Shown: positions 1-64,000 of the stretch, in pieces
Layout: each line of letters begins with the position of its first letter
Numbering within the stretch: position 1 is the first letter of the stretch
Assembly (NCBI GenBank): GCA_902786815.1
Contig: CADADV010000005.1
Coordinates: 1 to 64,000 of the forward strand
Reading direction: 5' to 3'
From: an uncultured Eubacteriales bacterium
Lineage (GTDB): Bacteria > Bacillota > Clostridia > Peptostreptococcales > Anaerovoracaceae
Length of the DNA stretch: 64,000 bases
Notes under the pieces: generated by a model
What the model saw: the letters and a program-made list of their open reading frames with translations, nothing else
Told to the model about the DNA's origin: nothing
Database searches by the model: none
Program-made: the position numbers and the translations under genes

Positions 1-96
1 GAGAAATGGACATTTAATGGTCATTGGCTTTTTTTACTTGACTATTATTGGTCTTTTTCGCCTGACTCTAAGTGGTTAATATCGCCTGACTCTAAC
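1..96. mobile_element. Possible terminus of an IS21-type insertion sequence (partial)
   Basis: The edge of the window carries short, spaced direct repeats. TCGCCTGACTCTAA occurs at 58-71 and again at 82-95, and ATTGG followed by a T-run occurs at 23-35 and 47-58. Several short terminal repeats next to the end are typical of IS21-family elements, and the body of the element would lie to the left, outside the window. No transposase is visible here, so this is inferred from repeat pattern only. If it is correct, the small gene reading into it from 237 is cut off by the insertion. Confidence 0.35.
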
Positions 97-237
97 AACG
101 GTTTTCCTCATTTGGGATTTTACCTCAGAAAAGGTGTCAAAAATCTGCGTTGTGATCTCTGTGTTAGTTTGGTCCATCCACCATTCAACGTCCATCGCTT
201 CTTTTCTTATTTCTGTAATCAATACAAACTGCTTCAT
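76..237 (-). CDS. Small unknown protein, 53 aa, possibly truncated by the element at its 3' end
   Basis: I do not recognise this protein. It starts MKQFVLITEIRKEAMDVEWW and ends in a basic tail (VRVRRY). The start codon overlaps the stop of the upstream gene by 4 bp (ATGA), and a strong ribosome binding site (GAGGGGG) lies 7 bases before it, so it looks translated and coupled to its neighbour. The last residues are encoded by the repeat-rich sequence that resembles an IS21 end, so the natural C-terminus may be lost. No signal peptide or membrane segment is seen. It is the last gene of the minus-strand island in this window. Confidence 0.55.
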   Translation of the reverse strand: MKQFVLITEIRKEAMDVEWWMDQTNTEITTQIFDTFSEVKSQMRKTVVRVRRY

Positions 238-533
238 GAAACAATCCCCCTCTTGAATATATATGTGTTTTCAATTACGGTCATTTCGCGCGAACCTTTC
301 GTATGATATTTTCCGCAAGGAACCACGAAAATCAAATCCCAGCCTTTTGCTGTAATTTCCGGAAGCGTTGACTCATATTCCACGCCGGACCCATCTCTGA
401 ACTTTGCGTGTTTTCTCAGTCCAAGTTCGTCGATCAAAACCTGTTCGGGTTCTCCTGTATAGTATAATTTCCCCTTTTTTGGGCAATATTTGAGCTCATG
501 GCTGTGATCGGTAAATTCAATGTAAATGGACAT
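234..533 (-). CDS. Unknown small island protein, 99 aa
   Basis: Not recognised. The protein is soluble and of mixed charge (MSIYIEFTDHSHELKYC at the start), with two cysteines and no signal peptide or membrane helix. A GTG codon nine bases upstream is in frame, but ATG at 533 is preferred because AGGGAG lies 8 bases before it. It follows the 128-aa gene after 23 bases and is followed by an overlapping 53-aa gene, so the three probably form one transcript driven from the dyad promoter at 972-1007. Its function is unknown; its position suggests an accessory part of the island. Confidence 0.65.
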   Translation of the reverse strand: MSIYIEFTDHSHELKYCPKKGKLYYTGEPEQVLIDELGLRKHAKFRDGSGVEYESTLPEITAKGWDLIFVVPCGKYHTKGSREMTVIENTYIFKRGIVS

Positions 534-556
534 TCTAATCACTCCCTTCTACCATG

Positions 557-943
557 TTAATCCCAATCCTCTATGTAAAACTGCAGCCTGTGAATACCCC
601 TGAATTCATATTGCATATCACCACAGTATTTCCACTTTGTGCCACTTGCTTCTTCAATGTTTTCTGTGTAAATACCCATGTCTCTCATGTAGTCTTCAAA
701 GGATGTATCGTATGCGGCATCGAACTTCTCCTTATCTACGGTGAGATCGTACAGATACATGTCGCTTTCGTGCCAGAAACATATTTCAATTACCTGGCCA
801 TCTTTTAATGTCGCATACTGTTTGCCGAGTTCACTGTAATCATCCTCCTTGGCAAGGTCTTCGACCTTCTCCATGGTTACGATGTTTTTGTTAAAATCGG
901 CAAAGATTGATTCGACTTTTCTATAAGTTTTCTCTTCGTTCAT
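557..943 (-). CDS. Unknown acidic island protein, 128 aa
   Basis: Not recognised. It is a soluble acidic protein rich in Asp, Glu and aromatic residues, with no membrane segment, signal peptide or cysteine cluster. The start is well supported by AGAAAGGAG 8 bases before the ATG. It is the first gene behind the shared dyad promoter at 972-1007, whose -10 box lies about 29 bases upstream of the start codon. The promoter makes it a separate transcription unit from the nuclease genes upstream while tying it to the same regulation. The small size and acidity would suit an inhibitor or adaptor role, but that is only speculation. Confidence 0.65.
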   Translation of the reverse strand: MNEEKTYRKVESIFADFNKNIVTMEKVEDLAKEDDYSELGKQYATLKDGQVIEICFWHESDMYLYDLTVDKEKFDAAYDTSFEDYMRDMGIYTENIEEASGTKWKYCGDMQYEFRGIHRLQFYIEDWD

Positions 944-971
944 TTACCCATCTCCTTTCTCTCACACCCTC

Positions 972-1007
972 ATTATACGAAATGGGTATGCGTCGAATTT
1001 GGAGCAT
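972..1007 (-). promoter_or_regulatory. Island promoter A: TATAAT box with upstream 18-bp dyad
   Basis: Read on the minus strand, a perfect TATAAT (972-977) is preceded by 11 bases and then the imperfect dyad TGCTCCAAATTCGACGCA (989-1006). The dyad sits where a -35 box would be, and no good TTGACA is present. The same arrangement recurs at 7748-7782 and 10018-10052. It drives the 128-aa gene. The dyad could bind a repressor, or an activator that replaces the -35 contact. Confidence 0.7.
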
Positions 1008-1014
1008 TGCGGGA

Positions 1015-1902
1015 TTACCAAGTATATTCTTTAGCTATTCTTTTATAAACTGCTGTTTCTGCATCCTTGTTTTCGATATGTTGGAAAACGCCAACGAACT
1101 CAACAATGCGGCTGTTAAATTCATTTCTTGTTTGCATAAACACAACCCGTATTTCCCCATCACTAACTGGCCCAATTATCAGTTTTTCGGTGCGTTTATC
1201 AGAGTACTCTTCGATTGTATCCATTTTGTCATTCATTACATTTGTCCATTTGGGGTCTCCAATTCTTTTTCCATTCACTTCAATTGTTAATTTCGGTACC
1301 CATAAATGGTATCCACCTGGTAACAGTTTTGTTTTATAATAGCACCTGCGGTGCTTCTTTTCTGGATCTTCTCCTTTTATTCTATTCCAGATTTCACTGA
1401 AGTTTTTATATCCAATATTATCTTCAACACATATCCTTTTGCGGTTAAACGCCTTGTCCTTAAGAGATTCATTACTTTCCCATTTTAGTGGAGTCGGCAA
1501 AGAATCAATTTTATTCTTAATATCTTTGACAATCTCATCTATTTGTTTATTTACTGATTCCAAGTCATAACTCTCATCAATTTCTACATGTTCTTCTTTG
1601 CAATCTATAGCATTAAGAATGTCTGAAGCCCGTTTAATATCATTTTCACTATATTCCGGTCTCTTATGAGCAGGCTCATCGATTTCAACACCATAATTGA
1701 TTTCCGGAAAATATAAATCTAATAAATAATACTTTTTTTCTCCTTCCTTATAGACTATTTGTTGTGTAACCGGTCTTAATTCATAGTTGTTTACTTTACT
1801 ATAGATAGACGTAATTACATAGTTTTCATAAATTTTGTTTTGTGCTCTAGAAAACATTTTTGCCAAATATTCTAATTTGCTCTTGCTTATGGTATTTGCC
1901 AT
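1015..1902 (-). CDS. AbaSI-like PD-(D/E)XK nuclease with C-terminal recognition-like domain, 295 aa
   Basis: The N-terminal half contains LLDLYFPEINYGVEIDEPAH (about residues 60-79). This resembles the catalytic core of AbaSI/PvuRts1I-type, modification-dependent restriction endonucleases: D62 and the E73-x-D75-E76 cluster, followed by H79. The C-terminal half, ending in a segment like FVGVF...YKRIAKEY, looks like a separate domain that could read DNA. ATG at 1902 is chosen because AAAGGAG lies 6 bases before it; an in-frame TTG slightly upstream lacks such a site. It begins 12 bases after the DUF2779 gene, in the same transcript. The family match is from memory of the motif; the substrate is unknown. 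A role in cutting foreign or modified DNA is inference. Confidence 0.55.
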   Translation of the reverse strand: MANTISKSKLEYLAKMFSRAQNKIYENYVITSIYSKVNNYELRPVTQQIVYKEGEKKYYLLDLYFPEINYGVEIDEPAHKRPEYSENDIKRASDILNAIDCKEEHVEIDESYDLESVNKQIDEIVKDIKNKIDSLPTPLKWESNESLKDKAFNRKRICVEDNIGYKNFSEIWNRIKGEDPEKKHRRCYYKTKLLPGGYHLWVPKLTIEVNGKRIGDPKWTNVMNDKMDTIEEYSDKRTEKLIIGPVSDGEIRVVFMQTRNEFNSRIVEFVGVFQHIENKDAETAVYKRIAKEYTW

Positions 1903-1914
1903 TTTCAACTCCTT

Positions 1915-3393
1915 TCATTCACATATTTCCACCAACTTCTCCCATATCTTCACCATGGCGAAGGTATCCAACTCGCAGTACTTCAACAGATACCCGCGCC
2001 ATTCTTCCAGTTCGTCTGGGGGCATGTCGGTCATGCGCTTAAACGTATCCATGGCTTCACCGCCGTGATGGACGCCTTCAAGGTTGTGATAATCTAGAGC
2101 TGGATCATCCGGGAACAGGGCCGGCAGGACGTACTTGATGGAATAGGATCCCTGCATTTCACGGCAGTAGTAATGCTTTTTCTGGAAAGGGATCATCAGG
2201 TCCACAGTGTTATCATGAATGTTCATCAGATGATCCGCCAAGTCCGGGTACAGGGCTGCGAGGCTTTTGATCCTGCCTTTCTCAAAACCCATGTTGTAGG
2301 CCATGGTGCACACATCCAGCGGAATATCCTCACAAAGCCTCTCAGCAAGTTCCCGCCGAGGGTCCGTACCCGGATACGCCAGGTACTCCTTGTGCTTTAG
2401 CTCACCGCCTTCACTCTCTATGTAGTGCAGCGAGTACTGGAACGGAATCTGCTCGTATGGTTTTGCATTATCATAGAGCGGAATCGCCGGCATGAAGGTC
2501 TCGAAGTCCAGGAAGTACAGCGGGTATGTGAGCGTATCAAGAAATGCCTTGATACATTCCTCGTGGATCTCCGGCGGCAGATTGTGAATCTCGAAATCGA
2601 CCTGCTTCAGGTACTTCTCCCCAATCGCCTTACGATCCCAAAGATCCTCAAATGAAACGTGCCCTATGCAAAGGCATTCTATTTTCTTTTTCAGCCGCAG
2701 ACCGGCAACATCGAAGACATTCGGTCTTGGAAGTTCCCGCGTGCAGTACCCAAAGAAGCCACAATCATAGGGATCGAAACATTGCAGCCCGATTTCCTTC
2801 TCCGGATCATCTGTCTGTTTCATATATTCATTGAGGAATGCGATTCTCTCTTCAACGTCTTCATACAGGTCGCTTGCGATTTTGGTCACATCCTCAATCA
2901 CAAACAACTCCTGCAGATCCAGTTCTCCATGACGTACATATTCATTGTTGATATGAACCACACAGGCCCGCTCAATGGTATATCCCAGTTTACTGAGGAC
3001 ATAGCACTGATACGCTACATCGTGATAATAGATCTCCTTTACTTCCGTAGAGCTTTTCACTTCATAAAGTTCCACGTGTTTGTCCCCAAGGTTCTTCAGA
3101 ATATCCACGCTGCAGAAGGCCCCATGATAAGAAAAGGAGGCCTCCGTAATGATTTTCGTGCCTCCATCCATCAGCCGTGTTGTTTCATCGATCATGCTCT
3201 GCAGATGCCGGTCAAACGGCACTTCCACAAAATCACCGAACAATCCCATCGCGAGATCGCCGACTTCGTTGCCGGTCTGCAGAACCGCTTCATTCATAAC
3301 GGAATCATCGAATTCTTCCGGCTTGTTTGTTCTGAGCCAAAGCATCTTCGGACATTGTACTGCCGAGCAGTACCTGGATTTGCTTAAATACAT
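1915..3393 (-). CDS. DUF2779 protein: RecB/Cas4-like nuclease joined to a DnaQ-like exonuclease domain, 492 aa
   Basis: Two nuclease modules can be seen. The first (about 1-220) has a Cas4/RecB pattern: CPKMLW with C14, GNEVG (42-46), D97, E111-V-K113 and Q129, followed by spaced cysteines C205, C211 and C217 that could hold an iron-sulfur cluster with C14. The second (about 290-490, DUF2779) has DEDD exonuclease features: D296-F-E298 in LDFETF, YNMGFEKG (366-373), D398, and YCELDT with D476. The protein is therefore probably a DNA- or RNA-processing enzyme with two active sites. It lies between the DFYGK-repeat gene and the AbaSI-like nuclease in one minus-strand transcript. Domain identity is fairly sure; the biological role is not. 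Confidence 0.75.
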   Translation of the reverse strand: MYLSKSRYCSAVQCPKMLWLRTNKPEEFDDSVMNEAVLQTGNEVGDLAMGLFGDFVEVPFDRHLQSMIDETTRLMDGGTKIITEASFSYHGAFCSVDILKNLGDKHVELYEVKSSTEVKEIYYHDVAYQCYVLSKLGYTIERACVVHINNEYVRHGELDLQELFVIEDVTKIASDLYEDVEERIAFLNEYMKQTDDPEKEIGLQCFDPYDCGFFGYCTRELPRPNVFDVAGLRLKKKIECLCIGHVSFEDLWDRKAIGEKYLKQVDFEIHNLPPEIHEECIKAFLDTLTYPLYFLDFETFMPAIPLYDNAKPYEQIPFQYSLHYIESEGGELKHKEYLAYPGTDPRRELAERLCEDIPLDVCTMAYNMGFEKGRIKSLAALYPDLADHLMNIHDNTVDLMIPFQKKHYYCREMQGSYSIKYVLPALFPDDPALDYHNLEGVHHGGEAMDTFKRMTDMPPDELEEWRGYLLKYCELDTFAMVKIWEKLVEICE

Positions 3394-3408
3394 ATGTCGA
3401 CTTCCCTT

Positions 3409-3633
3409 TTATCTGTTGTTCGCCTCATTCTCAGCCGCCGCCTCTGCGATTAGCCCTGTCAGAGTATTTCCGTTTGAAACCACTTTTCCATAAAAATCAC
3501 GGGTCTTATCATCGTTTTTGTTATAGGTGCCCAAAATCTTGCCATAAAAATCTTCGGCTACGATTCGGTCTCCCTGGTCGTCCAGCCTGCCCAGAATCTT
3601 TCCGTAGAAATCCTTAATCAATTCCTTTGCCAT
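3409..3633 (-). CDS. Small protein with three DFYGK repeats, 74 aa
   Basis: The sequence holds three copies of a short motif: DFYGKILG at residues 8-15, DFYGKILG at 28-35 and DFYGKVVS at 46-53. The intervals are 20 and 18 residues, with acidic, Asn/Asp-rich turns between. This suggests three small beta-strand or hairpin units, perhaps a peptide scaffold or a binding decoy. I know of no function. ATG at 3633 is chosen because AAAGGGA stands 9 bases upstream; an in-frame ATG at 3642 overlaps that site. It lies 15 bases before the DUF2779 gene and just after the PDDEXK_4 gene, so it is co-transcribed with two nucleases. Confidence 0.65.
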   Translation of the reverse strand: MAKELIKDFYGKILGRLDDQGDRIVAEDFYGKILGTYNKNDDKTRDFYGKVVSNGNTLTGLIAEAAAENEANNR

Positions 3634-3650
3634 AATTATCATTCCCTTTC

Positions 3651-5006
3651 TTACTTTTGGTCAGTTTTGTTGAAACCATCTTGTAACTTTTGTTCTATGT
3701 CATGTATCCAGTCAATCACATCAACAACGATCCTTTTGATTACTTCTTCTTTCCTATTATCATTTTCTACTATTTCTCCCGGCTTTTTCACGTCTACTGT
3801 TTTTGATTCTACGCACCACCATCGATATTTATCCCTCTCAGATGCGGGCTTTAAGACTTTCGCTACAGCTTCATGCTCATAGGCTGTCTGTTCGCTGATA
3901 TTGTCACCAGCTAATGTCAAGCAAAATCTGACTTTCTCATTATTCATAAGATCTTTTAGAATTAACTCATAAGAATATGTGTCTTGTGTTCCCCAGGAAC
4001 AGTCCTTTGCTTCATTTTGATGAATGATTTTGTCCATGTAATCACTTGTGAATCTGACATAGCTTATCTCGCTTCTATTATTGGCACATTTTAAGCCAGG
4101 AAGTTGGTTGGGAAGTTCATTGCGCAACGCTTCAGCAAGTATTCTCCTAGGATCATCTCTATTTTCAAGTATCAATTGTATTTCCCGCTTGCGCCTTTTA
4201 TATAGTTCTTCACAAATGTCATGCACGTCCTTATCTTTTTCCTTCCCTTTGATTGTCTTTGCAATTAATTCGATTGCTTTGCTATGCTTGCTATATATTA
4301 AATTACAGTTTTGTACTAACGCGTCATCGTCATTAAATCTTTTTATCACTTCACAATAATCACGAATGATTTGCTTTGCCTCATCAGGCACATTTCCCCA
4401 CTTTCTGCTGTTGTCCTCATCTATTATCGTTTGAATCGCTTCTAAAACATCTTTATATGAAAGAACACTCCAATATTTTTCGTCCTGTGGTGCATCATCA
4501 CGTGCCGAAAGATAAACAAACATCACAGAGTATTCTTTTTCCGGATAATCATTAATAATAGCTTGTCTGTAATCATGTGTCTGTCCCTTATTCTCGATTG
4601 AATCAATTTTATTTTCAATAACAATTAGATGCTTTTTCCCTTTATTGGGGGTGTCATATTCTAAGAACAGGTCCAATCTCCCCCTTTTACCTGGTTGTCG
4701 CTCAACGTTCTTCTCTCTTACAGGCGAACCACAATAATAATCGATACCGGCCCATTCAATAACGTCATAACCTTTATTTGAGTTATATTTAATAATTGTT
4801 CGTACTATCTCACGAACAAGAGCGTCTCCAAGGTTATGACTAGCATTTGCATCAAGTAGCCATGCTAAAATGTCGCTATGTCTATTCTCATCTCTGTCAA
4901 CACCTAGAATATCAAATACATTAACATCGTTAATGAATGGTCCAAGAGTATCAAGGCAAGATTCATCGAGTAGTAGTTGTCTTAATTCATTGGTTTGTTT
5001 TTCCAT
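3651..5006 (-). CDS. PD-(D/E)XK nuclease family protein (PDDEXK_4 type), 451 aa
   Basis: The N-terminus carries the signature of this family: ENRHSDILAWLLD (40-52) with the HNLGD segment after it, then RGRLDLFLEY (108-117) with D112, and LIVIENKID (127-135) giving the E131-x-K133 catalytic pair. The rest (about 150-451) is mixed helical sequence rich in Lys and Glu with no motif I recognise, perhaps a target-recognition part. ATG at 5006 is chosen because AGGTGAG lies 5 bases before it; an in-frame GTG at 5015 is possible. The DNA looks AT-richer by eye than the neighbouring chromosome. Members of this family often sit in defence islands, which fits the neighbours, but the target is unknown. 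Confidence 0.75.
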   Translation of the reverse strand: MEKQTNELRQLLLDESCLDTLGPFINDVNVFDILGVDRDENRHSDILAWLLDANASHNLGDALVREIVRTIIKYNSNKGYDVIEWAGIDYYCGSPVREKNVERQPGKRGRLDLFLEYDTPNKGKKHLIVIENKIDSIENKGQTHDYRQAIINDYPEKEYSVMFVYLSARDDAPQDEKYWSVLSYKDVLEAIQTIIDEDNSRKWGNVPDEAKQIIRDYCEVIKRFNDDDALVQNCNLIYSKHSKAIELIAKTIKGKEKDKDVHDICEELYKRRKREIQLILENRDDPRRILAEALRNELPNQLPGLKCANNRSEISYVRFTSDYMDKIIHQNEAKDCSWGTQDTYSYELILKDLMNNEKVRFCLTLAGDNISEQTAYEHEAVAKVLKPASERDKYRWWCVESKTVDVKKPGEIVENDNRKEEVIKRIVVDVIDWIHDIEQKLQDGFNKTDQK

Positions 5007-5020
5007 TTTGCTCACCTGTG

Positions 5021-5560
5021 CTATCTTCTCTCTTTTCCTTTAAATCCTTCTTTCGTAATAATTATATACCCGTACTTTGCCGTATTACTATACTTTCTGT
5101 CTATTTCATAATGCTGATTGCACACCAATGTGAACCAATGGTCTTCAAACAGGTTCTCCAATTTGTCAAAGGCCTCATCCTGCACGACTATCTCGAATGT
5201 TGGATCTGCGCTTGCCCACACGTATGGCCTTTGCAACTTAGGTTTTATTTTGGTGACACCCAGCAAATACAGCATGATACTGTTTTTCATTTCCGGACTG
5301 CAATACCAATGATAATGATTGTCCCTCAGCCACTCCGTTAATTCAAACAGAACGGCAACTTCATAGAGCCTATATGTCTGGCTCATTTCAGTAAGCTCTG
5401 CAGCAAGCTGCTCCGCTGCAGGCTCTGGAACATCATTTCCGTATTCTTCCGCCTGCCGCTTTACAAGTAAACTGAACAGACAAATATAGACATCTCTGGG
5501 CCGGATCATATCTAATGAGAAATCTGTGTATTCTATGAATTGATCAAAGATTGTTTTCAT
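5021..5560 (-). CDS. Unknown island protein, 179 aa
   Basis: Not recognised. It is a soluble protein with a helical N-terminal half (FDQFIEYTDFSLDMIRPRDV) and a more beta-like, aromatic C-terminal half ending in a basic tail (GFKGKERR). No catalytic motif, signal peptide or membrane helix is evident. Its ATG lies inside the last 17 bases of the upstream 288-aa gene in another frame, so translation of the two is probably coupled and the products may act together. It is followed 14 bases later by the PDDEXK_4 nuclease gene. Confidence 0.65.
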   Translation of the reverse strand: MKTIFDQFIEYTDFSLDMIRPRDVYICLFSLLVKRQAEEYGNDVPEPAAEQLAAELTEMSQTYRLYEVAVLFELTEWLRDNHYHWYCSPEMKNSIMLYLLGVTKIKPKLQRPYVWASADPTFEIVVQDEAFDKLENLFEDHWFTLVCNQHYEIDRKYSNTAKYGYIIITKEGFKGKERR

Positions 5561-6410
5561 AGTTTGCCACCTCCACGCTCTCCCCTATTTCACGATTATC
5601 AGAAAACGAGAGTGTTTCCATTCGGTACAATGGGGAAATCATAACCATCATGCCTTCAGGGTATATGGATCCGTGTTTCACTGCTCCGGTCGCCCATTCA
5701 CCTGCTTCATTTCTGTATAAAGCCTGTACGCCGCAGCAGTCGCTTCCTACTTCAAGAAGTTCTATTGTTTGTGGTTTTGCAAATGGCATGCTGTTGGCAA
5801 TTACAACATCGCCCGGCTGAAATGGGATATCAATATTGAGATGTATAGTATCCCACGAATAGCGATCATCATAACAAAAGCCGCAGAGTCCAATCTCATC
5901 CATCTCTGTATTTTTTTCAAAATAGCAGACCTGATCGGCGATGAGATAATAAGTATATGGATTCCGGAATCCTCCTTTGTCATTGGGTTCATATAAATCC
6001 AGAACACCCCAACTTCGTGTGTCGAAACGATGTTCCCAAAGGTCTTCGTTTTCTGGAACGTCATACCAGTCTCTAGCGAGATTCAGCTTGACCTGCTCCA
6101 GACTTTTGCATGGTCCGATACCCCATTCGTTCGGCTCAAGCTGTCCATCTATCATCTCGTAACCGTACATGGAAAAATACAGAAACTGACTATCGTCCAG
6201 GTTTAGTGCATCGAGAGCAGCTTTCATATCCTGATAGCTTTGCTCATCAACGTCTTTCATAAGTTCTGCTTTTCTTGTAAGCGGAATCGGTGCGCCTCTT
6301 ATGATATCCTCTGTTTGGGCCTGTGTGAGTCCTGCACCATGTTCTATGAGGTATGTCTGCATTTCCTCAGATTCAAAACAGGTCGTTATGATTTCCTCGA
6401 TATTTGCCAT
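5544..6410 (-). CDS. Unknown island protein, 288 aa
   Basis: Not recognised. The first 80 residues are helical (IEEIITTCFESEEMQTYLIE), and the remainder is rich in beta-type sequence with a PFQPGDVVIANS segment (about 199-210), which resembles the entry strand of a small barrel. There are several cysteines but no clear metal site. No signal peptide is present. The ATG lies 16 bases after the stop of the AAA/M41 gene. The 3' end overlaps the next gene, so both are likely expressed together from the promoter at 7748-7782. Confidence 0.65.
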   Translation of the reverse strand: MANIEEIITTCFESEEMQTYLIEHGAGLTQAQTEDIIRGAPIPLTRKAELMKDVDEQSYQDMKAALDALNLDDSQFLYFSMYGYEMIDGQLEPNEWGIGPCKSLEQVKLNLARDWYDVPENEDLWEHRFDTRSWGVLDLYEPNDKGGFRNPYTYYLIADQVCYFEKNTEMDEIGLCGFCYDDRYSWDTIHLNIDIPFQPGDVVIANSMPFAKPQTIELLEVGSDCCGVQALYRNEAGEWATGAVKHGSIYPEGMMVMISPLYRMETLSFSDNREIGESVEVANYENNL

Positions 6411-6426
6411 ATTTACAACACCCCCT

Positions 6427-7704
6427 CTAACAAACTACTTCCGTTTTAACAAGTCCGCATTCTGCCTTGATTCTTTGAACATCGGAAAACAGGAGACACT
6501 GCTTTTGCACGAGTTCTTCGGCCACTCGTTCGAGCAGTTCGGAGTTCCTCAGGAGAATGTCTCTAACTTCAATCGTATATCTTTCCAATTCGGCATTGAC
6601 GGCTGATTCCATTCTCAGATAATAACTTTCGGAGGTTGCCAGTTTGTGTTGATCCAGCAATGAAAACCCTCTTGTAGCGTTATACATCAAACCATCGGTT
6701 ATGGCGCCCACTGCCTCTCTCAAATCTTTACTGCATCCACCCGCAATTCCGCTGAAACGCATTTCAGTTGCCACCTTTCCAGCAAGAGAAATCATAATAT
6801 GATGAGGTCTTCTTATTTCAGTTGACTTTCTTTGAACAAAACCGCCGCACTCGCCTCTGCTTTCCGGCCGTATTGACGCAAAGCCAATGCTTTCCGGCAT
6901 CAGGCTTTCTGCCACAACAATATGTGCCGCTTCATGAAGTGCTTCTTTTTCAATTTCGATTTCTTTAACTTTGATCTCGTGCTCACTTGGCCCGCCATAA
7001 TACCTTCTTAAAGTGGCTTCTACGAGATGTCGCATTTCAATTTTTTCGCATTGTTCATACCCTGCTATGATTGCCGCTTCATTTAAGACCATCTTTATCT
7101 CTGCGCTGGAGCTGGTGTTCACCATTTTGTAGATGTCCTGCACGTCAATATTCCCGGCTACTGGTTTATCTTCCAAATAGTGCTGTAAAATATTGATTGC
7201 CTCGTCGTCGGTGGGCGAGCCCATATGGATTTTGCGGTCGAACCTACCGGCTCGCGTTAGGGATCTTGGCAGCTTTCTGATATTGTTCACTGTTGCCATC
7301 ACCAATACGTTTTTTGACTGCAGCTCGTCAATACATGTTTGAACAGTCACGTATTCCTCAGCATCGCTATGATCTTCATCCTCATTCGCGAACTTGTCCA
7401 TGTCATCAAGCAGGATGATAGCAGGCGCATTGGCTTTTGCAAAATCAAATGCTTTGACAATGTCATCGACGATTTCCCCATCCTTTTTCGTTCTGCGCAC
7501 TGTAATTGTCTTCACTCCAGCTTCGTCCATCAACGCGGTTGCCATCATCGTTTTCCCCATGCCGGGATTTCCATACAACAGAATGCCTTTCGGAATCTGT
7601 GCCCCTAACGCGGCGTATCTGTCGGGATTCTTCAGCATATCCACGATCTGCCGAAGTTCCAGTTTGATGCTCTCGTACCCAATTACCTTATCGAAATCTC
7701 CCAT
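6427..7704 (-). CDS. Soluble FtsH-like AAA+ ATPase with M41 metallopeptidase domain, 425 aa
   Basis: This is an ATP-dependent protease of the FtsH type without membrane helices. The AAA+ module starts at residue 1 and has Walker A GNPGMGKT (45-52), Walker B IILLDD (96-101) and the second-region-of-homology arginines in TRAGRFDR (150-157). The C-terminal peptidase has the zinc site HEAAH (257-261) and a third ligand candidate, D327, in SKDLREA. Classical FtsH is over 600 residues with two N-terminal membrane segments, which are absent here, so the enzyme should act in the cytosol. The start at 7704 follows GGAGG by 7 bases. It is the first gene of the seven-gene transcript behind island promoter B. 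Confidence 0.85.
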   Translation of the reverse strand: MGDFDKVIGYESIKLELRQIVDMLKNPDRYAALGAQIPKGILLYGNPGMGKTMMATALMDEAGVKTITVRRTKKDGEIVDDIVKAFDFAKANAPAIILLDDMDKFANEDEDHSDAEEYVTVQTCIDELQSKNVLVMATVNNIRKLPRSLTRAGRFDRKIHMGSPTDDEAINILQHYLEDKPVAGNIDVQDIYKMVNTSSSAEIKMVLNEAAIIAGYEQCEKIEMRHLVEATLRRYYGGPSEHEIKVKEIEIEKEALHEAAHIVVAESLMPESIGFASIRPESRGECGGFVQRKSTEIRRPHHIMISLAGKVATEMRFSGIAGGCSKDLREAVGAITDGLMYNATRGFSLLDQHKLATSESYYLRMESAVNAELERYTIEVRDILLRNSELLERVAEELVQKQCLLFSDVQRIKAECGLVKTEVVC

Positions 7705-7747
7705 ACACATACCTCCAATCTAAGCAATTTATCATTCGTCAATTACT

Positions 7748-7782
7748 ATTATGCACATAGGCGTGCACCAAATTTGGGGCAT
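7748..7782 (-). promoter_or_regulatory. Island promoter B: CATAAT box with near-perfect 18-bp dyad
   Basis: On the minus strand the -10-like CATAAT (7748-7753) is preceded at the same distance as in the other two copies by TGCCCCAAATTTGGTGCA (7764-7781). Its outer TGC/GCA and inner CCAAATTTGG are exactly symmetric, making it the best-formed dyad of the three. It begins 2 bases after the stop codon of the helicase-polymerase fusion gene and should drive the AAA/M41 gene and the six genes behind it. Confidence 0.65.
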
Positions 7783-7783
7783 G

Positions 7784-9982
7784 CTATTCAAGGCGAAAGA
7801 CCTCCTGTCTGATCATCTGTGCAATATGTGCGCGTGGAAACAAATACATTACTTGTTCGCAGAAATCTATAACCCACTCTGCGACTCCTTGTTCCCTCAT
7901 CTTCGTGGCCTGCTCTTCCGTAAGATGTCCCCCCATCATCACACGTTTAGTTATTTGGTATGCTTCTTTCCGTTCAAGACCTACACCCACCAAATATAAA
8001 AACAAATCGTCTCTGGAACCTATCATATCGGCAAGCGGAAGGCTGCCGTCTATAACCATCTGTTTTGCGTCACTTTCCCACGGTATCGAAGAATGCGCCA
8101 TGCTTAGAGCGGTGATCAGTTCCTCATAAGTGCGTACTTTTAACGCCTTTATTAATGGATCAGCTATTTTTAGCTGAGTCCATATCTTCGGAACGTCTTT
8201 ATCCGACCCCGCCTCGTTGAAATTAACTTTCTCTTCGTTATAAAACAAGTTATACCGCACCCGCTCCATCTTTTTTACACCTATCAAACTGATTTGTGGG
8301 AAGATATCATGAAACATACGATCCGGATACTTGTCCATATCGACGCCTTTTGTTTCAAGCGGATCTTTCTCAGGAAACGCACCATCCTTCATAAGGTAAA
8401 TACGGATCCATCTTGCTTGCTTGCTGCCTCCAAGCGGATATGACAGACAGCGATAGTCGGGAAGTTCACGGAACAAGAATGCCTGCGCAAAGTAAATGAA
8501 CGCCATCGAGCACTGAATCTCCAAGGCCGGTTCTTTCCCCTCATATTCTTCCCTTGTCATTTCAAACGGAAGATTCACACCGCCATATTCGGGTTCCATC
8601 GGATTCACGTCAGAAAAGCCGCTCGTATATGCGATCAGCGAAGAGGTTATCGTCCCTCTGAAAAAGGTCACGTGATGAAGACGCTTGGCTTCTTTCGCAA
8701 TCAGGCTTGCGATCAGGTAGTATGCTGAATGCTTATTTCTTGCAACAACTTTCAATTCGTGGGCAAGTCGATCTTTCACTGCTTCTGGGGGTTTATCTCC
8801 AAACCGTTCCTTCAGCCCCTTTTGACAAATGCTATTCAGCTTCTGATCCGCGTCCGGCATTTCAAGCCTTTGTATATAATTTGGAGCGTTCCCTTTTCGA
8901 TCGCTCTTATCTATGAATCTTAAAATGTTTTCATCCCACATCACCCTAACCGTTCCCGTCACACCGTTTTTTTGCTTGGCAATAATGACTTCGCATTCAT
9001 CTGGTTTGTCTGTCTCTTCGTTGTAGTATTCATCTCTGTATAGGAAGATAACCATATCCACATACTTTTCGATTGCATCGGTATATAGAAAATCCGAAAT
9101 AACAGGTCTGTGCTCAGCCCTAATCTCAGGTCTGCGTGAAAGCTGCGAAATTACCAATACGGGACATTCCAATTCTATTGCAAGCATTTTTAGTTTCGAT
9201 GTTATTGCGACAATTTCTTGCTCTCTTGTCTTGAATCGGTCATCACACGCATTCAAAAGTTGCAAATAATCAACGATCACTAAATCAAGTCTTTTTTCAC
9301 CCTTGAGCTCCAGACTCTTTTTTCTTATTTCCGTTACGTTTGCGAACGGCTTGTCATCAATGATGATATTCATCTTAGAAAGTCTTTTGGCTGCATTATT
9401 GATAACGCATTCTTCTTCTGCGTCGAGTTTTCCACTGCGAATCTTTTGAAGGCTAATCTGGGATTCCATAGCCAGCGGCCTCTGTTCTGCCTGTTCCTTG
9501 GACATCTCCAAACTAAAAAACATTACGGACGCATCGTTGTTTGCTGCCGCGTTCAGGGCCAATGACAGCGCAAAAGCCGTTTTGCCCATTGCGGGTCTTG
9601 CCGCCAACAAAATTAGATCGGACTTTTGAAGGCCCCCTGTCAGCTTATCGAGTTCATAAAACCCTGTCGTAACTCCTGTAAGTCCGCTCCCCGCCTTTGC
9701 TTCTTCATTTTTCAAATCTCTCAACATCTTTGTTCTAAACGGATGCCTCATTCTTCTGATCAGGATGCGAAATATCCCATCTTCCGTCTTTTTACCAGAC
9801 ACGACATTCATAACATGAATGATTTCATTTTCCTCAAAATCCTCCAGCATTTTCTCAAAAGCCTTCTCGAACTCAGCCGCCTTCTCCGGCTTCACATTGA
9901 CCGGCTCGCCCAGAACAAGTTCAACGATCTGCTTTTTCACATCATCACTGATTGCAATCATGTTGGTAGTTTTCTTATTCAT
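7784..9982 (-). CDS. DnaB-type helicase fused to a catalytically degenerate PolC-like region, 732 aa
   Basis: Residues about 98-355 form a replicative helicase RecA-like domain: Walker A ARPAMGKT (128-135), Walker B VIVDYLQLL (235-243) and LYRDEYY (314-320). It is very close to the chromosomal DnaB at 59333-60718, but the full DnaB N-terminal domain is missing. The position of the DnaB KQR arginine finger reads KQK (336-338). Residues about 380-732 align by eye with the palm/fingers part of PolC: LKERFGD, RGTITSS (442-448), VNPMEPEYGG, IGSRDDLFLYL (654-664) and YLFPRAH (713-719). The catalytic PDID stretch of PolC is replaced by PALEIQCS (485-492), and the third Asp by S565 in ISLIG. Polymerase activity is therefore unlikely. 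The start follows AAGGAGG by 5 bases. Promoter C drives it. Confidence 0.8.
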   Translation of the reverse strand: MNKKTTNMIAISDDVKKQIVELVLGEPVNVKPEKAAEFEKAFEKMLEDFEENEIIHVMNVVSGKKTEDGIFRILIRRMRHPFRTKMLRDLKNEEAKAGSGLTGVTTGFYELDKLTGGLQKSDLILLAARPAMGKTAFALSLALNAAANNDASVMFFSLEMSKEQAEQRPLAMESQISLQKIRSGKLDAEEECVINNAAKRLSKMNIIIDDKPFANVTEIRKKSLELKGEKRLDLVIVDYLQLLNACDDRFKTREQEIVAITSKLKMLAIELECPVLVISQLSRRPEIRAEHRPVISDFLYTDAIEKYVDMVIFLYRDEYYNEETDKPDECEVIIAKQKNGVTGTVRVMWDENILRFIDKSDRKGNAPNYIQRLEMPDADQKLNSICQKGLKERFGDKPPEAVKDRLAHELKVVARNKHSAYYLIASLIAKEAKRLHHVTFFRGTITSSLIAYTSGFSDVNPMEPEYGGVNLPFEMTREEYEGKEPALEIQCSMAFIYFAQAFLFRELPDYRCLSYPLGGSKQARWIRIYLMKDGAFPEKDPLETKGVDMDKYPDRMFHDIFPQISLIGVKKMERVRYNLFYNEEKVNFNEAGSDKDVPKIWTQLKIADPLIKALKVRTYEELITALSMAHSSIPWESDAKQMVIDGSLPLADMIGSRDDLFLYLVGVGLERKEAYQITKRVMMGGHLTEEQATKMREQGVAEWVIDFCEQVMYLFPRAHIAQMIRQEVFRLE

Positions 9983-10017
9983 AACAACCTCCTTGTTCAA
10001 TTACTTCAACAATTCAA

Positions 10018-10052
10018 ATTATACGAATTGGTATGTGTCGAATTTGGAGCAT
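10018..10052 (-). promoter_or_regulatory. Island promoter C: TATAAT box with 18-bp dyad
   Basis: Read on the minus strand, TATAAT (10018-10023) is preceded by TGCTCCAAATTCGACACA (10034-10051), matching promoter A in nearly every position. The start codon of the helicase-polymerase fusion lies about 35 bases downstream. The high conservation of both boxes and of the spacing suggests that the three transcription units are controlled by one regulator, which I do not see in the window. Confidence 0.7.
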
Positions 10053-10136
10053 ACTCGGTACCGCTTGTTGAAATCTGTGGGAGTAATGTGAGAGTTATGT
10101 GGGAATAAAGCCCTTTTGGGGCCCTTTTTCAAAAAG

Positions 10137-10170
10137 AAAAAAGCTTGAAACCGTTGAAATTTCAAGCTTT
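10137..10170 (-). terminator. Terminator behind tRNA-Arg
   Basis: On the minus strand the tRNA is followed by the arms AAGCTTGAAA and TTTCAAGCTT (10-bp perfect stem) and then a T-run. This is a standard Rho-independent terminator that separates the tRNA from the island. Confidence 0.8.
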
Positions 10171-10171
10171 C

Positions 10172-10246
10172 TGGCACCCCCAGCCGGAATCGAACCAGCA
10201 ACTAATCTTTAGGAGAGATTTGTTATATCCATTTAACTATGAGGGC
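10172..10246 (-). tRNA. tRNA-Arg (anticodon CCU)
   Basis: A 75-nt cloverleaf including the encoded CCA. The acceptor stem GCCCTCA pairs with TGGGGGT, with two G-T pairs. The anticodon stem is AATCT/AGATT around the loop CTCCTAA, so the anticodon is CCT, reading AGG. The T arm is GCTGG/CCGGC with the TTCGATT loop. The D arm is weak (GTT/AAC). The 3' end faces the accessory island at 1-10 kb. tRNA-Arg(CCU) genes are well-known integration sites, but no second copy of the tRNA 3' end was found inside the window. Confidence 0.9.
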
Positions 10247-10251
10247 TTATT

Positions 10252-10276
10252 GAGGCGGCTGGTTGTCAGCCGCCTC
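10252..10276 (-). other. Strong hairpin in the 5' leader of tRNA-Arg
   Basis: Arms GAGGCGGCTG and CAGCCGCCTC pair perfectly (10 bp) around a 5-base loop. The hairpin lies between the tRNA promoter and the tRNA, so it should be transcribed as the pre-tRNA leader. It is not followed by a T-run on the minus strand. It may also serve as the 3' end of the L,D-transpeptidase message. Confidence 0.6.
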
Positions 10277-10280
10277 GCAT

Positions 10281-10309
10281 ATAGTAACATACCGTCTGTG
10301 CGGTGTCAA
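10281..10309 (-). promoter_or_regulatory. Promoter of tRNA-Arg
   Basis: On the minus strand TTGACA (10304-10309) and TACTAT (10281-10286) are separated by exactly 17 bases. The predicted start near 10274 places the leader hairpin at the very 5' end of the pre-tRNA. Confidence 0.75.
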
Positions 10310-10315
10310 AGCAAA

Positions 10316-11773
10316 TCAGTAGATGACGATCTTCGTTCCGCTCTTGCAGTTCTTGTAGATCCACTTGGCGTTCTTCAGTTTCAGCCGGATGCATCCGTGG
10401 GATTTGTTCTTCCCGAGCGTCCCGCTCAGAACGGAGGATTTGCTCCAGGGTTTATAGAGGATCGAGTGGAAGTAGTACTCGTACTTGATCCTGGTCGCGT
10501 ACCAGACGGAGTAGCCTTTCTGCTCACCGAAGTGGGATACCTTGCCGCAGACCTTGAACTTTCCTTTGATGGTCGGCGTGGACTTCTTGCCCGTGGTGCA
10601 CTTCCAGTAGTCTTTCAGTTTCCAGTTCCCCTTCTTGCCTTTGTAAATGCAGGTCCTGTTCTTCGTGCAGTCCACTGCGATGAGATACTTGGTTTTGCTG
10701 CCGGTGTTCTTGACCTTGTCCCACATCTTCTCGCTGCAGCCGCTCTTCAGGCCGTCTTCATTATAGTAATAAGAGTCGCCGTCGATTTTGATGGTTTTGT
10801 CCTTGATGTAGGCTCCGTTCTTGCTGTATCTGTCGCCGACTTCTCCGGTTGTCTTTACCTTGCTGCTGTCTTTCTTCCAGGCGCCATATGTCGTCTTCCC
10901 GTTTTCGCTGTTGTAGGCACGGACGCGGAAATAATATTTCTTCTTGTCTTTCAGCTTCGGCACTTTCTTTGTGGCCGCCTTCAGTTTATACTTCGTCGCT
11001 TTGCTGAAATCACTGTTCAGTGACACCTGCAGCTCGTAGCCTGTGCAGGCGACCTTCGTCCAGGTCACATTGACATATGGTTTGTCGCTTTTGATCGTTT
11101 TGATCGGTGCGGCCTTTGGCTTTGCCGGGCTGATCGGGAATGTCTGGCTCTTGGAGCCTGCTGCGAATCTGCCGCCTGCCGCGAATACGACTGTCACCTT
11201 CGCCGTTCCGACCTTGATGTTATTGGAATACTTCAGCGTATAGTCTTTGTTGTTGCGCAGAGTCACACTCCCATACTGCACAAGCGGCTTGGGTGTGATC
11301 TGTGATCCGGTTTTGTAGCGAGTCTTTTTGGCGAGCGTCACCTTGACCTTGCTCAATGGGATAGCTGTGATCTGGAATTCGACGGGCTGGGATGTGCCAG
11401 TACATTTCGCGTTTTCTTTTTCCAGCGCCACAGCTGTTACCGCTGCCGTTCCGGGCTTGACGTTGTTCGTATATACCAGCTCGTAATCCACGCCCGGCGT
11501 AAGGCCTGTCAGTTCTGCTCCTTCAAATATCAGGGCCGGTTTCGGCTTGATCGCAGATCCTGTCGCCACATATGTTGTTTTCGCCAGCGTCAGTTCAACA
11601 GCGCTCAGATCGATCGGTTCCGTTGCTTCCGGCTCCGGCACATTTTGCTCCATCTGCGGATCATTCGGTCCGATTCCGTCTTCTGCCGCTGTATCCGGCA
11701 CGATGTCTTCTCCCGCAAAAGCAACGCCTGTTGCCATCAAAAGCAAAAGCATGAAAACTACTATCTTCCTCAT
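10316..11773 (-). CDS. Secreted L,D-transpeptidase (YkuD) with Ig-like and fibronectin-like domains, 485 aa
   Basis: This is an exported peptidoglycan cross-linking enzyme. The N-terminus is a signal peptide (MRKIVVFMLLLLMATG, cleavage near AFA-GED). Two similar Ig-like repeats follow (about 55-200, each with the pattern YTNN or YSNN...GTA.VT). Next comes a fibronectin type III-like segment (about 215-310) and then the YkuD catalytic domain (about 345-485), with a histidine in YYFHS and the SHGCIRL signature (catalytic C461). AAGGAGG lies 5 bases before the ATG. Its promoter is at 11804-11831. It is a single gene, unrelated to the island. L,D-transpeptidases make 3-3 cross-links or anchor proteins; which of these applies cannot be told. 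Confidence 0.9.
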   Translation of the reverse strand: MRKIVVFMLLLLMATGVAFAGEDIVPDTAAEDGIGPNDPQMEQNVPEPEATEPIDLSAVELTLAKTTYVATGSAIKPKPALIFEGAELTGLTPGVDYELVYTNNVKPGTAAVTAVALEKENAKCTGTSQPVEFQITAIPLSKVKVTLAKKTRYKTGSQITPKPLVQYGSVTLRNNKDYTLKYSNNIKVGTAKVTVVFAAGGRFAAGSKSQTFPISPAKPKAAPIKTIKSDKPYVNVTWTKVACTGYELQVSLNSDFSKATKYKLKAATKKVPKLKDKKKYYFRVRAYNSENGKTTYGAWKKDSSKVKTTGEVGDRYSKNGAYIKDKTIKIDGDSYYYNEDGLKSGCSEKMWDKVKNTGSKTKYLIAVDCTKNRTCIYKGKKGNWKLKDYWKCTTGKKSTPTIKGKFKVCGKVSHFGEQKGYSVWYATRIKYEYYFHSILYKPWSKSSVLSGTLGKNKSHGCIRLKLKNAKWIYKNCKSGTKIVIY

Positions 11774-11803
11774 CTCGGCCTCCTTTTCTCAGTTGCTGCC
11801 TTT

Positions 11804-11831
11804 ATTATATCAGCACATCGTAAAAAAACAA
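11804..11831 (-). promoter_or_regulatory. Promoter of the L,D-transpeptidase gene
   Basis: On the minus strand TTGTTT (11826-11831) and TATAAT (11804-11809) are separated by 16 bases, about 30 bases upstream of the start codon. Confidence 0.65.
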
Positions 11832-11969
11832 CTTAAACGATGTATAGATACTGCGCTTCACGCCGCTGCAGCCGCCTTTAACTGGATAATTTTAGTCCAG
11901 ATTGCATTTTTGATGTTTTTTTGGATTTTGCACTATACAATATGATGTGGTCTGTTATATAATCATCGT

Positions 11970-12005
11970 GCACGAAACCACCAAATAATGTGGTGGGGCT
12001 AGTGC
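11970..12005 (+). promoter_or_regulatory. Structured leader in front of the NrdD-tail-like gene
   Basis: Two nested helices can be drawn: GCAC (11970-11973) with GTGC (12002-12005), and CCACCA (11978-11983) with TGGTGG (11991-11996), closing a 7-base loop. The structure ends 5 bases before the ribosome binding site AGGAGG. A TATAAT box lies just upstream (11958-11963). It could be a small regulatory RNA element, but it matches no class I can name with confidence. Confidence 0.45.
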
Positions 12006-12023
12006 GAAAAGGAGGTAATAATC

Positions 12024-12308
12024 ATGTCAGTCGTAATCACAGGCAACGCAGATCCGCAGGAAGCTCAGGCTTACGTGGAATATCTTGAAGAGAAATATAA
12101 CAGAAAGCTGAACAAACTGGACATTAACATCGATGGAGAATATGCTGATCTCAACTATGAGTTTGCACATGTTCCGTTCGAGCGCATCAGAAGAATCACC
12201 GGTTATCTAGTAGGCACGATGGATCACTGGAATGACGCCAAGACAGCTGAAGAAGCTGACCGCGTCAAGCACTCACTGGGTGATGAGAAGATGGAGACCC
12301 TGTCATAG
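12024..12308 (+). CDS. Small protein resembling the C-terminal tail of anaerobic ribonucleotide reductase, 94 aa
   Basis: The C-terminal half (RRITGYLVGTMDHWNDAK followed by EEADRVKH) resembles the end of NrdD-type anaerobic ribonucleoside-triphosphate reductases (GYL...DRFN..K..E...RVKH). The glycyl-radical motif and the whole catalytic barrel are absent. Such orphan small NrdD-like proteins are known in Clostridia and are often annotated as the reductase itself, which would be misleading here. AAAGGAGG lies 7 bases before the ATG. The gene stands alone between divergent promoters and a strong terminator at 12335-12380, behind a structured leader. Its role is unknown. Confidence 0.6.
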   Translation: MSVVITGNADPQEAQAYVEYLEEKYNRKLNKLDINIDGEYADLNYEFAHVPFERIRRITGYLVGTMDHWNDAKTAEEADRVKHSLGDEKMETLS

Positions 12309-12334
12309 GATCCCAGTGCATCTTGTGAGCCAAG

Positions 12335-12380
12335 AAGTATCACGATTCTTTCGAAAGCAAGTCGATTCGTGATACTTTTT
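12335..12380 (+). terminator. Terminator of the NrdD-tail-like gene
   Basis: The arms AAGTATCACGA (12335-12345) and TCGTGATACTT (12367-12377) pair perfectly, and a run of Ts follows. The same AAGTATCAC core recurs in the next terminator. Confidence 0.8.
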
Positions 12381-12402
12381 GATGAAATATAAATCAGCAA
12401 CG

Positions 12403-12457
12403 AAAAAAGTATCACTATTTCCGTTCATATGGCGGAGATAGTGATACTTTTATTTTT
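12403..12457. terminator. Bidirectional terminator, mainly serving alr
   Basis: AAAAGTATCACTAT and ATAGTGATACTTTT form a long stem, with A-runs on one side and T-runs on the other, so it can stop transcription in both directions. It lies 17 bases beyond the stop of alr. Confidence 0.75.
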
Positions 12458-12473
12458 CAAACTCTCTTGCGAA

Positions 12474-13613
12474 TTAGTACACGTACACCTTCGGCAGTCT
12501 CTGTCCGAACGCGCAGGCGATTTCGTAGTTGATCGTACCGGTCGCTTCTGCGATATCGTCAGCGGAGATCTCGTAGATGCCGTCCTTACCCATGATGGTG
12601 ACTTCATCACCGATGCGTACGTACGGAACATGGGTGACGTCGATCATGCACTGGTCCATGCAGATGTTGCCGGTGATCGGCGCCTTGACGCCGTTAACGA
12701 TGACCTGAGCCTTGGAAGAATACGGACGAGGATATCCGTCTGCGTAGCCAAGCGGAATCGTTGCGATGATGCTGTCCTTTTCGGCGGTCCACTTGCGGCC
12801 GTAACTGATGGATGTTCCTGCCGGAACTTTCTTCAGATGCACGATGTTGGCTTTGACGCTCATGACAGGTCTGATCTCGAACTTGCTTCTGTCCACTTCA
12901 TCCGACGGGTAGAGTCCGTAGAGAATGATGCCCGGACGTACCTGATTGTAGTGCGCCGTCGGGATCTCCATGATCGCGGCGCTGTTCGCGAGCGCTCTCA
13001 TCGGCAGGTTGATATCGGCTTTCTGCAGAGCTTTGTAGAATCCGGCGTATCTGTTCTCCTGCATGTGCGCGTAGTTCTTGTCCGCAGCGTCTGCTGTCGC
13101 GAAATGGGAGAAGAGCCCGATCAGCTTGATGTGCTGCAGGGTCGTGATCATCTTGACGTCTTCGACGGAGGCCGGATCTTCCGGGTTGTATCCGATACGG
13201 CCCATTCCTGTATCGACGGCAATGTAGCATTCGATGGTTTTGCCTGCCTTGCGTGCGGCGTTGTTGATCGCTTCCGCATTCGCATAGCTGCAGACGACCG
13301 GCGTCAGATCGTATTCAGCAAGGACGTCCGCATATGGTTCCGGCGTCAGTCCGAGAATCAGGATCTGCTCTGTCTTATATCCTGCGTTACGGAGCTTGAT
13401 TGCTTCGGAAAGTGTTGCCACCCCGAAAGATTTCACACCGTTTGCCCGGAGAACAGATGCACATTTCACAGAACCGTGGCCGTAGCCGTCGGCCTTGATG
13501 ATTCCTGTGATCTTCTTGTCAATGCCGACTTTGGATATGATCTGCTTGATGTTGAAATCCAAATTTGAAAGATTGATCTCTGCCCACGCGGCCCTCATTG
13601 CTTCCTTATACAT
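12474..13613 (-). CDS. alr: Alanine racemase, 379 aa
   Basis: This pyridoxal-phosphate enzyme interconverts L- and D-alanine for peptidoglycan. The cofactor lysine is K40 in KADGYGHG. The catalytic tyrosine lies in SYGRKW (near 272), and the GNICMDQ segment of the C-terminal barrel is present. Length is normal for the family. AAAGGA stands ahead of the ATG at 13613. The gene is single, between the bidirectional terminator and the terminator of the his operon, so it must have its own promoter in the short AT-rich gap upstream. No clear -35/-10 pair was recognised there. Confidence 0.95.
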   Translation of the reverse strand: MYKEAMRAAWAEINLSNLDFNIKQIISKVGIDKKITGIIKADGYGHGSVKCASVLRANGVKSFGVATLSEAIKLRNAGYKTEQILILGLTPEPYADVLAEYDLTPVVCSYANAEAINNAARKAGKTIECYIAVDTGMGRIGYNPEDPASVEDVKMITTLQHIKLIGLFSHFATADAADKNYAHMQENRYAGFYKALQKADINLPMRALANSAAIMEIPTAHYNQVRPGIILYGLYPSDEVDRSKFEIRPVMSVKANIVHLKKVPAGTSISYGRKWTAEKDSIIATIPLGYADGYPRPYSSKAQVIVNGVKAPITGNICMDQCMIDVTHVPYVRIGDEVTIMGKDGIYEISADDIAEATGTINYEIACAFGQRLPKVYVY

Positions 13614-13649
13614 GTTACTATTAGTCCTTTCAGTTTATAAAAATAATAA

Positions 13650-13704
13650 TAAAAAAACAGTGCTATGATCCCAATGAAAATAACCCCACTAGGATTATAG
13701 CACT
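13650..13704 (-). terminator. Terminator of the his operon
   Basis: On the minus strand AGTGCTATAATCC and GGATCATAGCACT form a 13-bp stem with one G-T pair, followed by a run of seven Ts. It lies 52 bases downstream of hisJ. Confidence 0.8.
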
Positions 13705-13755
13705 TTCGCGCTTGGTATGAAAGGGGAAACAGGACTTGAAGGATGCGGAGATGCA

Positions 13756-14565
13756 TCAAAGATAATCACTGTATCTGTCAAACCTGCTGCAAAGGCTATC
13801 CGTACTGTGGCTGTCGCTGGACAGGATGAACCTGCCGCCGTGAGCCGCGATGTAGTCCACGATCGGCTTCGACGGATAGGTATCGGTCCGGTAGCCCCGT
13901 GTCATGCCGCCGGTGTTGATTTCAAAAAGCGCGACGGTCTGCAGCAGCTTGTCGACTGCCTTCTGCCAGGCCGCGATATAACGCGGATGGCCTTCGTCAA
14001 AGAGCGCGCCCTGCTTGCCGCCTTCTCCGCCGGCGTTGTATTTGGTGATCAGATCGAGGTGTCCGATGATGTCTGCGCCGGTCATCTCGACAACACGGCT
14101 TACGGTTTCGTAATACCGCTCGATCATGGCGTACACATCACCGCCGAAGTACTTCTCGGCGATTTCCAGCCAGATCTCTTTCGTTTCATCGATGACGACG
14201 ATGCCGCCCCCTTCCGGGCTGCAGTCGATGTAGTGGACAGAGCCGATGACATAGTCCCAGTCTCTTGTGGGTGTCCCGGCCAGGCAGTCCTGCTCGACGC
14301 CGCAGAGGATCTCCATCCGGCCTGCGTACTCCGCAGCCAGTGCGCGGACCTCCGCTTCATAAGCGTCCTGATCGGACAGCAGCATGCAGTAGCTCTCGTC
14401 ATAAGGGGTGTAGCCGTGACCGGAAAAACCGTAGACCTTCAGCCCCTGGGCGAACGCTGCAGCCGCCATCTCCGCCGCGGTGTTTCCTCCATCGCAGTAT
14501 GATGTGTGGGTGTGGAAATCCGCCAGGCTGTTTTTGTTTAATTCCAAGTATCTGCTGAAGTTCAT
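13756..14565 (-). CDS. hisJ: Histidinol-phosphatase, PHP family, 269 aa
   Basis: This enzyme removes phosphate from histidinol phosphate in histidine synthesis. The metal-binding motifs of the PHP fold are all visible: [11 protein letters not shown] near the N-terminus, GHGYTP, GVEQD, GSVHY, GHLDL and SSDSH at the end. It is the last gene of the his operon and overlaps the end of hisIE by 4 bases (ATGA). PHP proteins of this type are the Gram-positive histidinol phosphatases and are unrelated to the HisB-N phosphatase of enterics, which agrees with the short HisB in this operon. Confidence 0.93.
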
Positions 14566-15275
14566 TTCGTCATCTTCTCCTGCTTGACCTTGTGGTCGAT
14601 CACATGGCGTGACGCCAGCTCCTCTGTGATGTCATCCAGCGAGATCCCCGCTTCCACCATGAGCACCATCACGTGGTACGCCAGGTCCGCGATCTCGTAA
14701 ATGGTCTCTGCTTTGTCTTCTGCCTTTGCCGCGATGATGACCTCTGTCGACTCCTCTCCCACCTTCTTCAGGATCTTATCCAGTCCCTTCTCGAAGAGGT
14801 ATGTCGTATAGGAGCCCTCCTTCTTTTCGGTCTTCCTTCCGCGGATCAGTTCCATCAATCCTTCATAGGAAAATGTATCGTCGATAGGCGATGCGCCTTC
14901 TGCCGCAAGGGATTCGGCTGCTTCTTCTGCAGCGGATTCGTCCGCTTCCAGCATCGGATAGTCGAAGCACGACCAGGTCCCCAGGTGGCAGGCCGGACCG
15001 TCCGGCTTCACTTTCACCACCAGCGCGTCCCGGTCGCAGTCCGCCGTGATGGACACGATGTGCTGGTAGTTGCCGCTGGTTTCCCCCTTGAGCCAAAGCT
15101 CCTGCCGTGAGCGGCTCCAGAAACAGGTCAGTTTCTTTTCCAGCGAGATCCGCAGGCTCTCTTCATTCATATATGCCAGAGTCAGCACCTCGTTCGTGTC
15201 CACATCGACAACGATCGCCGGCACCAGCCCCTTCTCGTCAAATTTCACGTCTTCTATTTTTACCATTTCTCCCAT
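14562..15275 (-). CDS. hisIE: Bifunctional phosphoribosyl-AMP cyclohydrolase / phosphoribosyl-ATP pyrophosphatase, 237 aa
   Basis: It catalyses steps two and three of histidine synthesis. The N-terminal HisI domain (about 5-115) has the zinc/substrate segments [26 protein letters not shown] and [10 protein letters not shown] short acidic, Ala/Glu-rich linker follows (about 112-130). The HisE domain (about 133-225) has [16 protein letters not shown] and [17 protein letters not shown] precedes the first ATG. It follows hisF after 68 bases and overlaps hisJ by 4 bases. Confidence 0.95.
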
Positions 15276-15343
15276 CGCCTGTCTCCTTATATCTATCTCC
15301 TTATGTCTGTCTCTCCACTTCTATCTTCCTGTTGCTTACAAGG

Positions 15344-16102
15344 CTAGCGTCTTGCCGGTATTCCTGCTTTTGCCATTGCCTCTTTCAGGTCCGCGATCTC
15401 CACTTCTTTGAAATGGAAGATGCTCGCTGCCAGCCCCGCGTCGATGTCGGGGATCTCGGTGAACAGTTCGATGAAGTCTTCGATGCAGCCAGCCCCGCCG
15501 GAGGCGATGACCGGTACGTTGACCGCGTCGCAGACTGCTTTCAGCAGCGGAATGTCGAAGCCTTGTTTCACGCCGTCCGTATCGATGGAGTTGACGACGA
15601 CCTCCCCGGCGCCTGCGTCGACGCAGCGTTTGATCCAGTCGATGGCCTCCATGCCGGTGTTCTCCCGGGCGCCCTTGGCGAAGACCCGGTAGACCCCGTC
15701 GATCAGGGAAACGTCCACGGACAGGACGACGCACTGGTCGCCGTAGAGTCTGGCCGCTTCACCGATGATGGACGGATTGCGGATGGCTCCTGAGTTGACG
15801 CTGACTTTGTCTGCGCCGCACTTGAGCACCCGGTCGAAGTCTTCGATGGTGCTGATGCCGCCGCCGACTGTCAGCGGGATGAAAACGTTGGACGCTGTCT
15901 CGGTCAGGATCTCCGTGAACAGCTTCCGTCCGTCGCTGGACGCGGTGATATCGTAGAACACCAACTCGTCCGCGCCGGCGTCTGTATAGAACTTCGCCAG
16001 TTCCACCGGCGATGAAACATCGTTCAGATCCTTGAACTTGGTTCCTTTGACGACCCTGCCGTCTTTTACATCCAGACAGGGGATGATTCTCTTTGTGATC
16101 AT
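15344..16102 (-). CDS. hisF: Imidazole glycerol phosphate synthase, cyclase subunit, 252 aa
   Basis: This beta/alpha-barrel partner of HisH uses ammonia to make imidazole glycerol phosphate and AICAR. The start IPCLDVKDGRVVKG carries the catalytic D11; GGGIST, SVNSGAI and SVDVSLIDG form the phosphate-binding and catalytic loops. Length and motifs are those of a normal HisF. It begins 10 bases after hisA. Confidence 0.96.
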   Translation of the reverse strand: MITKRIIPCLDVKDGRVVKGTKFKDLNDVSSPVELAKFYTDAGADELVFYDITASSDGRKLFTEILTETASNVFIPLTVGGGISTIEDFDRVLKCGADKVSVNSGAIRNPSIIGEAARLYGDQCVVLSVDVSLIDGVYRVFAKGARENTGMEAIDWIKRCVDAGAGEVVVNSIDTDGVKQGFDIPLLKAVCDAVNVPVIASGGAGCIEDFIELFTEIPDIDAGLAASIFHFKEVEIADLKEAMAKAGIPARR

Positions 16103-16112
16103 ATTGCCTCCT

Positions 16113-16835
16113 CTATCGCGCAGCCTCTGCCGCCGCGATTGCTTCTTTCAGGTCAATGGCTCCTGTGTAGTACGCCTTGCCGATGATGGCGCCGTAAAGT
16201 CCCCGGGCGGCCAGCCGCTTCACATCGTCAATGGACGATACACCGCCGGACGCCACCAGCTGCATTCCGAGCCGTGCGGACAGTTCCTCGTAAAGCCCAT
16301 GGTTCGTGCCTTTCATGGCGCCGTCCTTGGAAATGTCCGTCACGATGATGGTCGTCACGCCCAGCGCCTGCATCTGTTCACAGAAGTCAACCGCCGTCAG
16401 CTGGGTCTTCTCCGTCCAGCCCTTGATCGCCACATAGCCGTCCTTCAGGTCGATGCCGACGGCGATCTTCTCTCCGTACGCCGCTACAGCTTCCTCCAGA
16501 AACGCCCGGTCTGTCACCGCCGCTGTTCCCAGGATCACCCGGTCGATGCCGGCGTCCATGTAGCGGCGGATCACATCCATGCTTCGGATGCCGCCGCCGA
16601 TCTCGCAAAAGCACCCGCTGGCTTCCTTGATCCGGCATACCGTATCGAAGTTCGGCGTGGTGCCGTCCTTGGCGCCCTCCAGATCGACGATGTGTATGTA
16701 CTCTGCTCCTGCCGCCGCGAAGTCTCTTCCGATCTGCGGCGGATCGTCGCTGTATATGGTCATGTCCTCGTACCTGCCGCGCAAAAGCCGTACCGCTTTG
16801 CCGTCAAACAGGTCGATGGCAGGGAATATCTTCAT
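16113..16835 (-). CDS. hisA: ProFAR isomerase, 240 aa
   Basis: This beta/alpha-barrel isomerase opens the ribose of ProFAR to give PRFAR, the substrate of HisF/HisH. The N-terminal FPAIDLFDGKAVRLLRG contains the catalytic Asp of the first half, and TDISKDGAMKG contains that of the second half. GGGIRS is the phosphate loop. It lies between hisH (18 bases upstream) and hisF, and it resembles HisF in sequence, as expected from their shared ancestry. Confidence 0.96.
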   Translation of the reverse strand: MKIFPAIDLFDGKAVRLLRGRYEDMTIYSDDPPQIGRDFAAAGAEYIHIVDLEGAKDGTTPNFDTVCRIKEASGCFCEIGGGIRSMDVIRRYMDAGIDRVILGTAAVTDRAFLEEAVAAYGEKIAVGIDLKDGYVAIKGWTEKTQLTAVDFCEQMQALGVTTIIVTDISKDGAMKGTNHGLYEELSARLGMQLVASGGVSSIDDVKRLAARGLYGAIIGKAYYTGAIDLKEAIAAAEAAR

Positions 16836-16853
16836 TCGTATGTGCCTCCTATT

Positions 16854-17477
16854 CTACAGTTCGCAGAACGCCTGCAGGATCTTCAGTCCGACAGCGCCGC
16901 TCTTTTCGGGGTGGAACTGGCATCCGTAGACATTGCCGTCGGCAACAGCCGCCGTCAGCTCCGCTCCGTATTCGGTCACAGCAATCGTGCTGTCCGCACA
17001 GTCTGCCGCGTAGTAGGAATGTACGAAGTAAACGTGATCCCCTTCTTTGATGTACTTGAACAGAGGCTCTGCGCCTTCTGCCGCACGGCCCCGGAATTCG
17101 AGAGCGTTCCAGCCGATGTGCGGGATCTTATAAGAGTCCGGTGCCACGCCCTTGATAGGCACGACATTTCCTTTGATGAGGCCAAGGCCTTCATGCTCGC
17201 CGTACTCATAGCTTTTCTCCAGAAGAAGCTGCATGCCGAGGCAGATGCCCATCAGGGGCTTTCCTGCTTTTGCCTGGGCTGTTACGATGTCCGCCATTCC
17301 GGACTCGCGCAGTTTCTTCGCCGCGTCCTCATAGGCGCCGACGCCCGGCAGAATGATCTGGTCTGCCGCTTCGATCAGCGCAGGATCCGCTGTGACGACA
17401 GCCTCCTGCCCGATGTATTTGCATGAACTCTGCAGGGAAAACAGATTCCCCACGCCGTAATCAATGATCGCTATCAC
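16854..17477 (-). CDS. hisH: Imidazole glycerol phosphate synthase, glutaminase subunit, 207 aa
   Basis: This class I glutamine amidotransferase supplies ammonia to HisF. The catalytic cysteine is C79 in GICLGMQLL, and the His/Glu pair lies in CQFHPEKSG (about 185-193). PGVGAY (44-49) forms the oxyanion strand. Its ATG overlaps the last base of hisB, so the two genes are translationally coupled. Confidence 0.96.
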   Translation of the reverse strand: MIAIIDYGVGNLFSLQSSCKYIGQEAVVTADPALIEAADQIILPGVGAYEDAAKKLRESGMADIVTAQAKAGKPLMGICLGMQLLLEKSYEYGEHEGLGLIKGNVVPIKGVAPDSYKIPHIGWNALEFRGRAAEGAEPLFKYIKEGDHVYFVHSYYAADCADSTIAVTEYGAELTAAVADGNVYGCQFHPEKSGAVGLKILQAFCEL

Positions 17478-18064
17478 TATAGAACTCCTTTCGTGGACGG
17501 TATTTCATCTGCAAAAGCTTCCTCGACTCTGACTGCCTGCCGGGCGGACCGTGCCGCCGACTTGAATGCGCCCTCGATGATGTGGTGGGAATTGGTCCCG
17601 GCGAGTTTGCGGATATGCAGATTGCACGCCGCGCTTCTGGCAAAAGCCATCCAGAACTCTTCCACCAGCTCCGTGTCGAAGGTCCCGACCTTCGCCGTCG
17701 GGATGTCCAGATCGAACCCCAGATAACATCTGCCGGAAAAGTCGATGGCCGTCAGGATGAGGGACTCGTCCATGGGGATGATGGCGCTGCCGTAGCGGTT
17801 GATGCCCTTCTTGTCCCCAAGGGCCTGCGAGAAGGCATCCCCCAGGGCGATGCCGATGTCCTCGACAGTATGGTGATCATCCACATACGTGTCTCCCTCG
17901 CACTTCACAGTCAGGTCGAACCGGCCGTGTTTGGCAAACAGGGTCAGCATGTGATCGAGAAATCCCACTCCCGTGTCGATGTTTGACTCGCCTTTGCCGT
18001 CGAGCTCGAGCTTCAGCGCGATGTCCGTCTCTGCTGTTTTTCTGTTGATCTCTGCGTTTCTCAT
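17477..18064 (-). CDS. hisB: Imidazoleglycerol-phosphate dehydratase, 195 aa
   Basis: This manganese enzyme dehydrates imidazole glycerol phosphate. The metal-binding motifs HMLTLFAKH, DHHTVEDIGIALG and SHHIIEGAFKS are intact. The protein is monofunctional and lacks the N-terminal phosphatase of enteric HisB; hisJ in the same operon covers that step. It overlaps hisC by 4 bases and meets hisH end to start. Confidence 0.96.
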   Translation of the reverse strand: MRNAEINRKTAETDIALKLELDGKGESNIDTGVGFLDHMLTLFAKHGRFDLTVKCEGDTYVDDHHTVEDIGIALGDAFSQALGDKKGINRYGSAIIPMDESLILTAIDFSGRCYLGFDLDIPTAKVGTFDTELVEEFWMAFARSAACNLHIRKLAGTNSHHIIEGAFKSAARSARQAVRVEEAFADEIPSTKGVL

Positions 18065-19167
18065 TTCAGTTCCTCTATTACCTCTCCGAGAACCTTCAGG
18101 AATACATCCATCTGTTCTCTGCTTCCGATGGTGACTCTGTTGTACTGGGCCATCCGCGGCTTCGTGAAGTGGCGGATCAGCACGCCGCGCCGCTTCATTT
18201 CCTCGTAGATCTGCCCGCCGTCCACCTGCGGATGCTTCATGAATATGAAGTTTGCAGACGAATCTGTGAGCGCAAAACCCATGGCGTTGAGCCGTTCCTG
18301 CGTATATCGCCTATTAGCGATGACCGATTCGCAGTTTCTGCGGATCATTTCCTCCTCCTCGAGGACGCCCAGGCCGGCTGCCTGTGTCATCGCATTGATA
18401 TTGTACGGATTCGTTGAGTTCCGGATCGTGTTCAGATCCCGGATGATCTCAGCAGACGCGACGCCGAATCCAAGTCTGGCGCCTGCCAGCGAACGGGATT
18501 TGGAGAACGTCTGTATGATCAGAAGATTGTCGTACTTCTCAAGCAAAGGCAGGCAAGTCTCCGCACCGAAATCCACATAGGCCTCATCCACGACCACAAG
18601 GTCATCCGGATTGCCGCGGATGATCTCCTCGATCTGATCGCGGCTCAGTGCGATCCCGGTATGGGCGTTCGGATTGGCGATGAAGATCGTGCCGCCGGCA
18701 CCGATGTAGCCTGCCGGGTCGATCCGGAGATCCTCATCGAGGGGGATCTCACGGTAGGGGACGCCGTTCATATCCGCGAATACCGGATAGAACCCGTAGG
18801 TGATGTCCGGAAATACGGCCGGTTTCTCACTGCTGCAGTATGCCATGAAAGCGAAGTTGAGCACTTCATCCGAGCCGTTGGTGATGATCACGTTCTCCCG
18901 CGTGAAGGCTGGTGCCTCTGCTGCGGCGCCCGCGCCCGCGCACTGGGCGGACAGCATCTCCGCCAGTTTTTCCGACAGGACCCGGCAGTCCGGGTCCGAA
19001 TACAGCTGCAGGCGCTCTGCCGCCTGAGATGCTTTTGCTATAGCCGCGGGAGGCGGCGGGAAGGGAGATTCGTTGGTGTTGAGCTTCACATACTGCTGGT
19101 CCTGAGGCTGTTCCCCGGGAACGTATGGTTCAAGGTCTTTATATCTGTCGCTTAAAAATCTGCTCAT
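18061..19167 (-). CDS. hisC: Histidinol-phosphate aminotransferase, 368 aa
   Basis: This class I/II aminotransferase uses pyridoxal phosphate to convert imidazole acetol phosphate to histidinol phosphate. The substrate segment KLNTNESPFPPPP is at the N-terminus, VVDEAYVDFG holds the cofactor Asp, and TFSKSRSLAGARLG carries the Schiff-base lysine (near 222). Length is normal. It overlaps hisG and hisB by 4 bases on each side, a sign of tight coupling. Confidence 0.95.
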   Translation of the reverse strand: MSRFLSDRYKDLEPYVPGEQPQDQQYVKLNTNESPFPPPPAAIAKASQAAERLQLYSDPDCRVLSEKLAEMLSAQCAGAGAAAEAPAFTRENVIITNGSDEVLNFAFMAYCSSEKPAVFPDITYGFYPVFADMNGVPYREIPLDEDLRIDPAGYIGAGGTIFIANPNAHTGIALSRDQIEEIIRGNPDDLVVVDEAYVDFGAETCLPLLEKYDNLLIIQTFSKSRSLAGARLGFGVASAEIIRDLNTIRNSTNPYNINAMTQAAGLGVLEEEEMIRRNCESVIANRRYTQERLNAMGFALTDSSANFIFMKHPQVDGGQIYEEMKRRGVLIRHFTKPRMAQYNRVTIGSREQMDVFLKVLGEVIEELK

Positions 19168-19808
19168 TCGATGATCTCCTCCAGTTTCTGCGTGATAGTC
19201 TCGATCTGTTTTGTCTTGAATTTGAAACTGGACTTGTTCGCGATCAGACGGGCGCTGATCTTAGCGATCTCTTCCACGACCTCCAGGTGGTTTTCACGGA
19301 GGGTCGTGCCGGTTTCCACCAGATCCACGATGACATCCGAAAGCCCGAGGATCGGCGCCAGTTCGATGGAGCCGTTCAGGTGGATGATGTCGATGTCCGT
19401 ACCGGAGGCCGCATAGAATTCCCTGGCTACGTTCACGAACTTGGTGGCGACTCTCAGCTCATTGTCCCGGTCGTACCGGAAACCCTCAGGGCCTGCGACC
19501 GCCATGCGGCACTTGCCCACGTTCAGATCCAGCAGCTCGTATACATTGGATCTGGCTTCCATCAGGATGTCTTTGCCGACTACGCCGATATCCGCCGCGC
19601 CGCGCTCGACATAGATGGCGACGTCGGAGGGCTTCACCCAGAAGTAGCGCACGCCGGCGTCGGGGTTTTCGAAGACGAGTTTACGGTTCTTTTCCTTGAT
19701 CGACGGGCACTCGAAGCCGGCCTTTTCGAACATGTCGTAGACCTTGTCTCCCAGTCTGCCTTTCGGAAGTGCGATGTTGACCATTTTTACCTTTTTCGTG
19801 TCAGTCAC
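19164..19808 (-). CDS. hisG: ATP phosphoribosyltransferase, short form, 214 aa
   Basis: It catalyses the first, committed step of histidine synthesis. The protein begins NIALPKGRLGDKVYDMFEKA and has the PRPP-binding region DLVETGTTLRENHL near 165-178. The C-terminal regulatory domain of long HisG is absent, so it should need HisZ, encoded directly upstream and overlapping by 4 bases, for activity and for feedback control by histidine. Confidence 0.95.
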   Translation of the reverse strand: MTDTKKVKMVNIALPKGRLGDKVYDMFEKAGFECPSIKEKNRKLVFENPDAGVRYFWVKPSDVAIYVERGAADIGVVGKDILMEARSNVYELLDLNVGKCRMAVAGPEGFRYDRDNELRVATKFVNVAREFYAASGTDIDIIHLNGSIELAPILGLSDVIVDLVETGTTLRENHLEVVEEIAKISARLIANKSSFKFKTKQIETITQKLEEIIE

Positions 19809-20788
19809 TTGATCTCCACCTCCTCACCGTCGAATTTCGAGAGCTTGCCGAGGCTGTCGATATACACGCCGAAGCCGATGGCCTTCGAGGTCCGCTTCAT
19901 GCTCTTCATCAGTTTATCGTACTGGCCGCCGGAAATAACGCCGTCCGGCACGCCGGCCGCAAAGCCTTTGAAGATGATTCCGTTGTAGTATTTCAGGTCT
20001 CCCACAACGGAAAAGTCGATGTTCAGCATTTCCTCAAGCCCCGCCTCGCGGAAGGCTTCGACGATTTCTCTCAATGCACCGATGCTTTTCGCAAAGGCAC
20101 TCTTTTCTTCAGATGAGAAAATCGGGGTTTCCAGGAACGCCTGCTCCAGCTGCGGGATCACTTCTTCCGGATCGCCGTAGGTCGTCACCAGGGCGTTCAG
20201 GAGCTCGGCTCTTGCCGGACCCAGATCGACCTCTCTGCAGACCCTCTTCAGCCCGTGCGCGTTCTTGCTGCTGATGCATTCGGTGATCTGTTCCTCTGCG
20301 TCTCTGGACAGGCTGCAGCTTTCGAGGAGCTGGGTCAGGATGTCCAGATTGGAGACGTCCAGCTTCGGCTCGTCGCTTAAGACCTGCAGGCTCTCCGCAG
20401 CGAGCAGCAGCACCTCGCTGATGCACGCGCTGTCCACCGCACCCAGGCACTCCAGCCCGACCTGCATGATCTCCTTGAAATAGTGGGTCTTCGGAGAGAC
20501 TCTATAAATATTTTCGTTGTAGTAAAGTTTGATGATCCGGTTTCCGATGTGCCGGTTGTTTTTGACGATGGACAGGGTGACGTCCGGTTTCAGTGCCATC
20601 AGCATGCCGTCTGTATCTGTGAAGGTTATGATCTGCCCGGAATCCAGGAAGTCCATATTAGAGGCATACAGCTCGAACTCTTCGAACTTACTCATCCTGT
20701 ACATGGAAAAGCCATGACTTGCGTACAGCTGTCTGAGGGCAAACATGGCTTTTTCTTTGTTACTGAATATTTCCTGATTGATGATCAT
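19805..20788 (-). CDS. hisZ: ATP phosphoribosyltransferase regulatory subunit, 327 aa
   Basis: This is a paralogue of histidyl-tRNA synthetase without tRNA-charging function that forms a hetero-octamer with short HisG. Visible signs are the class II synthetase-like core (YRMSKFEEFELY, MLMALKPDVTLSIVKN and the YNENIYRV strand) and the C-terminal YYNGIIFKGFAAG segment. The anticodon-binding domain of true HisS is missing and the length fits HisZ. It is separated from hisD by 44 bases that hold a 22-bp palindrome. Confidence 0.93.
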   Translation of the reverse strand: MIINQEIFSNKEKAMFALRQLYASHGFSMYRMSKFEEFELYASNMDFLDSGQIITFTDTDGMLMALKPDVTLSIVKNNRHIGNRIIKLYYNENIYRVSPKTHYFKEIMQVGLECLGAVDSACISEVLLLAAESLQVLSDEPKLDVSNLDILTQLLESCSLSRDAEEQITECISSKNAHGLKRVCREVDLGPARAELLNALVTTYGDPEEVIPQLEQAFLETPIFSSEEKSAFAKSIGALREIVEAFREAGLEEMLNIDFSVVGDLKYYNGIIFKGFAAGVPDGVISGGQYDKLMKSMKRTSKAIGFGVYIDSLGKLSKFDGEEVEIK

Positions 20789-20803
20789 TCTTGTGCTCCC
20801 TAG

Positions 20804-20825
20804 CGGGGCGGGCGCGCCCGCCCCG
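20804..20825. repeat. Perfect GC-only palindrome between hisD and hisZ
   Basis: Twenty-two consecutive G/C bases form an exact palindrome centred on GCGCGC. In the his transcript it would fold into a very stable stem immediately after the hisD stop. There is no following T-run, so it looks more like an RNA-processing or mRNA-stability element than a terminator. Confidence 0.7.
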
Positions 20826-20832
20826 TCCCGGT

Positions 20833-22101
20833 CTATTCAAATCGGCTCAGTATGGACCTGGCGTGTCCTTCGAGCCCCTCTTCTCTGGCCAGCAGCGCCA
20901 CCTTATCCTTGGCGTATTCGAGAGCTGCCGGGTCATAGAAGGTCAGTGACATTTTCTTGGTGAAGTCGTCTACAGTCAGAGGACTTGCAAATCTCGCGGT
21001 GCCCGAAGTGGGCAGCGTATGGTTCGGTCCTGCGAAGTAGTCGCCAAGTGCTTCCGGACAGTTTTTGCCTACAAACACCGATCCGGCGTTTTCGATCTTG
21101 TCGGCGTACTTCTCCGCATCGTCCAGGAACAACTCCAGATGCTCCGGAGCCAGCTTGTTGGCAAGGTCGATCGCCTCATCGATCGTATCCGCGATGATGA
21201 TCTTGCCGTTGACTTCGATGGACTCCTTGGCGATGTCCTGCCGCGGCAGATCCGCCAGCTGCATTTCAAGCTGCTCCGCGGTTCTTTCTGCCACGAATTG
21301 ATCTGTTGTGATCAGCACGGCTGTCGCCATCCTGTCATGCTCTGCCTGTGACAGCATATCAGCTGCCACAATGCGCGCGTCGCTGCCTTTGTCCGCAATG
21401 ACAAGTACTTCGCTCGGTCCTGCGATGAGATCGATTCCGACCTGTCCGAAGACCTGCCGCTTCGCTTCCGCTACATAGGCGTTTCCGGGTCCTACGATCT
21501 TGTCCACCATCGGAACAGACTCCGTCCCGTAGGCCAGCGCAGCTACTGCCTGGGCGCCGCCGATGCGGAACACTCTGTCAACGCCGGCGATCTTCGCCGC
21601 CGCCAGAATAACAGGCGCAATGCAGCCGTCCTTAGACGGTGGAGATACCATAACGATCTCCCCAACGCCGGCGATCTTCGCCGGGATCGCGTTCATCAGA
21701 ACGGTCGACGGGTACGCCGCCGTGCCGCCCGGAATATAGATGCCGACTCTCTTCAGTGGAATCACCTTCTGGCAGAGCTTCACGCCGTCTTCCTCGAGGA
21801 CATAGCCTTCCTTGAGCTGTGCTTTATGATAAAAGGCGATCCGGTCGGCTGCCTCCTGCAGTGTCTCTATGACCTCTGCCGGCACCTCCGCTACCGCTGC
21901 ATCGATCTCCTCCTTCGTGAGTTCCAGATCCTTTATATCCGCGCCGTCCAGCGTCTTGGTGTAATTCTTCAGGGTCGGGTCCCCGCCCATCTTCACACCA
22001 AAAACGATCTCTGAAACGACCTGGCTGACATCTCTGCCGGATCTGTCTCTGATCAGTACGTCGTCCAATACGTATTCGCCTTTTTTCAGAATCTTGATCA
22101 T
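20833..22101 (-). CDS. hisD: Histidinol dehydrogenase, 422 aa
   Basis: This zinc enzyme oxidises histidinol to histidine in two NAD-dependent steps. Family segments present include RVGIYIPGGTAAYPSTVLM, GPGNAYVAEAKRQVFG, DLIAGPSEVLVIAD, ADMLSQAEHD and APEHLEL, with zinc-binding Gln/His residues in place. AAGGAG precedes the ATG. It is the first gene of the operon, which is an uncommon first position for hisD; the strong promoter at 22201-22229 lies about 100 bases upstream. Confidence 0.96.
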   Translation of the reverse strand: MIKILKKGEYVLDDVLIRDRSGRDVSQVVSEIVFGVKMGGDPTLKNYTKTLDGADIKDLELTKEEIDAAVAEVPAEVIETLQEAADRIAFYHKAQLKEGYVLEEDGVKLCQKVIPLKRVGIYIPGGTAAYPSTVLMNAIPAKIAGVGEIVMVSPPSKDGCIAPVILAAAKIAGVDRVFRIGGAQAVAALAYGTESVPMVDKIVGPGNAYVAEAKRQVFGQVGIDLIAGPSEVLVIADKGSDARIVAADMLSQAEHDRMATAVLITTDQFVAERTAEQLEMQLADLPRQDIAKESIEVNGKIIIADTIDEAIDLANKLAPEHLELFLDDAEKYADKIENAGSVFVGKNCPEALGDYFAGPNHTLPTSGTARFASPLTVDDFTKKMSLTFYDPAALEYAKDKVALLAREEGLEGHARSILSRFE

Positions 22102-22200
22102 CTATCTTTCTCCTTTAAATATAGTTTTACTGTGTTTGATTATTATTGCGCTCCTGTTGCTTCAGCGCTTTACCCAAATAAATAATTAAACAGCTACACT

Positions 22201-22229
22201 AATATAACGCTTCCGCCCTTATCTGTCAA
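22201..22229 (-). promoter_or_regulatory. Promoter of the his operon
   Basis: On the minus strand TTGACA (22224-22229) and TATATT (22201-22206) are exactly 17 bases apart. The roughly 93-base leader contains a small GCGCT/AGCGC hairpin but no His-rich leader peptide or T-box that I can see. Confidence 0.8.
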
Positions 22230-22282
22230 GGGGCGCACGGGATTAAATACTGTTTAGGTACAATCCCCGTACAATCCGATGC

Positions 22283-22315
22283 AATATAAAACCCGCCCGC
22301 GAAAACGCGGACGGG
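22283..22315 (-). terminator. Terminator of the hut operon/gntR
   Basis: On the minus strand CCCGTCCGCG and CGCGGGCGGG form a 10-bp stem with one mismatch-tolerant G-T pair around TTTT, followed by TTTTATATT. It lies 28 bases after the gntR stop and separates the degradative operon from the his promoter. Confidence 0.85.
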
Positions 22316-22342
22316 TGCGATGTGTTTTCTCTACATCCAATG

Positions 22343-22999
22343 TTACAGCCACCTTGCTTCAGCTCTCTTGGCTGCAGCTTCCAGATGCCGTGCGACCGCC
22401 TCTTTCGCGGCATCTTCGTCGCCGGCGTCTACAGCCTCGTAAATGCATTTGTGTTCTTCCAGGATCTCCGGCAGATTCTCCCGTCTGGCAAGGATCCCCT
22501 GCCGGGCCAGATCGATGTACTCCTGGTAAGACCTTAACGCCTGGGTGATGAACCTGCTCCTGGCCATCTGATACAGGACATTGTTGAACTCCTCATCGGC
22601 CTGGATGAGTTTCTCCACCATCCCGCTGGCAGTATAAAGACTCATGACTTCAAGCTGCTCCCTAAGCTTTGCCATGTCTTCATCCGTCTTGTTTTTGATT
22701 GCCCAGGCTACAGCCAGCTGTTCGACTGCGATCCTGACGGCATAGATGTCCTGCAGATCGTTTTGCTCGAATCCTTTGGCGAAACAGCCTTTATTCGGAA
22801 CATATTCGATAAGGTTTTCCTTCGTCAGCTGCTTGAACGCTTCCCTTACCGGCGTCCTGCTGACCTTGAGTTCCTTGGCGATCTTGTTTTCCACCAGCTT
22901 TTCGCCGATGGAGTATTCGCCGTTTATGATCCTGCTTCTCAAAATCTGGACGATTTCGTCCGCCAGAGAGGATTCTCCCTTCAAAACCTGATCTGTCAT
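22343..22999 (-). CDS. GntR-family transcriptional regulator with FCD domain, 218 aa
   Basis: The N-terminal winged helix-turn-helix (about 10-75) has the GntR signature in ENKIAKELKVSRTPVREAFK. The C-terminal all-helical FCD domain (about 85-210) carries the metal/ligand positions D-E-E-F and the two downstream histidines (EEHK and ARHLE). FCD regulators bind organic acids or amino-acid-derived ligands. The gene closes the hut operon 49 bases after ftcD, so it probably controls histidine degradation with urocanate or a related compound as ligand; this is inferred from position only. Confidence 0.88.
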   Translation of the reverse strand: MTDQVLKGESSLADEIVQILRSRIINGEYSIGEKLVENKIAKELKVSRTPVREAFKQLTKENLIEYVPNKGCFAKGFEQNDLQDIYAVRIAVEQLAVAWAIKNKTDEDMAKLREQLEVMSLYTASGMVEKLIQADEEFNNVLYQMARSRFITQALRSYQEYIDLARQGILARRENLPEILEEHKCIYEAVDAGDEDAAKEAVARHLEAAAKRAEARWL

Positions 23000-23048
23000 A
23001 CGTCCTCACCTCCTACTAGCCACTCTGAAGATGGTCGTGATTTCAGCC

Positions 23049-23945
23049 TTACAGCAAGTGATTCTCGATGACCTGTACGTCCGGGTCAAAGTCTTCGATC
23101 TGCAGATAATACTCTGCTGCGTCAAAGAACGCCTTCATCGGAGCCAGTCCGATGACTTCTGTTCCGATCACGTTAACGCCGTATCTGGCAGCTTCTCTTC
23201 TGACAAGCTCCAGCACTCTGTGCAGCGGCGTGATGTTGAAGTTCGTCATGTTGATGGATACCTGTGCCACATTTCTCTCTTCAAGCAAAAGCCCCATAGC
23301 CTTGACGCACTTGAATCCGCCCTTGACTTCGCGGATGATGTTCGCGATGTTCTTGGCGATCTCGACATTGTCTGTTGCCAGGTTGATGTTGAACGCGATG
23401 AGAGGAGGTCTTGCGCCTACTGCTACAACGCCGCCGGTCGGGTGGATTCTCTGTCCGCCGAAATCCGGGCACCACTTGTCTTCCTTGACTTTCTCAGCCA
23501 TGCCTTCGAACTGGCCTTTTCTGATCTTCGCCAGATTCTTTCTGTGCTTGGCTGTTGCGGAATCTTCATAGAGGAATACCGGCAGATCCGCTTCAGCAGC
23601 GATTCTTTCGCCGACCCTCTTTGACAGCTCGATGCAGTCCTCTGTGGTCGCTTCCTTGATCGGAACGAACGGCATAACATCCACGCAGCCCATTCTCGGA
23701 TGTCCGCCTTCGTGCTTGGTGAGGTCGATCAGCTCAACGGCTTTCTTTGCCAGCTTGACGCTTGCCTCTTCACAGGCTTCCGGGCTTCCCATGTATGTGA
23801 TAACGGATCTGTTGTGTGTCTCGTCGGATGAGTAGTCGAGCAGTGTGCAACCCGGTGTGTTTCTGATCTGGTCCACGCACGCTTCGATTACTTCTTTATT
23901 TCTTCCTTCGCTGATGTTTGGTATGCTTTCGATAATTTTAGCCAT
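23049..23945 (-). CDS. ftcD: Glutamate formimidoyltransferase, 298 aa
   Basis: It transfers the formimino group of formiminoglutamate to tetrahydrofolate, the last carbon-releasing step of this histidine pathway. The start IIESIPNISEGRN and the segments KHEGGHPRMGCVDVMPFVP and GARPPLIAFNINLAT are typical of the formyltransferase domain. The cyclodeaminase half found fused in animals is here a separate gene (fchA) just upstream, whose stop codon overlaps the ftcD start by one base. Length fits the stand-alone bacterial form. Confidence 0.94.
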   Translation of the reverse strand: MAKIIESIPNISEGRNKEVIEACVDQIRNTPGCTLLDYSSDETHNRSVITYMGSPEACEEASVKLAKKAVELIDLTKHEGGHPRMGCVDVMPFVPIKEATTEDCIELSKRVGERIAAEADLPVFLYEDSATAKHRKNLAKIRKGQFEGMAEKVKEDKWCPDFGGQRIHPTGGVVAVGARPPLIAFNINLATDNVEIAKNIANIIREVKGGFKCVKAMGLLLEERNVAQVSINMTNFNITPLHRVLELVRREAARYGVNVIGTEVIGLAPMKAFFDAAEYYLQIEDFDPDVQVIENHLL

Positions 23946-24571
23946 TACAGTTCCTCCTCAATTGACTTGTATAATCTGTCTGCGATCTCGGCTGCCTCCG
24001 CCAGGATCTTCTTGCCTTCTGCTTCAGCTTCCGCTGCAAAGGCCTCATCCTTGACGCCAGGGAGATTGATTTTGACATTCATCCATGCTCCCTGTATGCC
24101 GGTCTTGAAGTTGATGACGCCTACGCCCAGATCGCTGGCGCAGTTCTTGTTGAAATGTCCGTAGAGTCTGTCTGCCAGACGCAGTCCTTCCATTCCCATC
24201 TTCATGACGCTGAGCGGAACCTTCGTCGCTTCCAGCGTTCCGTCGGCGATGGCCTGTTTTCTGGCCGCCTTGTCTTCCGGCGTTTCCTTCGGCATCTTGA
24301 ATGCAGCCGCCACCAGATTATAGGCGTCGGTGTCCTTATCGATCGCTGCCTTCAGATCAGCGTAGAGCTTTACCGCTTCTTCCTTGATCTGTCCGCAAAG
24401 TTCATGGTCATCCGCATATTTCTTCTTCATCGTCGTCAGGTCGCATACCATGGATACCAGGGCCGCTCCCTGTGCGCATGCCAGTGCGCTGACGCTTCCG
24501 CCGCCCGGTGCCGGTTCGTCGGAAATCAGGATGTCCAGATACTCGTCCAGTTTCAGGTCGATCAGTTTCAT
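23945..24571 (-). CDS. fchA: Formimidoyltetrahydrofolate cyclodeaminase, 208 aa
   Basis: It converts 5-formimino-tetrahydrofolate to methenyl-tetrahydrofolate and ammonia. The all-helical protein begins with MKLIDLKLDEYLDIL and has the family segment PAPGGGSVSALACAQGAALV. The ATG at 24571 is preferred because AAAGGAG stands 11 bases before it; an in-frame ATG further upstream (24592) overlaps that site. Together with ftcD it channels one-carbon units from histidine into the folate pool. Confidence 0.92.
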   Translation of the reverse strand: MKLIDLKLDEYLDILISDEPAPGGGSVSALACAQGAALVSMVCDLTTMKKKYADDHELCGQIKEEAVKLYADLKAAIDKDTDAYNLVAAAFKMPKETPEDKAARKQAIADGTLEATKVPLSVMKMGMEGLRLADRLYGHFNKNCASDLGVGVINFKTGIQGAWMNVKINLPGVKDEAFAAEAEAEGKKILAEAAEIADRLYKSIEEEL

Positions 24572-24637
24572 ATTCTGTGTTCTCCTTTTCATTATTCCTT
24601 AGCAATAACTTCTATCTTCTTCATCCGCCTGATGTGT

Positions 24638-25873
24638 TCAGGCAGTTACAAGGCTTCCCTTCTTGATGACTCTGTCCACCATGTTGGAGCCGAATCTGTA
24701 GCAGATCATTTCGAAATCCGGTGCGTTCCAGATGACCAGATCCGCCTGTTTGCCGACCTCTGCGGTCCCGACCTTTTCCCCGAGGCCGATAGCGCAGGCC
24801 GGGTTGATGGTGACGGCTGTCAGTACTTCCTCCGGCGTCAGTTTATACTTGAGGCACCCGAGGTTGATGACGAACTGCAGGTTCAGCGACGGGCAGGATC
24901 CCGGATTGAAGTCGCTCGCCATAGCGACCGGAATGCCCTTTTCGATCATTTCCTTCGCAGGTGCGAAGGTCTTGTTCAGGTAGAATGACGTTGCCGGCAG
25001 GCACATCGCTGTGACGCCGCCTTTGGCCATGGCGTCCATACCCGACTCTGTGATCGCGATAAGATGTTCTGCTGATGCGGCTTCCAGTTCTCCCGCAAGT
25101 TCTGTTCCGCCGATGGCTTCGATCTCATCTGCATGGACCTTCAGACCGAATCCCATATCTCTGGCGCAGGTCAGGTACTTTCTGCTCTGCTCCGCGTTGA
25201 AGACGGAGTCTTCACAGAAGACATCGCAGTAGACGGCCAGATTGCGCTTTCTGATCTCCGGCAGGATCTCCTGGCAGGTCATCTCGATGTACTCGTCGCC
25301 CCGGCCTTCGTATTCAGGCGGCACCGCGTGGGGTCCCAGGAACGTCGGGACAACATCCATCGGATGATCTTCTGCCAGATCGCCTATGACCTCCAGCATC
25401 TTGATCTCGGACTCCTTATCCAGACCATATCCGCTCTTGGCTTCGCAGGAGGTGACGCCGATGCTCAGCATCTCATCGAGAAATCCCTTTGTCTTCTCGT
25501 AGAGTTCTTCCTTCGAGGCTTCTCTGGTTTTGCGTACGGTGTCGAGAATGCCGCCGCCGGCGCGCAGGATGTCCAGATAATCTGCGCCAGCCAGTTTCAT
25601 AGCGACCTCGTGCTGCCGGTAGCCGCCGAAGACCATGTGCGTATGGCCGTCGACCAGGCCCGGTGTGACCAGTTTCCCTTCTGCATCGATTTCCTCGTCG
25701 AACGGACCTGAGACCTTGCGGCCGCCGGATTTGATCTCTACGATGACGCCGTCTTCGATGGCGATCTCGGCGTTGATGTATTTCTTATTCTCTCCTTGCT
25801 TGCTGCCTTTGTGGCTGTAGCTGCCTTCAGGCGTCTGAAGGCAGCCGATATTTTTAATTAAAACTCTTCCCAT
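24638..25873 (-). CDS. hutI: Imidazolonepropionase, 411 aa
   Basis: This metal-dependent amidohydrolase opens imidazolone propionate to formiminoglutamate. Metal-binding residues lie in VDGHTHMVFGG, KVHADEIE and ASDFNPGS. The C-terminal strand-rich part completes the composite barrel (VIWNAPDFEMICYRFG). Length is normal. It lies third in the hut operon, between hutU and fchA. Confidence 0.95.
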   Translation of the reverse strand: MGRVLIKNIGCLQTPEGSYSHKGSKQGENKKYINAEIAIEDGVIVEIKSGGRKVSGPFDEEIDAEGKLVTPGLVDGHTHMVFGGYRQHEVAMKLAGADYLDILRAGGGILDTVRKTREASKEELYEKTKGFLDEMLSIGVTSCEAKSGYGLDKESEIKMLEVIGDLAEDHPMDVVPTFLGPHAVPPEYEGRGDEYIEMTCQEILPEIRKRNLAVYCDVFCEDSVFNAEQSRKYLTCARDMGFGLKVHADEIEAIGGTELAGELEAASAEHLIAITESGMDAMAKGGVTAMCLPATSFYLNKTFAPAKEMIEKGIPVAMASDFNPGSCPSLNLQFVINLGCLKYKLTPEEVLTAVTINPACAIGLGEKVGTAEVGKQADLVIWNAPDFEMICYRFGSNMVDRVIKKGSLVTA

Positions 25874-25912
25874 TTTATTCCTTACTAAAATATGTGTTGC
25901 TTTTGCATGAAA

Positions 25913-27937
25913 TTATTTAACGAATTTGTCGACAGTCTCGTCGATGATGCTGTCTGCTACGAGATACGGGATCGTGATGTGACCCTTGCCTGCGTAGTTC
26001 TTGTTGTATTCGACGGATGTCTCGATAGCGTGCTCGTTTCTTGCCCAGTTTCTTCTGGCGACGCCGCCCATAACATCCCACATCATCGCGGAGTGCAGGA
26101 TCTTGTCGACTCTCTCGCTTCCGTCGAGGAGCAGACCGAAGCCGCCGTTGATGGCTTTGCCGATGCCTACGCCGCCGCCGTTATGCAGCGCGCAAAGGCT
26201 CATGCCTCTGGCTGCGTTTCCTGCGTAGCACTGCACTGCCATGTCCGCCATAACGTTGGAGCCGTCCTTGATGTTGGAAGTCTCTCTGAATGGGGAGTCT
26301 GTTCCGGAAACGTCGTGGTGGTCTCTTCCCATCATGACCGGACCGATCTTGCCTTCTCTGACCAACTTGTTGAAGGCCAGTCCGATGTCTCTTCTTCCCT
26401 CAGCATCCTGATAGAGGATCCTGGCCTGTGTTCCGACAACCAGCTTGTTCTTCTCTGCGTCTCTGATCCAGATCCAGTTGTCTCTGTCCTGACCGCGTCT
26501 GTTCGGGTCGATGACGTCCATGGCTGCCTGGTCGGTCGCTCTGAGGTCTTCCGGCTTGCCGGACAGGCATACCCATCTGAACGGGCCGTATCCGTAGTCA
26601 AAGAGTACCGGACCCATGATGTCCTCTACGTAGGACGGCCAGATGAATCCGTCTTTGTCATCGATGCCGTTCTTGGAGAGTTCCTTGACGCCTGCGTCGT
26701 ACATCGCCTTCATGAAGGAGTTGCCGTAGTCGAAGAAGTAGGTGCCCTTCTCTGTCAGAGCCTTGATCGCTGCATAGTGTCTGTGCAGTGTCTTGTCGAC
26801 TTCCTTGCAGAACTTGTCTCTGTCTTCGTGGAGCATCTGTGTTCTTTCTTCGAAGGTATATCCTACCGGGCAGTATCCGCCGTCATATACATTGTGGCAT
26901 GATGTCTGGTCTGACAGCAGGTCGATGTGGAAGTTTCTCTCCACTGCTGATTCAAGCAGGTCTACGATGTTTCCGTGATATGCGATCGAGATGCTTTCCT
27001 TGGCGTCGATCTTTTCCTGAGCGAGTTTGAACACTTCGTCCAGATCCTGGCATACGACGTCCACCCAGCCCTGATTGTGTCTTGTGTCGATTCTTGACTG
27101 GTCGACTTCTGCGAAGATGCCGACTGCGTTCGCGATGTTCGCTGCCTTTGGCTGCGCGCCGCTCATGCCGCCCAGACCTGAGGATACGAATGTCTTTCCT
27201 GCCAGGTCGCCGTCTTCCGGAACGCCCAGTTCCTTACGTCCTGCATTGAGGATCGTGTTGAATGTTCCGTGAACGATTCCCTGCGGTCCGATGTACATCC
27301 AGCCGCCGGCTGTCATCTGTCCGTAGTTGGCGACGCCCATTTCTTCTGCGACTTCCCAGTCTTCCAGGTTGTCGTACATTCCGATCATCATGGAGTTGGT
27401 GATGATGACGCGCGGTGCTTCCGGCTTGGACGGGAACAGTCCCAGAGGATGTCCTGACTCGACGACCAGTGTCTGCTCGTCTGTCATCTCTTCCAGATAT
27501 CTCTTGATGAGGTTATACTGGAGCCAGTTCTGGCATACGGAACCGGTCTCTCCGTAAGTAACGAGTTCGTATGGATACAGCGCTACTTCGAAGTCCAGGT
27601 TGTTGTCGATCATGACCTGGAAGGCTTTGCCTGCCAGGCAGTTGCCTTTGTATTCATCGATCGGCTTGCCGTAGATGCGGCCTTCCGGTCTGTATCTGTA
27701 TGCATATACTCTGCCGTAGGTCTTGAGCTCTTCCATGAACTCCGGCGCGAGCTTTTCGTGGAGCTCTTCCGGTACATAGCGAAGCGCGTTTCTCAGGGCG
27801 ATCTTCGTCTGCGCCTTGGTCAGTCTGAAGCCTCTGTCCGGAGCTCTTCTGATACCTTCCTGGAACTCAGGCATTTCCGGATATCCCAGATCCAGCTTGA
27901 TTGTCATTGCGTTTGCGATGGCTTTGTTTTCTAACAT
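25913..27937 (-). CDS. hutU: Urocanate hydratase, long form, 674 aa
   Basis: This NAD-dependent hydratase converts urocanate to imidazolone propionate. The NAD-binding segment SSGLGGMSGAQPKAA and the active-site region YDGGYCPVGYTFEER are visible, as are MMIGMYDN, GMGVANYGQMTAGGWMYIGP and GRDHHDVSG. It is about 120 residues longer than the usual 550-aa proteobacterial and Bacillus enzyme; a longer variant is common in anaerobes. It starts 15 bases after hutH. Confidence 0.94.
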   Translation of the reverse strand: MLENKAIANAMTIKLDLGYPEMPEFQEGIRRAPDRGFRLTKAQTKIALRNALRYVPEELHEKLAPEFMEELKTYGRVYAYRYRPEGRIYGKPIDEYKGNCLAGKAFQVMIDNNLDFEVALYPYELVTYGETGSVCQNWLQYNLIKRYLEEMTDEQTLVVESGHPLGLFPSKPEAPRVIITNSMMIGMYDNLEDWEVAEEMGVANYGQMTAGGWMYIGPQGIVHGTFNTILNAGRKELGVPEDGDLAGKTFVSSGLGGMSGAQPKAANIANAVGIFAEVDQSRIDTRHNQGWVDVVCQDLDEVFKLAQEKIDAKESISIAYHGNIVDLLESAVERNFHIDLLSDQTSCHNVYDGGYCPVGYTFEERTQMLHEDRDKFCKEVDKTLHRHYAAIKALTEKGTYFFDYGNSFMKAMYDAGVKELSKNGIDDKDGFIWPSYVEDIMGPVLFDYGYGPFRWVCLSGKPEDLRATDQAAMDVIDPNRRGQDRDNWIWIRDAEKNKLVVGTQARILYQDAEGRRDIGLAFNKLVREGKIGPVMMGRDHHDVSGTDSPFRETSNIKDGSNVMADMAVQCYAGNAARGMSLCALHNGGGVGIGKAINGGFGLLLDGSERVDKILHSAMMWDVMGGVARRNWARNEHAIETSVEYNKNYAGKGHITIPYLVADSIIDETVDKFVK

Positions 27938-27952
27938 TGGAACTCTCCCTTC

Positions 27953-29494
27953 TTATTTAAGGTTAATTACTTTTGCTACTGCTTCATTCAATGAGAAGTC
28001 CTTGACGATCTTATCGAACTTCTTCAGCTCATCGATCATGATGATGTCTTCTTCGATCGGGTCAGCTATTGTTCTGATGAAATCATAAGCGACCTTTGTT
28101 GCAGGCGCCAGATTGTCGATTCCTTTCTCGCCCTGCTCCTGTCTGAGCCAGATCGCCTGGGCTGCTGCCGACAGCTCGATCCCGAGGACCTTCTGCGCGT
28201 TGTCAAGAACCATCGCCGCGGTTCTTGCGGAAGTCGTTCCCATGGATACGTGGTCTTCCTGGTTCGCGGAGGTCGGGATGGAGTCGACACAGGCCGGGTG
28301 GTCGTAGACTTTGTTTTCGGAAACCATGGATGCTGCTGCGTACTGCGCGATCATGTAACCGGAGTTGAGTCCGCCGTTCTTCACGAGGAAGGCAGGCAGT
28401 CCTTCCGAAAGCTGTGAATTGACGAGACGTTCGATTCTTCTTTCTGAAACGTTCGCCAGTTCTGAAATCGCGATCTTCAGGAAATCGAATGCCAGCGCCA
28501 TCGGCTGTCCGTGGAAGTTTCCGCCGGAAATAACCTCATCCTCTTCTGCAAAGACCAGAGGATTGTCTGTTACCGCATTGATCTCTGTGGTGACTTTATC
28601 GTAAACATACTTGATGGCGTCTCTGGATGCTCCGTGGATCTGCGGCAGGCATCTCTGGGAATACGGATCCTGCACCTTTGTTTCGTGGAGCCACTTGGCG
28701 TTGTATGATCCATCGAGAAGCCGTCTCATGTTTTCTGCTTCGATCATCTGACCTTCGTGGCCTCTGATGGCGTGTACTTTAGGATCATAAGCCTTGCGGA
28801 TCGCGTGCATCGCTTCGCCTGTCAGCGCGCCGGCGATGTCTGCTGTTATGAGAAGCTGCATGGCGTCATAGAGTACGTTCAATCCGACAGCCGTCATCAT
28901 CTGGGTGCCGTTGTTGAGCGCCAGACCTTCTTTCGCTGCCAGTTCTACAGGCGTAAGTCCTTCTGCTTCAAAAGCTTCCTTGGCTTCGACAACCTTGCCT
29001 TTGTACTCGACCATTCCCATTCCGATCAGACCGAGGGCGATGCAGGAAAGCGGCGCCAGGTCACCGGAGGATCCAACGGATCCTTTCTCCGGAACGATAG
29101 GAATGATATCAGCGTTCAGCATGTCTATCATTGTCTGGATCGTCGAAAGACGAATGCCTGAGAATCCTCTTGTCAGATTGTTGCATCTCAGGAGCATCGC
29201 TGCTCTGACATAGTGTTTCGGATAAGGATTTCCCATGGAGCATGTGTGGCTCATGATGAGGTTCTTCTGCAGCTGGGCTGTATCCTCAAATGAGATCTTA
29301 ACGTTGGCGAATCTGCCGAATCCTGTTGTCAGTCCGTAAATGACTGCATCGTTTTCAAGTTTCTCTCTTACGTAGTCTCTGGATCTGTTTACTGTGATCT
29401 TCGCGTCTTCTGTGATTTCGACCCTCTCGTAGTCACGGCAGACATGGATCACATCTTCGACTGTAAGACTTTTCCCATCGATTCTGACTGTCAT
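27953..29494 (-). CDS. hutH: Histidine ammonia-lyase with Ser-Ser-Gly in the cofactor loop, 513 aa
   Basis: It removes ammonia from histidine to give urocanate, opening the degradative pathway. Family segments include YGLTTGFGRFA (53-63), NNGTQMM and the quinone-like MIO cofactor loop. In most members that loop reads GSVGASGDLAPL; here it is GSVGSSGDLAPLS, so the cofactor would form from S142-S143-G144 rather than Ala-Ser-Gly. The loop serine is kept. It is first in the hut operon, with an AT-rich promoter region just upstream containing TATAAT near 29561-29566. Confidence 0.95.
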   Translation of the reverse strand: MTVRIDGKSLTVEDVIHVCRDYERVEITEDAKITVNRSRDYVREKLENDAVIYGLTTGFGRFANVKISFEDTAQLQKNLIMSHTCSMGNPYPKHYVRAAMLLRCNNLTRGFSGIRLSTIQTMIDMLNADIIPIVPEKGSVGSSGDLAPLSCIALGLIGMGMVEYKGKVVEAKEAFEAEGLTPVELAAKEGLALNNGTQMMTAVGLNVLYDAMQLLITADIAGALTGEAMHAIRKAYDPKVHAIRGHEGQMIEAENMRRLLDGSYNAKWLHETKVQDPYSQRCLPQIHGASRDAIKYVYDKVTTEINAVTDNPLVFAEEDEVISGGNFHGQPMALAFDFLKIAISELANVSERRIERLVNSQLSEGLPAFLVKNGGLNSGYMIAQYAAASMVSENKVYDHPACVDSIPTSANQEDHVSMGTTSARTAAMVLDNAQKVLGIELSAAAQAIWLRQEQGEKGIDNLAPATKVAYDFIRTIADPIEEDIIMIDELKKFDKIVKDFSLNEAVAKVINLK

Positions 29495-29584
29495 AACTTA
29501 TCTCCTTCTAATTCTTCTGTATTTATATATAAGAATATAATATAGACTTTTTCGGTGTAATTATATCAAAAAGACAATCGGAAT

Positions 29585-29637
29585 ACTATACTTGTGGCAA
29601 AATTTTCCACTTCGTTAAAGGACTACTGCGGTATAGT
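29585..29637 (-). promoter_or_regulatory. Candidate operator pair upstream of hutH
   Basis: ACTATAC at 29585-29591 and its reverse complement GTATAGT at 29631-29637 lie 39 bases apart, close upstream of the likely hutH promoter. GntR/FCD proteins often bind AT-rich dyads of the type GTATAC, so these may be sites for the regulator at the end of the operon. The evidence is weak. Confidence 0.3.
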
Positions 29638-29668
29638 GCTAAAGCGTATCTGGTTCAGTTTCTACTGT

Positions 29669-29776
29669 GTGCGGGCGGGATGAAAGTGCCTTCGCTTGGT
29701 CCTCGTCGCTGCAGACCATAGATGCTCTGACCTGCTCCTGCGGAATACGCTCAGGCACTTTCATCCCGCCCTGCAC
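29669..29776. repeat. Long inverted repeat with structured 60-bp centre
   Basis: This is the main content of the 405-base gap between hutH and the CofE-like gene. The arms (29669-29691 and 29753-29776) are 23-24 bp and pair perfectly apart from one extra base; they contain GGGCGGGATGAAAGTGCC. The centre itself has smaller complementary stretches. It could be a MITE-like repeat or a non-coding RNA. No open reading frame is convincing here. Confidence 0.6.
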
Positions 29777-29821
29777 ATAAAAAGAACTGTCGAAGTTCAG
29801 TGCAACACCCCATATGCTGCA

Positions 29822-29860
29822 TAAAAAAGGACTGTCACACTATTTCGTGCAACAGTCCTC
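29822..29860 (-). terminator. Terminator of the CofE-like gene
   Basis: On the minus strand AGGACTGT and ACAGTCCT enclose a further GCAC/GTG stem, followed by TTTTTT. It lies 40 bases after the stop codon. Confidence 0.8.
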
Positions 29861-29899
29861 CGCTTATGCCGTTACCGGCTTTTGATTTCCTATGTCCGC

Positions 29900-31108
29900 T
29901 TAGTCCGTCGTGTAGTTGTCGAAGTATCCCTGGATGAAGACGATCGGGGTGCCCTTGTCGCCGGAGCCGCTGGTCAGGTCGCACAGGGAGCCGATCAGGT
30001 CGGTGAGCTGACGCGGCGTTGTGCCTTCTGATTCCATCTTGCCGACCAGGCTGCCGTCCTTCTCTGTGATCCTGCCTTTGATGGCGTCCTTGAGTTCGTC
30101 GCCGGACAGGTCTGCGAAATCATTGTCTGCCAGATACTTGAGCTTGAGCTCGTTCGGCGTTCCTTCAAGGCCCTTGGTGTACGCGACGCCTACGCGCGGG
30201 TCTGCCAGTTCCCAAATTTTTCCAACCGGATCCTTGAATGCGCCGTCGCCGTAGATCATGACTTCAACGTTCTTGCCGGTTCTCTCCTTGAAGTCCGCCT
30301 GGACCGCTTCTACGAGCTGCTGGCTTTCAGCGGATCTCGGGAACAGTTTCACCGTGTCTTCGGTTGCCTTGTTTGAACCGAGCAGGCCGAAGGTCTCATT
30401 GAAGCCGCTTCCGTCAACGGATGCTGTCAGGATGTCATCCAATCCGTAGACATTCTCTGCACCGGCTGCCTTCAGCAGTCTCTTGCTTCTTTCTCTTGTG
30501 TGGATATCGCATGTGAGGACGTTCTTCGTGTAGTTCAGGATCTCTTCTGCGTGGTTTGCGAAAATGACTTCTACTTCCGCGCCGCAGTCTTTGATCAGGT
30601 CGCTGTAGTACTGTACATAATCTACTCCTGTGAACTGGTGCTTGTTCTCTCCAAACAGCTCCCTGTACTTGGCAAGATCCAGCACATCGCTGTACGGATT
30701 GATTCCTGCTTCGTCCACCTGATCCATGGTGATGAGGGCGTTACCGACTTCATCGCTCGGATAGCTCAGCATCAGGACGATCTTCTTCGCGCCCTTTGCG
30801 ATGCCGCGCAGGCAGATAGCGAACCTGTTTCTTGAGAGAATCGGGAAGATGACGCCGACGGTCTCGCCGCCCAGCTTGGCTTTCACGTCCGCCGCGATGG
30901 CGTCGACACTGGCGTAATTGCCCTGCGCCCTTGCTACGACTGACTCCGTCACACAGACGATGTCCCTGTCCCTCAATGCAAAACCATCCGTTTCAGCTGC
31001 TTTCAGCACACTGTCGACAACGATCTTGCCGATGTCATCACCCTCACGGATGATCGGGCAGCGGATGCCTCTTGAGATTGTTCCAACGTTTCTTTCTGTT
31101 GTACTCAT
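29900..31108 (-). CDS. Coenzyme F420-0:L-glutamate ligase family protein (CofE-like), 402 aa
   Basis: The N-terminal region with CPIIREGDDIGKIVVDS, DRDIVCVTESVVARAQGN and ILSRNRFAICLRGIAKGA resembles CofE/FbiB ligases that add glutamate to F420-0. Most Clostridia do not make F420, and homologues in them probably add glutamate to another substrate, so the family name should not be taken as the reaction. The protein is longer than archaeal CofE (about 250 aa), with an extra C-terminal region (about 290-402). It is a single gene between its terminator and the parS site near spo0J. Confidence 0.75.
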   Translation of the reverse strand: MSTTERNVGTISRGIRCPIIREGDDIGKIVVDSVLKAAETDGFALRDRDIVCVTESVVARAQGNYASVDAIAADVKAKLGGETVGVIFPILSRNRFAICLRGIAKGAKKIVLMLSYPSDEVGNALITMDQVDEAGINPYSDVLDLAKYRELFGENKHQFTGVDYVQYYSDLIKDCGAEVEVIFANHAEEILNYTKNVLTCDIHTRERSKRLLKAAGAENVYGLDDILTASVDGSGFNETFGLLGSNKATEDTVKLFPRSAESQQLVEAVQADFKERTGKNVEVMIYGDGAFKDPVGKIWELADPRVGVAYTKGLEGTPNELKLKYLADNDFADLSGDELKDAIKGRITEKDGSLVGKMESEGTTPRQLTDLIGSLCDLTSGSGDKGTPIVFIQGYFDNYTTD

Positions 31109-31169
31109 TTGTTACCTTCTTTCTATATTAACTAACATTATTTACCATTTTTGGCTCTTAGAATCGGAA

Positions 31170-31185
31170 TGTTTCACGTGAAACA
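31170..31185. other. parS: parS site, downstream of spo0J
   Basis: A perfect 16-bp TGTTTCACGTGAAACA, the Spo0J (ParB) loading site of Firmicutes. It lies 4 bases beyond the spo0J stop codon, about 8.7 kb from oriC. Confidence 0.95.
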
Positions 31186-31188
31186 TTT

Positions 31189-32124
31189 CTATGCGAGGCT
31201 TCTCAATAGTTCGATGAGCCGCTCCAGTTCATCCGCGCTGTAGAATTCGATTTCGATCTTACCGCCTTTGCCTTTGCGGTTCAGGCTGACCTTGGTTCCG
31301 AGCGCATTCTTGAGGTCCTCTTCAACACGCTTCTCATCGGCGCTTTTGACTTTCCTTGTCTTTTTCTTTTCCTGCGGCTGCTTGGTCTCTTTCGCCAGCT
31401 GCTCGATCTGCCGCACTGAGAGGCCTTCCTTGGCGGCTCTTGCTGCCAGATCGATCTGCCTCTGCTGGCTCTTAACAGCTGCCAGGGCGCGGGCGTGACC
31501 TGTTGTGATTTTTCCTTCTGCTGTAAGCTGCTGGACTCTTCCCGGAAGCTTCAGAAGCCTGAGGCTGTTGGTGATATACGGTCTGCTCTTCCCTACGCTG
31601 TATGATACCTGCTCCTGCGTCAGACCGTAGGTGTCGATCATTTTTTTCAGTCCTTCTGCTTCTTCTATGGGATTGAGGTCCTCTCTCTGCATGTTCTCGA
31701 CGATCGCCAAAAGCATGTTCTCTTCTTCGGTCAGTTCTTTGACGATGCAGGGAACTTCCTTCAGTCCGGCCAGCCTTGCGGCGCGCCATCTTCTTTCTCC
31801 TGCTACGATCTCATATCCCTTGCCCAGTTTCCGCAGGACGATTGGCTGTATCAGTCCGTGCTGACTGATGGACGCGGCGAGTTCCTCCAGTTTTTCCTCA
31901 TCGAATACTTTTCGGGGCTGTGCTGCATTCGGTTTGATATCATTGAGATCCACATAAAGAACCCCGCCCTCTTCTGCCGGGGATTCAGCCGCCTTTTCTG
32001 ATTTCTTGCTTTCCGTCTGTTTTTTCTTTGAAGCCGGTTTCTTCTCCACAGGGGCTACTTCCGCGTCTCCAAAGAGCGCCTCCAGTCCTTTGCCCAGTCC
32101 TTTGGCTTTGGTCTTCGCTGCCAT
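31189..32124 (-). CDS. spo0J: Chromosome-partitioning protein ParB/Spo0J, 311 aa
   Basis: This CTP-dependent clamp loads at parS, spreads on DNA and recruits condensin to the origin. The N-terminal 75 residues are a low-complexity Lys/Glu/Ala tail, longer than usual. The ParB box (VAGERRWRAARLAGL), the REDLNPIEEAEG segment and the central helix-turn-helix (TQEQVSYSVGKSRPYITNSLRLLKLP) follow, with a C-terminal dimerisation domain ending ELERLIELL. It directly follows soj with no gap. Confidence 0.95.
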   Translation of the reverse strand: MAAKTKAKGLGKGLEALFGDAEVAPVEKKPASKKKQTESKKSEKAAESPAEEGGVLYVDLNDIKPNAAQPRKVFDEEKLEELAASISQHGLIQPIVLRKLGKGYEIVAGERRWRAARLAGLKEVPCIVKELTEEENMLLAIVENMQREDLNPIEEAEGLKKMIDTYGLTQEQVSYSVGKSRPYITNSLRLLKLPGRVQQLTAEGKITTGHARALAAVKSQQRQIDLAARAAKEGLSVRQIEQLAKETKQPQEKKKTRKVKSADEKRVEEDLKNALGTKVSLNRKGKGGKIEIEFYSADELERLIELLRSLA

Positions 32125-32898
32125 CTACCTCTCCTTTTCATTTTCAAGGAATTCTTCAGCGAACTCCATGTAAGCCTGCGCTCCCGTTGATCTCGGATCA
32201 TACTGAATGACCGGCATGCCGTGGCTCGGAGCCTCTGCAAGACGCACATTCCTTGGGATCACAGTAGTATAGACTTTCTCTTTGAAGTATTTCTTTACTT
32301 CTTCTACTACCTGAGCTGAAAGATTGGTTCTGCCGTCGAACATGCTCAGGATTACTCCTTCTATTTCAAGATTCGGGTTCATGTGCGTCCTGACAATGTC
32401 AATTGTGCTCATGAGCTGGCTTACGCCCTCAAGAGCATAGAATTCGCACTGGATCGGAATCAGGACAGAGTCCACCGCGGTCAGAGAATTGATTGTCAGT
32501 ATGCCAAGTGATGGCGGGCAGTCTATGAAAATATAATCATAATCCGGCTTCAGGACATCGATTGCCATCTTGAGCCTTTTTTCCCTGCCTGCCATATTGA
32601 TGAGTTCGACTTCTGCACCCGCCAGCTGTACGCTTGCCGGCATGATGTCCAGATTCGGAACGCCTGTCGGGATGACAGCTTCTGCCGGGTGGTGATCGTC
32701 TTCTATAAGTATTTCATGTGTTGTCAGATCCAGACCTTTCTTGGACACGCCAACCCCACTTGTCGTGTTCCCCTGAGGGTCTATGTCCAGGATCAGGACC
32801 TTCTTCCCCTTAAGTGCCAGGCAAGCAGCCAGATTGATATTCGTTGTTGTTTTTCCGACGCCGCCTTTCTGATTGAATATCGCTATCGCTTTACCCAC
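32125..32898 (-). CDS. soj: Chromosome-partitioning ATPase ParA/Soj, 257 aa
   Basis: This deviant Walker ATPase works with Spo0J in origin segregation and, in Bacillus, acts on DnaA. The P-loop KGGVGKTTTNINLAA (about 11-25) with signature lysine and the Walker B segment YIFIDCPPSLG are intact. Length is normal. It lies between two parS sites in the order soj-spo0J typical of origin regions. Confidence 0.96.
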   Translation of the reverse strand: MGKAIAIFNQKGGVGKTTTNINLAACLALKGKKVLILDIDPQGNTTSGVGVSKKGLDLTTHEILIEDDHHPAEAVIPTGVPNLDIMPASVQLAGAEVELINMAGREKRLKMAIDVLKPDYDYIFIDCPPSLGILTINSLTAVDSVLIPIQCEFYALEGVSQLMSTIDIVRTHMNPNLEIEGVILSMFDGRTNLSAQVVEEVKKYFKEKVYTTVIPRNVRLAEAPSHGMPVIQYDPRSTGAQAYMEFAEEFLENEKER

Positions 32899-33010
32899 GA
32901 TTACCTCCTTTTTATCTCTTTCAAAATCACTTTTGATTATATACCAACCTCCCCCTTCCCGCTATATAAAAAGTATCAAAAAATAAGAAAAACCCGAAAA
33001 AAATTTTAAA

Positions 33011-33026
33011 TGTTTCACGTGAAACA
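33011..33026. other. parS: parS site, upstream of soj
   Basis: A second perfect TGTTTCACGTGAAACA, 113 bases upstream of the soj start. With the copy at 31170 it brackets the soj-spo0J pair. Confidence 0.95.
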
Positions 33027-33102
33027 TTTTTCTTTTCGGGAATATCTAATGGAATTCATTTGAGAATAACCCCAAACTCATATTTTCCATTTATTTCCAG
33101 CA

Positions 33103-33804
33103 CTACAAAGGCTTCTTGGCCGGCGTTCCGGCTTTCCTCGGATAGGCTGCCGGGGTCGGTTCCTTCTTCCTCACAACGACCAGACTGTGATCCAGCTGCG
33201 GAAGTTCCCGGATCTGGGGCTTGTCCCCGCCGAGGATCCGGATCGCGCGTGACGCATCGCTGATTTCCGCTTCGCAGTCAGCGCCTTTGTAAGCGATGAA
33301 ATATCCGCCCGGTTTCACGAAGGGCAGACAGTATTCGGACAGGACCTGCATGTTGGCAACAGCTCGGGAAACACAGAGGTCGAAGTTTTCTCTGTATTCT
33401 TTCTTTCTGGCCAGTTCCTCTGCCCTGCCGTGGATCACGGTCACGTTTCCGAGCCCGATTTCTTCACAAAGTTCGCGTACGATCCTGACGCGTTTCTGCA
33501 GGGAATCCATCAGGACGAATTCCTTGTCCGGATAACAGACTGCCAGAGGAACGCCGGGAAATCCTCCGCCTGTTCCAACATCGCAGATAGACGATGAAGC
33601 AGTAAAGGCAAGGCTTTCAGCGCACAGAAGGGAGTCGATGTAATGCTTCTGCACAAAGGTCTGCCGGTCCGTGATGGCGGTCAGATTCACCTTCTCGTTC
33701 CAGGAAAGCACGCCCTCCATGTACTGACGGAGCTGCTCCGTTTTCTCATCCGCGCCGTCGATATTCAGTTTCTCAATGTAGGACCTCAGTTCTTCCATTT
33801 CCAT
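33103..33804 (-). CDS. rsmG: 16S rRNA (guanine-N7)-methyltransferase RsmG, 233 aa
   Basis: It methylates G527 of 16S rRNA. The SAM-binding motif DVGTGGGFPGVPLA (about 75-88) and the downstream VSRAVANM and YKG segments are those of RsmG/GidB. The C-terminal tail (after about 210) is short, basic and Pro/Ala/Lys-rich, an addition not needed for catalysis. It follows mnmG in the mnmE-mnmG-rsmG order conserved near oriC. Confidence 0.95.
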   Translation of the reverse strand: MEMEELRSYIEKLNIDGADEKTEQLRQYMEGVLSWNEKVNLTAITDRQTFVQKHYIDSLLCAESLAFTASSSICDVGTGGGFPGVPLAVCYPDKEFVLMDSLQKRVRIVRELCEEIGLGNVTVIHGRAEELARKKEYRENFDLCVSRAVANMQVLSEYCLPFVKPGGYFIAYKGADCEAEISDASRAIRILGGDKPQIRELPQLDHSLVVVRKKEPTPAAYPRKAGTPAKKPL

Positions 33805-33880
33805 ACTCGTTCCTTCGTTCGTCTCTCCGTCCGTTCCTTCATCTATTTTTTCATCTGCTACGACTTCATCAATCGCTTCA

Positions 33881-35776
33881 TCATCTGCTGCGCCGCTGTT
33901 TTTCCAGATAGATCAGCAGAACATTGATATCTGCCGGCGAGACACCGGAGATCCTTGACGCCTGACCGATGGAAACAGGCTTCAGCGCATTCAGCTTCTG
34001 CTGCGCTTCGATCCGCAGACCGTCGATCTTCGAATAATCCATATCCGCACTCAGTTTCTTGTTTTCAAGACGTTTGAATTTTTCGATCTGGGCCAGCTGC
34101 TTCTGGATATACCCGCCGTACTTGATCTCGACTTCCATGGAAGTCTTCTGATGACGTGAAAGCACCGGCCGATCCGGATCGAGGGACGCCGTGTTATCAT
34201 ACGTCACTTCCGGTCTGTGCATCATCTCGTACAGAGACTGCGCCGATTTCAGCGGTGCGCTGCCCAGCTCCTCCAGGAGCGGATTCGCTGCCTGGGGGCT
34301 GATGACCACATGCTTCAGCCGCTCAGTTTCTTTCTCCACTGCTGCTTTTTTCTCCAGGAACCGTTGATAACGGTCTTCCTTGACCAGACCGACCTGATGC
34401 CCAAGCTCTGTCAAACGCAGATCCGCGTTGTCCTGCCGGAGCATGAGGCGGTACTCCGCCCTGCTCGTCATGATGCGGTAGGGTTCGTTGGTTCCCTTTG
34501 TGACCAGATCATCGATGAGCACGCCAATGTACGCCTGGCTCCTGTCGAGGATGAACGGCTCCCGTTCGTCCAGTTTCAGCACGGCATTGATGCCGGCCAT
34601 GAGTCCCTGGGCCGCAGCCTCCTCGTATCCGGAGCTGCCGTTGAACTGCCCGCAGCAGAACAGATCTTCGATGGACCGGTTCTCCAGCGTTGCCTTCAGA
34701 TCAAGCGGATCGATGCAGTCGTATTCGATCGCGTAGGCCGGGCGCACGATTTTCAGATGCTCCAGCCCTTCGATCGTTTCATAGAAAGCCTGCTGCACAT
34801 CTTCCGGAAGAGAAGACGACATGCCCTGAATATACATTTCCTCCGTATCGAGCCCCTCCGGTTCGATGAACAGCTGGTGGCGTTTGCGGTCTGCAAACCG
34901 GTTCACCTTATCTTCGATGGACGGGCAGTACCGCGGTCCCACGCCTTCGATCTTTCCGCCGAAGAGCGCCGACCGGTGGAAATTCGCACGGATCACATCA
35001 TGCGTTTTCTCATTTGTATAGGTCAGCCAGCAGCGGATCTGATCCCTCACAAGTTCATCATTCATGAAAGAGAACGGAACGATTTCCGCATCTCCATCCT
35101 GGGGGATCATCTTGTCGTAATCAAGACTCGACGCCAGGGCTCTTGCCGGCGTTCCGGTCTTGAACCGGCGCATGGGCAGTCCGTAGGAACGCAGACGCTC
35201 TGCCAGATCAACTGACGGCGCCAGTCCGTTCGGACCGCTGTCGAACACGCTGTCTCCGATGAAAATCTTGCCGGCCAGGAAGGTTCCTGTCGCTAAAATA
35301 ACGGCCCGGCTGCGGTATACCGATCCCGTCCGCAGCACAACGCCCCGCGCCGCTCCGTCTTCTATCACAAGATCCACGACCTCGCCCTGCTTCATATCAA
35401 GCAAAGGCTCACGCTCTATGGTCTTCTTCATTTCAAGATGGTAACGGTTCTTGTCTGCCTGGGCGCGCAGCGAATGGACGGCAGGACCCTTGGCTGTGTT
35501 GAGCATCCTGCTCTGGATGAAGGTCTTGTCCGTATTGATCCCCATCTCGCCGCCCAGCGCGTCGATCTCCCGGACGAGGTGGCCTTTGCCTGTTCCTCCG
35601 ATGGACGGATTGCAGGGCATCATCGCCACAGCCTCCAGATTGATCGAAAGCATGAGGGTCTTCTTTCCCATTCTGGCCGCGGCAAGACCGGCCTCGCATC
35701 CTGCGTGGCCCGCGCCGATCACGATGATGTCGTACTCTCCCATCAGGTATTCTGTTGTATGATCATTATTCTGCAC
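33881..35776 (-). CDS. mnmG: tRNA U34 carboxymethylaminomethyl-modification enzyme MnmG, 631 aa
   Basis: This FAD protein works with MnmE to modify the wobble uridine of certain tRNAs. The FAD-binding [20 protein letters not shown] (about 18-37), [15 protein letters not shown] and the C-terminal [16 protein letters not shown] tRNA-binding region are intact. The best start is GTG at 35776 with AGAGGTGA ahead of it; ATG about 11 codons later is an alternative. Confidence 0.95.
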
Positions 35777-35824
35777 TTTGCTTCGTCACCTCTTCATGCA
35801 AAAGCCGGACATACATGCTGTCCG

Positions 35825-37195
35825 TCATTTGCCAAGACAGAATCTCGAGAACACTTCGTCCAGCACTTCATCGGAAACGGTCTCTCCGATGATTTCTCCC
35901 AGCCAGTCATAACACTGTCTGACATCGATCTCGATGATGTCCAGCGCTTCGCACGCCGTCGTGATCGTCCGGGCGTCTTCCGCTGCCTGCAGTGCCTTTC
36001 GCAGCAGTTCCTCATGGCGCACATTGTTGACCATGACACTGTCCTTCTGCGTAAGCTGCCCGCCGTAAACGAGCTCCTCGATCCTGTCTTCTATCTCTGT
36101 CACGCCTTCTCCCTTCAGAAGGCATGTTTCTATTACATCGTTATTAGGCGATTTGCCTGTTAGAACCTCTATATCCCTTGGTGTGACTGCGTTTCCGAGA
36201 TCGCTCTTGTTCAGAAGAACGAGGGATCTGCGTCCTTCGAGACGCTTCAGAATGTCCTCATCTTCCTCTGTCAGCGGCGCGCTCCCGTCAACGATGACGA
36301 TGATCAGGTCTGCATTATTAAATGCTTCCTTGGTCTTTTCGATGCCGATTTTCTCGACGATGTCATCGGTCTGCCGGATCCCTGCAGTGTCCACCAGATA
36401 CACCGGGATGTTCCGGATGCTTACAGCCTCCTCGATCGTGTCGCGGGTCGTTCCGGGAATCTCCGTCACAATGGCGCGGGACTGCCGGAGCAGACCGTTC
36501 ATGAGAGAAGATTTCCCCACATTCGGACGTCCCACGATGGCCACCCGGATGCCTTCCCGAATCATTCGGCCCGTTCCTGCTGTAGCCAGAAGCCCGCTGA
36601 TTTCATCCTCCACATCCCCAATACCGGCAAGCAGTTTCTCGTAAGTGAGCTCCTCGATGTCTTCATCAGGATAATCGATGTTCACAGTGAGATCCACGAG
36701 GATGTCCAGAAGCTTCGCCCGGATGCCCTGCACCCGTTTCGACAGTTCTCCTTCCATCTGTGACAGTGCCGCATCATAACTGGCGTCCGCTTTGGCTTTG
36801 ATCAGATCAATCACGGCTTCTGCCTGCGACAAGTCCATGCGTCCGTTCAGGAACGCCCGCTTCGTGAATTCTCCCGGCTCTGCCATGCGTGCTCCTTCGC
36901 GCAAAACCAGCGCCAGAGTTTTTCGGAGCGAGACGGTGCTCCCGTGGCAGTTGATCTCAGCCACATCTTCTCCCGTATACGTGGCGGGTCCTTTCATATA
37001 GACGGCCAGCACTTCATCAATGACCTCTCCGCTTTCGGGATCTGCGATCCTGCCGTAAGTCATGCGGCGGTTTTTGATGCTTTTGCATGCGAAAACCCTG
37101 CGGAGGATCCGGAGTGAGTCCGGTCCGCTGATCCTGATGATTCCTATTCCGCCTTCACCGTAGGCTGTTGATATCGCTGCTATCGTTTCACACAT
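35825..37195 (-). CDS. mnmE: tRNA modification GTPase MnmE, 456 aa
   Basis: This potassium-dependent GTPase is the partner of MnmG. The N-terminal tetrahydrofolate-binding domain starts IAAISTAYGEGGIGIIRISG. The G domain has GRPNVGKSSLMNGL, IPGTTRDTIEE, DTAG and NKSD. The C-terminal end CLGK keeps the catalytic cysteine. It is the first of the mnmE-mnmG-rsmG group, separated from jag by a hairpin terminator. Confidence 0.96.
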   Translation of the reverse strand: MCETIAAISTAYGEGGIGIIRISGPDSLRILRRVFACKSIKNRRMTYGRIADPESGEVIDEVLAVYMKGPATYTGEDVAEINCHGSTVSLRKTLALVLREGARMAEPGEFTKRAFLNGRMDLSQAEAVIDLIKAKADASYDAALSQMEGELSKRVQGIRAKLLDILVDLTVNIDYPDEDIEELTYEKLLAGIGDVEDEISGLLATAGTGRMIREGIRVAIVGRPNVGKSSLMNGLLRQSRAIVTEIPGTTRDTIEEAVSIRNIPVYLVDTAGIRQTDDIVEKIGIEKTKEAFNNADLIIVIVDGSAPLTEEDEDILKRLEGRRSLVLLNKSDLGNAVTPRDIEVLTGKSPNNDVIETCLLKGEGVTEIEDRIEELVYGGQLTQKDSVMVNNVRHEELLRKALQAAEDARTITTACEALDIIEIDVRQCYDWLGEIIGETVSDEVLDEVFSRFCLGK

Positions 37196-37202
37196 AATAA
37201 TA

Positions 37203-37229
37203 ATTGTAAAGGCCCGCAGAAAGCGGGCC
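37203..37229 (-). terminator. Hairpin terminator between jag and mnmE
   Basis: On the minus strand GGCCCGC and GCGGGCC form a 7-bp stem around TTTCT, followed by TTTACAATT. The T-run is short, so read-through into mnmE is possible. Confidence 0.6.
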
Positions 37230-37237
37230 TCATCATG

Positions 37238-38059
37238 CTATTTCTTCAGTTCTATTACAACTCTTCTGTAAGGCTCTTCGCCCTCGCTTCTTGTCGTAAT
37301 TTCCGGGTTCTTCTGCAGAGTCGCATGAATGACCTTTCTCTCATAAGGGTTCATCGGTTCCAGGCGTACATGCTTTCTCGTCTTGATGACCTTCGCTGCC
37401 AGTCTGTTGGCCAGCTGCTCCAGAGTTCTTTCTCTCTTGGCTCTGTAGTTCTCCGCGTCGACTACCACCTTCGTGTAATTCTCATTGTCCTTGTTTACAA
37501 CGAGACTTGCCAGGTACTGAATGGCGTCGAGTGTCTGTCCTCTCTTGCCGATGACAGTTCTGGAGTCCTTGCCGTTCATTTCTATATAGACGAGATTTTC
37601 GCCGACTCTGGCGCTGAAGTTGAGATCCAGTCCCATCTTCTCTGTGATATCCTTCAGGAAGGTGAGCGCTTCATGCTCTTCTACCACTGTCAGGTCGTTG
37701 ATATCTACATCATCCAGAACGATGTTTGTCTTCTTTTCTTCCGGTTTCTTTGCTTTTGCTTTTGAGCTCTTTCTGGACTGGCTCTTTTTCTCAGAAGATT
37801 TCTTTTCAGGAGCTTTCTTTTCGGTTGTCTTTTTCTCTGAAACTTCCTTTTCCGGAGTTTTTACTACTTCCGGCTTCGGTTCTTCCTTCTTGATTTTCTC
37901 GACTCTTACTTTGGCCAGTTTGGCACCCAGTCCCAGAAAGCCCTTTGTCGGCTCCTCAAGGACGGTGACCTCAACCTCTTCTCTGGAAACCTTCAGATCA
38001 ATCAGGGCAAGGGAGACAGCTTCTTCGATGTCTTTGCCCCATTTTTCTGTGTAATCCAT
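37238..38059 (-). CDS. jag: RNA-binding protein Jag/KhpB, 273 aa
   Basis: The order is an N-terminal Jag domain (about 3-60, with EEPTKGFLGLGAKLAKV), a very Lys/Glu/Ser-rich linker (about 55-115), a KH domain with the GKRGQTLDAIQYL loop (about 170-185) and a C-terminal R3H domain (LEPMNPYERKVIHATL). KhpB binds RNA with KhpA and influences cell division and wall growth in Firmicutes. It stands right behind yidC, the usual order in this group. Confidence 0.94.
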   Translation of the reverse strand: MDYTEKWGKDIEEAVSLALIDLKVSREEVEVTVLEEPTKGFLGLGAKLAKVRVEKIKKEEPKPEVVKTPEKEVSEKKTTEKKAPEKKSSEKKSQSRKSSKAKAKKPEEKKTNIVLDDVDINDLTVVEEHEALTFLKDITEKMGLDLNFSARVGENLVYIEMNGKDSRTVIGKRGQTLDAIQYLASLVVNKDNENYTKVVVDAENYRAKRERTLEQLANRLAAKVIKTRKHVRLEPMNPYERKVIHATLQKNPEITTRSEGEEPYRRVVIELKK

Positions 38060-38092
38060 TCTATTTCCTCCGTATAACAGAGACTTCCCTTT

Positions 38093-38833
38093 TTATAAGC
38101 CTCTGTTTTTCTTCTCCAATCTTTCTCTGATTTGTCTTTCCTTCTGTTCCCTCTTGATTTTCTTTCTCATTGTCTGCAGATGGATGTTGAATCCGATCTG
38201 GATGATCTGGCTGACTGCCCAGTAGAGAGCAAGTCCTGCCGGGAACGATCTGGCCATCCAAAGAATCATGACAGGGAAGATGTACTGCATCATCTTCATC
38301 ATGGCAGCCGACTGATTGGCTGCGTCAGATCCTGTATCCTGCAGCATTCTGTTCATCGTGAAAGCGATAAACGTCGCAACGCCCGCAATGATCGGCAGGA
38401 TCCACGGGTCAGGCTGGCTCAGGTCCTTGATCCACAGGAACGGTTCATGGAAAGCGAAGATCATGGAGTCCTTCGTGATGTAGCGCATCGGGTTTCTGAG
38501 AAGCGCGAACAGACCCATGATGATCGGCATCTGGATGAGCATTGGAAGACATCCGCCCATTGGGTTGAACTTTTCTTCCTTATATAGCTCCTGCATCTTG
38601 ATGTTCATCATTTCCTGATCGTTGGCGTATTTATTCTGAATCGCCTTGATCTTCGGCTGCATCTCAGACATCATGGCAGTCGATTTCGTCTGCTTGATGT
38701 ACAGCGGATACAGGCACAGCTTTACGAATACCGTAAAGATAATGATGGAAAGACCGTAGTTTCCTATGAACCCATACAGAAGGTCAAGCAAAAGCCCCAT
38801 CGGCTTCGCTATGATTCCTAGTATAGTGTACAT
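38093..38833 (-). CDS. yidC: Membrane protein insertase YidC/SpoIIIJ, 246 aa
   Basis: It inserts proteins into the cytoplasmic membrane. The sequence starts with a hydrophobic segment (IIAKPMGLLLDLLYGFIG) and contains the family core IIIFTVFVKLCLYPLYIKQT, NPMGGCLPMLIQMPIIMGLF, and a C-terminal pair of membrane helices before a basic tail. Like other Gram-positive forms it lacks the large periplasmic domain; there is no clear lipobox. It lies between yidD and jag. Confidence 0.95.
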   Translation of the reverse strand: MYTILGIIAKPMGLLLDLLYGFIGNYGLSIIIFTVFVKLCLYPLYIKQTKSTAMMSEMQPKIKAIQNKYANDQEMMNIKMQELYKEEKFNPMGGCLPMLIQMPIIMGLFALLRNPMRYITKDSMIFAFHEPFLWIKDLSQPDPWILPIIAGVATFIAFTMNRMLQDTGSDAANQSAAMMKMMQYIFPVMILWMARSFPAGLALYWAVSQIIQIGFNIHLQTMRKKIKREQKERQIRERLEKKNRGL

Positions 38834-38847
38834 TAATTAATTTCCTC

Positions 38848-39057
38848 CTATTTTAAAGGATCGTATCCTCCTTCGTGGAACGGATGGCATTTCAAAATCC
38901 TCCGTATCCCCAGATAACTACCTTTAAAAAATCCGTACTTTTCCAGAGCTTGAATACAGTAAACTGAACAGGTAGGATAAAACCTGCACTTTGGCGGGAA
39001 CAGCGGCGATATGAATTTCTGATAGAATCTGATCAGTGCAATGAATACATACTTCAT
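38848..39057 (-). CDS. yidD: Membrane protein insertion efficiency factor YidD, 69 aa
   Basis: A small membrane-associated helper encoded next to yidC. The family signature [19 protein letters not shown] and the following GYDPLK end are present. It starts 1 base after rnpA and ends 14 bases before yidC. Confidence 0.94.
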
Positions 39058-39058
39058 T

Positions 39059-39397
39059 TTAAGATACCGTTACTTTTCCTCTTGCGGCCGCGTTCATCAT
39101 TGATTTATTGACGTCCATAAGTTTCCTGCCGTTGATCGTATTTCTGGCAATGAATATCAGGTCGTATCCTGTACGGAATCTGTCTGCATTCAACCTGTAA
39201 CTTTCTTTCATGAGACGTTTCGCTCTGTTTCTCTGAACGCTGTTTCCTACCTTCTTACTTGCCAAAAAGGCTGTCCTGCTGTAAGGCAGATCGTTCTTCT
39301 TATAAAACAGAACGATATATCTGTCCGGGACTGATTTCCCTGCTTTATAAACTGAGGTGAAATCGTCTTTTTTTCTCAGTACTTCCTTTTTGAGCAT
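39059..39397 (-). CDS. rnpA: Ribonuclease P protein component, 112 aa
   Basis: This is the protein cofactor of the tRNA 5'-processing RNA enzyme. The central basic motif ([21 protein letters not shown]) and the N-terminal [15 protein letters not shown] segment are typical. It lies in the conserved rpmH-rnpA-yidD-yidC-jag order. The ribosome binding site is weak, which may reflect coupling to the transcript from rpmH. Confidence 0.95.
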
Positions 39398-39446
39398 AGT
39401 TCTTTGAGCATGGCTCCTTTTGTTTCATCAACAATCCTATAACAAA

Positions 39447-39472
39447 AAGACCACTACATGTGCGGTCTCTAT
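39447..39472 (-). terminator. Weak hairpin with T-run between rpmH and rnpA
   Basis: On the minus strand AGAC/GTCT with an inner CAC/GTG stem is followed by TTTTTG and overlaps the rpmH stop codon. It may act as an attenuator, lowering rnpA expression relative to rpmH. Confidence 0.4.
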
Positions 39473-39603
39473 GCTGATAAAACTTTTCTTCCTCTTTTTC
39501 TTCTTCTCTTGAGCACATTTCTACCATTCTTAGTTTTCATTCTTTTTCTGAAGCCGTGCTCCTTTTTGCGCTGCCTCTTCTTTGGCTGATATGTCATCTT
39601 CAT
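39469..39603 (-). CDS. rpmH: 50S ribosomal protein L34, 44 aa
   Basis: The protein reads [20 protein letters not shown] at the start and ends RGRKVLSA, a canonical L34. GGAGG lies 8 bases before the ATG. A strong promoter at 39675-39704 drives it. It marks the left border of the origin region and is divergent from dnaA. Confidence 0.97.
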
Positions 39604-39674
39604 TGGCTTTTCCTCCTTCTTCTAAAATTTACCCGCACAGATCTGAATTCCAATCTGCGCACATATGCTTGAGT

Positions 39675-39704
39675 ATTATACAACTCTGAAATAAATCATG
39701 TCAA
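39675..39704 (-). promoter_or_regulatory. Promoter of rpmH-rnpA
   Basis: On the minus strand TTGACA (39699-39704) and TATAAT (39675-39680) are separated by 18 bases. The leader before rpmH is about 65 bases. Confidence 0.85.
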
Positions 39705-39823
39705 TTTATTTAAACTTGTCTGATATAGTTTTTATAGGTTTTGCTTATTTTAAATTCCATTTTTGTACAGTTTTTGATACAAGACACAATATGTTGTTGT
39801 TTCTGTTGAAACTATGCACAACT

Positions 39824-39899
39824 TTATCCACTGATTGTGGATAAGTCTTCCTATCATTGAAATTTTAATATCCACGATTTAACTGTTGCCTGTGGATAA
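39824..39899. other. oriC: oriC, upstream DnaA-box cluster
   Basis: Four DnaA boxes lie in 76 bases: TTATCCACT (39824-39832), TGTGGATAA (39836-39844), ATATCCACG (39868-39876, two mismatches) and TGTGGATAA (39891-39899). The surrounding 39.70-39.97 kb is AT-rich and non-coding. It is equivalent to the incA/B side of the bipartite Bacillus origin and probably also mediates DnaA autoregulation, since it overlaps the dnaA promoter region. Confidence 0.9.
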
Positions 39900-39972
39900 C
39901 TTTTTTTGTATGATATATTCCGTTCTGTGATATCATGTATATCCAATTTTCGGAAAGGCAATTATTCGTTTA

Positions 39973-41358
39973 ATGGAGAAAATCAACACGCTAAAATGGA
40001 AGGACGTCCTTGCCCAGACAAGCAAGGAATTAACAGAAGTAAGCTACAGAACATGGTTCCTGCCTCTGGTCCCGTTGGAAATGGACGAGGAAAAGGGCAT
40101 CATGTCGATTGCTGTTACGGATAAATTCAAGGCGGATATGTTCGTCAGGAATCCCCGTTATATCGAAGTACTCGAGAAATCTGTCAAAAGCGTATTCAAA
40201 AAGCAGTACAGAATTCTGATCACACACAAGTCAGAAGATGAAATCAAGAAGATCCTTGAGGGAAAAAGGGTCAATGTTGCTGCGCCTTCCATCGATTCCT
40301 CCAATCCTTATAAAGAAGAATATTATCTGAATCCGAAGTTCAATTTCGATAATTTTATCGTTGGGCCGAACAACGAATACGCCCATGCAGTGGCTCTGGC
40401 TGTAGCGGACAATCCATCCACTGTATACAATCCTCTCTTTATCTACGGAGGATCCGGACTCGGCAAGACCCACCTCATGCATGCCATCGGACAGCATGTG
40501 ATGAGAATGTATCCTTCTCTGAAAGTTCTCTATGTATCTTCAGAGATGTTCACATCAGAACTTGTACAGGCACTGGGAGATCCGGTAAACAGACTCAGCA
40601 AACTGAATGATTTCAAAGCGAAATACAGAGATGTCGATGTGCTTCTGATCGACGATATCCAGTTTATTGAAGGAAAAGACAGAACTGAAGTTGAATTTTT
40701 CCATACATTTAATACTCTGATCAGTCAGAATAAACAGATCGTCATCTCCAGCGACCGTCACCCAAATAAACTGAAAGAACTGGATGAACGTCTGACTTCC
40801 AGGATCAAATCCAATATTATGGCTGACATCCAGCCTCCTGATTTTGAAACACGAGTGGCGATCCTGAGAAAAAAAGCTGAAGAAGAGGGCATCATCATCG
40901 ATAACGACGTCATGGAAGTCATCGACCTGCTCGCTGAAAAAATCAAATTCAATATCAGAGAACTGGACAGCGCTCTGCTGCGCGTCATCTCGTTTGCAAA
41001 TTTCAAGAACCAGCCGATCACAGCCAAGTTCGCCAAAGAATATCTCACCGATATCTTCTCTATGAGAGACATCGATATCTCCTGCGAATCTGTCAAGAAG
41101 GCTGTGTGCAAGAAATACAACATTAAAATAACAGATATCGAATCGAAGAAACGGAACAGGGAATTCTCCCAGCCCCGTCAGATCGCGATGTATATATGCC
41201 GGGAGATGACAGATCTGTCGCTTCCTAAAATCGGCGCATCCTTCGGAGGAAGAGATCATACGACTGTACTTCACGCCTGCGAGAAAATCAGCAAGCAGAT
41301 CAAACTTGATCCGACATTGGCCGAAGATATCAAGAATCTGAAAGAGGATATACAGTAG
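39973..41358 (+). CDS. dnaA: Chromosomal replication initiator DnaA, 461 aa
   Basis: Domain I (about 1-85) begins MEKINTLKWKDVLAQTSKEL, followed by a short linker. The AAA+ domain (about 125-340) has Walker A GGSGLGKTHLMHAIG, Walker B LLIDDIQF and the sensor segments SSDRHPNKL and RLTSRIKSN. The DNA-binding domain IV ends with GRDHTTVLHACEKI, which contacts DnaA boxes. It is flanked on both sides by DnaA boxes. The ribosome binding site (GAAAGG) is rather far from the ATG, which may keep translation low. Confidence 0.97.
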   Translation: MEKINTLKWKDVLAQTSKELTEVSYRTWFLPLVPLEMDEEKGIMSIAVTDKFKADMFVRNPRYIEVLEKSVKSVFKKQYRILITHKSEDEIKKILEGKRVNVAAPSIDSSNPYKEEYYLNPKFNFDNFIVGPNNEYAHAVALAVADNPSTVYNPLFIYGGSGLGKTHLMHAIGQHVMRMYPSLKVLYVSSEMFTSELVQALGDPVNRLSKLNDFKAKYRDVDVLLIDDIQFIEGKDRTEVEFFHTFNTLISQNKQIVISSDRHPNKLKELDERLTSRIKSNIMADIQPPDFETRVAILRKKAEEEGIIIDNDVMEVIDLLAEKIKFNIRELDSALLRVISFANFKNQPITAKFAKEYLTDIFSMRDIDISCESVKKAVCKKYNIKITDIESKKRNREFSQPRQIAMYICREMTDLSLPKIGASFGGRDHTTVLHACEKISKQIKLDPTLAEDIKNLKEDIQ

Positions 41359-41364
41359 AAGGGC

Positions 41365-41520
41365 TTATTCACAGTCACTGTGAACAAAAAATACAAATTA
41401 TCCACAGGGATCAATGAATAAAAAAAGGCTGATTTTCAAGGATAGAATCACTTTTCAACAAATCCACAGCCTCTACTACTACTAATACTAAATATATAAT
41501 ATAATAAAAATGACTTTTTT
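41365..41520. other. oriC: oriC, unwinding side: DnaA boxes, DnaA-trio tract and AT-rich region
   Basis: Between dnaA and dnaN lie TTATTCACA (41365-41373), a perfect TTATCCACA (41398-41406) and AAATCCACA (41460-41468). Directly after the last box comes TACTACTACTAATACTA (41474-41490), a run of three-base steps matching the DnaA-trio element of the basal unwinding system, followed by an almost pure A/T stretch (41491-41520). This is the likely melting site. Confidence 0.85.
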
Positions 41521-41534
41521 TTCAGGAGGATCCT

Positions 41535-42650
41535 ATGAAATTCACATGTAATCAGCAAAGTCTCGCAAAGGCATTAAACACTGTTTCGAAAGCAGTTTCC
41601 AGCAGAACAACAATTCCTATTCTGAAGGGCATCATGATCAAGGCAACAGAAGAGGGAAGTCTCATACTGACTGCTTCCGATCTGGAAATCAGCATCAAGA
41701 AAGAAATTGAAGCGGATGTAGCAGAACCGGGTGCTTTTGTAGTAATGGCAAAGCTCTTTGGAGATATTATCAGAAAGCTTCCGAATGAAGACATTCTCAT
41801 CAGCGAAGAGGAAGGCGGATCAGTTCTCATCAAAACCAGTTTTTCTGAATTCAATGTTGTAGCGTTCCCAACTGACGAATTCCCGGAGATCGGGAACAAA
41901 GAAGAAGGCAGCGACAGCCTGGTCATAGACAGAAACATCTTCAGGGAAATGATACGTAAGACTGCTTTTGCAGCCAGCGTAGATGAATCAAAGGGAGTTC
42001 TTACAGGAATCCTGACAGAAATCGATGAAGCAAGCATCAAGATGGTATCACTGGACGGCTTCAGGCTTGCCCTTGTCAAAGAAAACATGGTAAGTGAAGC
42101 ATCGAATAAGTTCATCATCGCCGCTAAAGTCATGAATGAAATCAGCAAGATCATTTCGGAAGACGAAGAAGAATCTGACATTACGATTTATCTTGGTGAG
42201 AAAAAAGTTGTCATCAATATTGGAAGAAATGAGATCATCATCAGAAGAATGGAAGGTGAATTCATCAGATATGCAGACATTCTTCCTTCTGAAAACACGA
42301 CTCATGTAACTGTAAACAGAGGCATGCTTCTGGAAAGTATCGAGAGAGCGTCACTGCTTTCAAGAGAAGGAAAAAACAATCTGATCAAAATCATCATCAA
42401 GAATGACCTGATGACGATCACTTCAAGATCAGAAGAAGGAAATGTAAAAGAAGAAATCATCGTCGAAAAGACCGGAAACGATATGGAAATAGGATTCAAC
42501 TCCAAGTTCGTACTGGATGTGCTCAAAGTCATCGATGATGAACAGGTTTCCCTGAATTTCAAAAACGGCGTTTCACCATGCGTCGTGACGCCGGTGGAAG
42601 GGGACAGCTACGAATACCTGATCCTTCCGGTAAGAATTCCTTCTATGTAG
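41535..42650 (+). CDS. dnaN: DNA polymerase III sliding clamp, 371 aa
   Basis: This ring-shaped beta clamp tethers polymerases to DNA. It begins MKFTCNQQSLAKALNTVSKA, has the three clamp repeats in a protein of normal length, and ends with the YEYLILPVRIPSM tail typical of the family. GGAGG lies 5 bases before the ATG. A small yaaA-type S4 gene that often sits between dnaN and recF in Firmicutes is absent; recF starts 22 bases downstream. Confidence 0.97.
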   Translation: MKFTCNQQSLAKALNTVSKAVSSRTTIPILKGIMIKATEEGSLILTASDLEISIKKEIEADVAEPGAFVVMAKLFGDIIRKLPNEDILISEEEGGSVLIKTSFSEFNVVAFPTDEFPEIGNKEEGSDSLVIDRNIFREMIRKTAFAASVDESKGVLTGILTEIDEASIKMVSLDGFRLALVKENMVSEASNKFIIAAKVMNEISKIISEDEEESDITIYLGEKKVVINIGRNEIIIRRMEGEFIRYADILPSENTTHVTVNRGMLLESIERASLLSREGKNNLIKIIIKNDLMTITSRSEEGNVKEEIIVEKTGNDMEIGFNSKFVLDVLKVIDDEQVSLNFKNGVSPCVVTPVEGDSYEYLILPVRIPSM

Positions 42651-42672
42651 TATCGATTCTATGTAGTTTAGA

Positions 42673-43764
42673 ATGTATATCAAAGAAATAGAACTTACAA
42701 ACTTCAGGAATTACAAAGAACAGAAAGTATCCTTCAGCAGGGGTGTGAATATTTTCATTGGCAAGAACGCCCAGGGAAAAACCAATCTGCTGGAGGGTAT
42801 TTATTTGAATGCCTTCGGCAAATCTTTCAAAAGCGTGAGAGATAAAGAACTGATTCGTTTCGGAGAAGATTACTGCAGGATCAGTTCTGCAGCAGAAGAT
42901 GAAGAAAATGAACTGACCACAGAGATCCTTATCCAAAGCGACGGACGCAAAGGCATCAAAAAGGATGGAATCAAAGTAATAAAATCTTCTGAACTGTTAG
43001 ATAGAATATACATTATCATTTTTTCACCGGAGGATCTGCGGATCGTCAAGGATGAACCGGAAAAAAGAAGACGTTTCATCAACAGAGAACTATGTCAGAT
43101 CAGGGCAGGGTATCTGTCAGACTTAAATGATTACAATAAAATACTGAAACAGAGAAACACGTATTTAAAAGAGAAATCGATCGATTACGATCTGATGGAT
43201 ATCTGGGACCGGCAGCTTGCCGCCAGCGGCACCCGGATCATCCGCAAAAGAAAACAGTTCATAGACAGGATCGATGAAATAAGCAGAAGGATCCACAGCG
43301 GTATCACAGAAGGTCAGGAAAATCTGGAACTGCAATATGAATCCAACATTCCTGCCTCAGACAATTCGGAAGAAATATTTTATGACTATCTGGCCGCTGC
43401 GCGGGAAGATGATATCAGGACCGGTACAACGAGCAAAGGTCCTCACAGAGATGATATCAAAATCTCCGCAGATGGAATCGACCTTAGAAGATTCGGCTCC
43501 CAGGGGCAGCAGAGAACAGCAGCCCTGTCTCTGAAACTTTCGGAAATCAAAATCATAGAAGAGGAAAAAGGGGAAAAACCGATCCTGCTTCTGGATGATG
43601 TTTTATCTGAACTGGACAATGACCGGCAGACAATGCTGATCAGATCGCTCGGAGAAAATCAGCTGTTCATCACAACAACAGAAATAAATGAAAATGTTGC
43701 GCGTCGTCTCCCAACAGGAAAATATTTCAAAATTGTAAATGGGGAGGTCACGTCAGAAATATAA
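42673..43764 (+). CDS. recF: DNA replication and repair protein RecF, 363 aa
   Basis: This SMC-like ATPase helps load RecA at gaps. The N-terminus IELTNFRNYKEQKVSF is followed by Walker A GKNAQGKTNLLEG, the signature FGSQGQQRTAALSLKL and the Walker B segment PILLLDDVLSELD. Length is normal. A strong terminator follows at 43781. Confidence 0.96.
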   Translation: MYIKEIELTNFRNYKEQKVSFSRGVNIFIGKNAQGKTNLLEGIYLNAFGKSFKSVRDKELIRFGEDYCRISSAAEDEENELTTEILIQSDGRKGIKKDGIKVIKSSELLDRIYIIIFSPEDLRIVKDEPEKRRRFINRELCQIRAGYLSDLNDYNKILKQRNTYLKEKSIDYDLMDIWDRQLAASGTRIIRKRKQFIDRIDEISRRIHSGITEGQENLELQYESNIPASDNSEEIFYDYLAAAREDDIRTGTTSKGPHRDDIKISADGIDLRRFGSQGQQRTAALSLKLSEIKIIEEEKGEKPILLLDDVLSELDNDRQTMLIRSLGENQLFITTTEINENVARRLPTGKYFKIVNGEVTSEI

Positions 43765-43780
43765 ATATAAAGCAAAAAAT

Positions 43781-43824
43781 ACACGGTCTGGGAAGATTTT
43801 AATACCCAGGCCGTGTTTTTTATT
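43781..43824 (+). terminator. Terminator of dnaA-dnaN-recF
   Basis: ACACGGTCTGGG and CCCAGGCCGTGT form a 12-bp stem with one G-T pair, followed by TTTTTT. Confidence 0.9.
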
Positions 43825-43841
43825 AAAATAACCACAAAATG

Positions 43842-43870
43842 TTGTAAAACGGTCGATTTCATGCTACAAT
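43842..43870 (+). promoter_or_regulatory. Promoter of gyrB-gyrA
   Basis: TTGTAA (43842-43847) and TACAAT (43865-43870) are 17 bases apart. A second AT-rich TATAAT lies at 43894-43899 without a good -35 box. Confidence 0.6.
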
Positions 43871-43934
43871 ATAGTGTGTTTTGTGACAATTTATATAATA
43901 GTAAGAAACAGACAAAAACAAAAGGAGTAATTGA

Positions 43935-45839
43935 ATGGCAAAAAACGATAAAATACAGCAATACGATGCCGAACAAATACAGGTATTGGAGGGATTAGAG
44001 GCTGTAAGAAAAAGACCGGGCATGTACATCGGAAGTACCGGTTCCCCCGGACTTCACCATCTTGTTTATGAGATCGTGGACAACAGTGTGGATGAGGCGC
44101 TCGCCGGATTCTGCACCAACATCAAAGTCACCATCAATAAGGACAACTCGATCACCGTCGAAGACGACGGCAGAGGAATGCCGGTCGACGAACATCCGAA
44201 GATGAAACTTCCTGCTGTGGAAGTTATCCACACCGTGCTTCACGCCGGCGGTAAATTCGGCGGCGGCGGATACAAGGTATCCGGCGGACTGCACGGCGTC
44301 GGCGCATCCGTCGTCAACGCGCTTTCGACCCGCATGGAAGTCGAAGTCAGAAGAAACGGCAAAATCTACACACAGGCTTACGAACGCGGTAAGACTGTCA
44401 CGCCCCTTGAAGAAAAAGGAAACACCAGAAAAAGAGGATCGAAGACCACATTCTGGCCGGACCCTGCTATTTTTGATGATGTCGTTTACGACTACGACAC
44501 ACTCGCGAGAAGATTCCGTGAGATGGCCTTCCTGAACAAGGGCGTCAGGATCAGCATCAAGGATGAACGCTACGGACATGAAGATACGTTCTATTATGAA
44601 GGCGGCATCAAGCAGTACGTAGAGTACATCAACAGAACAAAAACACCGATCCATAAGGACATCGTGTATTTCGAAGTAACAGAAGCAAACAGGGAAGTGG
44701 AAATCGCCATCCAGTATACGGACGGTTACAGCGAGAATGTCGCTTCCTATGCCAACAACATCAAGACCACAGAAGGCGGCTTCCATCTGCAGGGCTTCAG
44801 GGCTGCTCTCACAAGGACCATCAACACCTACGCCAGAAACAGCAACATCCTTAAGGAAAAGGATGCGCCGTTCGAGGGCGATGATGTCAGAGAGGGCATC
44901 ACGGCGATCGTTTCCGTCAAACTGACAGAACCGCAGTTTGAAGGACAGACAAAGGCGAAACTCGGAAACTCAGATATGAGAGGTTTCGTAGAGACAGCAA
45001 CAGCGGATTATCTGTCCGCCTTCCTGGAGGAAAATCCGAAGCAGGCGAAGACGATCGTTGAGAAATGTCTGAGCGCAGCTAGGGCAAGAATGGCAGCCCG
45101 CAAGGCGAAGAACTCGGTCAGAAAGTCCTTCCTGGAAGGAAACTCCATGCCGGGCAAGCTGGCGGACTGTTCCGAAAAGAATCCGGAGATCTCCGAGATC
45201 TTCCTCGTAGAGGGTGACTCTGCGGGAGGCAGTGCCAAGGACGGCAGAGACAGGAAACGCCAGGCGATCCTGCCTTTGCGCGGTAAGATCCTGAACGTGG
45301 AGAAGGCCAGGATGGATAAGGTTCTGAGTTCGGAAGAAATCAAGAACATGATCACTGCCTTTGGATGCGGCATCGGCAAGGAATTCGACCTGTCGAAGCT
45401 CCGGTATCACAAGATCATCATCATGACCGATGCGGACGTCGACGGCGCCCACATCAGGACGCTGCTTTTGACCTTCTTCTACCGTTACATGACGCCGCTC
45501 ATCGAGAACGGCTACGTGTATGCGGCCCAGCCGCCGCTCTTCCGCGTCAAGAAGGGGAAGGATATCTACTACACATACTCCGACAGGGAGCAGGATGAAC
45601 TGCTGGAATCCCTGAAGGGAAGCAAATACGAAATCCAGCGTTACAAGGGTCTCGGCGAGATGGACGCAGAGCAGCTGTGGGATACGACCATGGACTACAG
45701 CAAGCGGACACTCGTTCAGATCACTGTGGAAGACGCCAATGCAGCTGACGAGATTTTCACCACCCTCATGGGTGACAAGGTCCCGCCGCGCAAGAAGTTC
45801 ATTGAAGACCACGCCGTGTATGCGACGCTCGATGTATAA
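43935..45839 (+). CDS. gyrB: DNA gyrase subunit B, 634 aa
   Basis: This is the ATPase subunit of gyrase. The GHKL fold has [25 protein letters not shown] and [17 protein letters not shown]; the TOPRIM part has [15 protein letters not shown] and DADVDGAHI; and the C-terminus has [13 protein letters not shown]. Length is normal for Gram-positive GyrB. GGAG precedes the ATG, and gyrA follows after 19 bases. Confidence 0.97.
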
Positions 45840-45858
45840 GGAAAGGAGGGCATCTTAA

Positions 45859-48480
45859 GTGACGAAGAACAGTTTACTGGAAGACCAGAGAATGATACAG
45901 CACGAGATCCACGATGAGATGAAGAACTCCTACATCGACTACGCCATGAGCGTCATCGTGGGTAGAGCCCTTCCGGATGTCAGGGACGGACTCAAGCCTG
46001 TACACAGAAGAATTCTTTTTGGAATGAACGGTCTGGGGATCACCCCGGACAAACCACATAGAAAATCCGCCCGTATCGTCGGAGACGTCATGGGTAAATA
46101 CCACCCTCACGGTGACAGCTCCATCTATGAAGCGATGGTCAAGCTGGCCCAGCCGTTTGCGACACGGTATCCACTCATCGACGGACACGGCAACTTCGGT
46201 TCCATCGACGGTGACGGCGCTGCGGCCATGCGTTATACGGAAGCACGTATGACGCCGTTCGCGCTGCAGATGATCCGGGACATCGACAAGAACACCGTCG
46301 ACATGATTCCGAACTTCGATGAAGAGGAACTGGAACCGGTCGTACTGCCGTCCCGCGTGCCGAACCTGCTCATCAACGGCAGCAACGGTATCGCCGTCGG
46401 CATGGCCACATCCATTCCGCCGCACAATCTGAGCGAGACCATCGACGCCTGCGTCAAGATGATCGAATGCGGAATCGACGATGAAGAATGCACCGTAGAC
46501 GATCTGATCAAAATCATCAAGGGACCGGACTTCCCGACCGGCGCCCAGATCCTGGGCAAGAAGGGATTCCAGGAAGCCTACCGGACCGGGCAGGGCAAAT
46601 GCGTCGTCCGTTCGGTCTGCGAAATCGAAGAGACCAGCAGAGGCAAATCCCAGATCATCGTGACCGAGATCCCGTATCAGGTGAACAAAGCCAGGATGCT
46701 GGAGCGTATGGCCGAAATGGTCCGCGACAAGAAGCTGGATGGTATATCGGCAATACGCGATGAATCAAACAGGCAGGGCATCCGGATCGTTATCGAACTC
46801 AAAGCAACCGCCAATCCGCGGGTCATGCTGAACAAACTTTATAAGCATACATCCCTGCAGGAAAACTGCAGTATGATCATGCTGGCAATCGTAGACGGCA
46901 GACCGAAAGTACTCAATCTCAAAGAAATCATCGAAGAGTACCTGAAGCACCAGAAGGATGTTGTAACAAGAAGAACGCAGTTCGACCTGGACAAGGCAGA
47001 AGCCAGAGCTCACATCGTCGAAGGTCTGCGTATCGCCCTGGACAACATCGATGAAGTCATCAAGACGATCCGGGAGAGCTACAACGACGCCAAGGAAAAA
47101 CTCATGAAGCGCTTCGGCCTTTCGGAGAAGCAGGCCCAGGCCATCCTCGATATGAGACTGGCCCGTCTGCAGGGACTGGAACGTGAGAAACTGGAAGCAG
47201 AGTACAAAGAGCTCTGCGAACGGATCGCTTACTACAAGAGCCTGCTGGCAGACGTCAAACTCCTCATGGGCGTCATCCGGGACGAACTCCTGGAGATCAA
47301 GAAGAAGTGGGGAGACAAGAGAAGGACGAAGATCCTCGCTGCTGTGGATGAAATGGATGAAGAAGACCTCATCGAAGAGAAGCAGGTCGCCATCACCCTG
47401 ACCCACAGAGGATATCTGAAGAGAGTAGCTGCCGATACTTATAAGACCCAGAGAAGGGGAGGCAAAGGCATCACAGGCCTGACTACAAGAGAGGATGATT
47501 TCGTACGCGATCTGATCATGACATCGTCCCACGATCACCTGATGTTCTTCACCAACATGGGCAAGGCGCACAAGATCCGGGCCTACGATATTCCGGAAGC
47601 CAACAGAACAGCCAAGGGAACCAACGCGGCCAACTTCCTGAACCTGATGCAGCGGGAACGCATCTCCGCGATCATCCCGTTCCGGGATTTCAGCGATGAC
47701 AAGTTCCTCATCTGCGTCACCAAGAAGGGAACCATCAAGAAGACAGCGATCTCAGCCTTTGATACCAACCGCAAGAGCGGCCTGATCGCGATCTCACTGA
47801 AGGACGGAGACGAGCTGGTTGAGATCAAGCAGACCTCCGGAAACGACAACGTGATCATCATCACCAGGAACGGCAAGTGCATCTGCTTCAGCGAGCAGGA
47901 TGTCCGTCCGATGGGAAGGAACGCAGGAGGCGTCAGAGCTATCAGTCTGGATCCGGACGATGAGGTCGTCGCCATGCAGCTGGTACAGCCGGGCGAAGAA
48001 CTGCTCGTCGTGACCAGCAAAGGCTACGGCAAACGTACGGCTGTCGAAGAATACAAGATCCAGGCAAGAGGCGGCAAGGGCCTTCTGACCTACGACAAGA
48101 GCAAGTTCAAGAAGACCGGACACCTCATCGGCGCCGTCGTTGTCGAGGATAAGGATGAAGTCATGCTCATCAATTCCAAGGGCACTGTCATCCGGATCGC
48201 AGCCAACGAGATCTCAAGACTCGGCCGCGCGACCCAGGGCGTCAAGATCATGCGGGTCGGCGAAGACATCGAAATCATCTCCATGTCGAAGGTGATCAAC
48301 GAAGAAGAGCGTGCCCAGCTGGCGGAGCAGGCGCAGAAGCAGAGAGAAAAGAGAAAAGCCGAAAAGCGCGCCGCCCAGGCCAAGGCCGACCGGGAAAAGG
48401 AAAAAGCCCGCAAGGCGGAAGAGGCTGCTGCCGAAGAAACTGAAGAAGACAGCGGCGAGCAGACGAAGTTTGATATTTGA
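45859..48480 (+). CDS. gyrA: DNA gyrase subunit A, 873 aa
   Basis: This is the DNA-cutting subunit. The active-site tyrosine lies in AMRYTEARM. The quinolone-determining stretch reads [10 protein letters not shown], with the usual Ser and Glu at the resistance positions, so no classical resistance change is seen there. A C-terminal beta-pinwheel follows ([11 protein letters not shown] is the GyrA box), and then an unusually Lys/Ala/Glu-rich acidic-basic tail of about 55 residues (from about 820). The start is GTG with AAAGGAGGG 9 bases ahead. Confidence 0.96.
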
Positions 48481-48570
48481 TTCGCATAATTGATTCGGTA
48501 ATTAATTCGCATAATCGATTCACATTTTAATTCGATATTCAACTCGATACAGCAAGGAGAAACACAGTAC

Positions 48571-49554
48571 ATGAAAAGAGTATTTTCCGGCGTACAGCCG
48601 ACAGGAAACATCCATATCGGGAATTATCTCGGCGCCCTCAAGCAGTTTGTCGAACTGCAGGAGGATCACGAGTGCATCTACTGCATCGTCGATGAACACG
48701 CCATCACCGTGCCCCAGGATCCGAAGGAACTCCGGGAGCACATCCTGGACGTAGCGGCCCTGTACATGGCCATCGGCGTGGACCCGAAGAAGTCCATCAT
48801 CTTCGTTCAGTCCCAGGTCAGCCAGCATGCGGAGCTGGGCTGGGTCCTCTGCTGCAACTGCTACACAGGAGAGCTTTCGCGAATGACCCAGTTCAAAGCC
48901 AAGAGCGGCGGCAATGAATCCGTCGGAACGGGCCTTCTGACTTATCCGGTACTCATGGCGGCAGACATCCTTCTTTATGACACAGATGTCGTTCCGGTCG
49001 GCAACGACCAGAAGCAGCACATTGAGCTTACCCGCGACATCGCCATCCGGGTCAACAACAAATACGGCAAGACCTTCGTCGTTCCGGAAGGACGGTTCAT
49101 GAAGGAAGGCGCCCGCATCATGGCCCTGGACGATCCGGAAGCCAAGATGAGCAAGAGCGCGGAGAACATCCACTCCCGCATCTCCCTCCTCGACGAGGAC
49201 AGCAAAATCAAAAAGTCCATCATGCGCGCAACTACAGACTCTGACGGTGAGTTCCGCTTCGACCCGGTCAACAAACCGGGCGTCAGCAACCTGCTCAACA
49301 TCTACAGCGCATTCAGCGGCGTTTCCGTCGATGAGATCCTGGCAGGGCAGAGCTGGAGAGGCTACGGCGACCTGAAGAAAGAACTGGTAGCCGTCACACA
49401 GGAAGCCCTCGCACCGATCAAGAAGAACTACGAAGAGATCCGCCATTCCGAGGAACTCATCCGCGTTCTCAATGACGGTGCAGAAAGAGCATCCGCCATC
49501 GCCGCGCCGGTCATGCAGCGCGTCAGAGACAAGTTCGGGCTCGGCCTGGGATGA
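48571..49554 (+). CDS. trpS: Tryptophanyl-tRNA synthetase, 327 aa
   Basis: A class I synthetase that charges tRNA-Trp. The ATP-binding HIGH-type motif is HIGNYLG (near residue 16), and the KMSKS loop is intact in AKMSKSAENI. GNDQKQHIELTRDIA is the typical substrate segment. AAGGAG lies before the ATG. The 90 bases upstream hold several degenerate copies of an AT-rich ATTGATTCG-like motif. Confidence 0.96.
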   Translation: MKRVFSGVQPTGNIHIGNYLGALKQFVELQEDHECIYCIVDEHAITVPQDPKELREHILDVAALYMAIGVDPKKSIIFVQSQVSQHAELGWVLCCNCYTGELSRMTQFKAKSGGNESVGTGLLTYPVLMAADILLYDTDVVPVGNDQKQHIELTRDIAIRVNNKYGKTFVVPEGRFMKEGARIMALDDPEAKMSKSAENIHSRISLLDEDSKIKKSIMRATTDSDGEFRFDPVNKPGVSNLLNIYSAFSGVSVDEILAGQSWRGYGDLKKELVAVTQEALAPIKKNYEEIRHSEELIRVLNDGAERASAIAAPVMQRVRDKFGLGLG

Positions 49555-49628
49555 TCGCGGGATAGGCTTAACGCAAGTCCGGCTTTCCTGGGCACGACTT
49601 TCACAGGCCGGAGAGCTTTTGCATTAAA

Positions 49629-50831
49629 ATGATCAATCAAGAAGAAGTCCTAGTTCCCCAGCCCCGGCTGGGGACTACGGTTTATGTCACAACTCTTATA
49701 ATCATGATGACGGTCCAGTGGATGACGCTGGACATGTATCTTCCTGCGCTTCCGGTGCTCAAGACAGAATTCGGCGCATCGGAGGCCCTTCTGAATATCA
49801 GCCTGAACAGCGACCTGTTCGCGTGTGCCATCGGCACCCTCATCGGCGGGACCATCAGCGACAAGTACGGACGCAACCCCATCATGATCATCGGACTGAT
49901 CCTGGCAGGCGTGCCGCTTCTGGCAGCCGGTTTTTCCCGGGGCGTGTGGTTCCTGACGATCATGCGCGGACTGTCCGGCCTCGGCGGAGGATTCGCCCTG
50001 ACTGTAGCGGCGGCCATCGTCAGGGACAGCTTCAAAGGCAGGACCTTTCAGCTGGTCACCACGCTGACACAGGCGGCAGCAGTCATCGGCCCGCTGTTCG
50101 CACCGGCTATCGGCGCGTTCCTGATCGAGTATCTGTCCTGGAGATGGATCTTTTTCCTCGAGGCAGCCGCGATCCTGCTGACCCTCATTCCGTTCTTCAT
50201 TGCGGCAGAGACCTGGCCGAAAGAAAAGCGGCAGGTCGACAATGTGCTGCAGGCAACGATACAGGCCTTCGACATCGCGCGGGATTCGAAATATCTTTGC
50301 TTCATCGGGTGGGCCATGATCCTCACCATTCCGCTGTGGGCCTACATCGGCGTATGTTCCTATGTCTATTATGAATACTTCGGCGTGAGCAATCTGCAGT
50401 ACGCCATCCTGTACGCGGCGGGAACACTGGTGTCCTTCTCCGCGCCGTTCATGTACATGTTCCTGACAAAAGCGACGGGCACGAAGAAGACCGCGGTGAT
50501 CGCGATCCTCATGACAGGGGTCGCCGCCATCCTGTTCGGCACCATCGGTCACGTGAATCCCGTTCTGTTTCTGGTCGCCATGGTCCCGGTTTACTTAGTC
50601 GAGGGAATCGTCCGTACGCTGGGCACTGTGGAGGTCCTCAACCGCTACCACGACGAAGCCGGCTCGGCCAGCGCCGTTAACGGCTTCGGCCTCCTGATCA
50701 TCAGTGTGCCCGGAACCGCTATCGCGACTATGGGCTGGAGCTCCTTCATCACCGGCATCGCTGTCATCACCGGCGCCTGCGCTGTCTGCGCCGCGCTGCT
50801 ATGGATCCACGGACGGAAGTTTGTGGAGTAG
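49629..50831 (+). CDS. MFS transporter of the Bcr/CflA drug-efflux type, 400 aa
   Basis: About twelve hydrophobic segments can be counted. The N-terminal region WMTLDMYLPALPVLKTEFGA and the loop GTISDKYGRNPIMIIG are typical of the Bcr/CflA (DHA1) family of proton-driven exporters, as is the GGGFALTVAAAIVRD helix. The substrate cannot be told from sequence. No strong ribosome binding site stands before the ATG. It is a single gene on the plus strand, followed by the 74-bp repeat array. Confidence 0.85.
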   Translation: MINQEEVLVPQPRLGTTVYVTTLIIMMTVQWMTLDMYLPALPVLKTEFGASEALLNISLNSDLFACAIGTLIGGTISDKYGRNPIMIIGLILAGVPLLAAGFSRGVWFLTIMRGLSGLGGGFALTVAAAIVRDSFKGRTFQLVTTLTQAAAVIGPLFAPAIGAFLIEYLSWRWIFFLEAAAILLTLIPFFIAAETWPKEKRQVDNVLQATIQAFDIARDSKYLCFIGWAMILTIPLWAYIGVCSYVYYEYFGVSNLQYAILYAAGTLVSFSAPFMYMFLTKATGTKKTAVIAILMTGVAAILFGTIGHVNPVLFLVAMVPVYLVEGIVRTLGTVEVLNRYHDEAGSASAVNGFGLLIISVPGTAIATMGWSSFITGIAVITGACAVCAALLWIHGRKFVE

Positions 50832-50861
50832 GTTTGCGGGGTAACAGGACCGGCGCTGGTT

Positions 50862-51320
50862 TAGTGGTTGCAGGCAGTGGGCCGGCCGGGCTTCAACCAA
50901 CGGCCGGACGAAGAGTCAAGGGTTTGCGGAGGTGGCTGGTGGTTGAGACAGCCCAGGCTCGCTGTCCTAACCACCAGCCAAGCGGAGTATCAAGGGTTTG
51001 CGGAGGTGGCTGGTGGTTGAGACAGCTCAGGCTCGCTGTCCTAACCAACGGCTGAACGAAGAATCAAGGGTTTGAGGCGGTGCCTGTTGGTTGAAACAGC
51101 CCAGGCTCGCTGTCCTAACCAACGGCCGAACGAAGAATCAAGGGTTTGCGGAGGTGCCTGTTGGTTGAGACAGCCTAGGCTCGCTGTCCTAACCACCAGC
51201 CGAACGAAGAATCAAGGGTTTGAGGCGGTGCCTGTTGGTTGAAACAGCCCAGGCTCGCTGTCCTAACCACCAGCCGAACGAAGAATCAAGGGTTCGCGGC
51301 ACCACCTGTTGGTTCTGCGC
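50862..51320. repeat. 74-bp tandem repeat array with hairpin-forming units
   Basis: The motif CAAGGGTTTG recurs at 50917, 50991, 51065, 51139 and 51213 and, as CAAGGGTTCG, at 51287, always exactly 74 bases apart. That makes five full units plus degenerate part-units at both ends. Each unit has a core CAGGCTCGCTGTCCTAACCA flanked by complementary arms (GGTGGTT/AACCACC or GTTGGTT/AACCAAC) and can fold into a hairpin with an inner ACAGC/GCTGT stem. Seventy-four is not a multiple of three, so it is not a coding repeat. It fills most of the 570-base gap after the transporter gene. Confidence 0.9.
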
Positions 51321-51350
51321 AGCAGCACGGAATAGAGCTGCTGGAAATGA

Positions 51351-51373
51351 CCTATCAAATGATAGGCTTTTTT
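51351..51373 (+). terminator. Small terminator after the repeat array
   Basis: CCTATC and GATAGG pair around AAAT and are followed by CTTTTTT. It would end transcripts that come through the array and isolate the following gene, whose own TATAAT lies directly after it. Confidence 0.65.
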
Positions 51374-51401
51374 GTTATAATAAAAAAACTGGAGGCAACA
51401 T

Positions 51402-51932
51402 ATGAGCAATCGAAAGATTATTGTTACCGGTTATTTTGGTGCGCCTATTGAAGAAACAGCTAAGAAGCTGGCGGCGTCCGAAGGGCTGGAATACATTTCT
51501 CTCGACGAGGAGATCACAAAACGCGACGGGCGAAGCATCAAGCGTCTTGTCATGATGAACGGCGAGCACGGCTACCGGAACCAAGAGTACGAGGTGCTGC
51601 AGGAACTGTGCGGCGACGAAGAGGAAGCAGCGGACACGGACGCACCGGCATGCGACGCAGCCGGAAACGGCGCAGGCCTTGTCATCGCTTGCGGCGACGG
51701 GGTCCTCTATGACGACGACTCGCGGGAGATCATCTCGCGCCACGAGCTGGTCATCGCCGGCGAGGAGATGACAACCGATGAGCTCTGGGAGAATGCAAAA
51801 GCAATCGAAGACTCGTACCACGCGTTCATGGCATTCGGCACAGAGGAAGAAAAGCGCGCGGCCTTCGAGCAGCTGATACAGCGGCAGAGAAATCTGTTCG
51901 CGCAGGTCAGGGGCGAGGACTCCGGCATGTAA
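51402..51932 (+). CDS. Shikimate-kinase-like protein lacking the P-loop, 176 aa
   Basis: The sequence follows the layout of shikimate kinase: VTGYFGAPIEETAKKLA where the P-loop should be, then SLDEEITKRDGRSIKRLV and GEHGYRNQEYEVLQEL, IACGDGVLYDD in place of ATGGG, a lid-like acidic region and a final LIQRQRNLFAQV helix. The Walker A GxxGxGK(S/T) is replaced by GYFGAPIEET, so ATP binding is unlikely. An acidic, Ala-rich insertion sits near 73-90. It is probably a pseudoenzyme. GGAGG lies before the ATG. It stands between the repeat array and a DUF2148 gene, and its role is unknown. Confidence 0.65.
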   Translation: MSNRKIIVTGYFGAPIEETAKKLAASEGLEYISLDEEITKRDGRSIKRLVMMNGEHGYRNQEYEVLQELCGDEEEAADTDAPACDAAGNGAGLVIACGDGVLYDDDSREIISRHELVIAGEEMTTDELWENAKAIEDSYHAFMAFGTEEEKRAAFEQLIQRQRNLFAQVRGEDSGM

Positions 51933-52064
51933 ACACAGGCGGGAAAGCGAAACCAGGCGGGAAAGCGCAGACGAACATAACGGAACGACAATATAACGGC
52001 GAGATAAAGACAAAAGGACGACAACATAACGGCAACATAACAACGATATGAAAGGAACAACGAA

Positions 52065-52613
52065 ATGATACAGGACAGATTATTGGCATCGAGTGAAGCG
52101 GCGATCCGGGTCGGGCAGGCCATGATCGCGGCGGCCATGACGGCGCCAAAGGGAAACGGCGTCGATGATGTGCAGGGCGTGCTCCTTACCGGGGAGGATA
52201 AGGATGTGCTGGCTGCGCATATGCGCGACATCGCGGATGAAACAGGCGAAGATTTTTATGCCCGGGACGCCGGCAACGTGGACAACAGCTTCTGCGTGGT
52301 TTTGCTTTGGGCGGAGAATAAACCGCAAAAGCTGGCACACTGCGGGATGTGCGGATTCAAGAACTGCGGTGCATGCAAGAAGGCAGGCGCCATGTGCGCG
52401 TTCAGTGTGACGGATCTGGGAATCGCGGTGGGATCTGCAGTATCGATCGCGGCGGACAACCGGATGGACAACCGGGTGCTCTTTTCCGCAGGCAAAGGCG
52501 CCGCCCGCATGGGGATTTTCGGAGAAGAGGTCAAGGTGTGCTACGGTATTCCGCTTTCCGTGGCTTCGAAGAGCGTGTTCTTCGACCGCGGTCCGGGAGA
52601 CGTGAAGTTCTAG
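52065..52613 (+). CDS. DUF2148 ferredoxin-like domain protein, 182 aa
   Basis: A conserved protein of anaerobes. The cysteine-rich centre HCGMCGFKNCGACKKAG (about residues 91-107), followed by another Cys (MCAFSV), resembles an iron-sulfur cluster site, with the DLGIAVGSAVSIAADNRMDN region that is typical of DUF2148. There is no membrane helix. AAAGGA precedes the ATG. The plsC gene starts 10 bases later, so the pair may be co-transcribed. The activity is not known for the family. Confidence 0.85.
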   Translation: MIQDRLLASSEAAIRVGQAMIAAAMTAPKGNGVDDVQGVLLTGEDKDVLAAHMRDIADETGEDFYARDAGNVDNSFCVVLLWAENKPQKLAHCGMCGFKNCGACKKAGAMCAFSVTDLGIAVGSAVSIAADNRMDNRVLFSAGKGAARMGIFGEEVKVCYGIPLSVASKSVFFDRGPGDVKF

Positions 52614-52623
52614 GAGACGAATC

Positions 52624-53379
52624 ATGAAAATCATACGCAACATCCCCGCGGCGATGAAGGTCCTGGGGGATGTGATCCACTACAATAAATACAAGAAAAA
52701 GATCGATAATGCAAAGGCATCCGGAGACTATGAGGAAGAGCGGAGGCTGATCCTGGAGGCGACATCGGGCTTTGGTCCGAAGACCATGGAGCAGTTCGGC
52801 GTCGATCTCCATGTCCACGGCGAGGAGAACATCCCGGACGAGGGACCTGTGGTCATGATGCTCAACCATCAGAGCTACGCGGATATCCCCGTGATGTTCG
52901 CGGTGTTCCGGAAATTCCAGTTCGGCTTCATCGCCAAACGCTATCTGGCGAAGGCGCCGGTCCTCGGAGAATGGATGCCGCGCATCCGCAGCGTTTTCAT
53001 CGAAAACGACGATCCGCGGGAAGCGCTCAAGGCAATCAACCAGGGAATCGAATACATCAACGACGGATTTTCCCTGGCGATCTGTCCGGAAGGCACGAGG
53101 AGCAAAGGCCCCACAGTCGGGCCGTTCATGCGCGGTGCGATCAAGCTCGCCACCAAACCCGGTGTGCCGATCGTTCCGGTCGCTCTCCACGGCACGTACC
53201 ACCTGATTGAAGAAACAGGCGTCGTCACGCCCGCGCGCGTTGACGTGAAGATATTCCCGCCGATCGAAACGGCAGGCATTTCGCGCAAGGAAGAAAAAGA
53301 GATAGCAGACAGAGTAGAGGCGCTGATCCGTGAAGGGGTGGCGGAGCTCGTACAGTTACAGGAGGATAACAATGGCTAA
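52624..53379 (+). CDS. plsC: 1-acyl-sn-glycerol-3-phosphate acyltransferase (PlsC family), 251 aa
   Basis: It acylates lysophosphatidate in phospholipid synthesis. The catalytic HX4D motif is HQSYAD in MLNHQSYADIPVMF (about 80). The substrate-binding PEGTRSKG follows near 157, and VPIVPVALHGTY is a third family motif. Only a weak hydrophobic stretch is seen, so the protein is probably peripheral. Its end overlaps the start of the nucleotidyltransferase gene by 8 bases. Confidence 0.9.
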   Translation: MKIIRNIPAAMKVLGDVIHYNKYKKKIDNAKASGDYEEERRLILEATSGFGPKTMEQFGVDLHVHGEENIPDEGPVVMMLNHQSYADIPVMFAVFRKFQFGFIAKRYLAKAPVLGEWMPRIRSVFIENDDPREALKAINQGIEYINDGFSLAICPEGTRSKGPTVGPFMRGAIKLATKPGVPIVPVALHGTYHLIEETGVVTPARVDVKIFPPIETAGISRKEEKEIADRVEALIREGVAELVQLQEDNNG

Positions 53380-54298
53380 GAAACCAGTACTGGTAATTAT
53401 GGCAGCAGGCATGGGGTCCCGCTACGGCGGAGCGAAACAGGTCGACAAGATCACAGATGCAGGGGAGATCATTCTGGACTTTTCCCTGTACGATGCCATG
53501 ATGGCCGGATTTGACAAAGCAATATTCATCATTCGTGAAGAGCACAGAGACATATTCCGGGAACTCGTGGATGAGCGGGCCGGCAGATTCATGGAGGTCG
53601 AGTACGCTTATCAGGATCTGCATGACATCCCGGAAGGATTCGAAATCCCCGAAGGCAGGGAGAAACCCTGGGGAACAGGGCATGCCATTCTGGCAGCGCG
53701 CGATTTGATCGACGGACCATTCGCCGTGATCAATGCGGACGATTACTATGGTCCGAGCGGATTCGTCAGCGTGTACGAATTCCTCTCAGAACATACCGAA
53801 GCGGCACAGCCGTATCCGTTCTGTATGGCCGGTTACATTCTGTCCAATACCATCACGGAGCATGGTCATGTAGCCAGAGGCGTCTGCCAGATGGATGAAG
53901 ACGGTTTCCTGAAGGTGATCACCGAGCGCACGAAGATCCAGCGGCAGCCGGAAGGCATTTGCTATACAGAAGACGGTGGCGAAAGCTGGCATGTGCTGGC
54001 GGATGACACCCTCGTTTCCATGAACTTCTGGGGGTTCACAGAGGGTATGGTCGGAGAACTGAAAGAAGGAATCAGCGCCTTTTTCGAGGAGCAGGTTCCT
54101 GGCAATCCGATGAAAAGCGAGTATCTTCTCCCGACGATCGTTGACAGACTGATCCATGCAGGCAAGGCAACCGTCAAGGTCCTGCCATGCCATGACAAGT
54201 GGTGCGGCGTGACATACAAGGAAGACTGGCAGAGCGTGCATGATGAACTCCAGTCAAGAAAAGACAAGGGAGAATATCCCGAGAAACTCTGGAAATAA
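53372..54298 (+). CDS. Sugar-phosphate nucleotidyltransferase family protein, 308 aa
   Basis: The Rossmann-like nucleotide-binding N-terminus is VIMAAGMGSRYGGAKQ (about 7-22), with the NADDYYG metal/substrate segment near 120 and GTGHAILAA before it. The fold is that of enzymes forming NDP-sugars or similar activated head groups. The specific sugar cannot be assigned. ATG at 53372 is chosen because AGGAGG lies 6 bases ahead; longer in-frame starts lie inside plsC and lack a ribosome site. Translation is likely coupled to plsC. Confidence 0.8.
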   Translation: MAKKPVLVIMAAGMGSRYGGAKQVDKITDAGEIILDFSLYDAMMAGFDKAIFIIREEHRDIFRELVDERAGRFMEVEYAYQDLHDIPEGFEIPEGREKPWGTGHAILAARDLIDGPFAVINADDYYGPSGFVSVYEFLSEHTEAAQPYPFCMAGYILSNTITEHGHVARGVCQMDEDGFLKVITERTKIQRQPEGICYTEDGGESWHVLADDTLVSMNFWGFTEGMVGELKEGISAFFEEQVPGNPMKSEYLLPTIVDRLIHAGKATVKVLPCHDKWCGVTYKEDWQSVHDELQSRKDKGEYPEKLWK

Positions 54299-54322
54299 CA
54301 AGCAAAGGCAGCGCATCGAGTT

Positions 54323-54913
54323 ATGGGAGGAATCATCAATACAATCGTATCCATATTGATTGCGATGACCATTTCGGGGAGCGCCACCAGCATGGCGGAG
54401 GTGACGCCCCAGGAAGCGGCAGATGCATTTCTGCAGAATCTGTCCACGGATGACGCGCAGACGGACATGATGTACATGGACAACAAGTACATCAACTTCC
54501 TCGAGAACGTCAAAGGCACCGACGAGGAAATGGACCGACTTGAAAATGCCGTCTTCAAGAATTTTTCCTATCAGATCACAGACGAAAGAGCCAAAGGAGA
54601 CGTGGCTGTCGTTAAGGTCGCCGTGAATAACTGCGACTTCAGCGACATCATGGATGATTACGAAAAAGCCTCCTATAAATACGTGACGGAGCATCTGTAC
54701 AGCGATACTGTCACGGACAAGAAGAAACTGAACAAGAAGTGTCTGGATATTTATCTGGACCAGATCGAAAAATCCGCAGATAAGGATCCGTCCTATGAGG
54801 CGGATGTTTTCATTCCTATGGAAGCGGATGGCTACGGCGGGTGGCGGATCGTTTTGAATGACGACATCATGAAATCGATTCTGGGAGAGCTGGAGATTCC
54901 GACCAGTGAGTAA
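54323..54913 (+). CDS. Secreted protein of unknown function, 196 aa
   Basis: Not recognised. The first 25 residues (GGIINTIVSILIAMTISGSA) form a signal peptide or membrane anchor. The rest is an acidic domain with a repeated pattern of helix (EEAADAFLQNL) and beta strands (GDVAVVKVAVNNCDF), similar in style to small extracytoplasmic cystatin/NTF2-like domains. No lipobox cysteine is present. It lies 5 bases before the glucosaminidase gene, which suggests a joint role at the cell envelope. Confidence 0.7.
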   Translation: MGGIINTIVSILIAMTISGSATSMAEVTPQEAADAFLQNLSTDDAQTDMMYMDNKYINFLENVKGTDEEMDRLENAVFKNFSYQITDERAKGDVAVVKVAVNNCDFSDIMDDYEKASYKYVTEHLYSDTVTDKKKLNKKCLDIYLDQIEKSADKDPSYEADVFIPMEADGYGGWRIVLNDDIMKSILGELEIPTSE

Positions 54914-54918
54914 ATACA

Positions 54919-55647
54919 ATGAGTGAACCAAGATACTATTCGGAAACAGAATTGAATAATCCGGGCAGATGGAGCCGGAAGACGCTGGTGCTCATCGCCG
55001 TCGGGACCATCCTGGCGATCGTGCTTTTGCTTCTCGCGCTGTGGGCGGGGGTGAACCGGCTGGCGCATGACTCGTCGGAAGAGGCCATCGCCATCGCCGA
55101 AGAGAAGAACGCGTCTGCGCAGGAGATCGATCTGGCCAACAGCCTGCGCAAGTCGACGGTCGAAAACGTGATCGCGCAGGAGGAGATCCCGGCGTACAGC
55201 TATGCCGAGGTGCAGGCTATGGACATGAGCAAGCCCAGCGGTGTATCGGTGGAGGACCTGAAGCTGGTCACAAAATACAAACTCGTCGGCACGGAGGAGA
55301 CCCTTTACAACCTCGAGCAGGAGTACGACCTGAACTGCCTGCTTTTGCTTGCCATCGCGTCACACGAAAGCGCTTACGGCACGGCCCAGTTCCACCCGAA
55401 CAACGTATGCGGCTACGGCTATAAGGGCTTTTCGTCGATCAACGAATGCCTGGATACAGTGGGTCGCGTTCTGGCAAAGAACTATCTGGCTCCGGGCGGC
55501 GCCTTCTACAAAGGCAACACGATTGCAGCTGTGAACCGGACGTATGCGGCGGACGGATCCTGGAACGTGAAGGTCGCCAGGAAAGTCGCCTATTTCTATC
55601 AGGTCATCAGTGAGAACCACAACGCGCAGTTGGAGAAACTGAAATAA
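54919..55647 (+). CDS. Membrane-anchored glucosaminidase-domain protein, 242 aa
   Basis: A single N-terminal membrane helix (about 22-45, LVLIAVGTILAIVLLLLALW) is followed by a short stalk and a C-terminal N-acetylglucosaminidase domain. That domain has LLAIASHESAYGTAQF (catalytic Glu in HESAYG, near 150), NNVCGYGYKGF and the YAADGSWNVKVARK helix. It probably cleaves peptidoglycan glycan strands outside the membrane. The ATG follows the upstream gene by 5 bases. Confidence 0.85.
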   Translation: MSEPRYYSETELNNPGRWSRKTLVLIAVGTILAIVLLLLALWAGVNRLAHDSSEEAIAIAEEKNASAQEIDLANSLRKSTVENVIAQEEIPAYSYAEVQAMDMSKPSGVSVEDLKLVTKYKLVGTEETLYNLEQEYDLNCLLLLAIASHESAYGTAQFHPNNVCGYGYKGFSSINECLDTVGRVLAKNYLAPGGAFYKGNTIAAVNRTYAADGSWNVKVARKVAYFYQVISENHNAQLEKLK

Positions 55648-55650
55648 TGC

Positions 55651-55678
55651 TTGATTTCATCATGATTTGATGTATAAT
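55651..55678 (+). promoter_or_regulatory. Promoter of rpsF-ssb-rpsR
   Basis: TTGATT (55651-55656) and TATAAT (55673-55678) are 16 bases apart. A GCGATGC/GCATCGC hairpin (55712-55732) lies in the leader, just before the ribosome binding site, where autoregulation by S6:S18 would be expected; I cannot match it to the known S6:S18 motif with certainty. Confidence 0.65.
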
Positions 55679-55750
55679 ATACAGGCGCGTCATTTCGGCG
55701 CGTATGTCCTTGCGATGCGATAAGGGCATCGCCATTTAGTCCATAAGGAG

Positions 55751-56047
55751 GTGAAAAACATGACTAACTATGAGGTATTATTCATCATCGATCCTGCATT
55801 GGAAGACGAGAAGAAGGAAGCCACGATCGAAGCTGTTAAGGAAATCATCGCAGCTGACGGCGAAGTCGGAAATGTAGACGTATGGGGAATGAGAAAGCTC
55901 GCATATCCGATCCAGAAGAAATCTGAAGGATATTATGTTGTCATCGAATTCCAGGGCAATCCAAGCCTGCCGAAGGAGCTCGACAGAAGACTTAGAATCT
56001 CTGACAACGTAATGAGACACCTGATCGACAACAGAGATCAGAAATAA
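55751..56047 (+). CDS. rpsF: 30S ribosomal protein S6, 98 aa
   Basis: The sequence has the S6 core (MTNYEVLFIIDPALEDEKKE and GMRKLAYPIQKKSEGYYVVI) and normal length without an acidic tail. GGAGGTG precedes the ATG. It is the first gene of the conserved rpsF-ssb-rpsR operon. Confidence 0.97.
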   Translation: MKNMTNYEVLFIIDPALEDEKKEATIEAVKEIIAADGEVGNVDVWGMRKLAYPIQKKSEGYYVVIEFQGNPSLPKELDRRLRISDNVMRHLIDNRDQK

Positions 56048-56061
56048 AAAGGGGGATTATT

Positions 56062-56583
56062 ATGAACAGCGTAATTTTGATTGGGAACCTGACCAGAGAT
56101 CCGGAACTCAGATACTCCACAGGCGCCAGCCAGACGGCGATCTGCAGATTTACCGTTGCGGTCAATGACCGCCGCAGAAACCCGCAGACACAGGAATGGG
56201 AAGACAATCCGAGCTTCATTCCGATCGTTGTTTTCGGCAAGCAGGCAGAGAACTGTGACAGATATCTGGCAAAGGGCCGTAAGGTAGCAGTAAACGGAAA
56301 GATCCAGACAGGCAGCTACGAAAAGGACGGCAGAACGGTCTACACGACAGAGGTCATTGCGAACAACGTCGAATTCCTCGGCGGACAGCAGGGCCAGGGT
56401 CAGGGCGGCGGCTTCGGCCAGCAGCAAGGCGGATACGGCCAGCAGGGCTTCGGCCAGCAGCAGGGCGGTTTCGTACCGCAGCAGCCGGCACCGCAGCAGG
56501 CGCCGCAGGGCGGCCAGCCGACAGAGATTGGTGCACCGGGGGACGGATTCACATCCCTGCAGGATGATGACATCCCGTTCTAG
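56062..56583 (+). CDS. ssb: Single-stranded DNA-binding protein, 173 aa
   Basis: The OB-fold domain (about 1-108) starts NSVILIGNLTRDPELRYSTG. A Gly/Gln-rich linker follows (about 112-155, repeats of FGQQQGG and YGQQG), and the protein ends in DDDIPF, the protein-interaction tip. The linker is repetitive in DNA and so may vary in length between strains. Confidence 0.97.
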   Translation: MNSVILIGNLTRDPELRYSTGASQTAICRFTVAVNDRRRNPQTQEWEDNPSFIPIVVFGKQAENCDRYLAKGRKVAVNGKIQTGSYEKDGRTVYTTEVIANNVEFLGGQQGQGQGGGFGQQQGGYGQQGFGQQQGGFVPQQPAPQQAPQGGQPTEIGAPGDGFTSLQDDDIPF

Positions 56584-56616
56584 AATTTAACATCCTGAAA
56601 GAAAGGAGAGGATATC

Positions 56617-56856
56617 ATGGCTTTTGATAACAAGAGACGCGGCGGCATGAGAAGAAAGAAAGTATGCCAGTTCTGCGCTGACAAGACGAAGAGCATAGAT
56701 TACAAAGATGTTGATACACTCAAGAAGTACGTTACCGAGAGAGGTAAGATCCTTCCGAGAAGAATCACAGGAACATGCTCCATCCACCAGAGAGAAGTCA
56801 CGAAGGCTATCAAGAAGGCAAGAGTCGTTGCCCTGATGCCGTACATCGCTGAGTAA
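56617..56856 (+). CDS. rpsR: 30S ribosomal protein S18, 79 aa
   Basis: It contains the usual [20 protein letters not shown] and the basic [20 protein letters not shown] core. GAAAGGAGAGG lies before the ATG. A strong terminator follows at 56882. Confidence 0.97.
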
Positions 56857-56881
56857 GCGGACAACAAAAGATAAGACAAAG

Positions 56882-56908
56882 ATCCGGACCACGTGTCCGG
56901 ATTTTTTC
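56882..56908 (+). terminator. Terminator of rpsF-ssb-rpsR
   Basis: ATCCGGAC and GTCCGGAT form a perfect 8-bp stem around a 5-base loop, followed by TTTTTT. Confidence 0.9.
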
Positions 56909-56945
56909 TTCAGAATCCTTACAGTATTTTCAGAATCCGGGGGTT

Positions 56946-56974
56946 TTGCATTGCTGCGTTGCTTTTGCTATAAT
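56946..56974 (+). promoter_or_regulatory. Promoter of the gdpP-rplI-dnaB group
   Basis: TTGCAT (56946-56951) and TATAAT (56969-56974) are exactly 17 bases apart, about 48 bases before the start codon. Confidence 0.75.
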
Positions 56975-57022
56975 ATACGTTACGATAATATGCCTTATTG
57001 TGCGCATTTTTAGGAGAGTTAA

Positions 57023-58804
57023 ATGTACGTAGGACGAATCGAACGGCTGCTGGCCTACTATTCACCCCTGCCCATGTGCATCGTGAACGCCCAGGGCAAG
57101 GTGACGAGAGCCAGCAGAAAGATCGCAGAAGTGTTCAAGTATGACGGGATCATCGATCAGGATGTTTTCGTTCTTACCGGAATCAAGATGCAGGAGCTGG
57201 TGAAAGCAGCGGAGGAAGAAACGCCGCTGTTCATCAAGAGGAATGAGAAGGCATTCCGGATCGGGTGCTGCTTCCTCGGCGGAGAAGGTGAGGAAGGATC
57301 CCATGAAGGGGCGTCCCTGATCCTGCACTTCACGGACATCACGGATTACGAAGAACTGCTGAAGAAGTACAACGACGAGCGGGTCTACATGATGCTGGTC
57401 AACGTGGACAATTTTGACGAGCTGACAGCAAGCAACGACGGAAACGAGAGCGGGATCACCGCGAGCATCGACCGTCTCCTGCGGGACTGGTCGGCTGAGA
57501 TGGGCGCCATGATCGTGCGGTACAAGGAAAGTCTGTACGAGCTGGTCATCACGAACCGCAACTACGAAAAGCTCGTAGAGGAGCGGTTCCCGATCCTCGA
57601 CAAAGCCAGGGAGATCGAGTCGAACGCTGACTTCCCGGTGACCTTGAGCATCGGCGTGGGCGTCGGCGCAGACAGCCTTGTGGAACTGGACGACTACGCC
57701 CAGGAAGCGCTGGATATGGCCCTCGGACGCGGCGGCGACCAGGCGGTCGTCAAGGACGGCAGCAGTTTCGAGTATTACGGCGGCAGCACGCAGAGCGTGG
57801 AGAAGAGCAACAAAGGCAAATCCCGTATCATCGGACATGCCCTGACGACCCTTATGGAACAGTCTTCGAGGATCTTCATCATGGGACATAAGAATCCGGA
57901 TATGGACAGTTTCGGTGCGGCCATCGGTATCGCGCGACTGGCGAAATCCGTCGGCAAAGATGCGTATATCCTGCTCAGCGAATACAACGAGACTATGATC
58001 GACATGGTTTCGGACGCGAAGAAAACAGGCGAGTATGAATTCGTTACAGGCGAACGGGCCCTCAGCCTCATAGAGAAAAATTCCCTCGCAGTTGTCGTGG
58101 ATACTCACAGGCGCATGCTGGTCGAGTCGGCTGAGCTGATCGACAATGTAGACCGCCTAGCGATCATCGACCATCACAGGAAAGCGGAGGACGTCTTCAC
58201 GAATCCGAGCCTTTCCTATCTTGAATCCTACGCGTCATCGGCTTCCGAACTGGTCACGGAGATCCTCCAGTACCGGCTCGGCAAGAAATCCCTCTCGCGG
58301 TATGAGGCGGATGTGCTGATGGCGGGCATCATGCTCGACACGAACCGGTTCGCGGTCAAAGCGGGCGTGCGCACCTTTGAAGCGGCGTCCTGGCTGAGAC
58401 GGGCCGGTGCAGACCTTTCGAGAGTCAGACGGTATTTCCAGGAGTCGCCGGAGAATTTCATCAACCGGGCCAACGGCATCGTGAACGCGCGCATCCTGGA
58501 AAACGGCATCGCCATGTCCACCTGCGGCGCGCAGACGATCAACACGCAGATCGTCAACTCCCAGATCGCGGACGAACTGCTCACGATCAAAGGCGCCCGG
58601 GCCAGTTTCGTGGCAGGCAGGAATGAAGACGGCGTGACTGTCGTCAGCGCCAGGTCGCTGGGAAACATGAACGTGCAGACGATCATGGAGCATTTCGGCG
58701 GCGGCGGACACATGAACACAGCTGGAACGAAGACGGATCTTTCGCCGGAAGAGATCCTGCAGCAGATAGAAGAATACATCAAAACCACAGAAACAACACA
58801 ATAG
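57023..58804 (+). CDS. gdpP: GdpP-like cyclic-di-AMP phosphodiesterase without membrane helices, 593 aa
   Basis: The order is a PAS-like domain (about 5-105), a degenerate GGDEF domain (about 120-255), a DHH phosphoesterase domain (IMGHKNPDMDSFGAAIGI, about 288-305, and IDHHRK near 390) and a C-terminal DHHA1 domain (GGGGHMNTAG). These are the parts of GdpP, which degrades cyclic di-AMP. The usual two N-terminal transmembrane helices are missing, so this form should be cytosolic; no longer start is evident upstream, where the promoter lies. It heads the gdpP-rplI-dnaB order known from other Firmicutes. Confidence 0.88.
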   Translation: MYVGRIERLLAYYSPLPMCIVNAQGKVTRASRKIAEVFKYDGIIDQDVFVLTGIKMQELVKAAEEETPLFIKRNEKAFRIGCCFLGGEGEEGSHEGASLILHFTDITDYEELLKKYNDERVYMMLVNVDNFDELTASNDGNESGITASIDRLLRDWSAEMGAMIVRYKESLYELVITNRNYEKLVEERFPILDKAREIESNADFPVTLSIGVGVGADSLVELDDYAQEALDMALGRGGDQAVVKDGSSFEYYGGSTQSVEKSNKGKSRIIGHALTTLMEQSSRIFIMGHKNPDMDSFGAAIGIARLAKSVGKDAYILLSEYNETMIDMVSDAKKTGEYEFVTGERALSLIEKNSLAVVVDTHRRMLVESAELIDNVDRLAIIDHHRKAEDVFTNPSLSYLESYASSASELVTEILQYRLGKKSLSRYEADVLMAGIMLDTNRFAVKAGVRTFEAASWLRRAGADLSRVRRYFQESPENFINRANGIVNARILENGIAMSTCGAQTINTQIVNSQIADELLTIKGARASFVAGRNEDGVTVVSARSLGNMNVQTIMEHFGGGGHMNTAGTKTDLSPEEILQQIEEYIKTTETTQ

Positions 58805-58823
58805 AGGAATATAATATTAGAAT

Positions 58824-58844
58824 GGCCGCCGGGAGTTGGCGGCC
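58824..58844 (+). promoter_or_regulatory. Hairpin directly before the rplI ribosome binding site
   Basis: GGCCGCC (58824-58830) and GGCGGCC (58838-58844) form a 7-bp GC-only stem that ends where the GCAGGAGG site begins. It could modulate rplI translation or serve as an mRNA end. Confidence 0.5.
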
Positions 58845-58859
58845 GCAGGAGGTTATAAA

Positions 58860-59306
58860 ATGGTAGTTATCCTTTTGAAAGACGTGAAGGGAACAGGTAA
58901 AGCAGGCGACGTAGTCAAGGTCAGCGACGGCTACGCACGCAACATGCTCATCAAGAAGGGGCTCGCGAAAGAAGCCACACAGGGAAATGTGCGGAATCTG
59001 GAAAAGCAGAAGGCCCTGGCAGAAGAAAAACGGGCGGAAGAAAAGGCTGCTGCCCAGGCAAAAGCAGCAGAACTTGAGAAGATCGTCCTCATCGTCCCGT
59101 CCAAGGGCGGCGAGAACGGCAAGCTCTTCGGCTCCGTCACTTCCATGGATATCTCCAAAGCGCTGAAGGATCAGGAAGGCATCACCATAGACAAGAAGAA
59201 AATCGACATGCCGGACGGCCCGATCAAGCAGGCCGGCAACAGTCATGTCATGGTCAAACTGTATCAGGACGTCACGGCTAAGATCAAAGTGAAAGTCACA
59301 GTATAA
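58860..59306 (+). CDS. rplI: 50S ribosomal protein L9, 148 aa
   Basis: The N-terminal RNA-binding domain ([20 protein letters not shown] and [16 protein letters not shown]) and the long connecting helix (about 45-75, Ala/Glu/Lys-rich) are typical. ATG at 58860 is chosen because GGAGG lies 7 bases ahead. Confidence 0.97.
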
Positions 59307-59332
59307 ACAGACGAGCAAAAGGGGAAAACAAC

Positions 59333-60718
59333 ATGCAGGACATGGGAAATATGGGAAACGCGATAGATACGATGGGAACGGTAGAAGAGAGGATCCCACC
59401 GCACAATCCTGACGCGGAGAGGTCCGTGCTGGGCGCGGCGCTTCTGTCAAAGGATGCGCTGTATGACGTCCTCGAAACCGTGCGGCCGGATGACTTTTAT
59501 GATCCGAACCACAAGGAAATATTCAGTGTTATCTTTGAACTGGGCAGACGGAACGCGCCGGTGGATGCGCTGACGGTTTCAGAGGAACTGGACAAGCGCG
59601 GCAGCCTTCAGATGGTCGGCGGACGCTCCTATGTGGCGGGTCTTTCTTCGACGACGCCGACAACGGCCAACGCGGCAGAGTACGCGAAGATCGTCGCGGA
59701 GAAGTCGTCGATCCGGAAACTCATCAAAACGGCCGACGATATCGTCGCCAAAGGCTATGACAAAAGCATGGATGCAGGACAGCTGATGGACTACGCCGAA
59801 AACGGGATCTTCGAAATATCCCAGGCGAGTCAGAAGGGGACCTACGTACCGCTCAAGGACGTGCTCCTCAGCAACATCGACGCGATCGACAAAGCATCGA
59901 AACTCAAAGACGGACTGACAGGACTCACGACGGGCTTTAAGGATCTGGACGACAAGACGTCCGGACTGCAGAAGTCGGACCTGATCATCCTGGCGGCCCG
60001 GCCCGCCATGGGCAAGACCGCCTTCGCCCTCTCCCTCGCGCTCAATGCGGCAGTGAAGGGCGGCGGGACCGTCATGATCTTCAGCCTGGAGATGGCCAAG
60101 GAACAGCTGAGCCAGAGACTTCTGTCCATGGAATCGAAGGTGGAGATGCAAAAGCTCAAGACGGGACGTCTCGAACGGCGTGACTGGGACGATGTGAACG
60201 TCGCCCTGGATGATCTGTCGCGGGCAGACATCGTCATCGATGACACTGCAGGCATCAGCATCATGGAGATGAAGAGCAAATGCAGAAGGCTCAAGGCAGA
60301 GAGGAAACTGGACCTCATCGTCATCGACTACCTGCAGCTGATGAACCCGGAAGGAAGATCCCTGGACTCAAGAACACAGGAGATCTCCGTCATCTCACGT
60401 AATCTGAAACTCCTGGCCAGGGAACTGGACTGTCCGGTCCTCGTTCTTTCACAGCTTTCGAGAAATCCGGAGCAGAGAACGGACCACAGGCCGATGCTGT
60501 CAGACCTGCGTGATTCCGGATCCATCGAGCAGGACGCAGACATCGTCATTTTCCTTTACAGAGACGAGTACTACCATGATGATACCGACGCGCCGGGCGA
60601 GTGCGAGGTGATCATCGCCAAGCAGAGAAGCGGCCCGACGGGAACCGTCAGGGTAGCATGGCTGGACAAGATCACGAAATTTGTAGACATCGCCGGCGGC
60701 GGCTTCGGCGCAATATAA
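59333..60718 (+). CDS. dnaB: Replicative DNA helicase DnaB, 461 aa
   Basis: The chromosomal replication-fork helicase. The N-terminal domain (about 15-125) starts IPPHNPDAERSVLGAALLSK. The linker and the RecA-like motor (about 190-455) have Walker A ARPAMGKTAF, Walker B LIVIDYLQLMN and the finger motif AKQRSGPTG. The island protein at 7784-9982 shares a closely similar motor domain. Length is normal. Confidence 0.97.
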   Translation: MQDMGNMGNAIDTMGTVEERIPPHNPDAERSVLGAALLSKDALYDVLETVRPDDFYDPNHKEIFSVIFELGRRNAPVDALTVSEELDKRGSLQMVGGRSYVAGLSSTTPTTANAAEYAKIVAEKSSIRKLIKTADDIVAKGYDKSMDAGQLMDYAENGIFEISQASQKGTYVPLKDVLLSNIDAIDKASKLKDGLTGLTTGFKDLDDKTSGLQKSDLIILAARPAMGKTAFALSLALNAAVKGGGTVMIFSLEMAKEQLSQRLLSMESKVEMQKLKTGRLERRDWDDVNVALDDLSRADIVIDDTAGISIMEMKSKCRRLKAERKLDLIVIDYLQLMNPEGRSLDSRTQEISVISRNLKLLARELDCPVLVLSQLSRNPEQRTDHRPMLSDLRDSGSIEQDADIVIFLYRDEYYHDDTDAPGECEVIIAKQRSGPTGTVRVAWLDKITKFVDIAGGGFGAI

Positions 60719-60741
60719 CACGGCATAATACGATATAAGAA

Positions 60742-62004
60742 ATGGGATTTTACAGAGAAAAAACAAAAGACTATTTTCTGCTTGATACGCAGGTGGAAAA
60801 TCTGTTCATAAACGAATATATGACAGGCGCGCCGGGCGAGTACGTCAAGGTGTATCTTTTCGCACTCATGTATGCGCAGCTTGGCGTGGATTTCAGCAAC
60901 GAAGACATCGCCAAGCAGCTCAGTATGGAGCTTGAAGATGTGCTGAAGGCGTGGACTTACTGGGAGAAGATGGGCATCGTCCGGAAGATCCGGACCTCCG
61001 CGGACAATCCGCTGGAGTACGATGTCGAATTTGTCCTGCTTAAGGACATGCTCTACGGAAGCCATGAGGACAGTACGCCGACTGTTTCTGAGCAGGGGAT
61101 CAACGCGCAGATGGCGAGCCCCGAATACAGGAACATGTTCGAAAAGATCGAGAAGACATTCGGCCGCGTCATCAGCGGGACGGAGATGGGTGAAATCCTG
61201 TCGTGGATCAACGACTTCGGAGTCGAACCGGATTATGTTGCCTTTGCAGTAGAATACAGCGCCAGGAAAAAGAAAAAGACCGTCAACTATACAGGAACGG
61301 TAATCAGAAACTGGATCAGCGAGGGGCACAGAACAGTCGAGGATATCAAGCAGCACATCGGACAGATGGAAGAACGGACGGCGGATTACCGGCGGATCTT
61401 CAAGGCTCTCGGCTGGAACCGGAACTGGACGGAGGAAGAGAAGCGGATCATGGGTCGGTGGTTCGATGAGATGGGCTTCAGCCTGAAACAGATTCTTGAG
61501 GCCTGCGCCAAGACCACAGGGATCCCCAACCCCAACATCAACTATGTGAACAGAGTCCTTGAGAACTGGCACGCGGAAGGCGGCGCGAAGAAAGTAAACG
61601 AGGGTGGCCTCGGCACCGCTGAGATCAACCGGTATTACGAGCTTTTGCGCGAGAAGGAAGAGCGGGAAGCTGCTCAGCGCAGAGCTGAAGTATATGAGAA
61701 ACTGCCGCAGATCAGGGAAATCGACGAGGAAGAAAGCCGTCTCGGCGCGAGCCTTTCGAGGGTCGTTGTGTCCGACCGGATCGACAAACAGGAAGAAATC
61801 AGGAAGATAAAAGATACGATAGATAATTTAAGTGCACAGAAAGCGTTCCTTCTGACGGATCACGATTTTGAACTGGACTATATGGATGTCAGATACAAAT
61901 GTCCGAAGTGCAAGGACACAGGAATGCTTGAAACGGGAGAAAGGTGCCCATGCCACAGGGAAATAACCCCGCAGATGATAAAAGAACTGCAGAAAACAGA
62001 ATAA
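60742..62004 (+). CDS. DnaD-domain replication protein with C-terminal zinc motif, 420 aa
   Basis: The N-terminal part is a winged-helix-like DnaD-N domain (GEYVKVYLFALMYAQLG, SNEDIAKQLSM). Two DnaD C-terminal-type domains follow (about 125-205 and 210-285, with YTGTVIRNWISEG and INYVNRVLENW). A charged helix comes next, and the end carries CPKCKDTGMLETGERCPCH (about 393-411), a CxxC...CxC zinc site like that at the N-terminus of DnaI/DnaC loaders. A joining of initiation protein and loader-type zinc domain would suit a helper of the DnaB encoded just upstream. Its last 55 bases overlap the next gene. Confidence 0.85.
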   Translation: MGFYREKTKDYFLLDTQVENLFINEYMTGAPGEYVKVYLFALMYAQLGVDFSNEDIAKQLSMELEDVLKAWTYWEKMGIVRKIRTSADNPLEYDVEFVLLKDMLYGSHEDSTPTVSEQGINAQMASPEYRNMFEKIEKTFGRVISGTEMGEILSWINDFGVEPDYVAFAVEYSARKKKKTVNYTGTVIRNWISEGHRTVEDIKQHIGQMEERTADYRRIFKALGWNRNWTEEEKRIMGRWFDEMGFSLKQILEACAKTTGIPNPNINYVNRVLENWHAEGGAKKVNEGGLGTAEINRYYELLREKEEREAAQRRAEVYEKLPQIREIDEEESRLGASLSRVVVSDRIDKQEEIRKIKDTIDNLSAQKAFLLTDHDFELDYMDVRYKCPKCKDTGMLETGERCPCHREITPQMIKELQKTE

Positions 62005-64000
62005 TAGAAGATAAGAATGCCGCCGGGCAGGGAGCACCGCAGGGAGCAAACGGAAACGCAGATCCGAACGATACCGTCAAACGGGCGTATCAGGATGTGC
62101 AGAGCCTGCGGGAGCAGATCGAGCGGCTCAAGGCCCAGGCGCAGAAAATCTATGAGACGCCGGCAGCGCCTGCCGATCAGGAAGCGAAACCAAACGCTGA
62201 GTCGGACAGGCCTGCTTCTGATGCGCAGAAACCGGCGTCGAAGACTCCTGCAGTCGACCCGGAAGCCGCCCGCGCAGCCGAAGAAGCTGTCAGGAAAGCG
62301 GCAGAGAGGGACAGGCAGGAGGGAGACGAGAGTTTCGACCGGAGACGGCTGGAACGCAAGGCCATTATCCAGGATGCCCTCAAGAAAGAGCAGGAAGCCA
62401 AGGAGCGGCTGGAGCAAAAGCGTGCTGAAGCGGAAGAAAAGAAAAAAGCGCTTCAGGAAGCAGAGCGAAAAGCCGCCAGAATGACAACGAACCTGCGCAA
62501 GGCTGAGATCCAGACGGAGCTGAACAGGACTCTTCACGCCCAGGAAGAAAAGCGCGCCCAGATGAAAAAGAAACGTGAGCAGGAGAAGCAGGAGCGGCTC
62601 AGGCTCGCGATGGAACGAGAGAAGGCGGAACTCCAGAAAAGAGAAGAAGCCCGTCTCGAAAGAGAGCGGATCAGACTGGAGAAGGAGCATGAACGGGAAC
62701 TCCGTGCCCAGGAGGCTGCCCGCAGAAAAGAAGAAGCCCTCCGGCTCAGAGAAGAGGAACTGAAGGCGAAGCGGGAAATCGAACGACTGCAGGCACAGGA
62801 ACGTGAGAACCTCCGGAAACAGAAGGAAGAGCGGCAGGAAGCTCTTCGCAAACAGAGGGAAGAACGTCAGGAGATTCTTCAGAAGCAAAAGGAAGAACGT
62901 CAGGAGATCCGCCGCCAGCGGCGTTTTGCACGCAAATCCGCCGAGCTGGGCGGAGGTATCGTCAACGTTCACGGAACGACGATCAAGACGGAGATCAAGC
63001 CGGTGCCGGCGTTTTCGCTGAAGGAGTTCTTAGGTCTTTCGAAGCAGAAGGAAATCAACGCGGCGCAGACAGAGGAAGAGCGGCAGTTCCTGCTGGAAGA
63101 AAACGCGCGCATCCAGGCGGAAGCGAGAGCGACAGCAGCACAGCTGCGTGAGATCCGCCAGCGCCGGAGAGAAAACACAGCGATCTATAAAAAGGCAAAG
63201 AGCGTGTTTGAATTCTGCGAAAGGAAGAAGGCACTGCTGCTGATGGCTTTTTCATTGCTTCTTGTAATAGCAGTAGGCACCGCGGGCCTGTTCAATTATT
63301 TTACGGCCTATGAATACTCCTACGGCGACAAGAAACTGGGATATGTCAAAAACAAAGACGACGTGCTGCAGATCACGGAGATGGTGCGCGGCGCTCTGAC
63401 CGAAGACAAGGATATGACAGTCGTGCTCGATCCGCGGGACGATATCAGTTTCAAACGGGTATTCACTATGAACAAGGATATCGTGATCGACTCACAGGAC
63501 GGCGTGCTCCAGCGTCTGTCCTACCTGGGCGACATCAACGTCAAGGCTTACGGAATGTACGTGGACGGCCGGAAGGTCGGCGCAGTCAAAGGCAAGAAGG
63601 TCGCGGCAAGCGTTCTGGAAGACATCGAGGACCGGTACGCGAATCACGATGAGGGAACGGTGGTCAATGAGGCCGTAGTCGTTGAAAACGTGGAATTCCG
63701 CAGGAGCAACACACCGCTGAGCGATATCCTGACGAAGGACGCCCTGGTAGAAAAGCTCTGCACAGATACAGAAAAGGAAATCGTCCACACGGTGGTGCGG
63801 GGCGATACTCTGGACAGCATCTCAGAGAACTACGGAGTATCCAAGAAGCAGATCATTGCGGAAAACGACATTCCTGCTGACGGGCAGCTCAAGGTGGGAA
63901 GTACGATCATCCTGAAGCAGGTTGGCCCGCTGCTGACCGTCAGGATCACGGAGACCCGTACCCATACGGAGAAAACCCCATATAAGACGATCAAAGAGGC
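61950..64000 (+). CDS. Long coiled-coil membrane protein with LysM and G5 domains, partial (at least 683 aa)
   Basis: The reading frame is open from ATG 61950 to the window end. Residues about 1-130 are low-complexity and acidic. About 130-405 is a very Glu/Lys/Arg/Gln-rich coiled coil (repeats such as KEERQEALRKQREERQEI). A single membrane helix follows (about 428-449, ALLLMAFSLLLVIAVGTAGL), and then an outside part with a LysM domain (about 611-658, VRGDTLDSISENYGVSKKQI) and the start of a G5 domain (TETRTHTEKTPYKTIKEA). Such LysM/G5 proteins usually end in an M23 peptidase, which would lie beyond the window. AAAGGTG stands before the ATG; the gene overlaps the DnaD gene by 55 bases in another frame. 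Confidence 0.8.
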   Translation, partial: MPQGNNPADDKRTAENRIIEDKNAAGQGAPQGANGNADPNDTVKRAYQDVQSLREQIERLKAQAQKIYETPAAPADQEAKPNAESDRPASDAQKPASKTPAVDPEAARAAEEAVRKAAERDRQEGDESFDRRRLERKAIIQDALKKEQEAKERLEQKRAEAEEKKKALQEAERKAARMTTNLRKAEIQTELNRTLHAQEEKRAQMKKKREQEKQERLRLAMEREKAELQKREEARLERERIRLEKEHERELRAQEAARRKEEALRLREEELKAKREIERLQAQERENLRKQKEERQEALRKQREERQEILQKQKEERQEIRRQRRFARKSAELGGGIVNVHGTTIKTEIKPVPAFSLKEFLGLSKQKEINAAQTEEERQFLLEENARIQAEARATAAQLREIRQRRRENTAIYKKAKSVFEFCERKKALLLMAFSLLLVIAVGTAGLFNYFTAYEYSYGDKKLGYVKNKDDVLQITEMVRGALTEDKDMTVVLDPRDDISFKRVFTMNKDIVIDSQDGVLQRLSYLGDINVKAYGMYVDGRKVGAVKGKKVAASVLEDIEDRYANHDEGTVVNEAVVVENVEFRRSNTPLSDILTKDALVEKLCTDTEKEIVHTVVRGDTLDSISENYGVSKKQIIAENDIPADGQLKVGSTIILKQVGPLLTVRITETRTHTEKTPYKTIKE

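What the first reader, a model, noticed from the sequence alone, without database searches (positions are those of the whole stretch)
7784..9982. Helicase fused to a polymerase whose catalytic acidic residues are replaced
A DnaB-type motor (close to the host DnaB in the same window) is joined to about 350 residues that follow the PolC palm/fingers region in order: LKERFGD, RGTITSS, VNPMEPEYGG, IGSRDDLFLYL, YLFPRAH. All three catalytic Asp positions appear lost (PDID to PALE, and LDILG to ISLIG). The DnaB arginine finger KQR reads KQK. Replacement of every catalytic acidic residue while the fold-defining motifs are kept points to a repurposed part that may mimic or block the replisome, for example by entering helicase hexamers or binding clamp or loader.
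Basis: partly seen in the sequence, partly recalled or inferred. Interest (0 to 1): 0.92.

Follow-up and report, generated by a model that had tools for sequence, protein, structure and literature searches.

The report
Dead polymerase fused to replication helicase
A gut bacterium carries a protein that joins the motor of its DNA-unwinding helicase to a DNA polymerase piece that has lost its active site, encoded beside a protein-shredding machine; similar dead polymerase pieces sit beside the same machine in some other gut bacteria, which hints at an undescribed system that imitates the replication machinery.

Summary
Window 7784-9982 (-) encodes 732 aa: a DnaB_C motor (103-357) fused to PolC palm (380-474) and fingers (609-725). 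The Zn insert is gone, the thumb stretch is cut (77 against 123 residues), DxD reads AxE, and the third Asp probably reads Ser. A predicted structure matches C-family polymerases. The motor's arginine-finger position reads Lys and its N-terminal domain is missing.

I found this fusion nowhere else (family, order, class and phylum samples), but its setting recurs. The next gene is a soluble FtsH-like AAA+M41 protease. Of 80 loci fetched by that protease's motif alone, 9 hold extra PolC/DnaE-derived proteins, dead or intact; 7 further loci hold none; 22 control proteins hit at most 1 of 84 loci. Of nine truncated polymerase relatives, none keeps DxD, while 76 of 76 full-length proteases keep HExxH. 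One locus has the same genes unfused. The window operon probably holds a second dead palm (5021-5560).

I read it as a replisome-mimic module wired to a protease, most likely bait for foreign replication-takeover proteins (0.35); a poison subunit is the main rival (0.25). Function is untested; eight paper searches listed no description.

The parts
7784..9982 (-). DnaB_C - dead PolC fusion gene, 732 aa (ATG 9982; a TTG start at 10000 would add 6 aa)
8912..9676 (-). DnaB C-terminal motor domain, residues 103-357; Walker A GKT and Walker B kept
8963..8980 (-). AKQKNG: arginine-finger position (host AKQRSG) is Lys; position assigned by motif
8561..8845 (-). PolC palm start, residues 380-474, with RGTITSS loop
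8516..8530 (-). PALEI, residues 485-489, in place of PDIDL (catalytic DxD)
   Evidence: catalytic role from PMC12592400 passages
8279..8293 (-). ISLIG, residues 564-568, in place of LDILG (third Asp); low-confidence region
7808..8158 (-). PolC fingers, residues 609-725
6427..7710 (-). soluble FtsH-like AAA+ ATPase with M41 metalloprotease site (HEAAH), 427 aa
5544..6410 (-). X, 288 aa, orphan family recurring at AAA-M41 loci
5021..5560 (-). Y, 179 aa, probable second dead PolC palm fragment (PTFE in place of PDID)
3651..5015 (-). PDDEXK_4 nuclease, PADLOC candidate PDC-S26, 454 aa, 5 bp after Y
10172..10246 (-). tRNA-Arg (CCT) bounding the low-GC island

Best explanation
Shown: the protein is a DnaB-type motor without its N-terminal domain, fused to a PolC palm-fingers piece whose catalytic DxD is lost. 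It is followed on the same strand by a soluble AAA+M41 protease, protein X, a probable second dead palm (Y) and a PDDEXK nuclease, spaced like an operon. Inferred: it is a pre-assembled mimic of the helicase-polymerase unit, kept for binding and not for synthesis. It works as bait: phage or plasmid proteins that seize or block the host replisome (loaders, helicase or polymerase inhibitors) bind the mimic, and the AAA-M41 protease then unfolds and degrades them or signals through their capture. Losing the active site would keep the bait from interfering by synthesising DNA.
For: Lost site and polymerase fold. Recurrence: of nine truncated C-family palm pieces whose site I read (window fusion, Y, P0005, P0004, L075, L088, L138, L146, L061), none keeps DxD: the first Asp is kept in 1 of 9 and the second in 0 of 9. 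Linkage to the protease: 80 loci chosen by the AAA-M41 motif alone; polymerase-like proteins in 10 of 80, one of them the chromosomal polC by context (L129). Control: 22 other window proteins hit 0 (19 of 22) or 1 (3 of 22) of 84 loci, against PolC 11, DnaE 10, DnaB 6, DnaA 3 (the PolC and DnaE counts include pCY186, L061, L129 and L148, the DnaB and DnaA counts include pCY186). Protease site: HExxH in 76 of 76 AAA-M41 frames of 400 aa or more. The same genes lie unfused in L088 (DnaB_C, dead PolC, AAA-M41 with overlapping ends), and its DnaB piece is no closer to the window's (35%) than to host DnaB (42%), which fits separate recruitment. Island context: low GC beside a tRNA, with PDC-S26, DUF2779 and PvuRts1I-type restriction genes; AAA-M41 in 7 of 197 family genomes at E<=1e-50. 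Phages do target this machinery in Firmicutes (77ORF104 and DnaI, abstract of PMC4887207).
Against: No binding partner, protease substrate or defence phenotype is shown. Polymerase pieces occur at only 9 of 80 AAA-M41 loci, and at 0 of 7 further AAA-M41 loci taken from the family search (one of the seven has a short DnaB fragment), so the protease does not need them. L061 is a dead relative whose genome shows no AAA-M41 gene (only an FtsH-length match). Four longer relatives at such loci keep the acidic residues, and the Cetobacterium PolC ends soon after the fingers yet keeps them, so truncation and loss are not strictly tied; the split into truncated and longer forms was made after seeing the sequences. 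pCY186 has its own replisome genes near AAA-M41, which fits a replication role instead. Of 81 AAA-M41 frames, 5 are under 400 aa and 3 of these have no HExxH (L119 at a contig end, L093, L143). The 80 loci come mostly from related gut Clostridia and are not independent.
Confidence: 0.35

Rival explanations
1. Poison subunit. The motor, half identical to host DnaB and without an arginine finger or N-terminal domain, joins host or phage helicase rings, or occupies the polymerase seat, and stalls the fork. AAA-M41 keeps its level low until infection disturbs the protease.
For: Walker A and B kept but the arginine-finger position is Lys. Motor 52-58% identical to the genus DnaBs found, best 59%; a common clade with genus DnaB is not rejected (p-AU 0.574). 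Protease gene 73 bp downstream.
Against: DnaB's N-terminal domain and part of its linker, used for ring assembly (recalled), are missing. The DnaB part is absent beside most relatives, and a dead palm alone (P0005, L075, Y) could not poison a helicase ring.
Confidence: 0.25
2. Replication-module remnant. AAA-M41 belongs to the replication or partition region of large plasmids and phages, and the dead polymerase pieces are decaying leftovers carried along.
For: pCY186 has PolC with intact DxD, DnaB and a DnaX-like gene within 10 kb of AAA-M41 and its two dead pieces. L098, L099, L144 and L118 carry short PolCs with intact acidic residues. Seven further AAA-M41 loci have no polymerase piece.
Against: Leftovers should not keep long open frames: P0005 and L075 stay open at 47% identity. 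Similar palm and finger pieces are kept repeatedly. Among the nine window proteins scanned with Pfam, no replication or transfer family appears besides the fusion and a weak match of Y.
Confidence: 0.17
3. Sensor. The dead palm-fingers pocket still binds primer ends or nucleotides and reports stalled or modified DNA to the AAA-M41 machine, with the DnaB motor as DNA tracker.
For: The window fusion keeps the RG..SS loop and the fingers motifs RDD and LFPRAH; P0005 and L061 keep similar ones. The neighbouring PvuRts1I-SRA gene is of a type that acts on modified DNA (specificity recalled).
Against: Other finger residues (HGT, N) are changed, the thumb stretch is cut, and L088, L138 and L146 have lost more.
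Confidence: 0.13
4. Chance fusion in a decaying gene or an assembly error.
For: The fusion is found in one genome only.
Against: 732 codons open with a ribosome-binding site, a predicted polymerase fold, and the same two genes adjacent in L088.
Confidence: 0.05

Closest known systems
PolC-type DNA polymerase III alpha (3f2b, 9qpc/9qrl/9qrn)
   Same: Palm start and fingers in order, collinear over 344 columns; predicted fold
   Different: Catalytic DxD lost, third Asp probably lost; Zn insert absent, thumb stretch cut; no PHP, exonuclease or C-terminal parts; far below the NCBIfam cutoff (135.4 against 873)
Replicative helicase DnaB
   Same: C-terminal RecA-like motor with Walker A and B; 54% to host DnaB
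   Different: No N-terminal domain match, arginine-finger position Lys, below the equivalog cutoff (318.9 against 385.25), fused to a polymerase piece
FtsH (for the neighbouring AAA-M41)
   Same: AAA plus M41 with HExxH and downstream Asp; matches FtsH profile positions 161-593 of 598
   Different: No membrane segment, score 179.9 against cutoff 600, own conserved motif DDxDKF...DAEE[FY]V
IetA/IteA anti-phage ATPase (IetAS)
   Same: AAA module similarity (E 2.8e-25; E 3.8e-21)
   Different: Far below cutoff (75.6 against 510); the protease is an M41 domain in the same chain; no subtilase among the nine window proteins scanned
Phage-like PolC of reduced size (Cetobacterium plasmid p3, 914 aa)
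   Same: Also ends soon after the fingers
   Different: DxD and third Asp intact, about 500 residues of other N-terminal sequence, sits near a primase-helicase

Membership tests
PolC-type DNA polymerase III | Palm DxD (D972/D974 in E. faecium) and third Asp | tested here: not met
   AxE and probably S; D972A+D974A abolishes activity (passages of PMC12592400)
PolC-type DNA polymerase III | Palm/fingers fold | tested here: met
   AF2 pTM 0.71 from an alignment that includes intact PolCs; all 13 Foldseek PDB matches at E<=1e-3 are Pol III alpha
PolC-type DNA polymerase III | Full thumb, PHP, exonuclease and C-terminal parts | tested here: not met
   PHP, exonuclease and C-terminal parts absent; 77 residues between the catalytic motifs against 123
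DnaB replicative helicase | Walker A and Walker B | tested here: met
   GKTAF 133-137, VIVDYLQLL 235-243
DnaB replicative helicase | N-terminal domain and arginine finger | tested here: not met
   no N-terminal domain in Pfam at E<=0.1; KQK for KQR. The position is assigned by motif; that DnaB has an arginine finger (R446 in H. pylori) is from PMC8421360 passages, not mapped residue by residue
DnaB replicative helicase | Hexamer formation and unwinding | not testable with these tools
   needs purified protein
FtsH protease (neighbour gene) | HExxH plus downstream Asp | tested here: met
   HEAAH in the window; 76 of 76 relatives of 400 aa or more keep HExxH, 61 match the Asp pattern and the other 15 show G-x3-D by eye; 3 of 5 shorter frames lack HExxH
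FtsH protease (neighbour gene) | Membrane anchor | tested here: not met
   highest 19-residue hydropathy 1.73 among the 76 proteins
IetAS defence system | IetA score and subtilase partner | tested here: not met
Anti-phage defence system in general | Protects against phage | not testable with these tools
   island context only

The most novel reading that the evidence does not exclude
Gut Firmicutes repeatedly turn copies of their replicative polymerase and helicase into non-catalytic replisome mimics and wire them to a soluble FtsH-type protease. The DnaB-PolC fusion is a single-chain helicase-polymerase mimic in an undescribed protease-coupled immune or replication-control module.
Probability: 0.33. 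Interest if true: 0.9.

Novelty: categorically new. Interest (0 to 1): 0.72.

Why it matters
If right, bacteria keep dead copies of essential replication enzymes as binding surfaces, much as some immune systems keep decoys of the proteins that pathogens attack. Here the decoy would be coupled to a dedicated protease. It would give a direct handle on which replisome surfaces phages and plasmids seize in Gram-positive gut bacteria, since the retained surfaces (palm start, fingers, DnaB motor) would mark the contested ones. Even under the rival readings, repeated loss of the polymerase site beside a protease whose own site stays intact is a testable and, as far as I searched, undescribed use of C-family polymerase parts.

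Tried and rejected
Rejected: that it is an ordinary DnaB or PolC (NCBIfam cutoffs not reached); that the fusion is common (order, class and phylum samples at E<=1e-23 gave, besides this genome, 0, 2 and 1 matches, all in frames of 1232-1490 aa, i.e. normal PolC; in the family sample the best other match was E 3.8e-22, a 1267-aa frame); that it is a known defence protein (PADLOC: only a weak mad8 match at E 7.5e-5 to the ATPase); that the dead forms are one proven clade (neither supported nor rejected, p-AU 0.196). The family list was capped; I fetched 12 stretches with short frames from it (a thirteenth, of this genome, was not used), and one, L061, proved a dead relative. The four samples overlap and I never searched the whole 732-residue protein outside this genome.

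Led nowhere: viral-contig scans with the C-terminal half and with a mixed alignment found no relative; plasmids held no relative of X; the listed rows of the phage and plasmid protein searches with the C-terminal half were mostly annotated PolC, DnaE or error-prone polymerases, or unannotated phage records (lists capped). The first DnaB tree contained six rows under half filled and was redone without them.

Weak points of Y: direct hhalign with intact PolC is weak (E 0.021); the intact-only profile gives E 9.1e-3 (best reversed decoy 0.44); the dead-form profile gives 6.8e-8 (best decoy 0.14). Its model's best PDB matches are Pol III alpha but with E no better than 2.8e-3. The alignments behind both models contained polymerase rows, so the models are not fully independent.

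Dropped before counts: L096 (fingers only) and the 89-aa DnaE piece L075_5 from the site count; L129 as chromosomal polC; L148, which matches whole-protein queries but the polymerase profile only at E 4.6e-2, so I take it as a PHP match; from the control list the window's DnaA (3 of 84 loci; named by eye) and a second copy of host DnaB, because both are replication queries.

Papers: eight searches; none of the titles listed describes a dead PolC, a DnaB-PolC fusion or this protease association. Most lists were capped, and searches were aimed at catalytic residues, the arginine finger and IetAS. I saw passages of PMC12592400, PMC8421360 and PMC11348598, the abstract and outline of PMC4887207, and only listings for the rest.

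Full report
Observation. Window 7784-9982 on the minus strand is one open frame of 738 codons; the ATG at 9982 sits behind AAGGAGG, giving 732 residues. Pfam assigns residues 103-357 to DnaB_C (E 1.5e-86) and 380-474 to the Pol III alpha palm family (E 1.7e-15). A PolC structure matches residues 609-725, and a profile of four intact PolCs aligns with residues 361-732 over 344 columns (E 6.5e-26).

Catalytic site. Aligned with host and other PolCs, PDID reads PALE (485-488) and LDILG reads ISLIG (564-568). In E. faecium PolC D972 and D974 are polymerase catalytic residues, and D972A+D974A has no polymerase activity (passages of PMC12592400); I match them to DxD by motif. The second position is Glu here, so one acidic group remains, and the third assignment is uncertain because residues 148-241 of the model (508-601 of the protein) have pLDDT under 50. 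The Zn insert is gone, the stretch between the two motifs is 77 residues against 123 in three intact PolCs, and the chain ends 13 residues after LFPRAH. The model of residues 361-732 has pTM 0.71, with most of palm start and fingers confident. All 13 PDB matches at E<=1e-3 are Pol III alpha, PolC first. The alignment used held intact PolCs, so the model is not independent of them.

Motor. Walker A and B are intact, no DnaB N-terminal domain is found, and KQR reads KQK. The motor is 54% identical to the host DnaB in the same window and at best 59% to a DnaB of the genus. A tree does not reject its placement with the genus (p-AU 0.574) but does not prove it.

Rarity. The C-terminal half has no other match at E<=1e-23 in 393 order genomes; in 391 class and 398 phylum genomes there are 2 and 1 others, all in frames of 1232-1490 aa, i.e. 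full-length PolC (samples overlap and include this genome). X was found in 1 of 197. The neighbouring protease occurs in 7 of 197 at E<=1e-50.

Neighbours. Downstream on the same strand follow, after 73 bp, an AAA+M41 protein (427 aa, HEAAH); after 16 bp, X (288 aa); overlapping by 17 bp, Y (179 aa); and after 5 bp, a PDDEXK_4 nuclease matching PADLOC PDC-S26. DUF2779 and PvuRts1I-SRA genes follow further on. GC is 42% for 1-10150 against 57% for 14001-22000. A tRNA-Arg bounds the stretch, and the window starts at a contig end, so the far end of the island is unknown.

The lead. Plasmid pCY186 of Butyrivibrio proteoclasticus carries a relative of the AAA-M41 protein (37%) between a dead DnaE-like piece (P0004, 480 aa) and a dead PolC piece (P0005, 332 aa) with ends similar to the window's. 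I therefore scanned one genome per species with a motif region specific to this AAA-M41 group (A3): 241 relatives, of which the best 80 loci were kept.

Association. Polymerase-like proteins lie in 10 of these 80 loci: dead palm or palm-finger pieces in L075, L088, L138 and L146, a fingers-only piece at a contig edge in L096, PHP-PolCs with intact acidic residues in L098, L099, L118 and L144, and the chromosomal polC itself in L129 (it follows ispG; gene identities read by eye). So 9 of 80 hold extra copies. Against this, 7 further AAA-M41 loci taken from the family search hold none (0 of 7 at E<=0.01; one has a 115-aa DnaB fragment). As a control, 22 other window proteins hit 0 (19 of 22) or 1 (3 of 22) of 84 loci, while host PolC hit 11, DnaE 10, DnaB 6 and DnaA 3 (the set also holds pCY186 and L061, and the 11 and the 10 include L129 and L148). 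The sliding clamp and gyrase genes, recognised by eye, are among the controls with no hit. A rough Poisson estimate, assuming two such genes per 2000, gives 0.33 expected among 333 close neighbours against 6 loci seen (P about 1e-6); the loci are related and the assumption is mine, so this is only a guide.

Pattern of loss. Nine truncated C-family pieces could be read at the DxD site: window fusion (A,E), Y (T,E), P0005 (S,E), L075 (S,E), L088 (R,F), L138 (K,Q), L061 (D,E), L146 (S,C) and P0004 (S,C); the last two and Y are read, P0004 by eye. None keeps both Asp. The longer relatives L098, L099, L118, L144, L129 and the Cetobacterium PolC keep both, the last although it too ends soon after the fingers. 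By contrast 76 of 76 AAA-M41 frames of 400 aa or more keep HExxH; 61 match a downstream G-x3-D pattern and the other 15 show it by eye; of 5 shorter frames 3 lack HExxH. L138's piece is closer to DnaE than PolC. L061 lies in a genome without an AAA-M41 match.

Same genes, unfused. In L088 (a Lachnospiraceae contig) a DnaB_C gene (cut by the contig end) overlaps by 4 bases a dead PolC gene, here fused to an ADP-ribosylglycohydrolase, which overlaps an AAA-M41 frame. Its DnaB piece is 35% identical to the window's and 42% to host DnaB, which fits separate recruitment of DnaB rather than one inherited fusion; the piece is short (96 aa). L110 has a DnaB_C-only gene reading KNKHG, three genes from AAA-M41. 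In L138 an X-type domain is fused to the dead palm.

Second dead palm in the window. A profile built only from other dead forms finds Y at E 6.8e-8 (best reversed decoy 0.14); a profile of intact PolCs finds it only at 9.1e-3 (best decoy 0.44). Pfam gives E 0.06 and direct comparison with intact PolC is weak (E 0.021). The model of Y (pTM 0.77) has Pol III alpha chains at its best 15 ranks, but no E under 1e-3. I take this as likely, not proven.

How it may work. Shown: a PolC-like, DnaB-motor-bearing protein without its DxD, followed by a protease gene, in an island with restriction genes. Inferred: it makes no DNA and is kept as a binding surface. The bait reading explains why the catalytic site and much of the thumb are shed while palm start, fingers and motor remain, why different replisome parts (PolC, DnaE, DnaB) appear at similar loci, and why the protease site stays intact. 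Phages of Firmicutes do attack the helicase-loading step (77ORF104, abstract of PMC4887207). The poison-subunit reading explains the motor better but not the palm-only relatives. The remnant reading explains pCY186 but not the repeated retention of similar pieces.

Comparison with what is known. By membership it is neither a PolC nor a DnaB, since defining features were tested and not met, and the protease is FtsH-derived but not FtsH. PADLOC, PHROGs, Pfam and NCBIfam scans returned models of the parts only, and none of the titles listed by eight paper searches describes the module. The nearest idea in print that I know is the decoy or guard principle (recalled; a review on viral effectors and immunity appeared only in the listing).

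Noticed in passing
L088:289-2262: Dead PolC piece fused to an ADP-ribosylglycohydrolase domain, between a DnaB_C gene and AAA-M41, with a calcineurin-like phosphatase gene next.
   Followed up: partly
L026:23181-24623: Dead DnaE-like palm/finger protein on plasmid pCY186 beside AAA-M41; annotated as hypothetical.
   Followed up: partly
L098:914-3529, L099:5058-7589, L144:16684-18804, L118:14069-16850: PolC paralogues with a PHP-like N-terminal part and intact acidic residues near AAA-M41 genes; the L118 copy is split into two frames and the L144 copy is cut by the locus end.
   Followed up: partly
window 5544-6410 and 19 of 85 loci: X superfamily: 32 proteins found by an iterated profile around AAA-M41 genes, some with a SLOG domain, one fused to a dead palm; four stand-alone members scanned (window X, L138_4, L100_3, L129_11) show at most a SLOG match in Pfam.
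   Followed up: partly
L129:2852-11068: An AAA-M41 gene set lies just downstream of the chromosomal polC, so even the ordinary polymerase gene is a neighbour there.
   Followed up: no
L022:3768-6512: Cetobacterium somerae plasmid p3 (188 kb) encodes a 914-aa PolC-type polymerase with intact catalytic residues that ends soon after the fingers, near a primase-helicase; looks phage-like.
   Followed up: partly
window 1015-1908, 1915-3393, 3651-5015: PvuRts1I-SRA modification-dependent restriction enzyme, DUF2779/Cas4-like protein and PDC-S26 nuclease: a restriction island beside the fusion operon; DUF2779 also looks present by eye near AAA-M41 in L096.
   Followed up: no
L179:7290-7637: A 115-aa DnaB C-terminal fragment downstream of another AAA-M41 gene in a genome of the same family.
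   Followed up: no
L072:5584-9480: Prophage end (by eye) carrying AAA-M41, a WYL regulator and a stand-alone DnaQ-like exonuclease.
   Followed up: no
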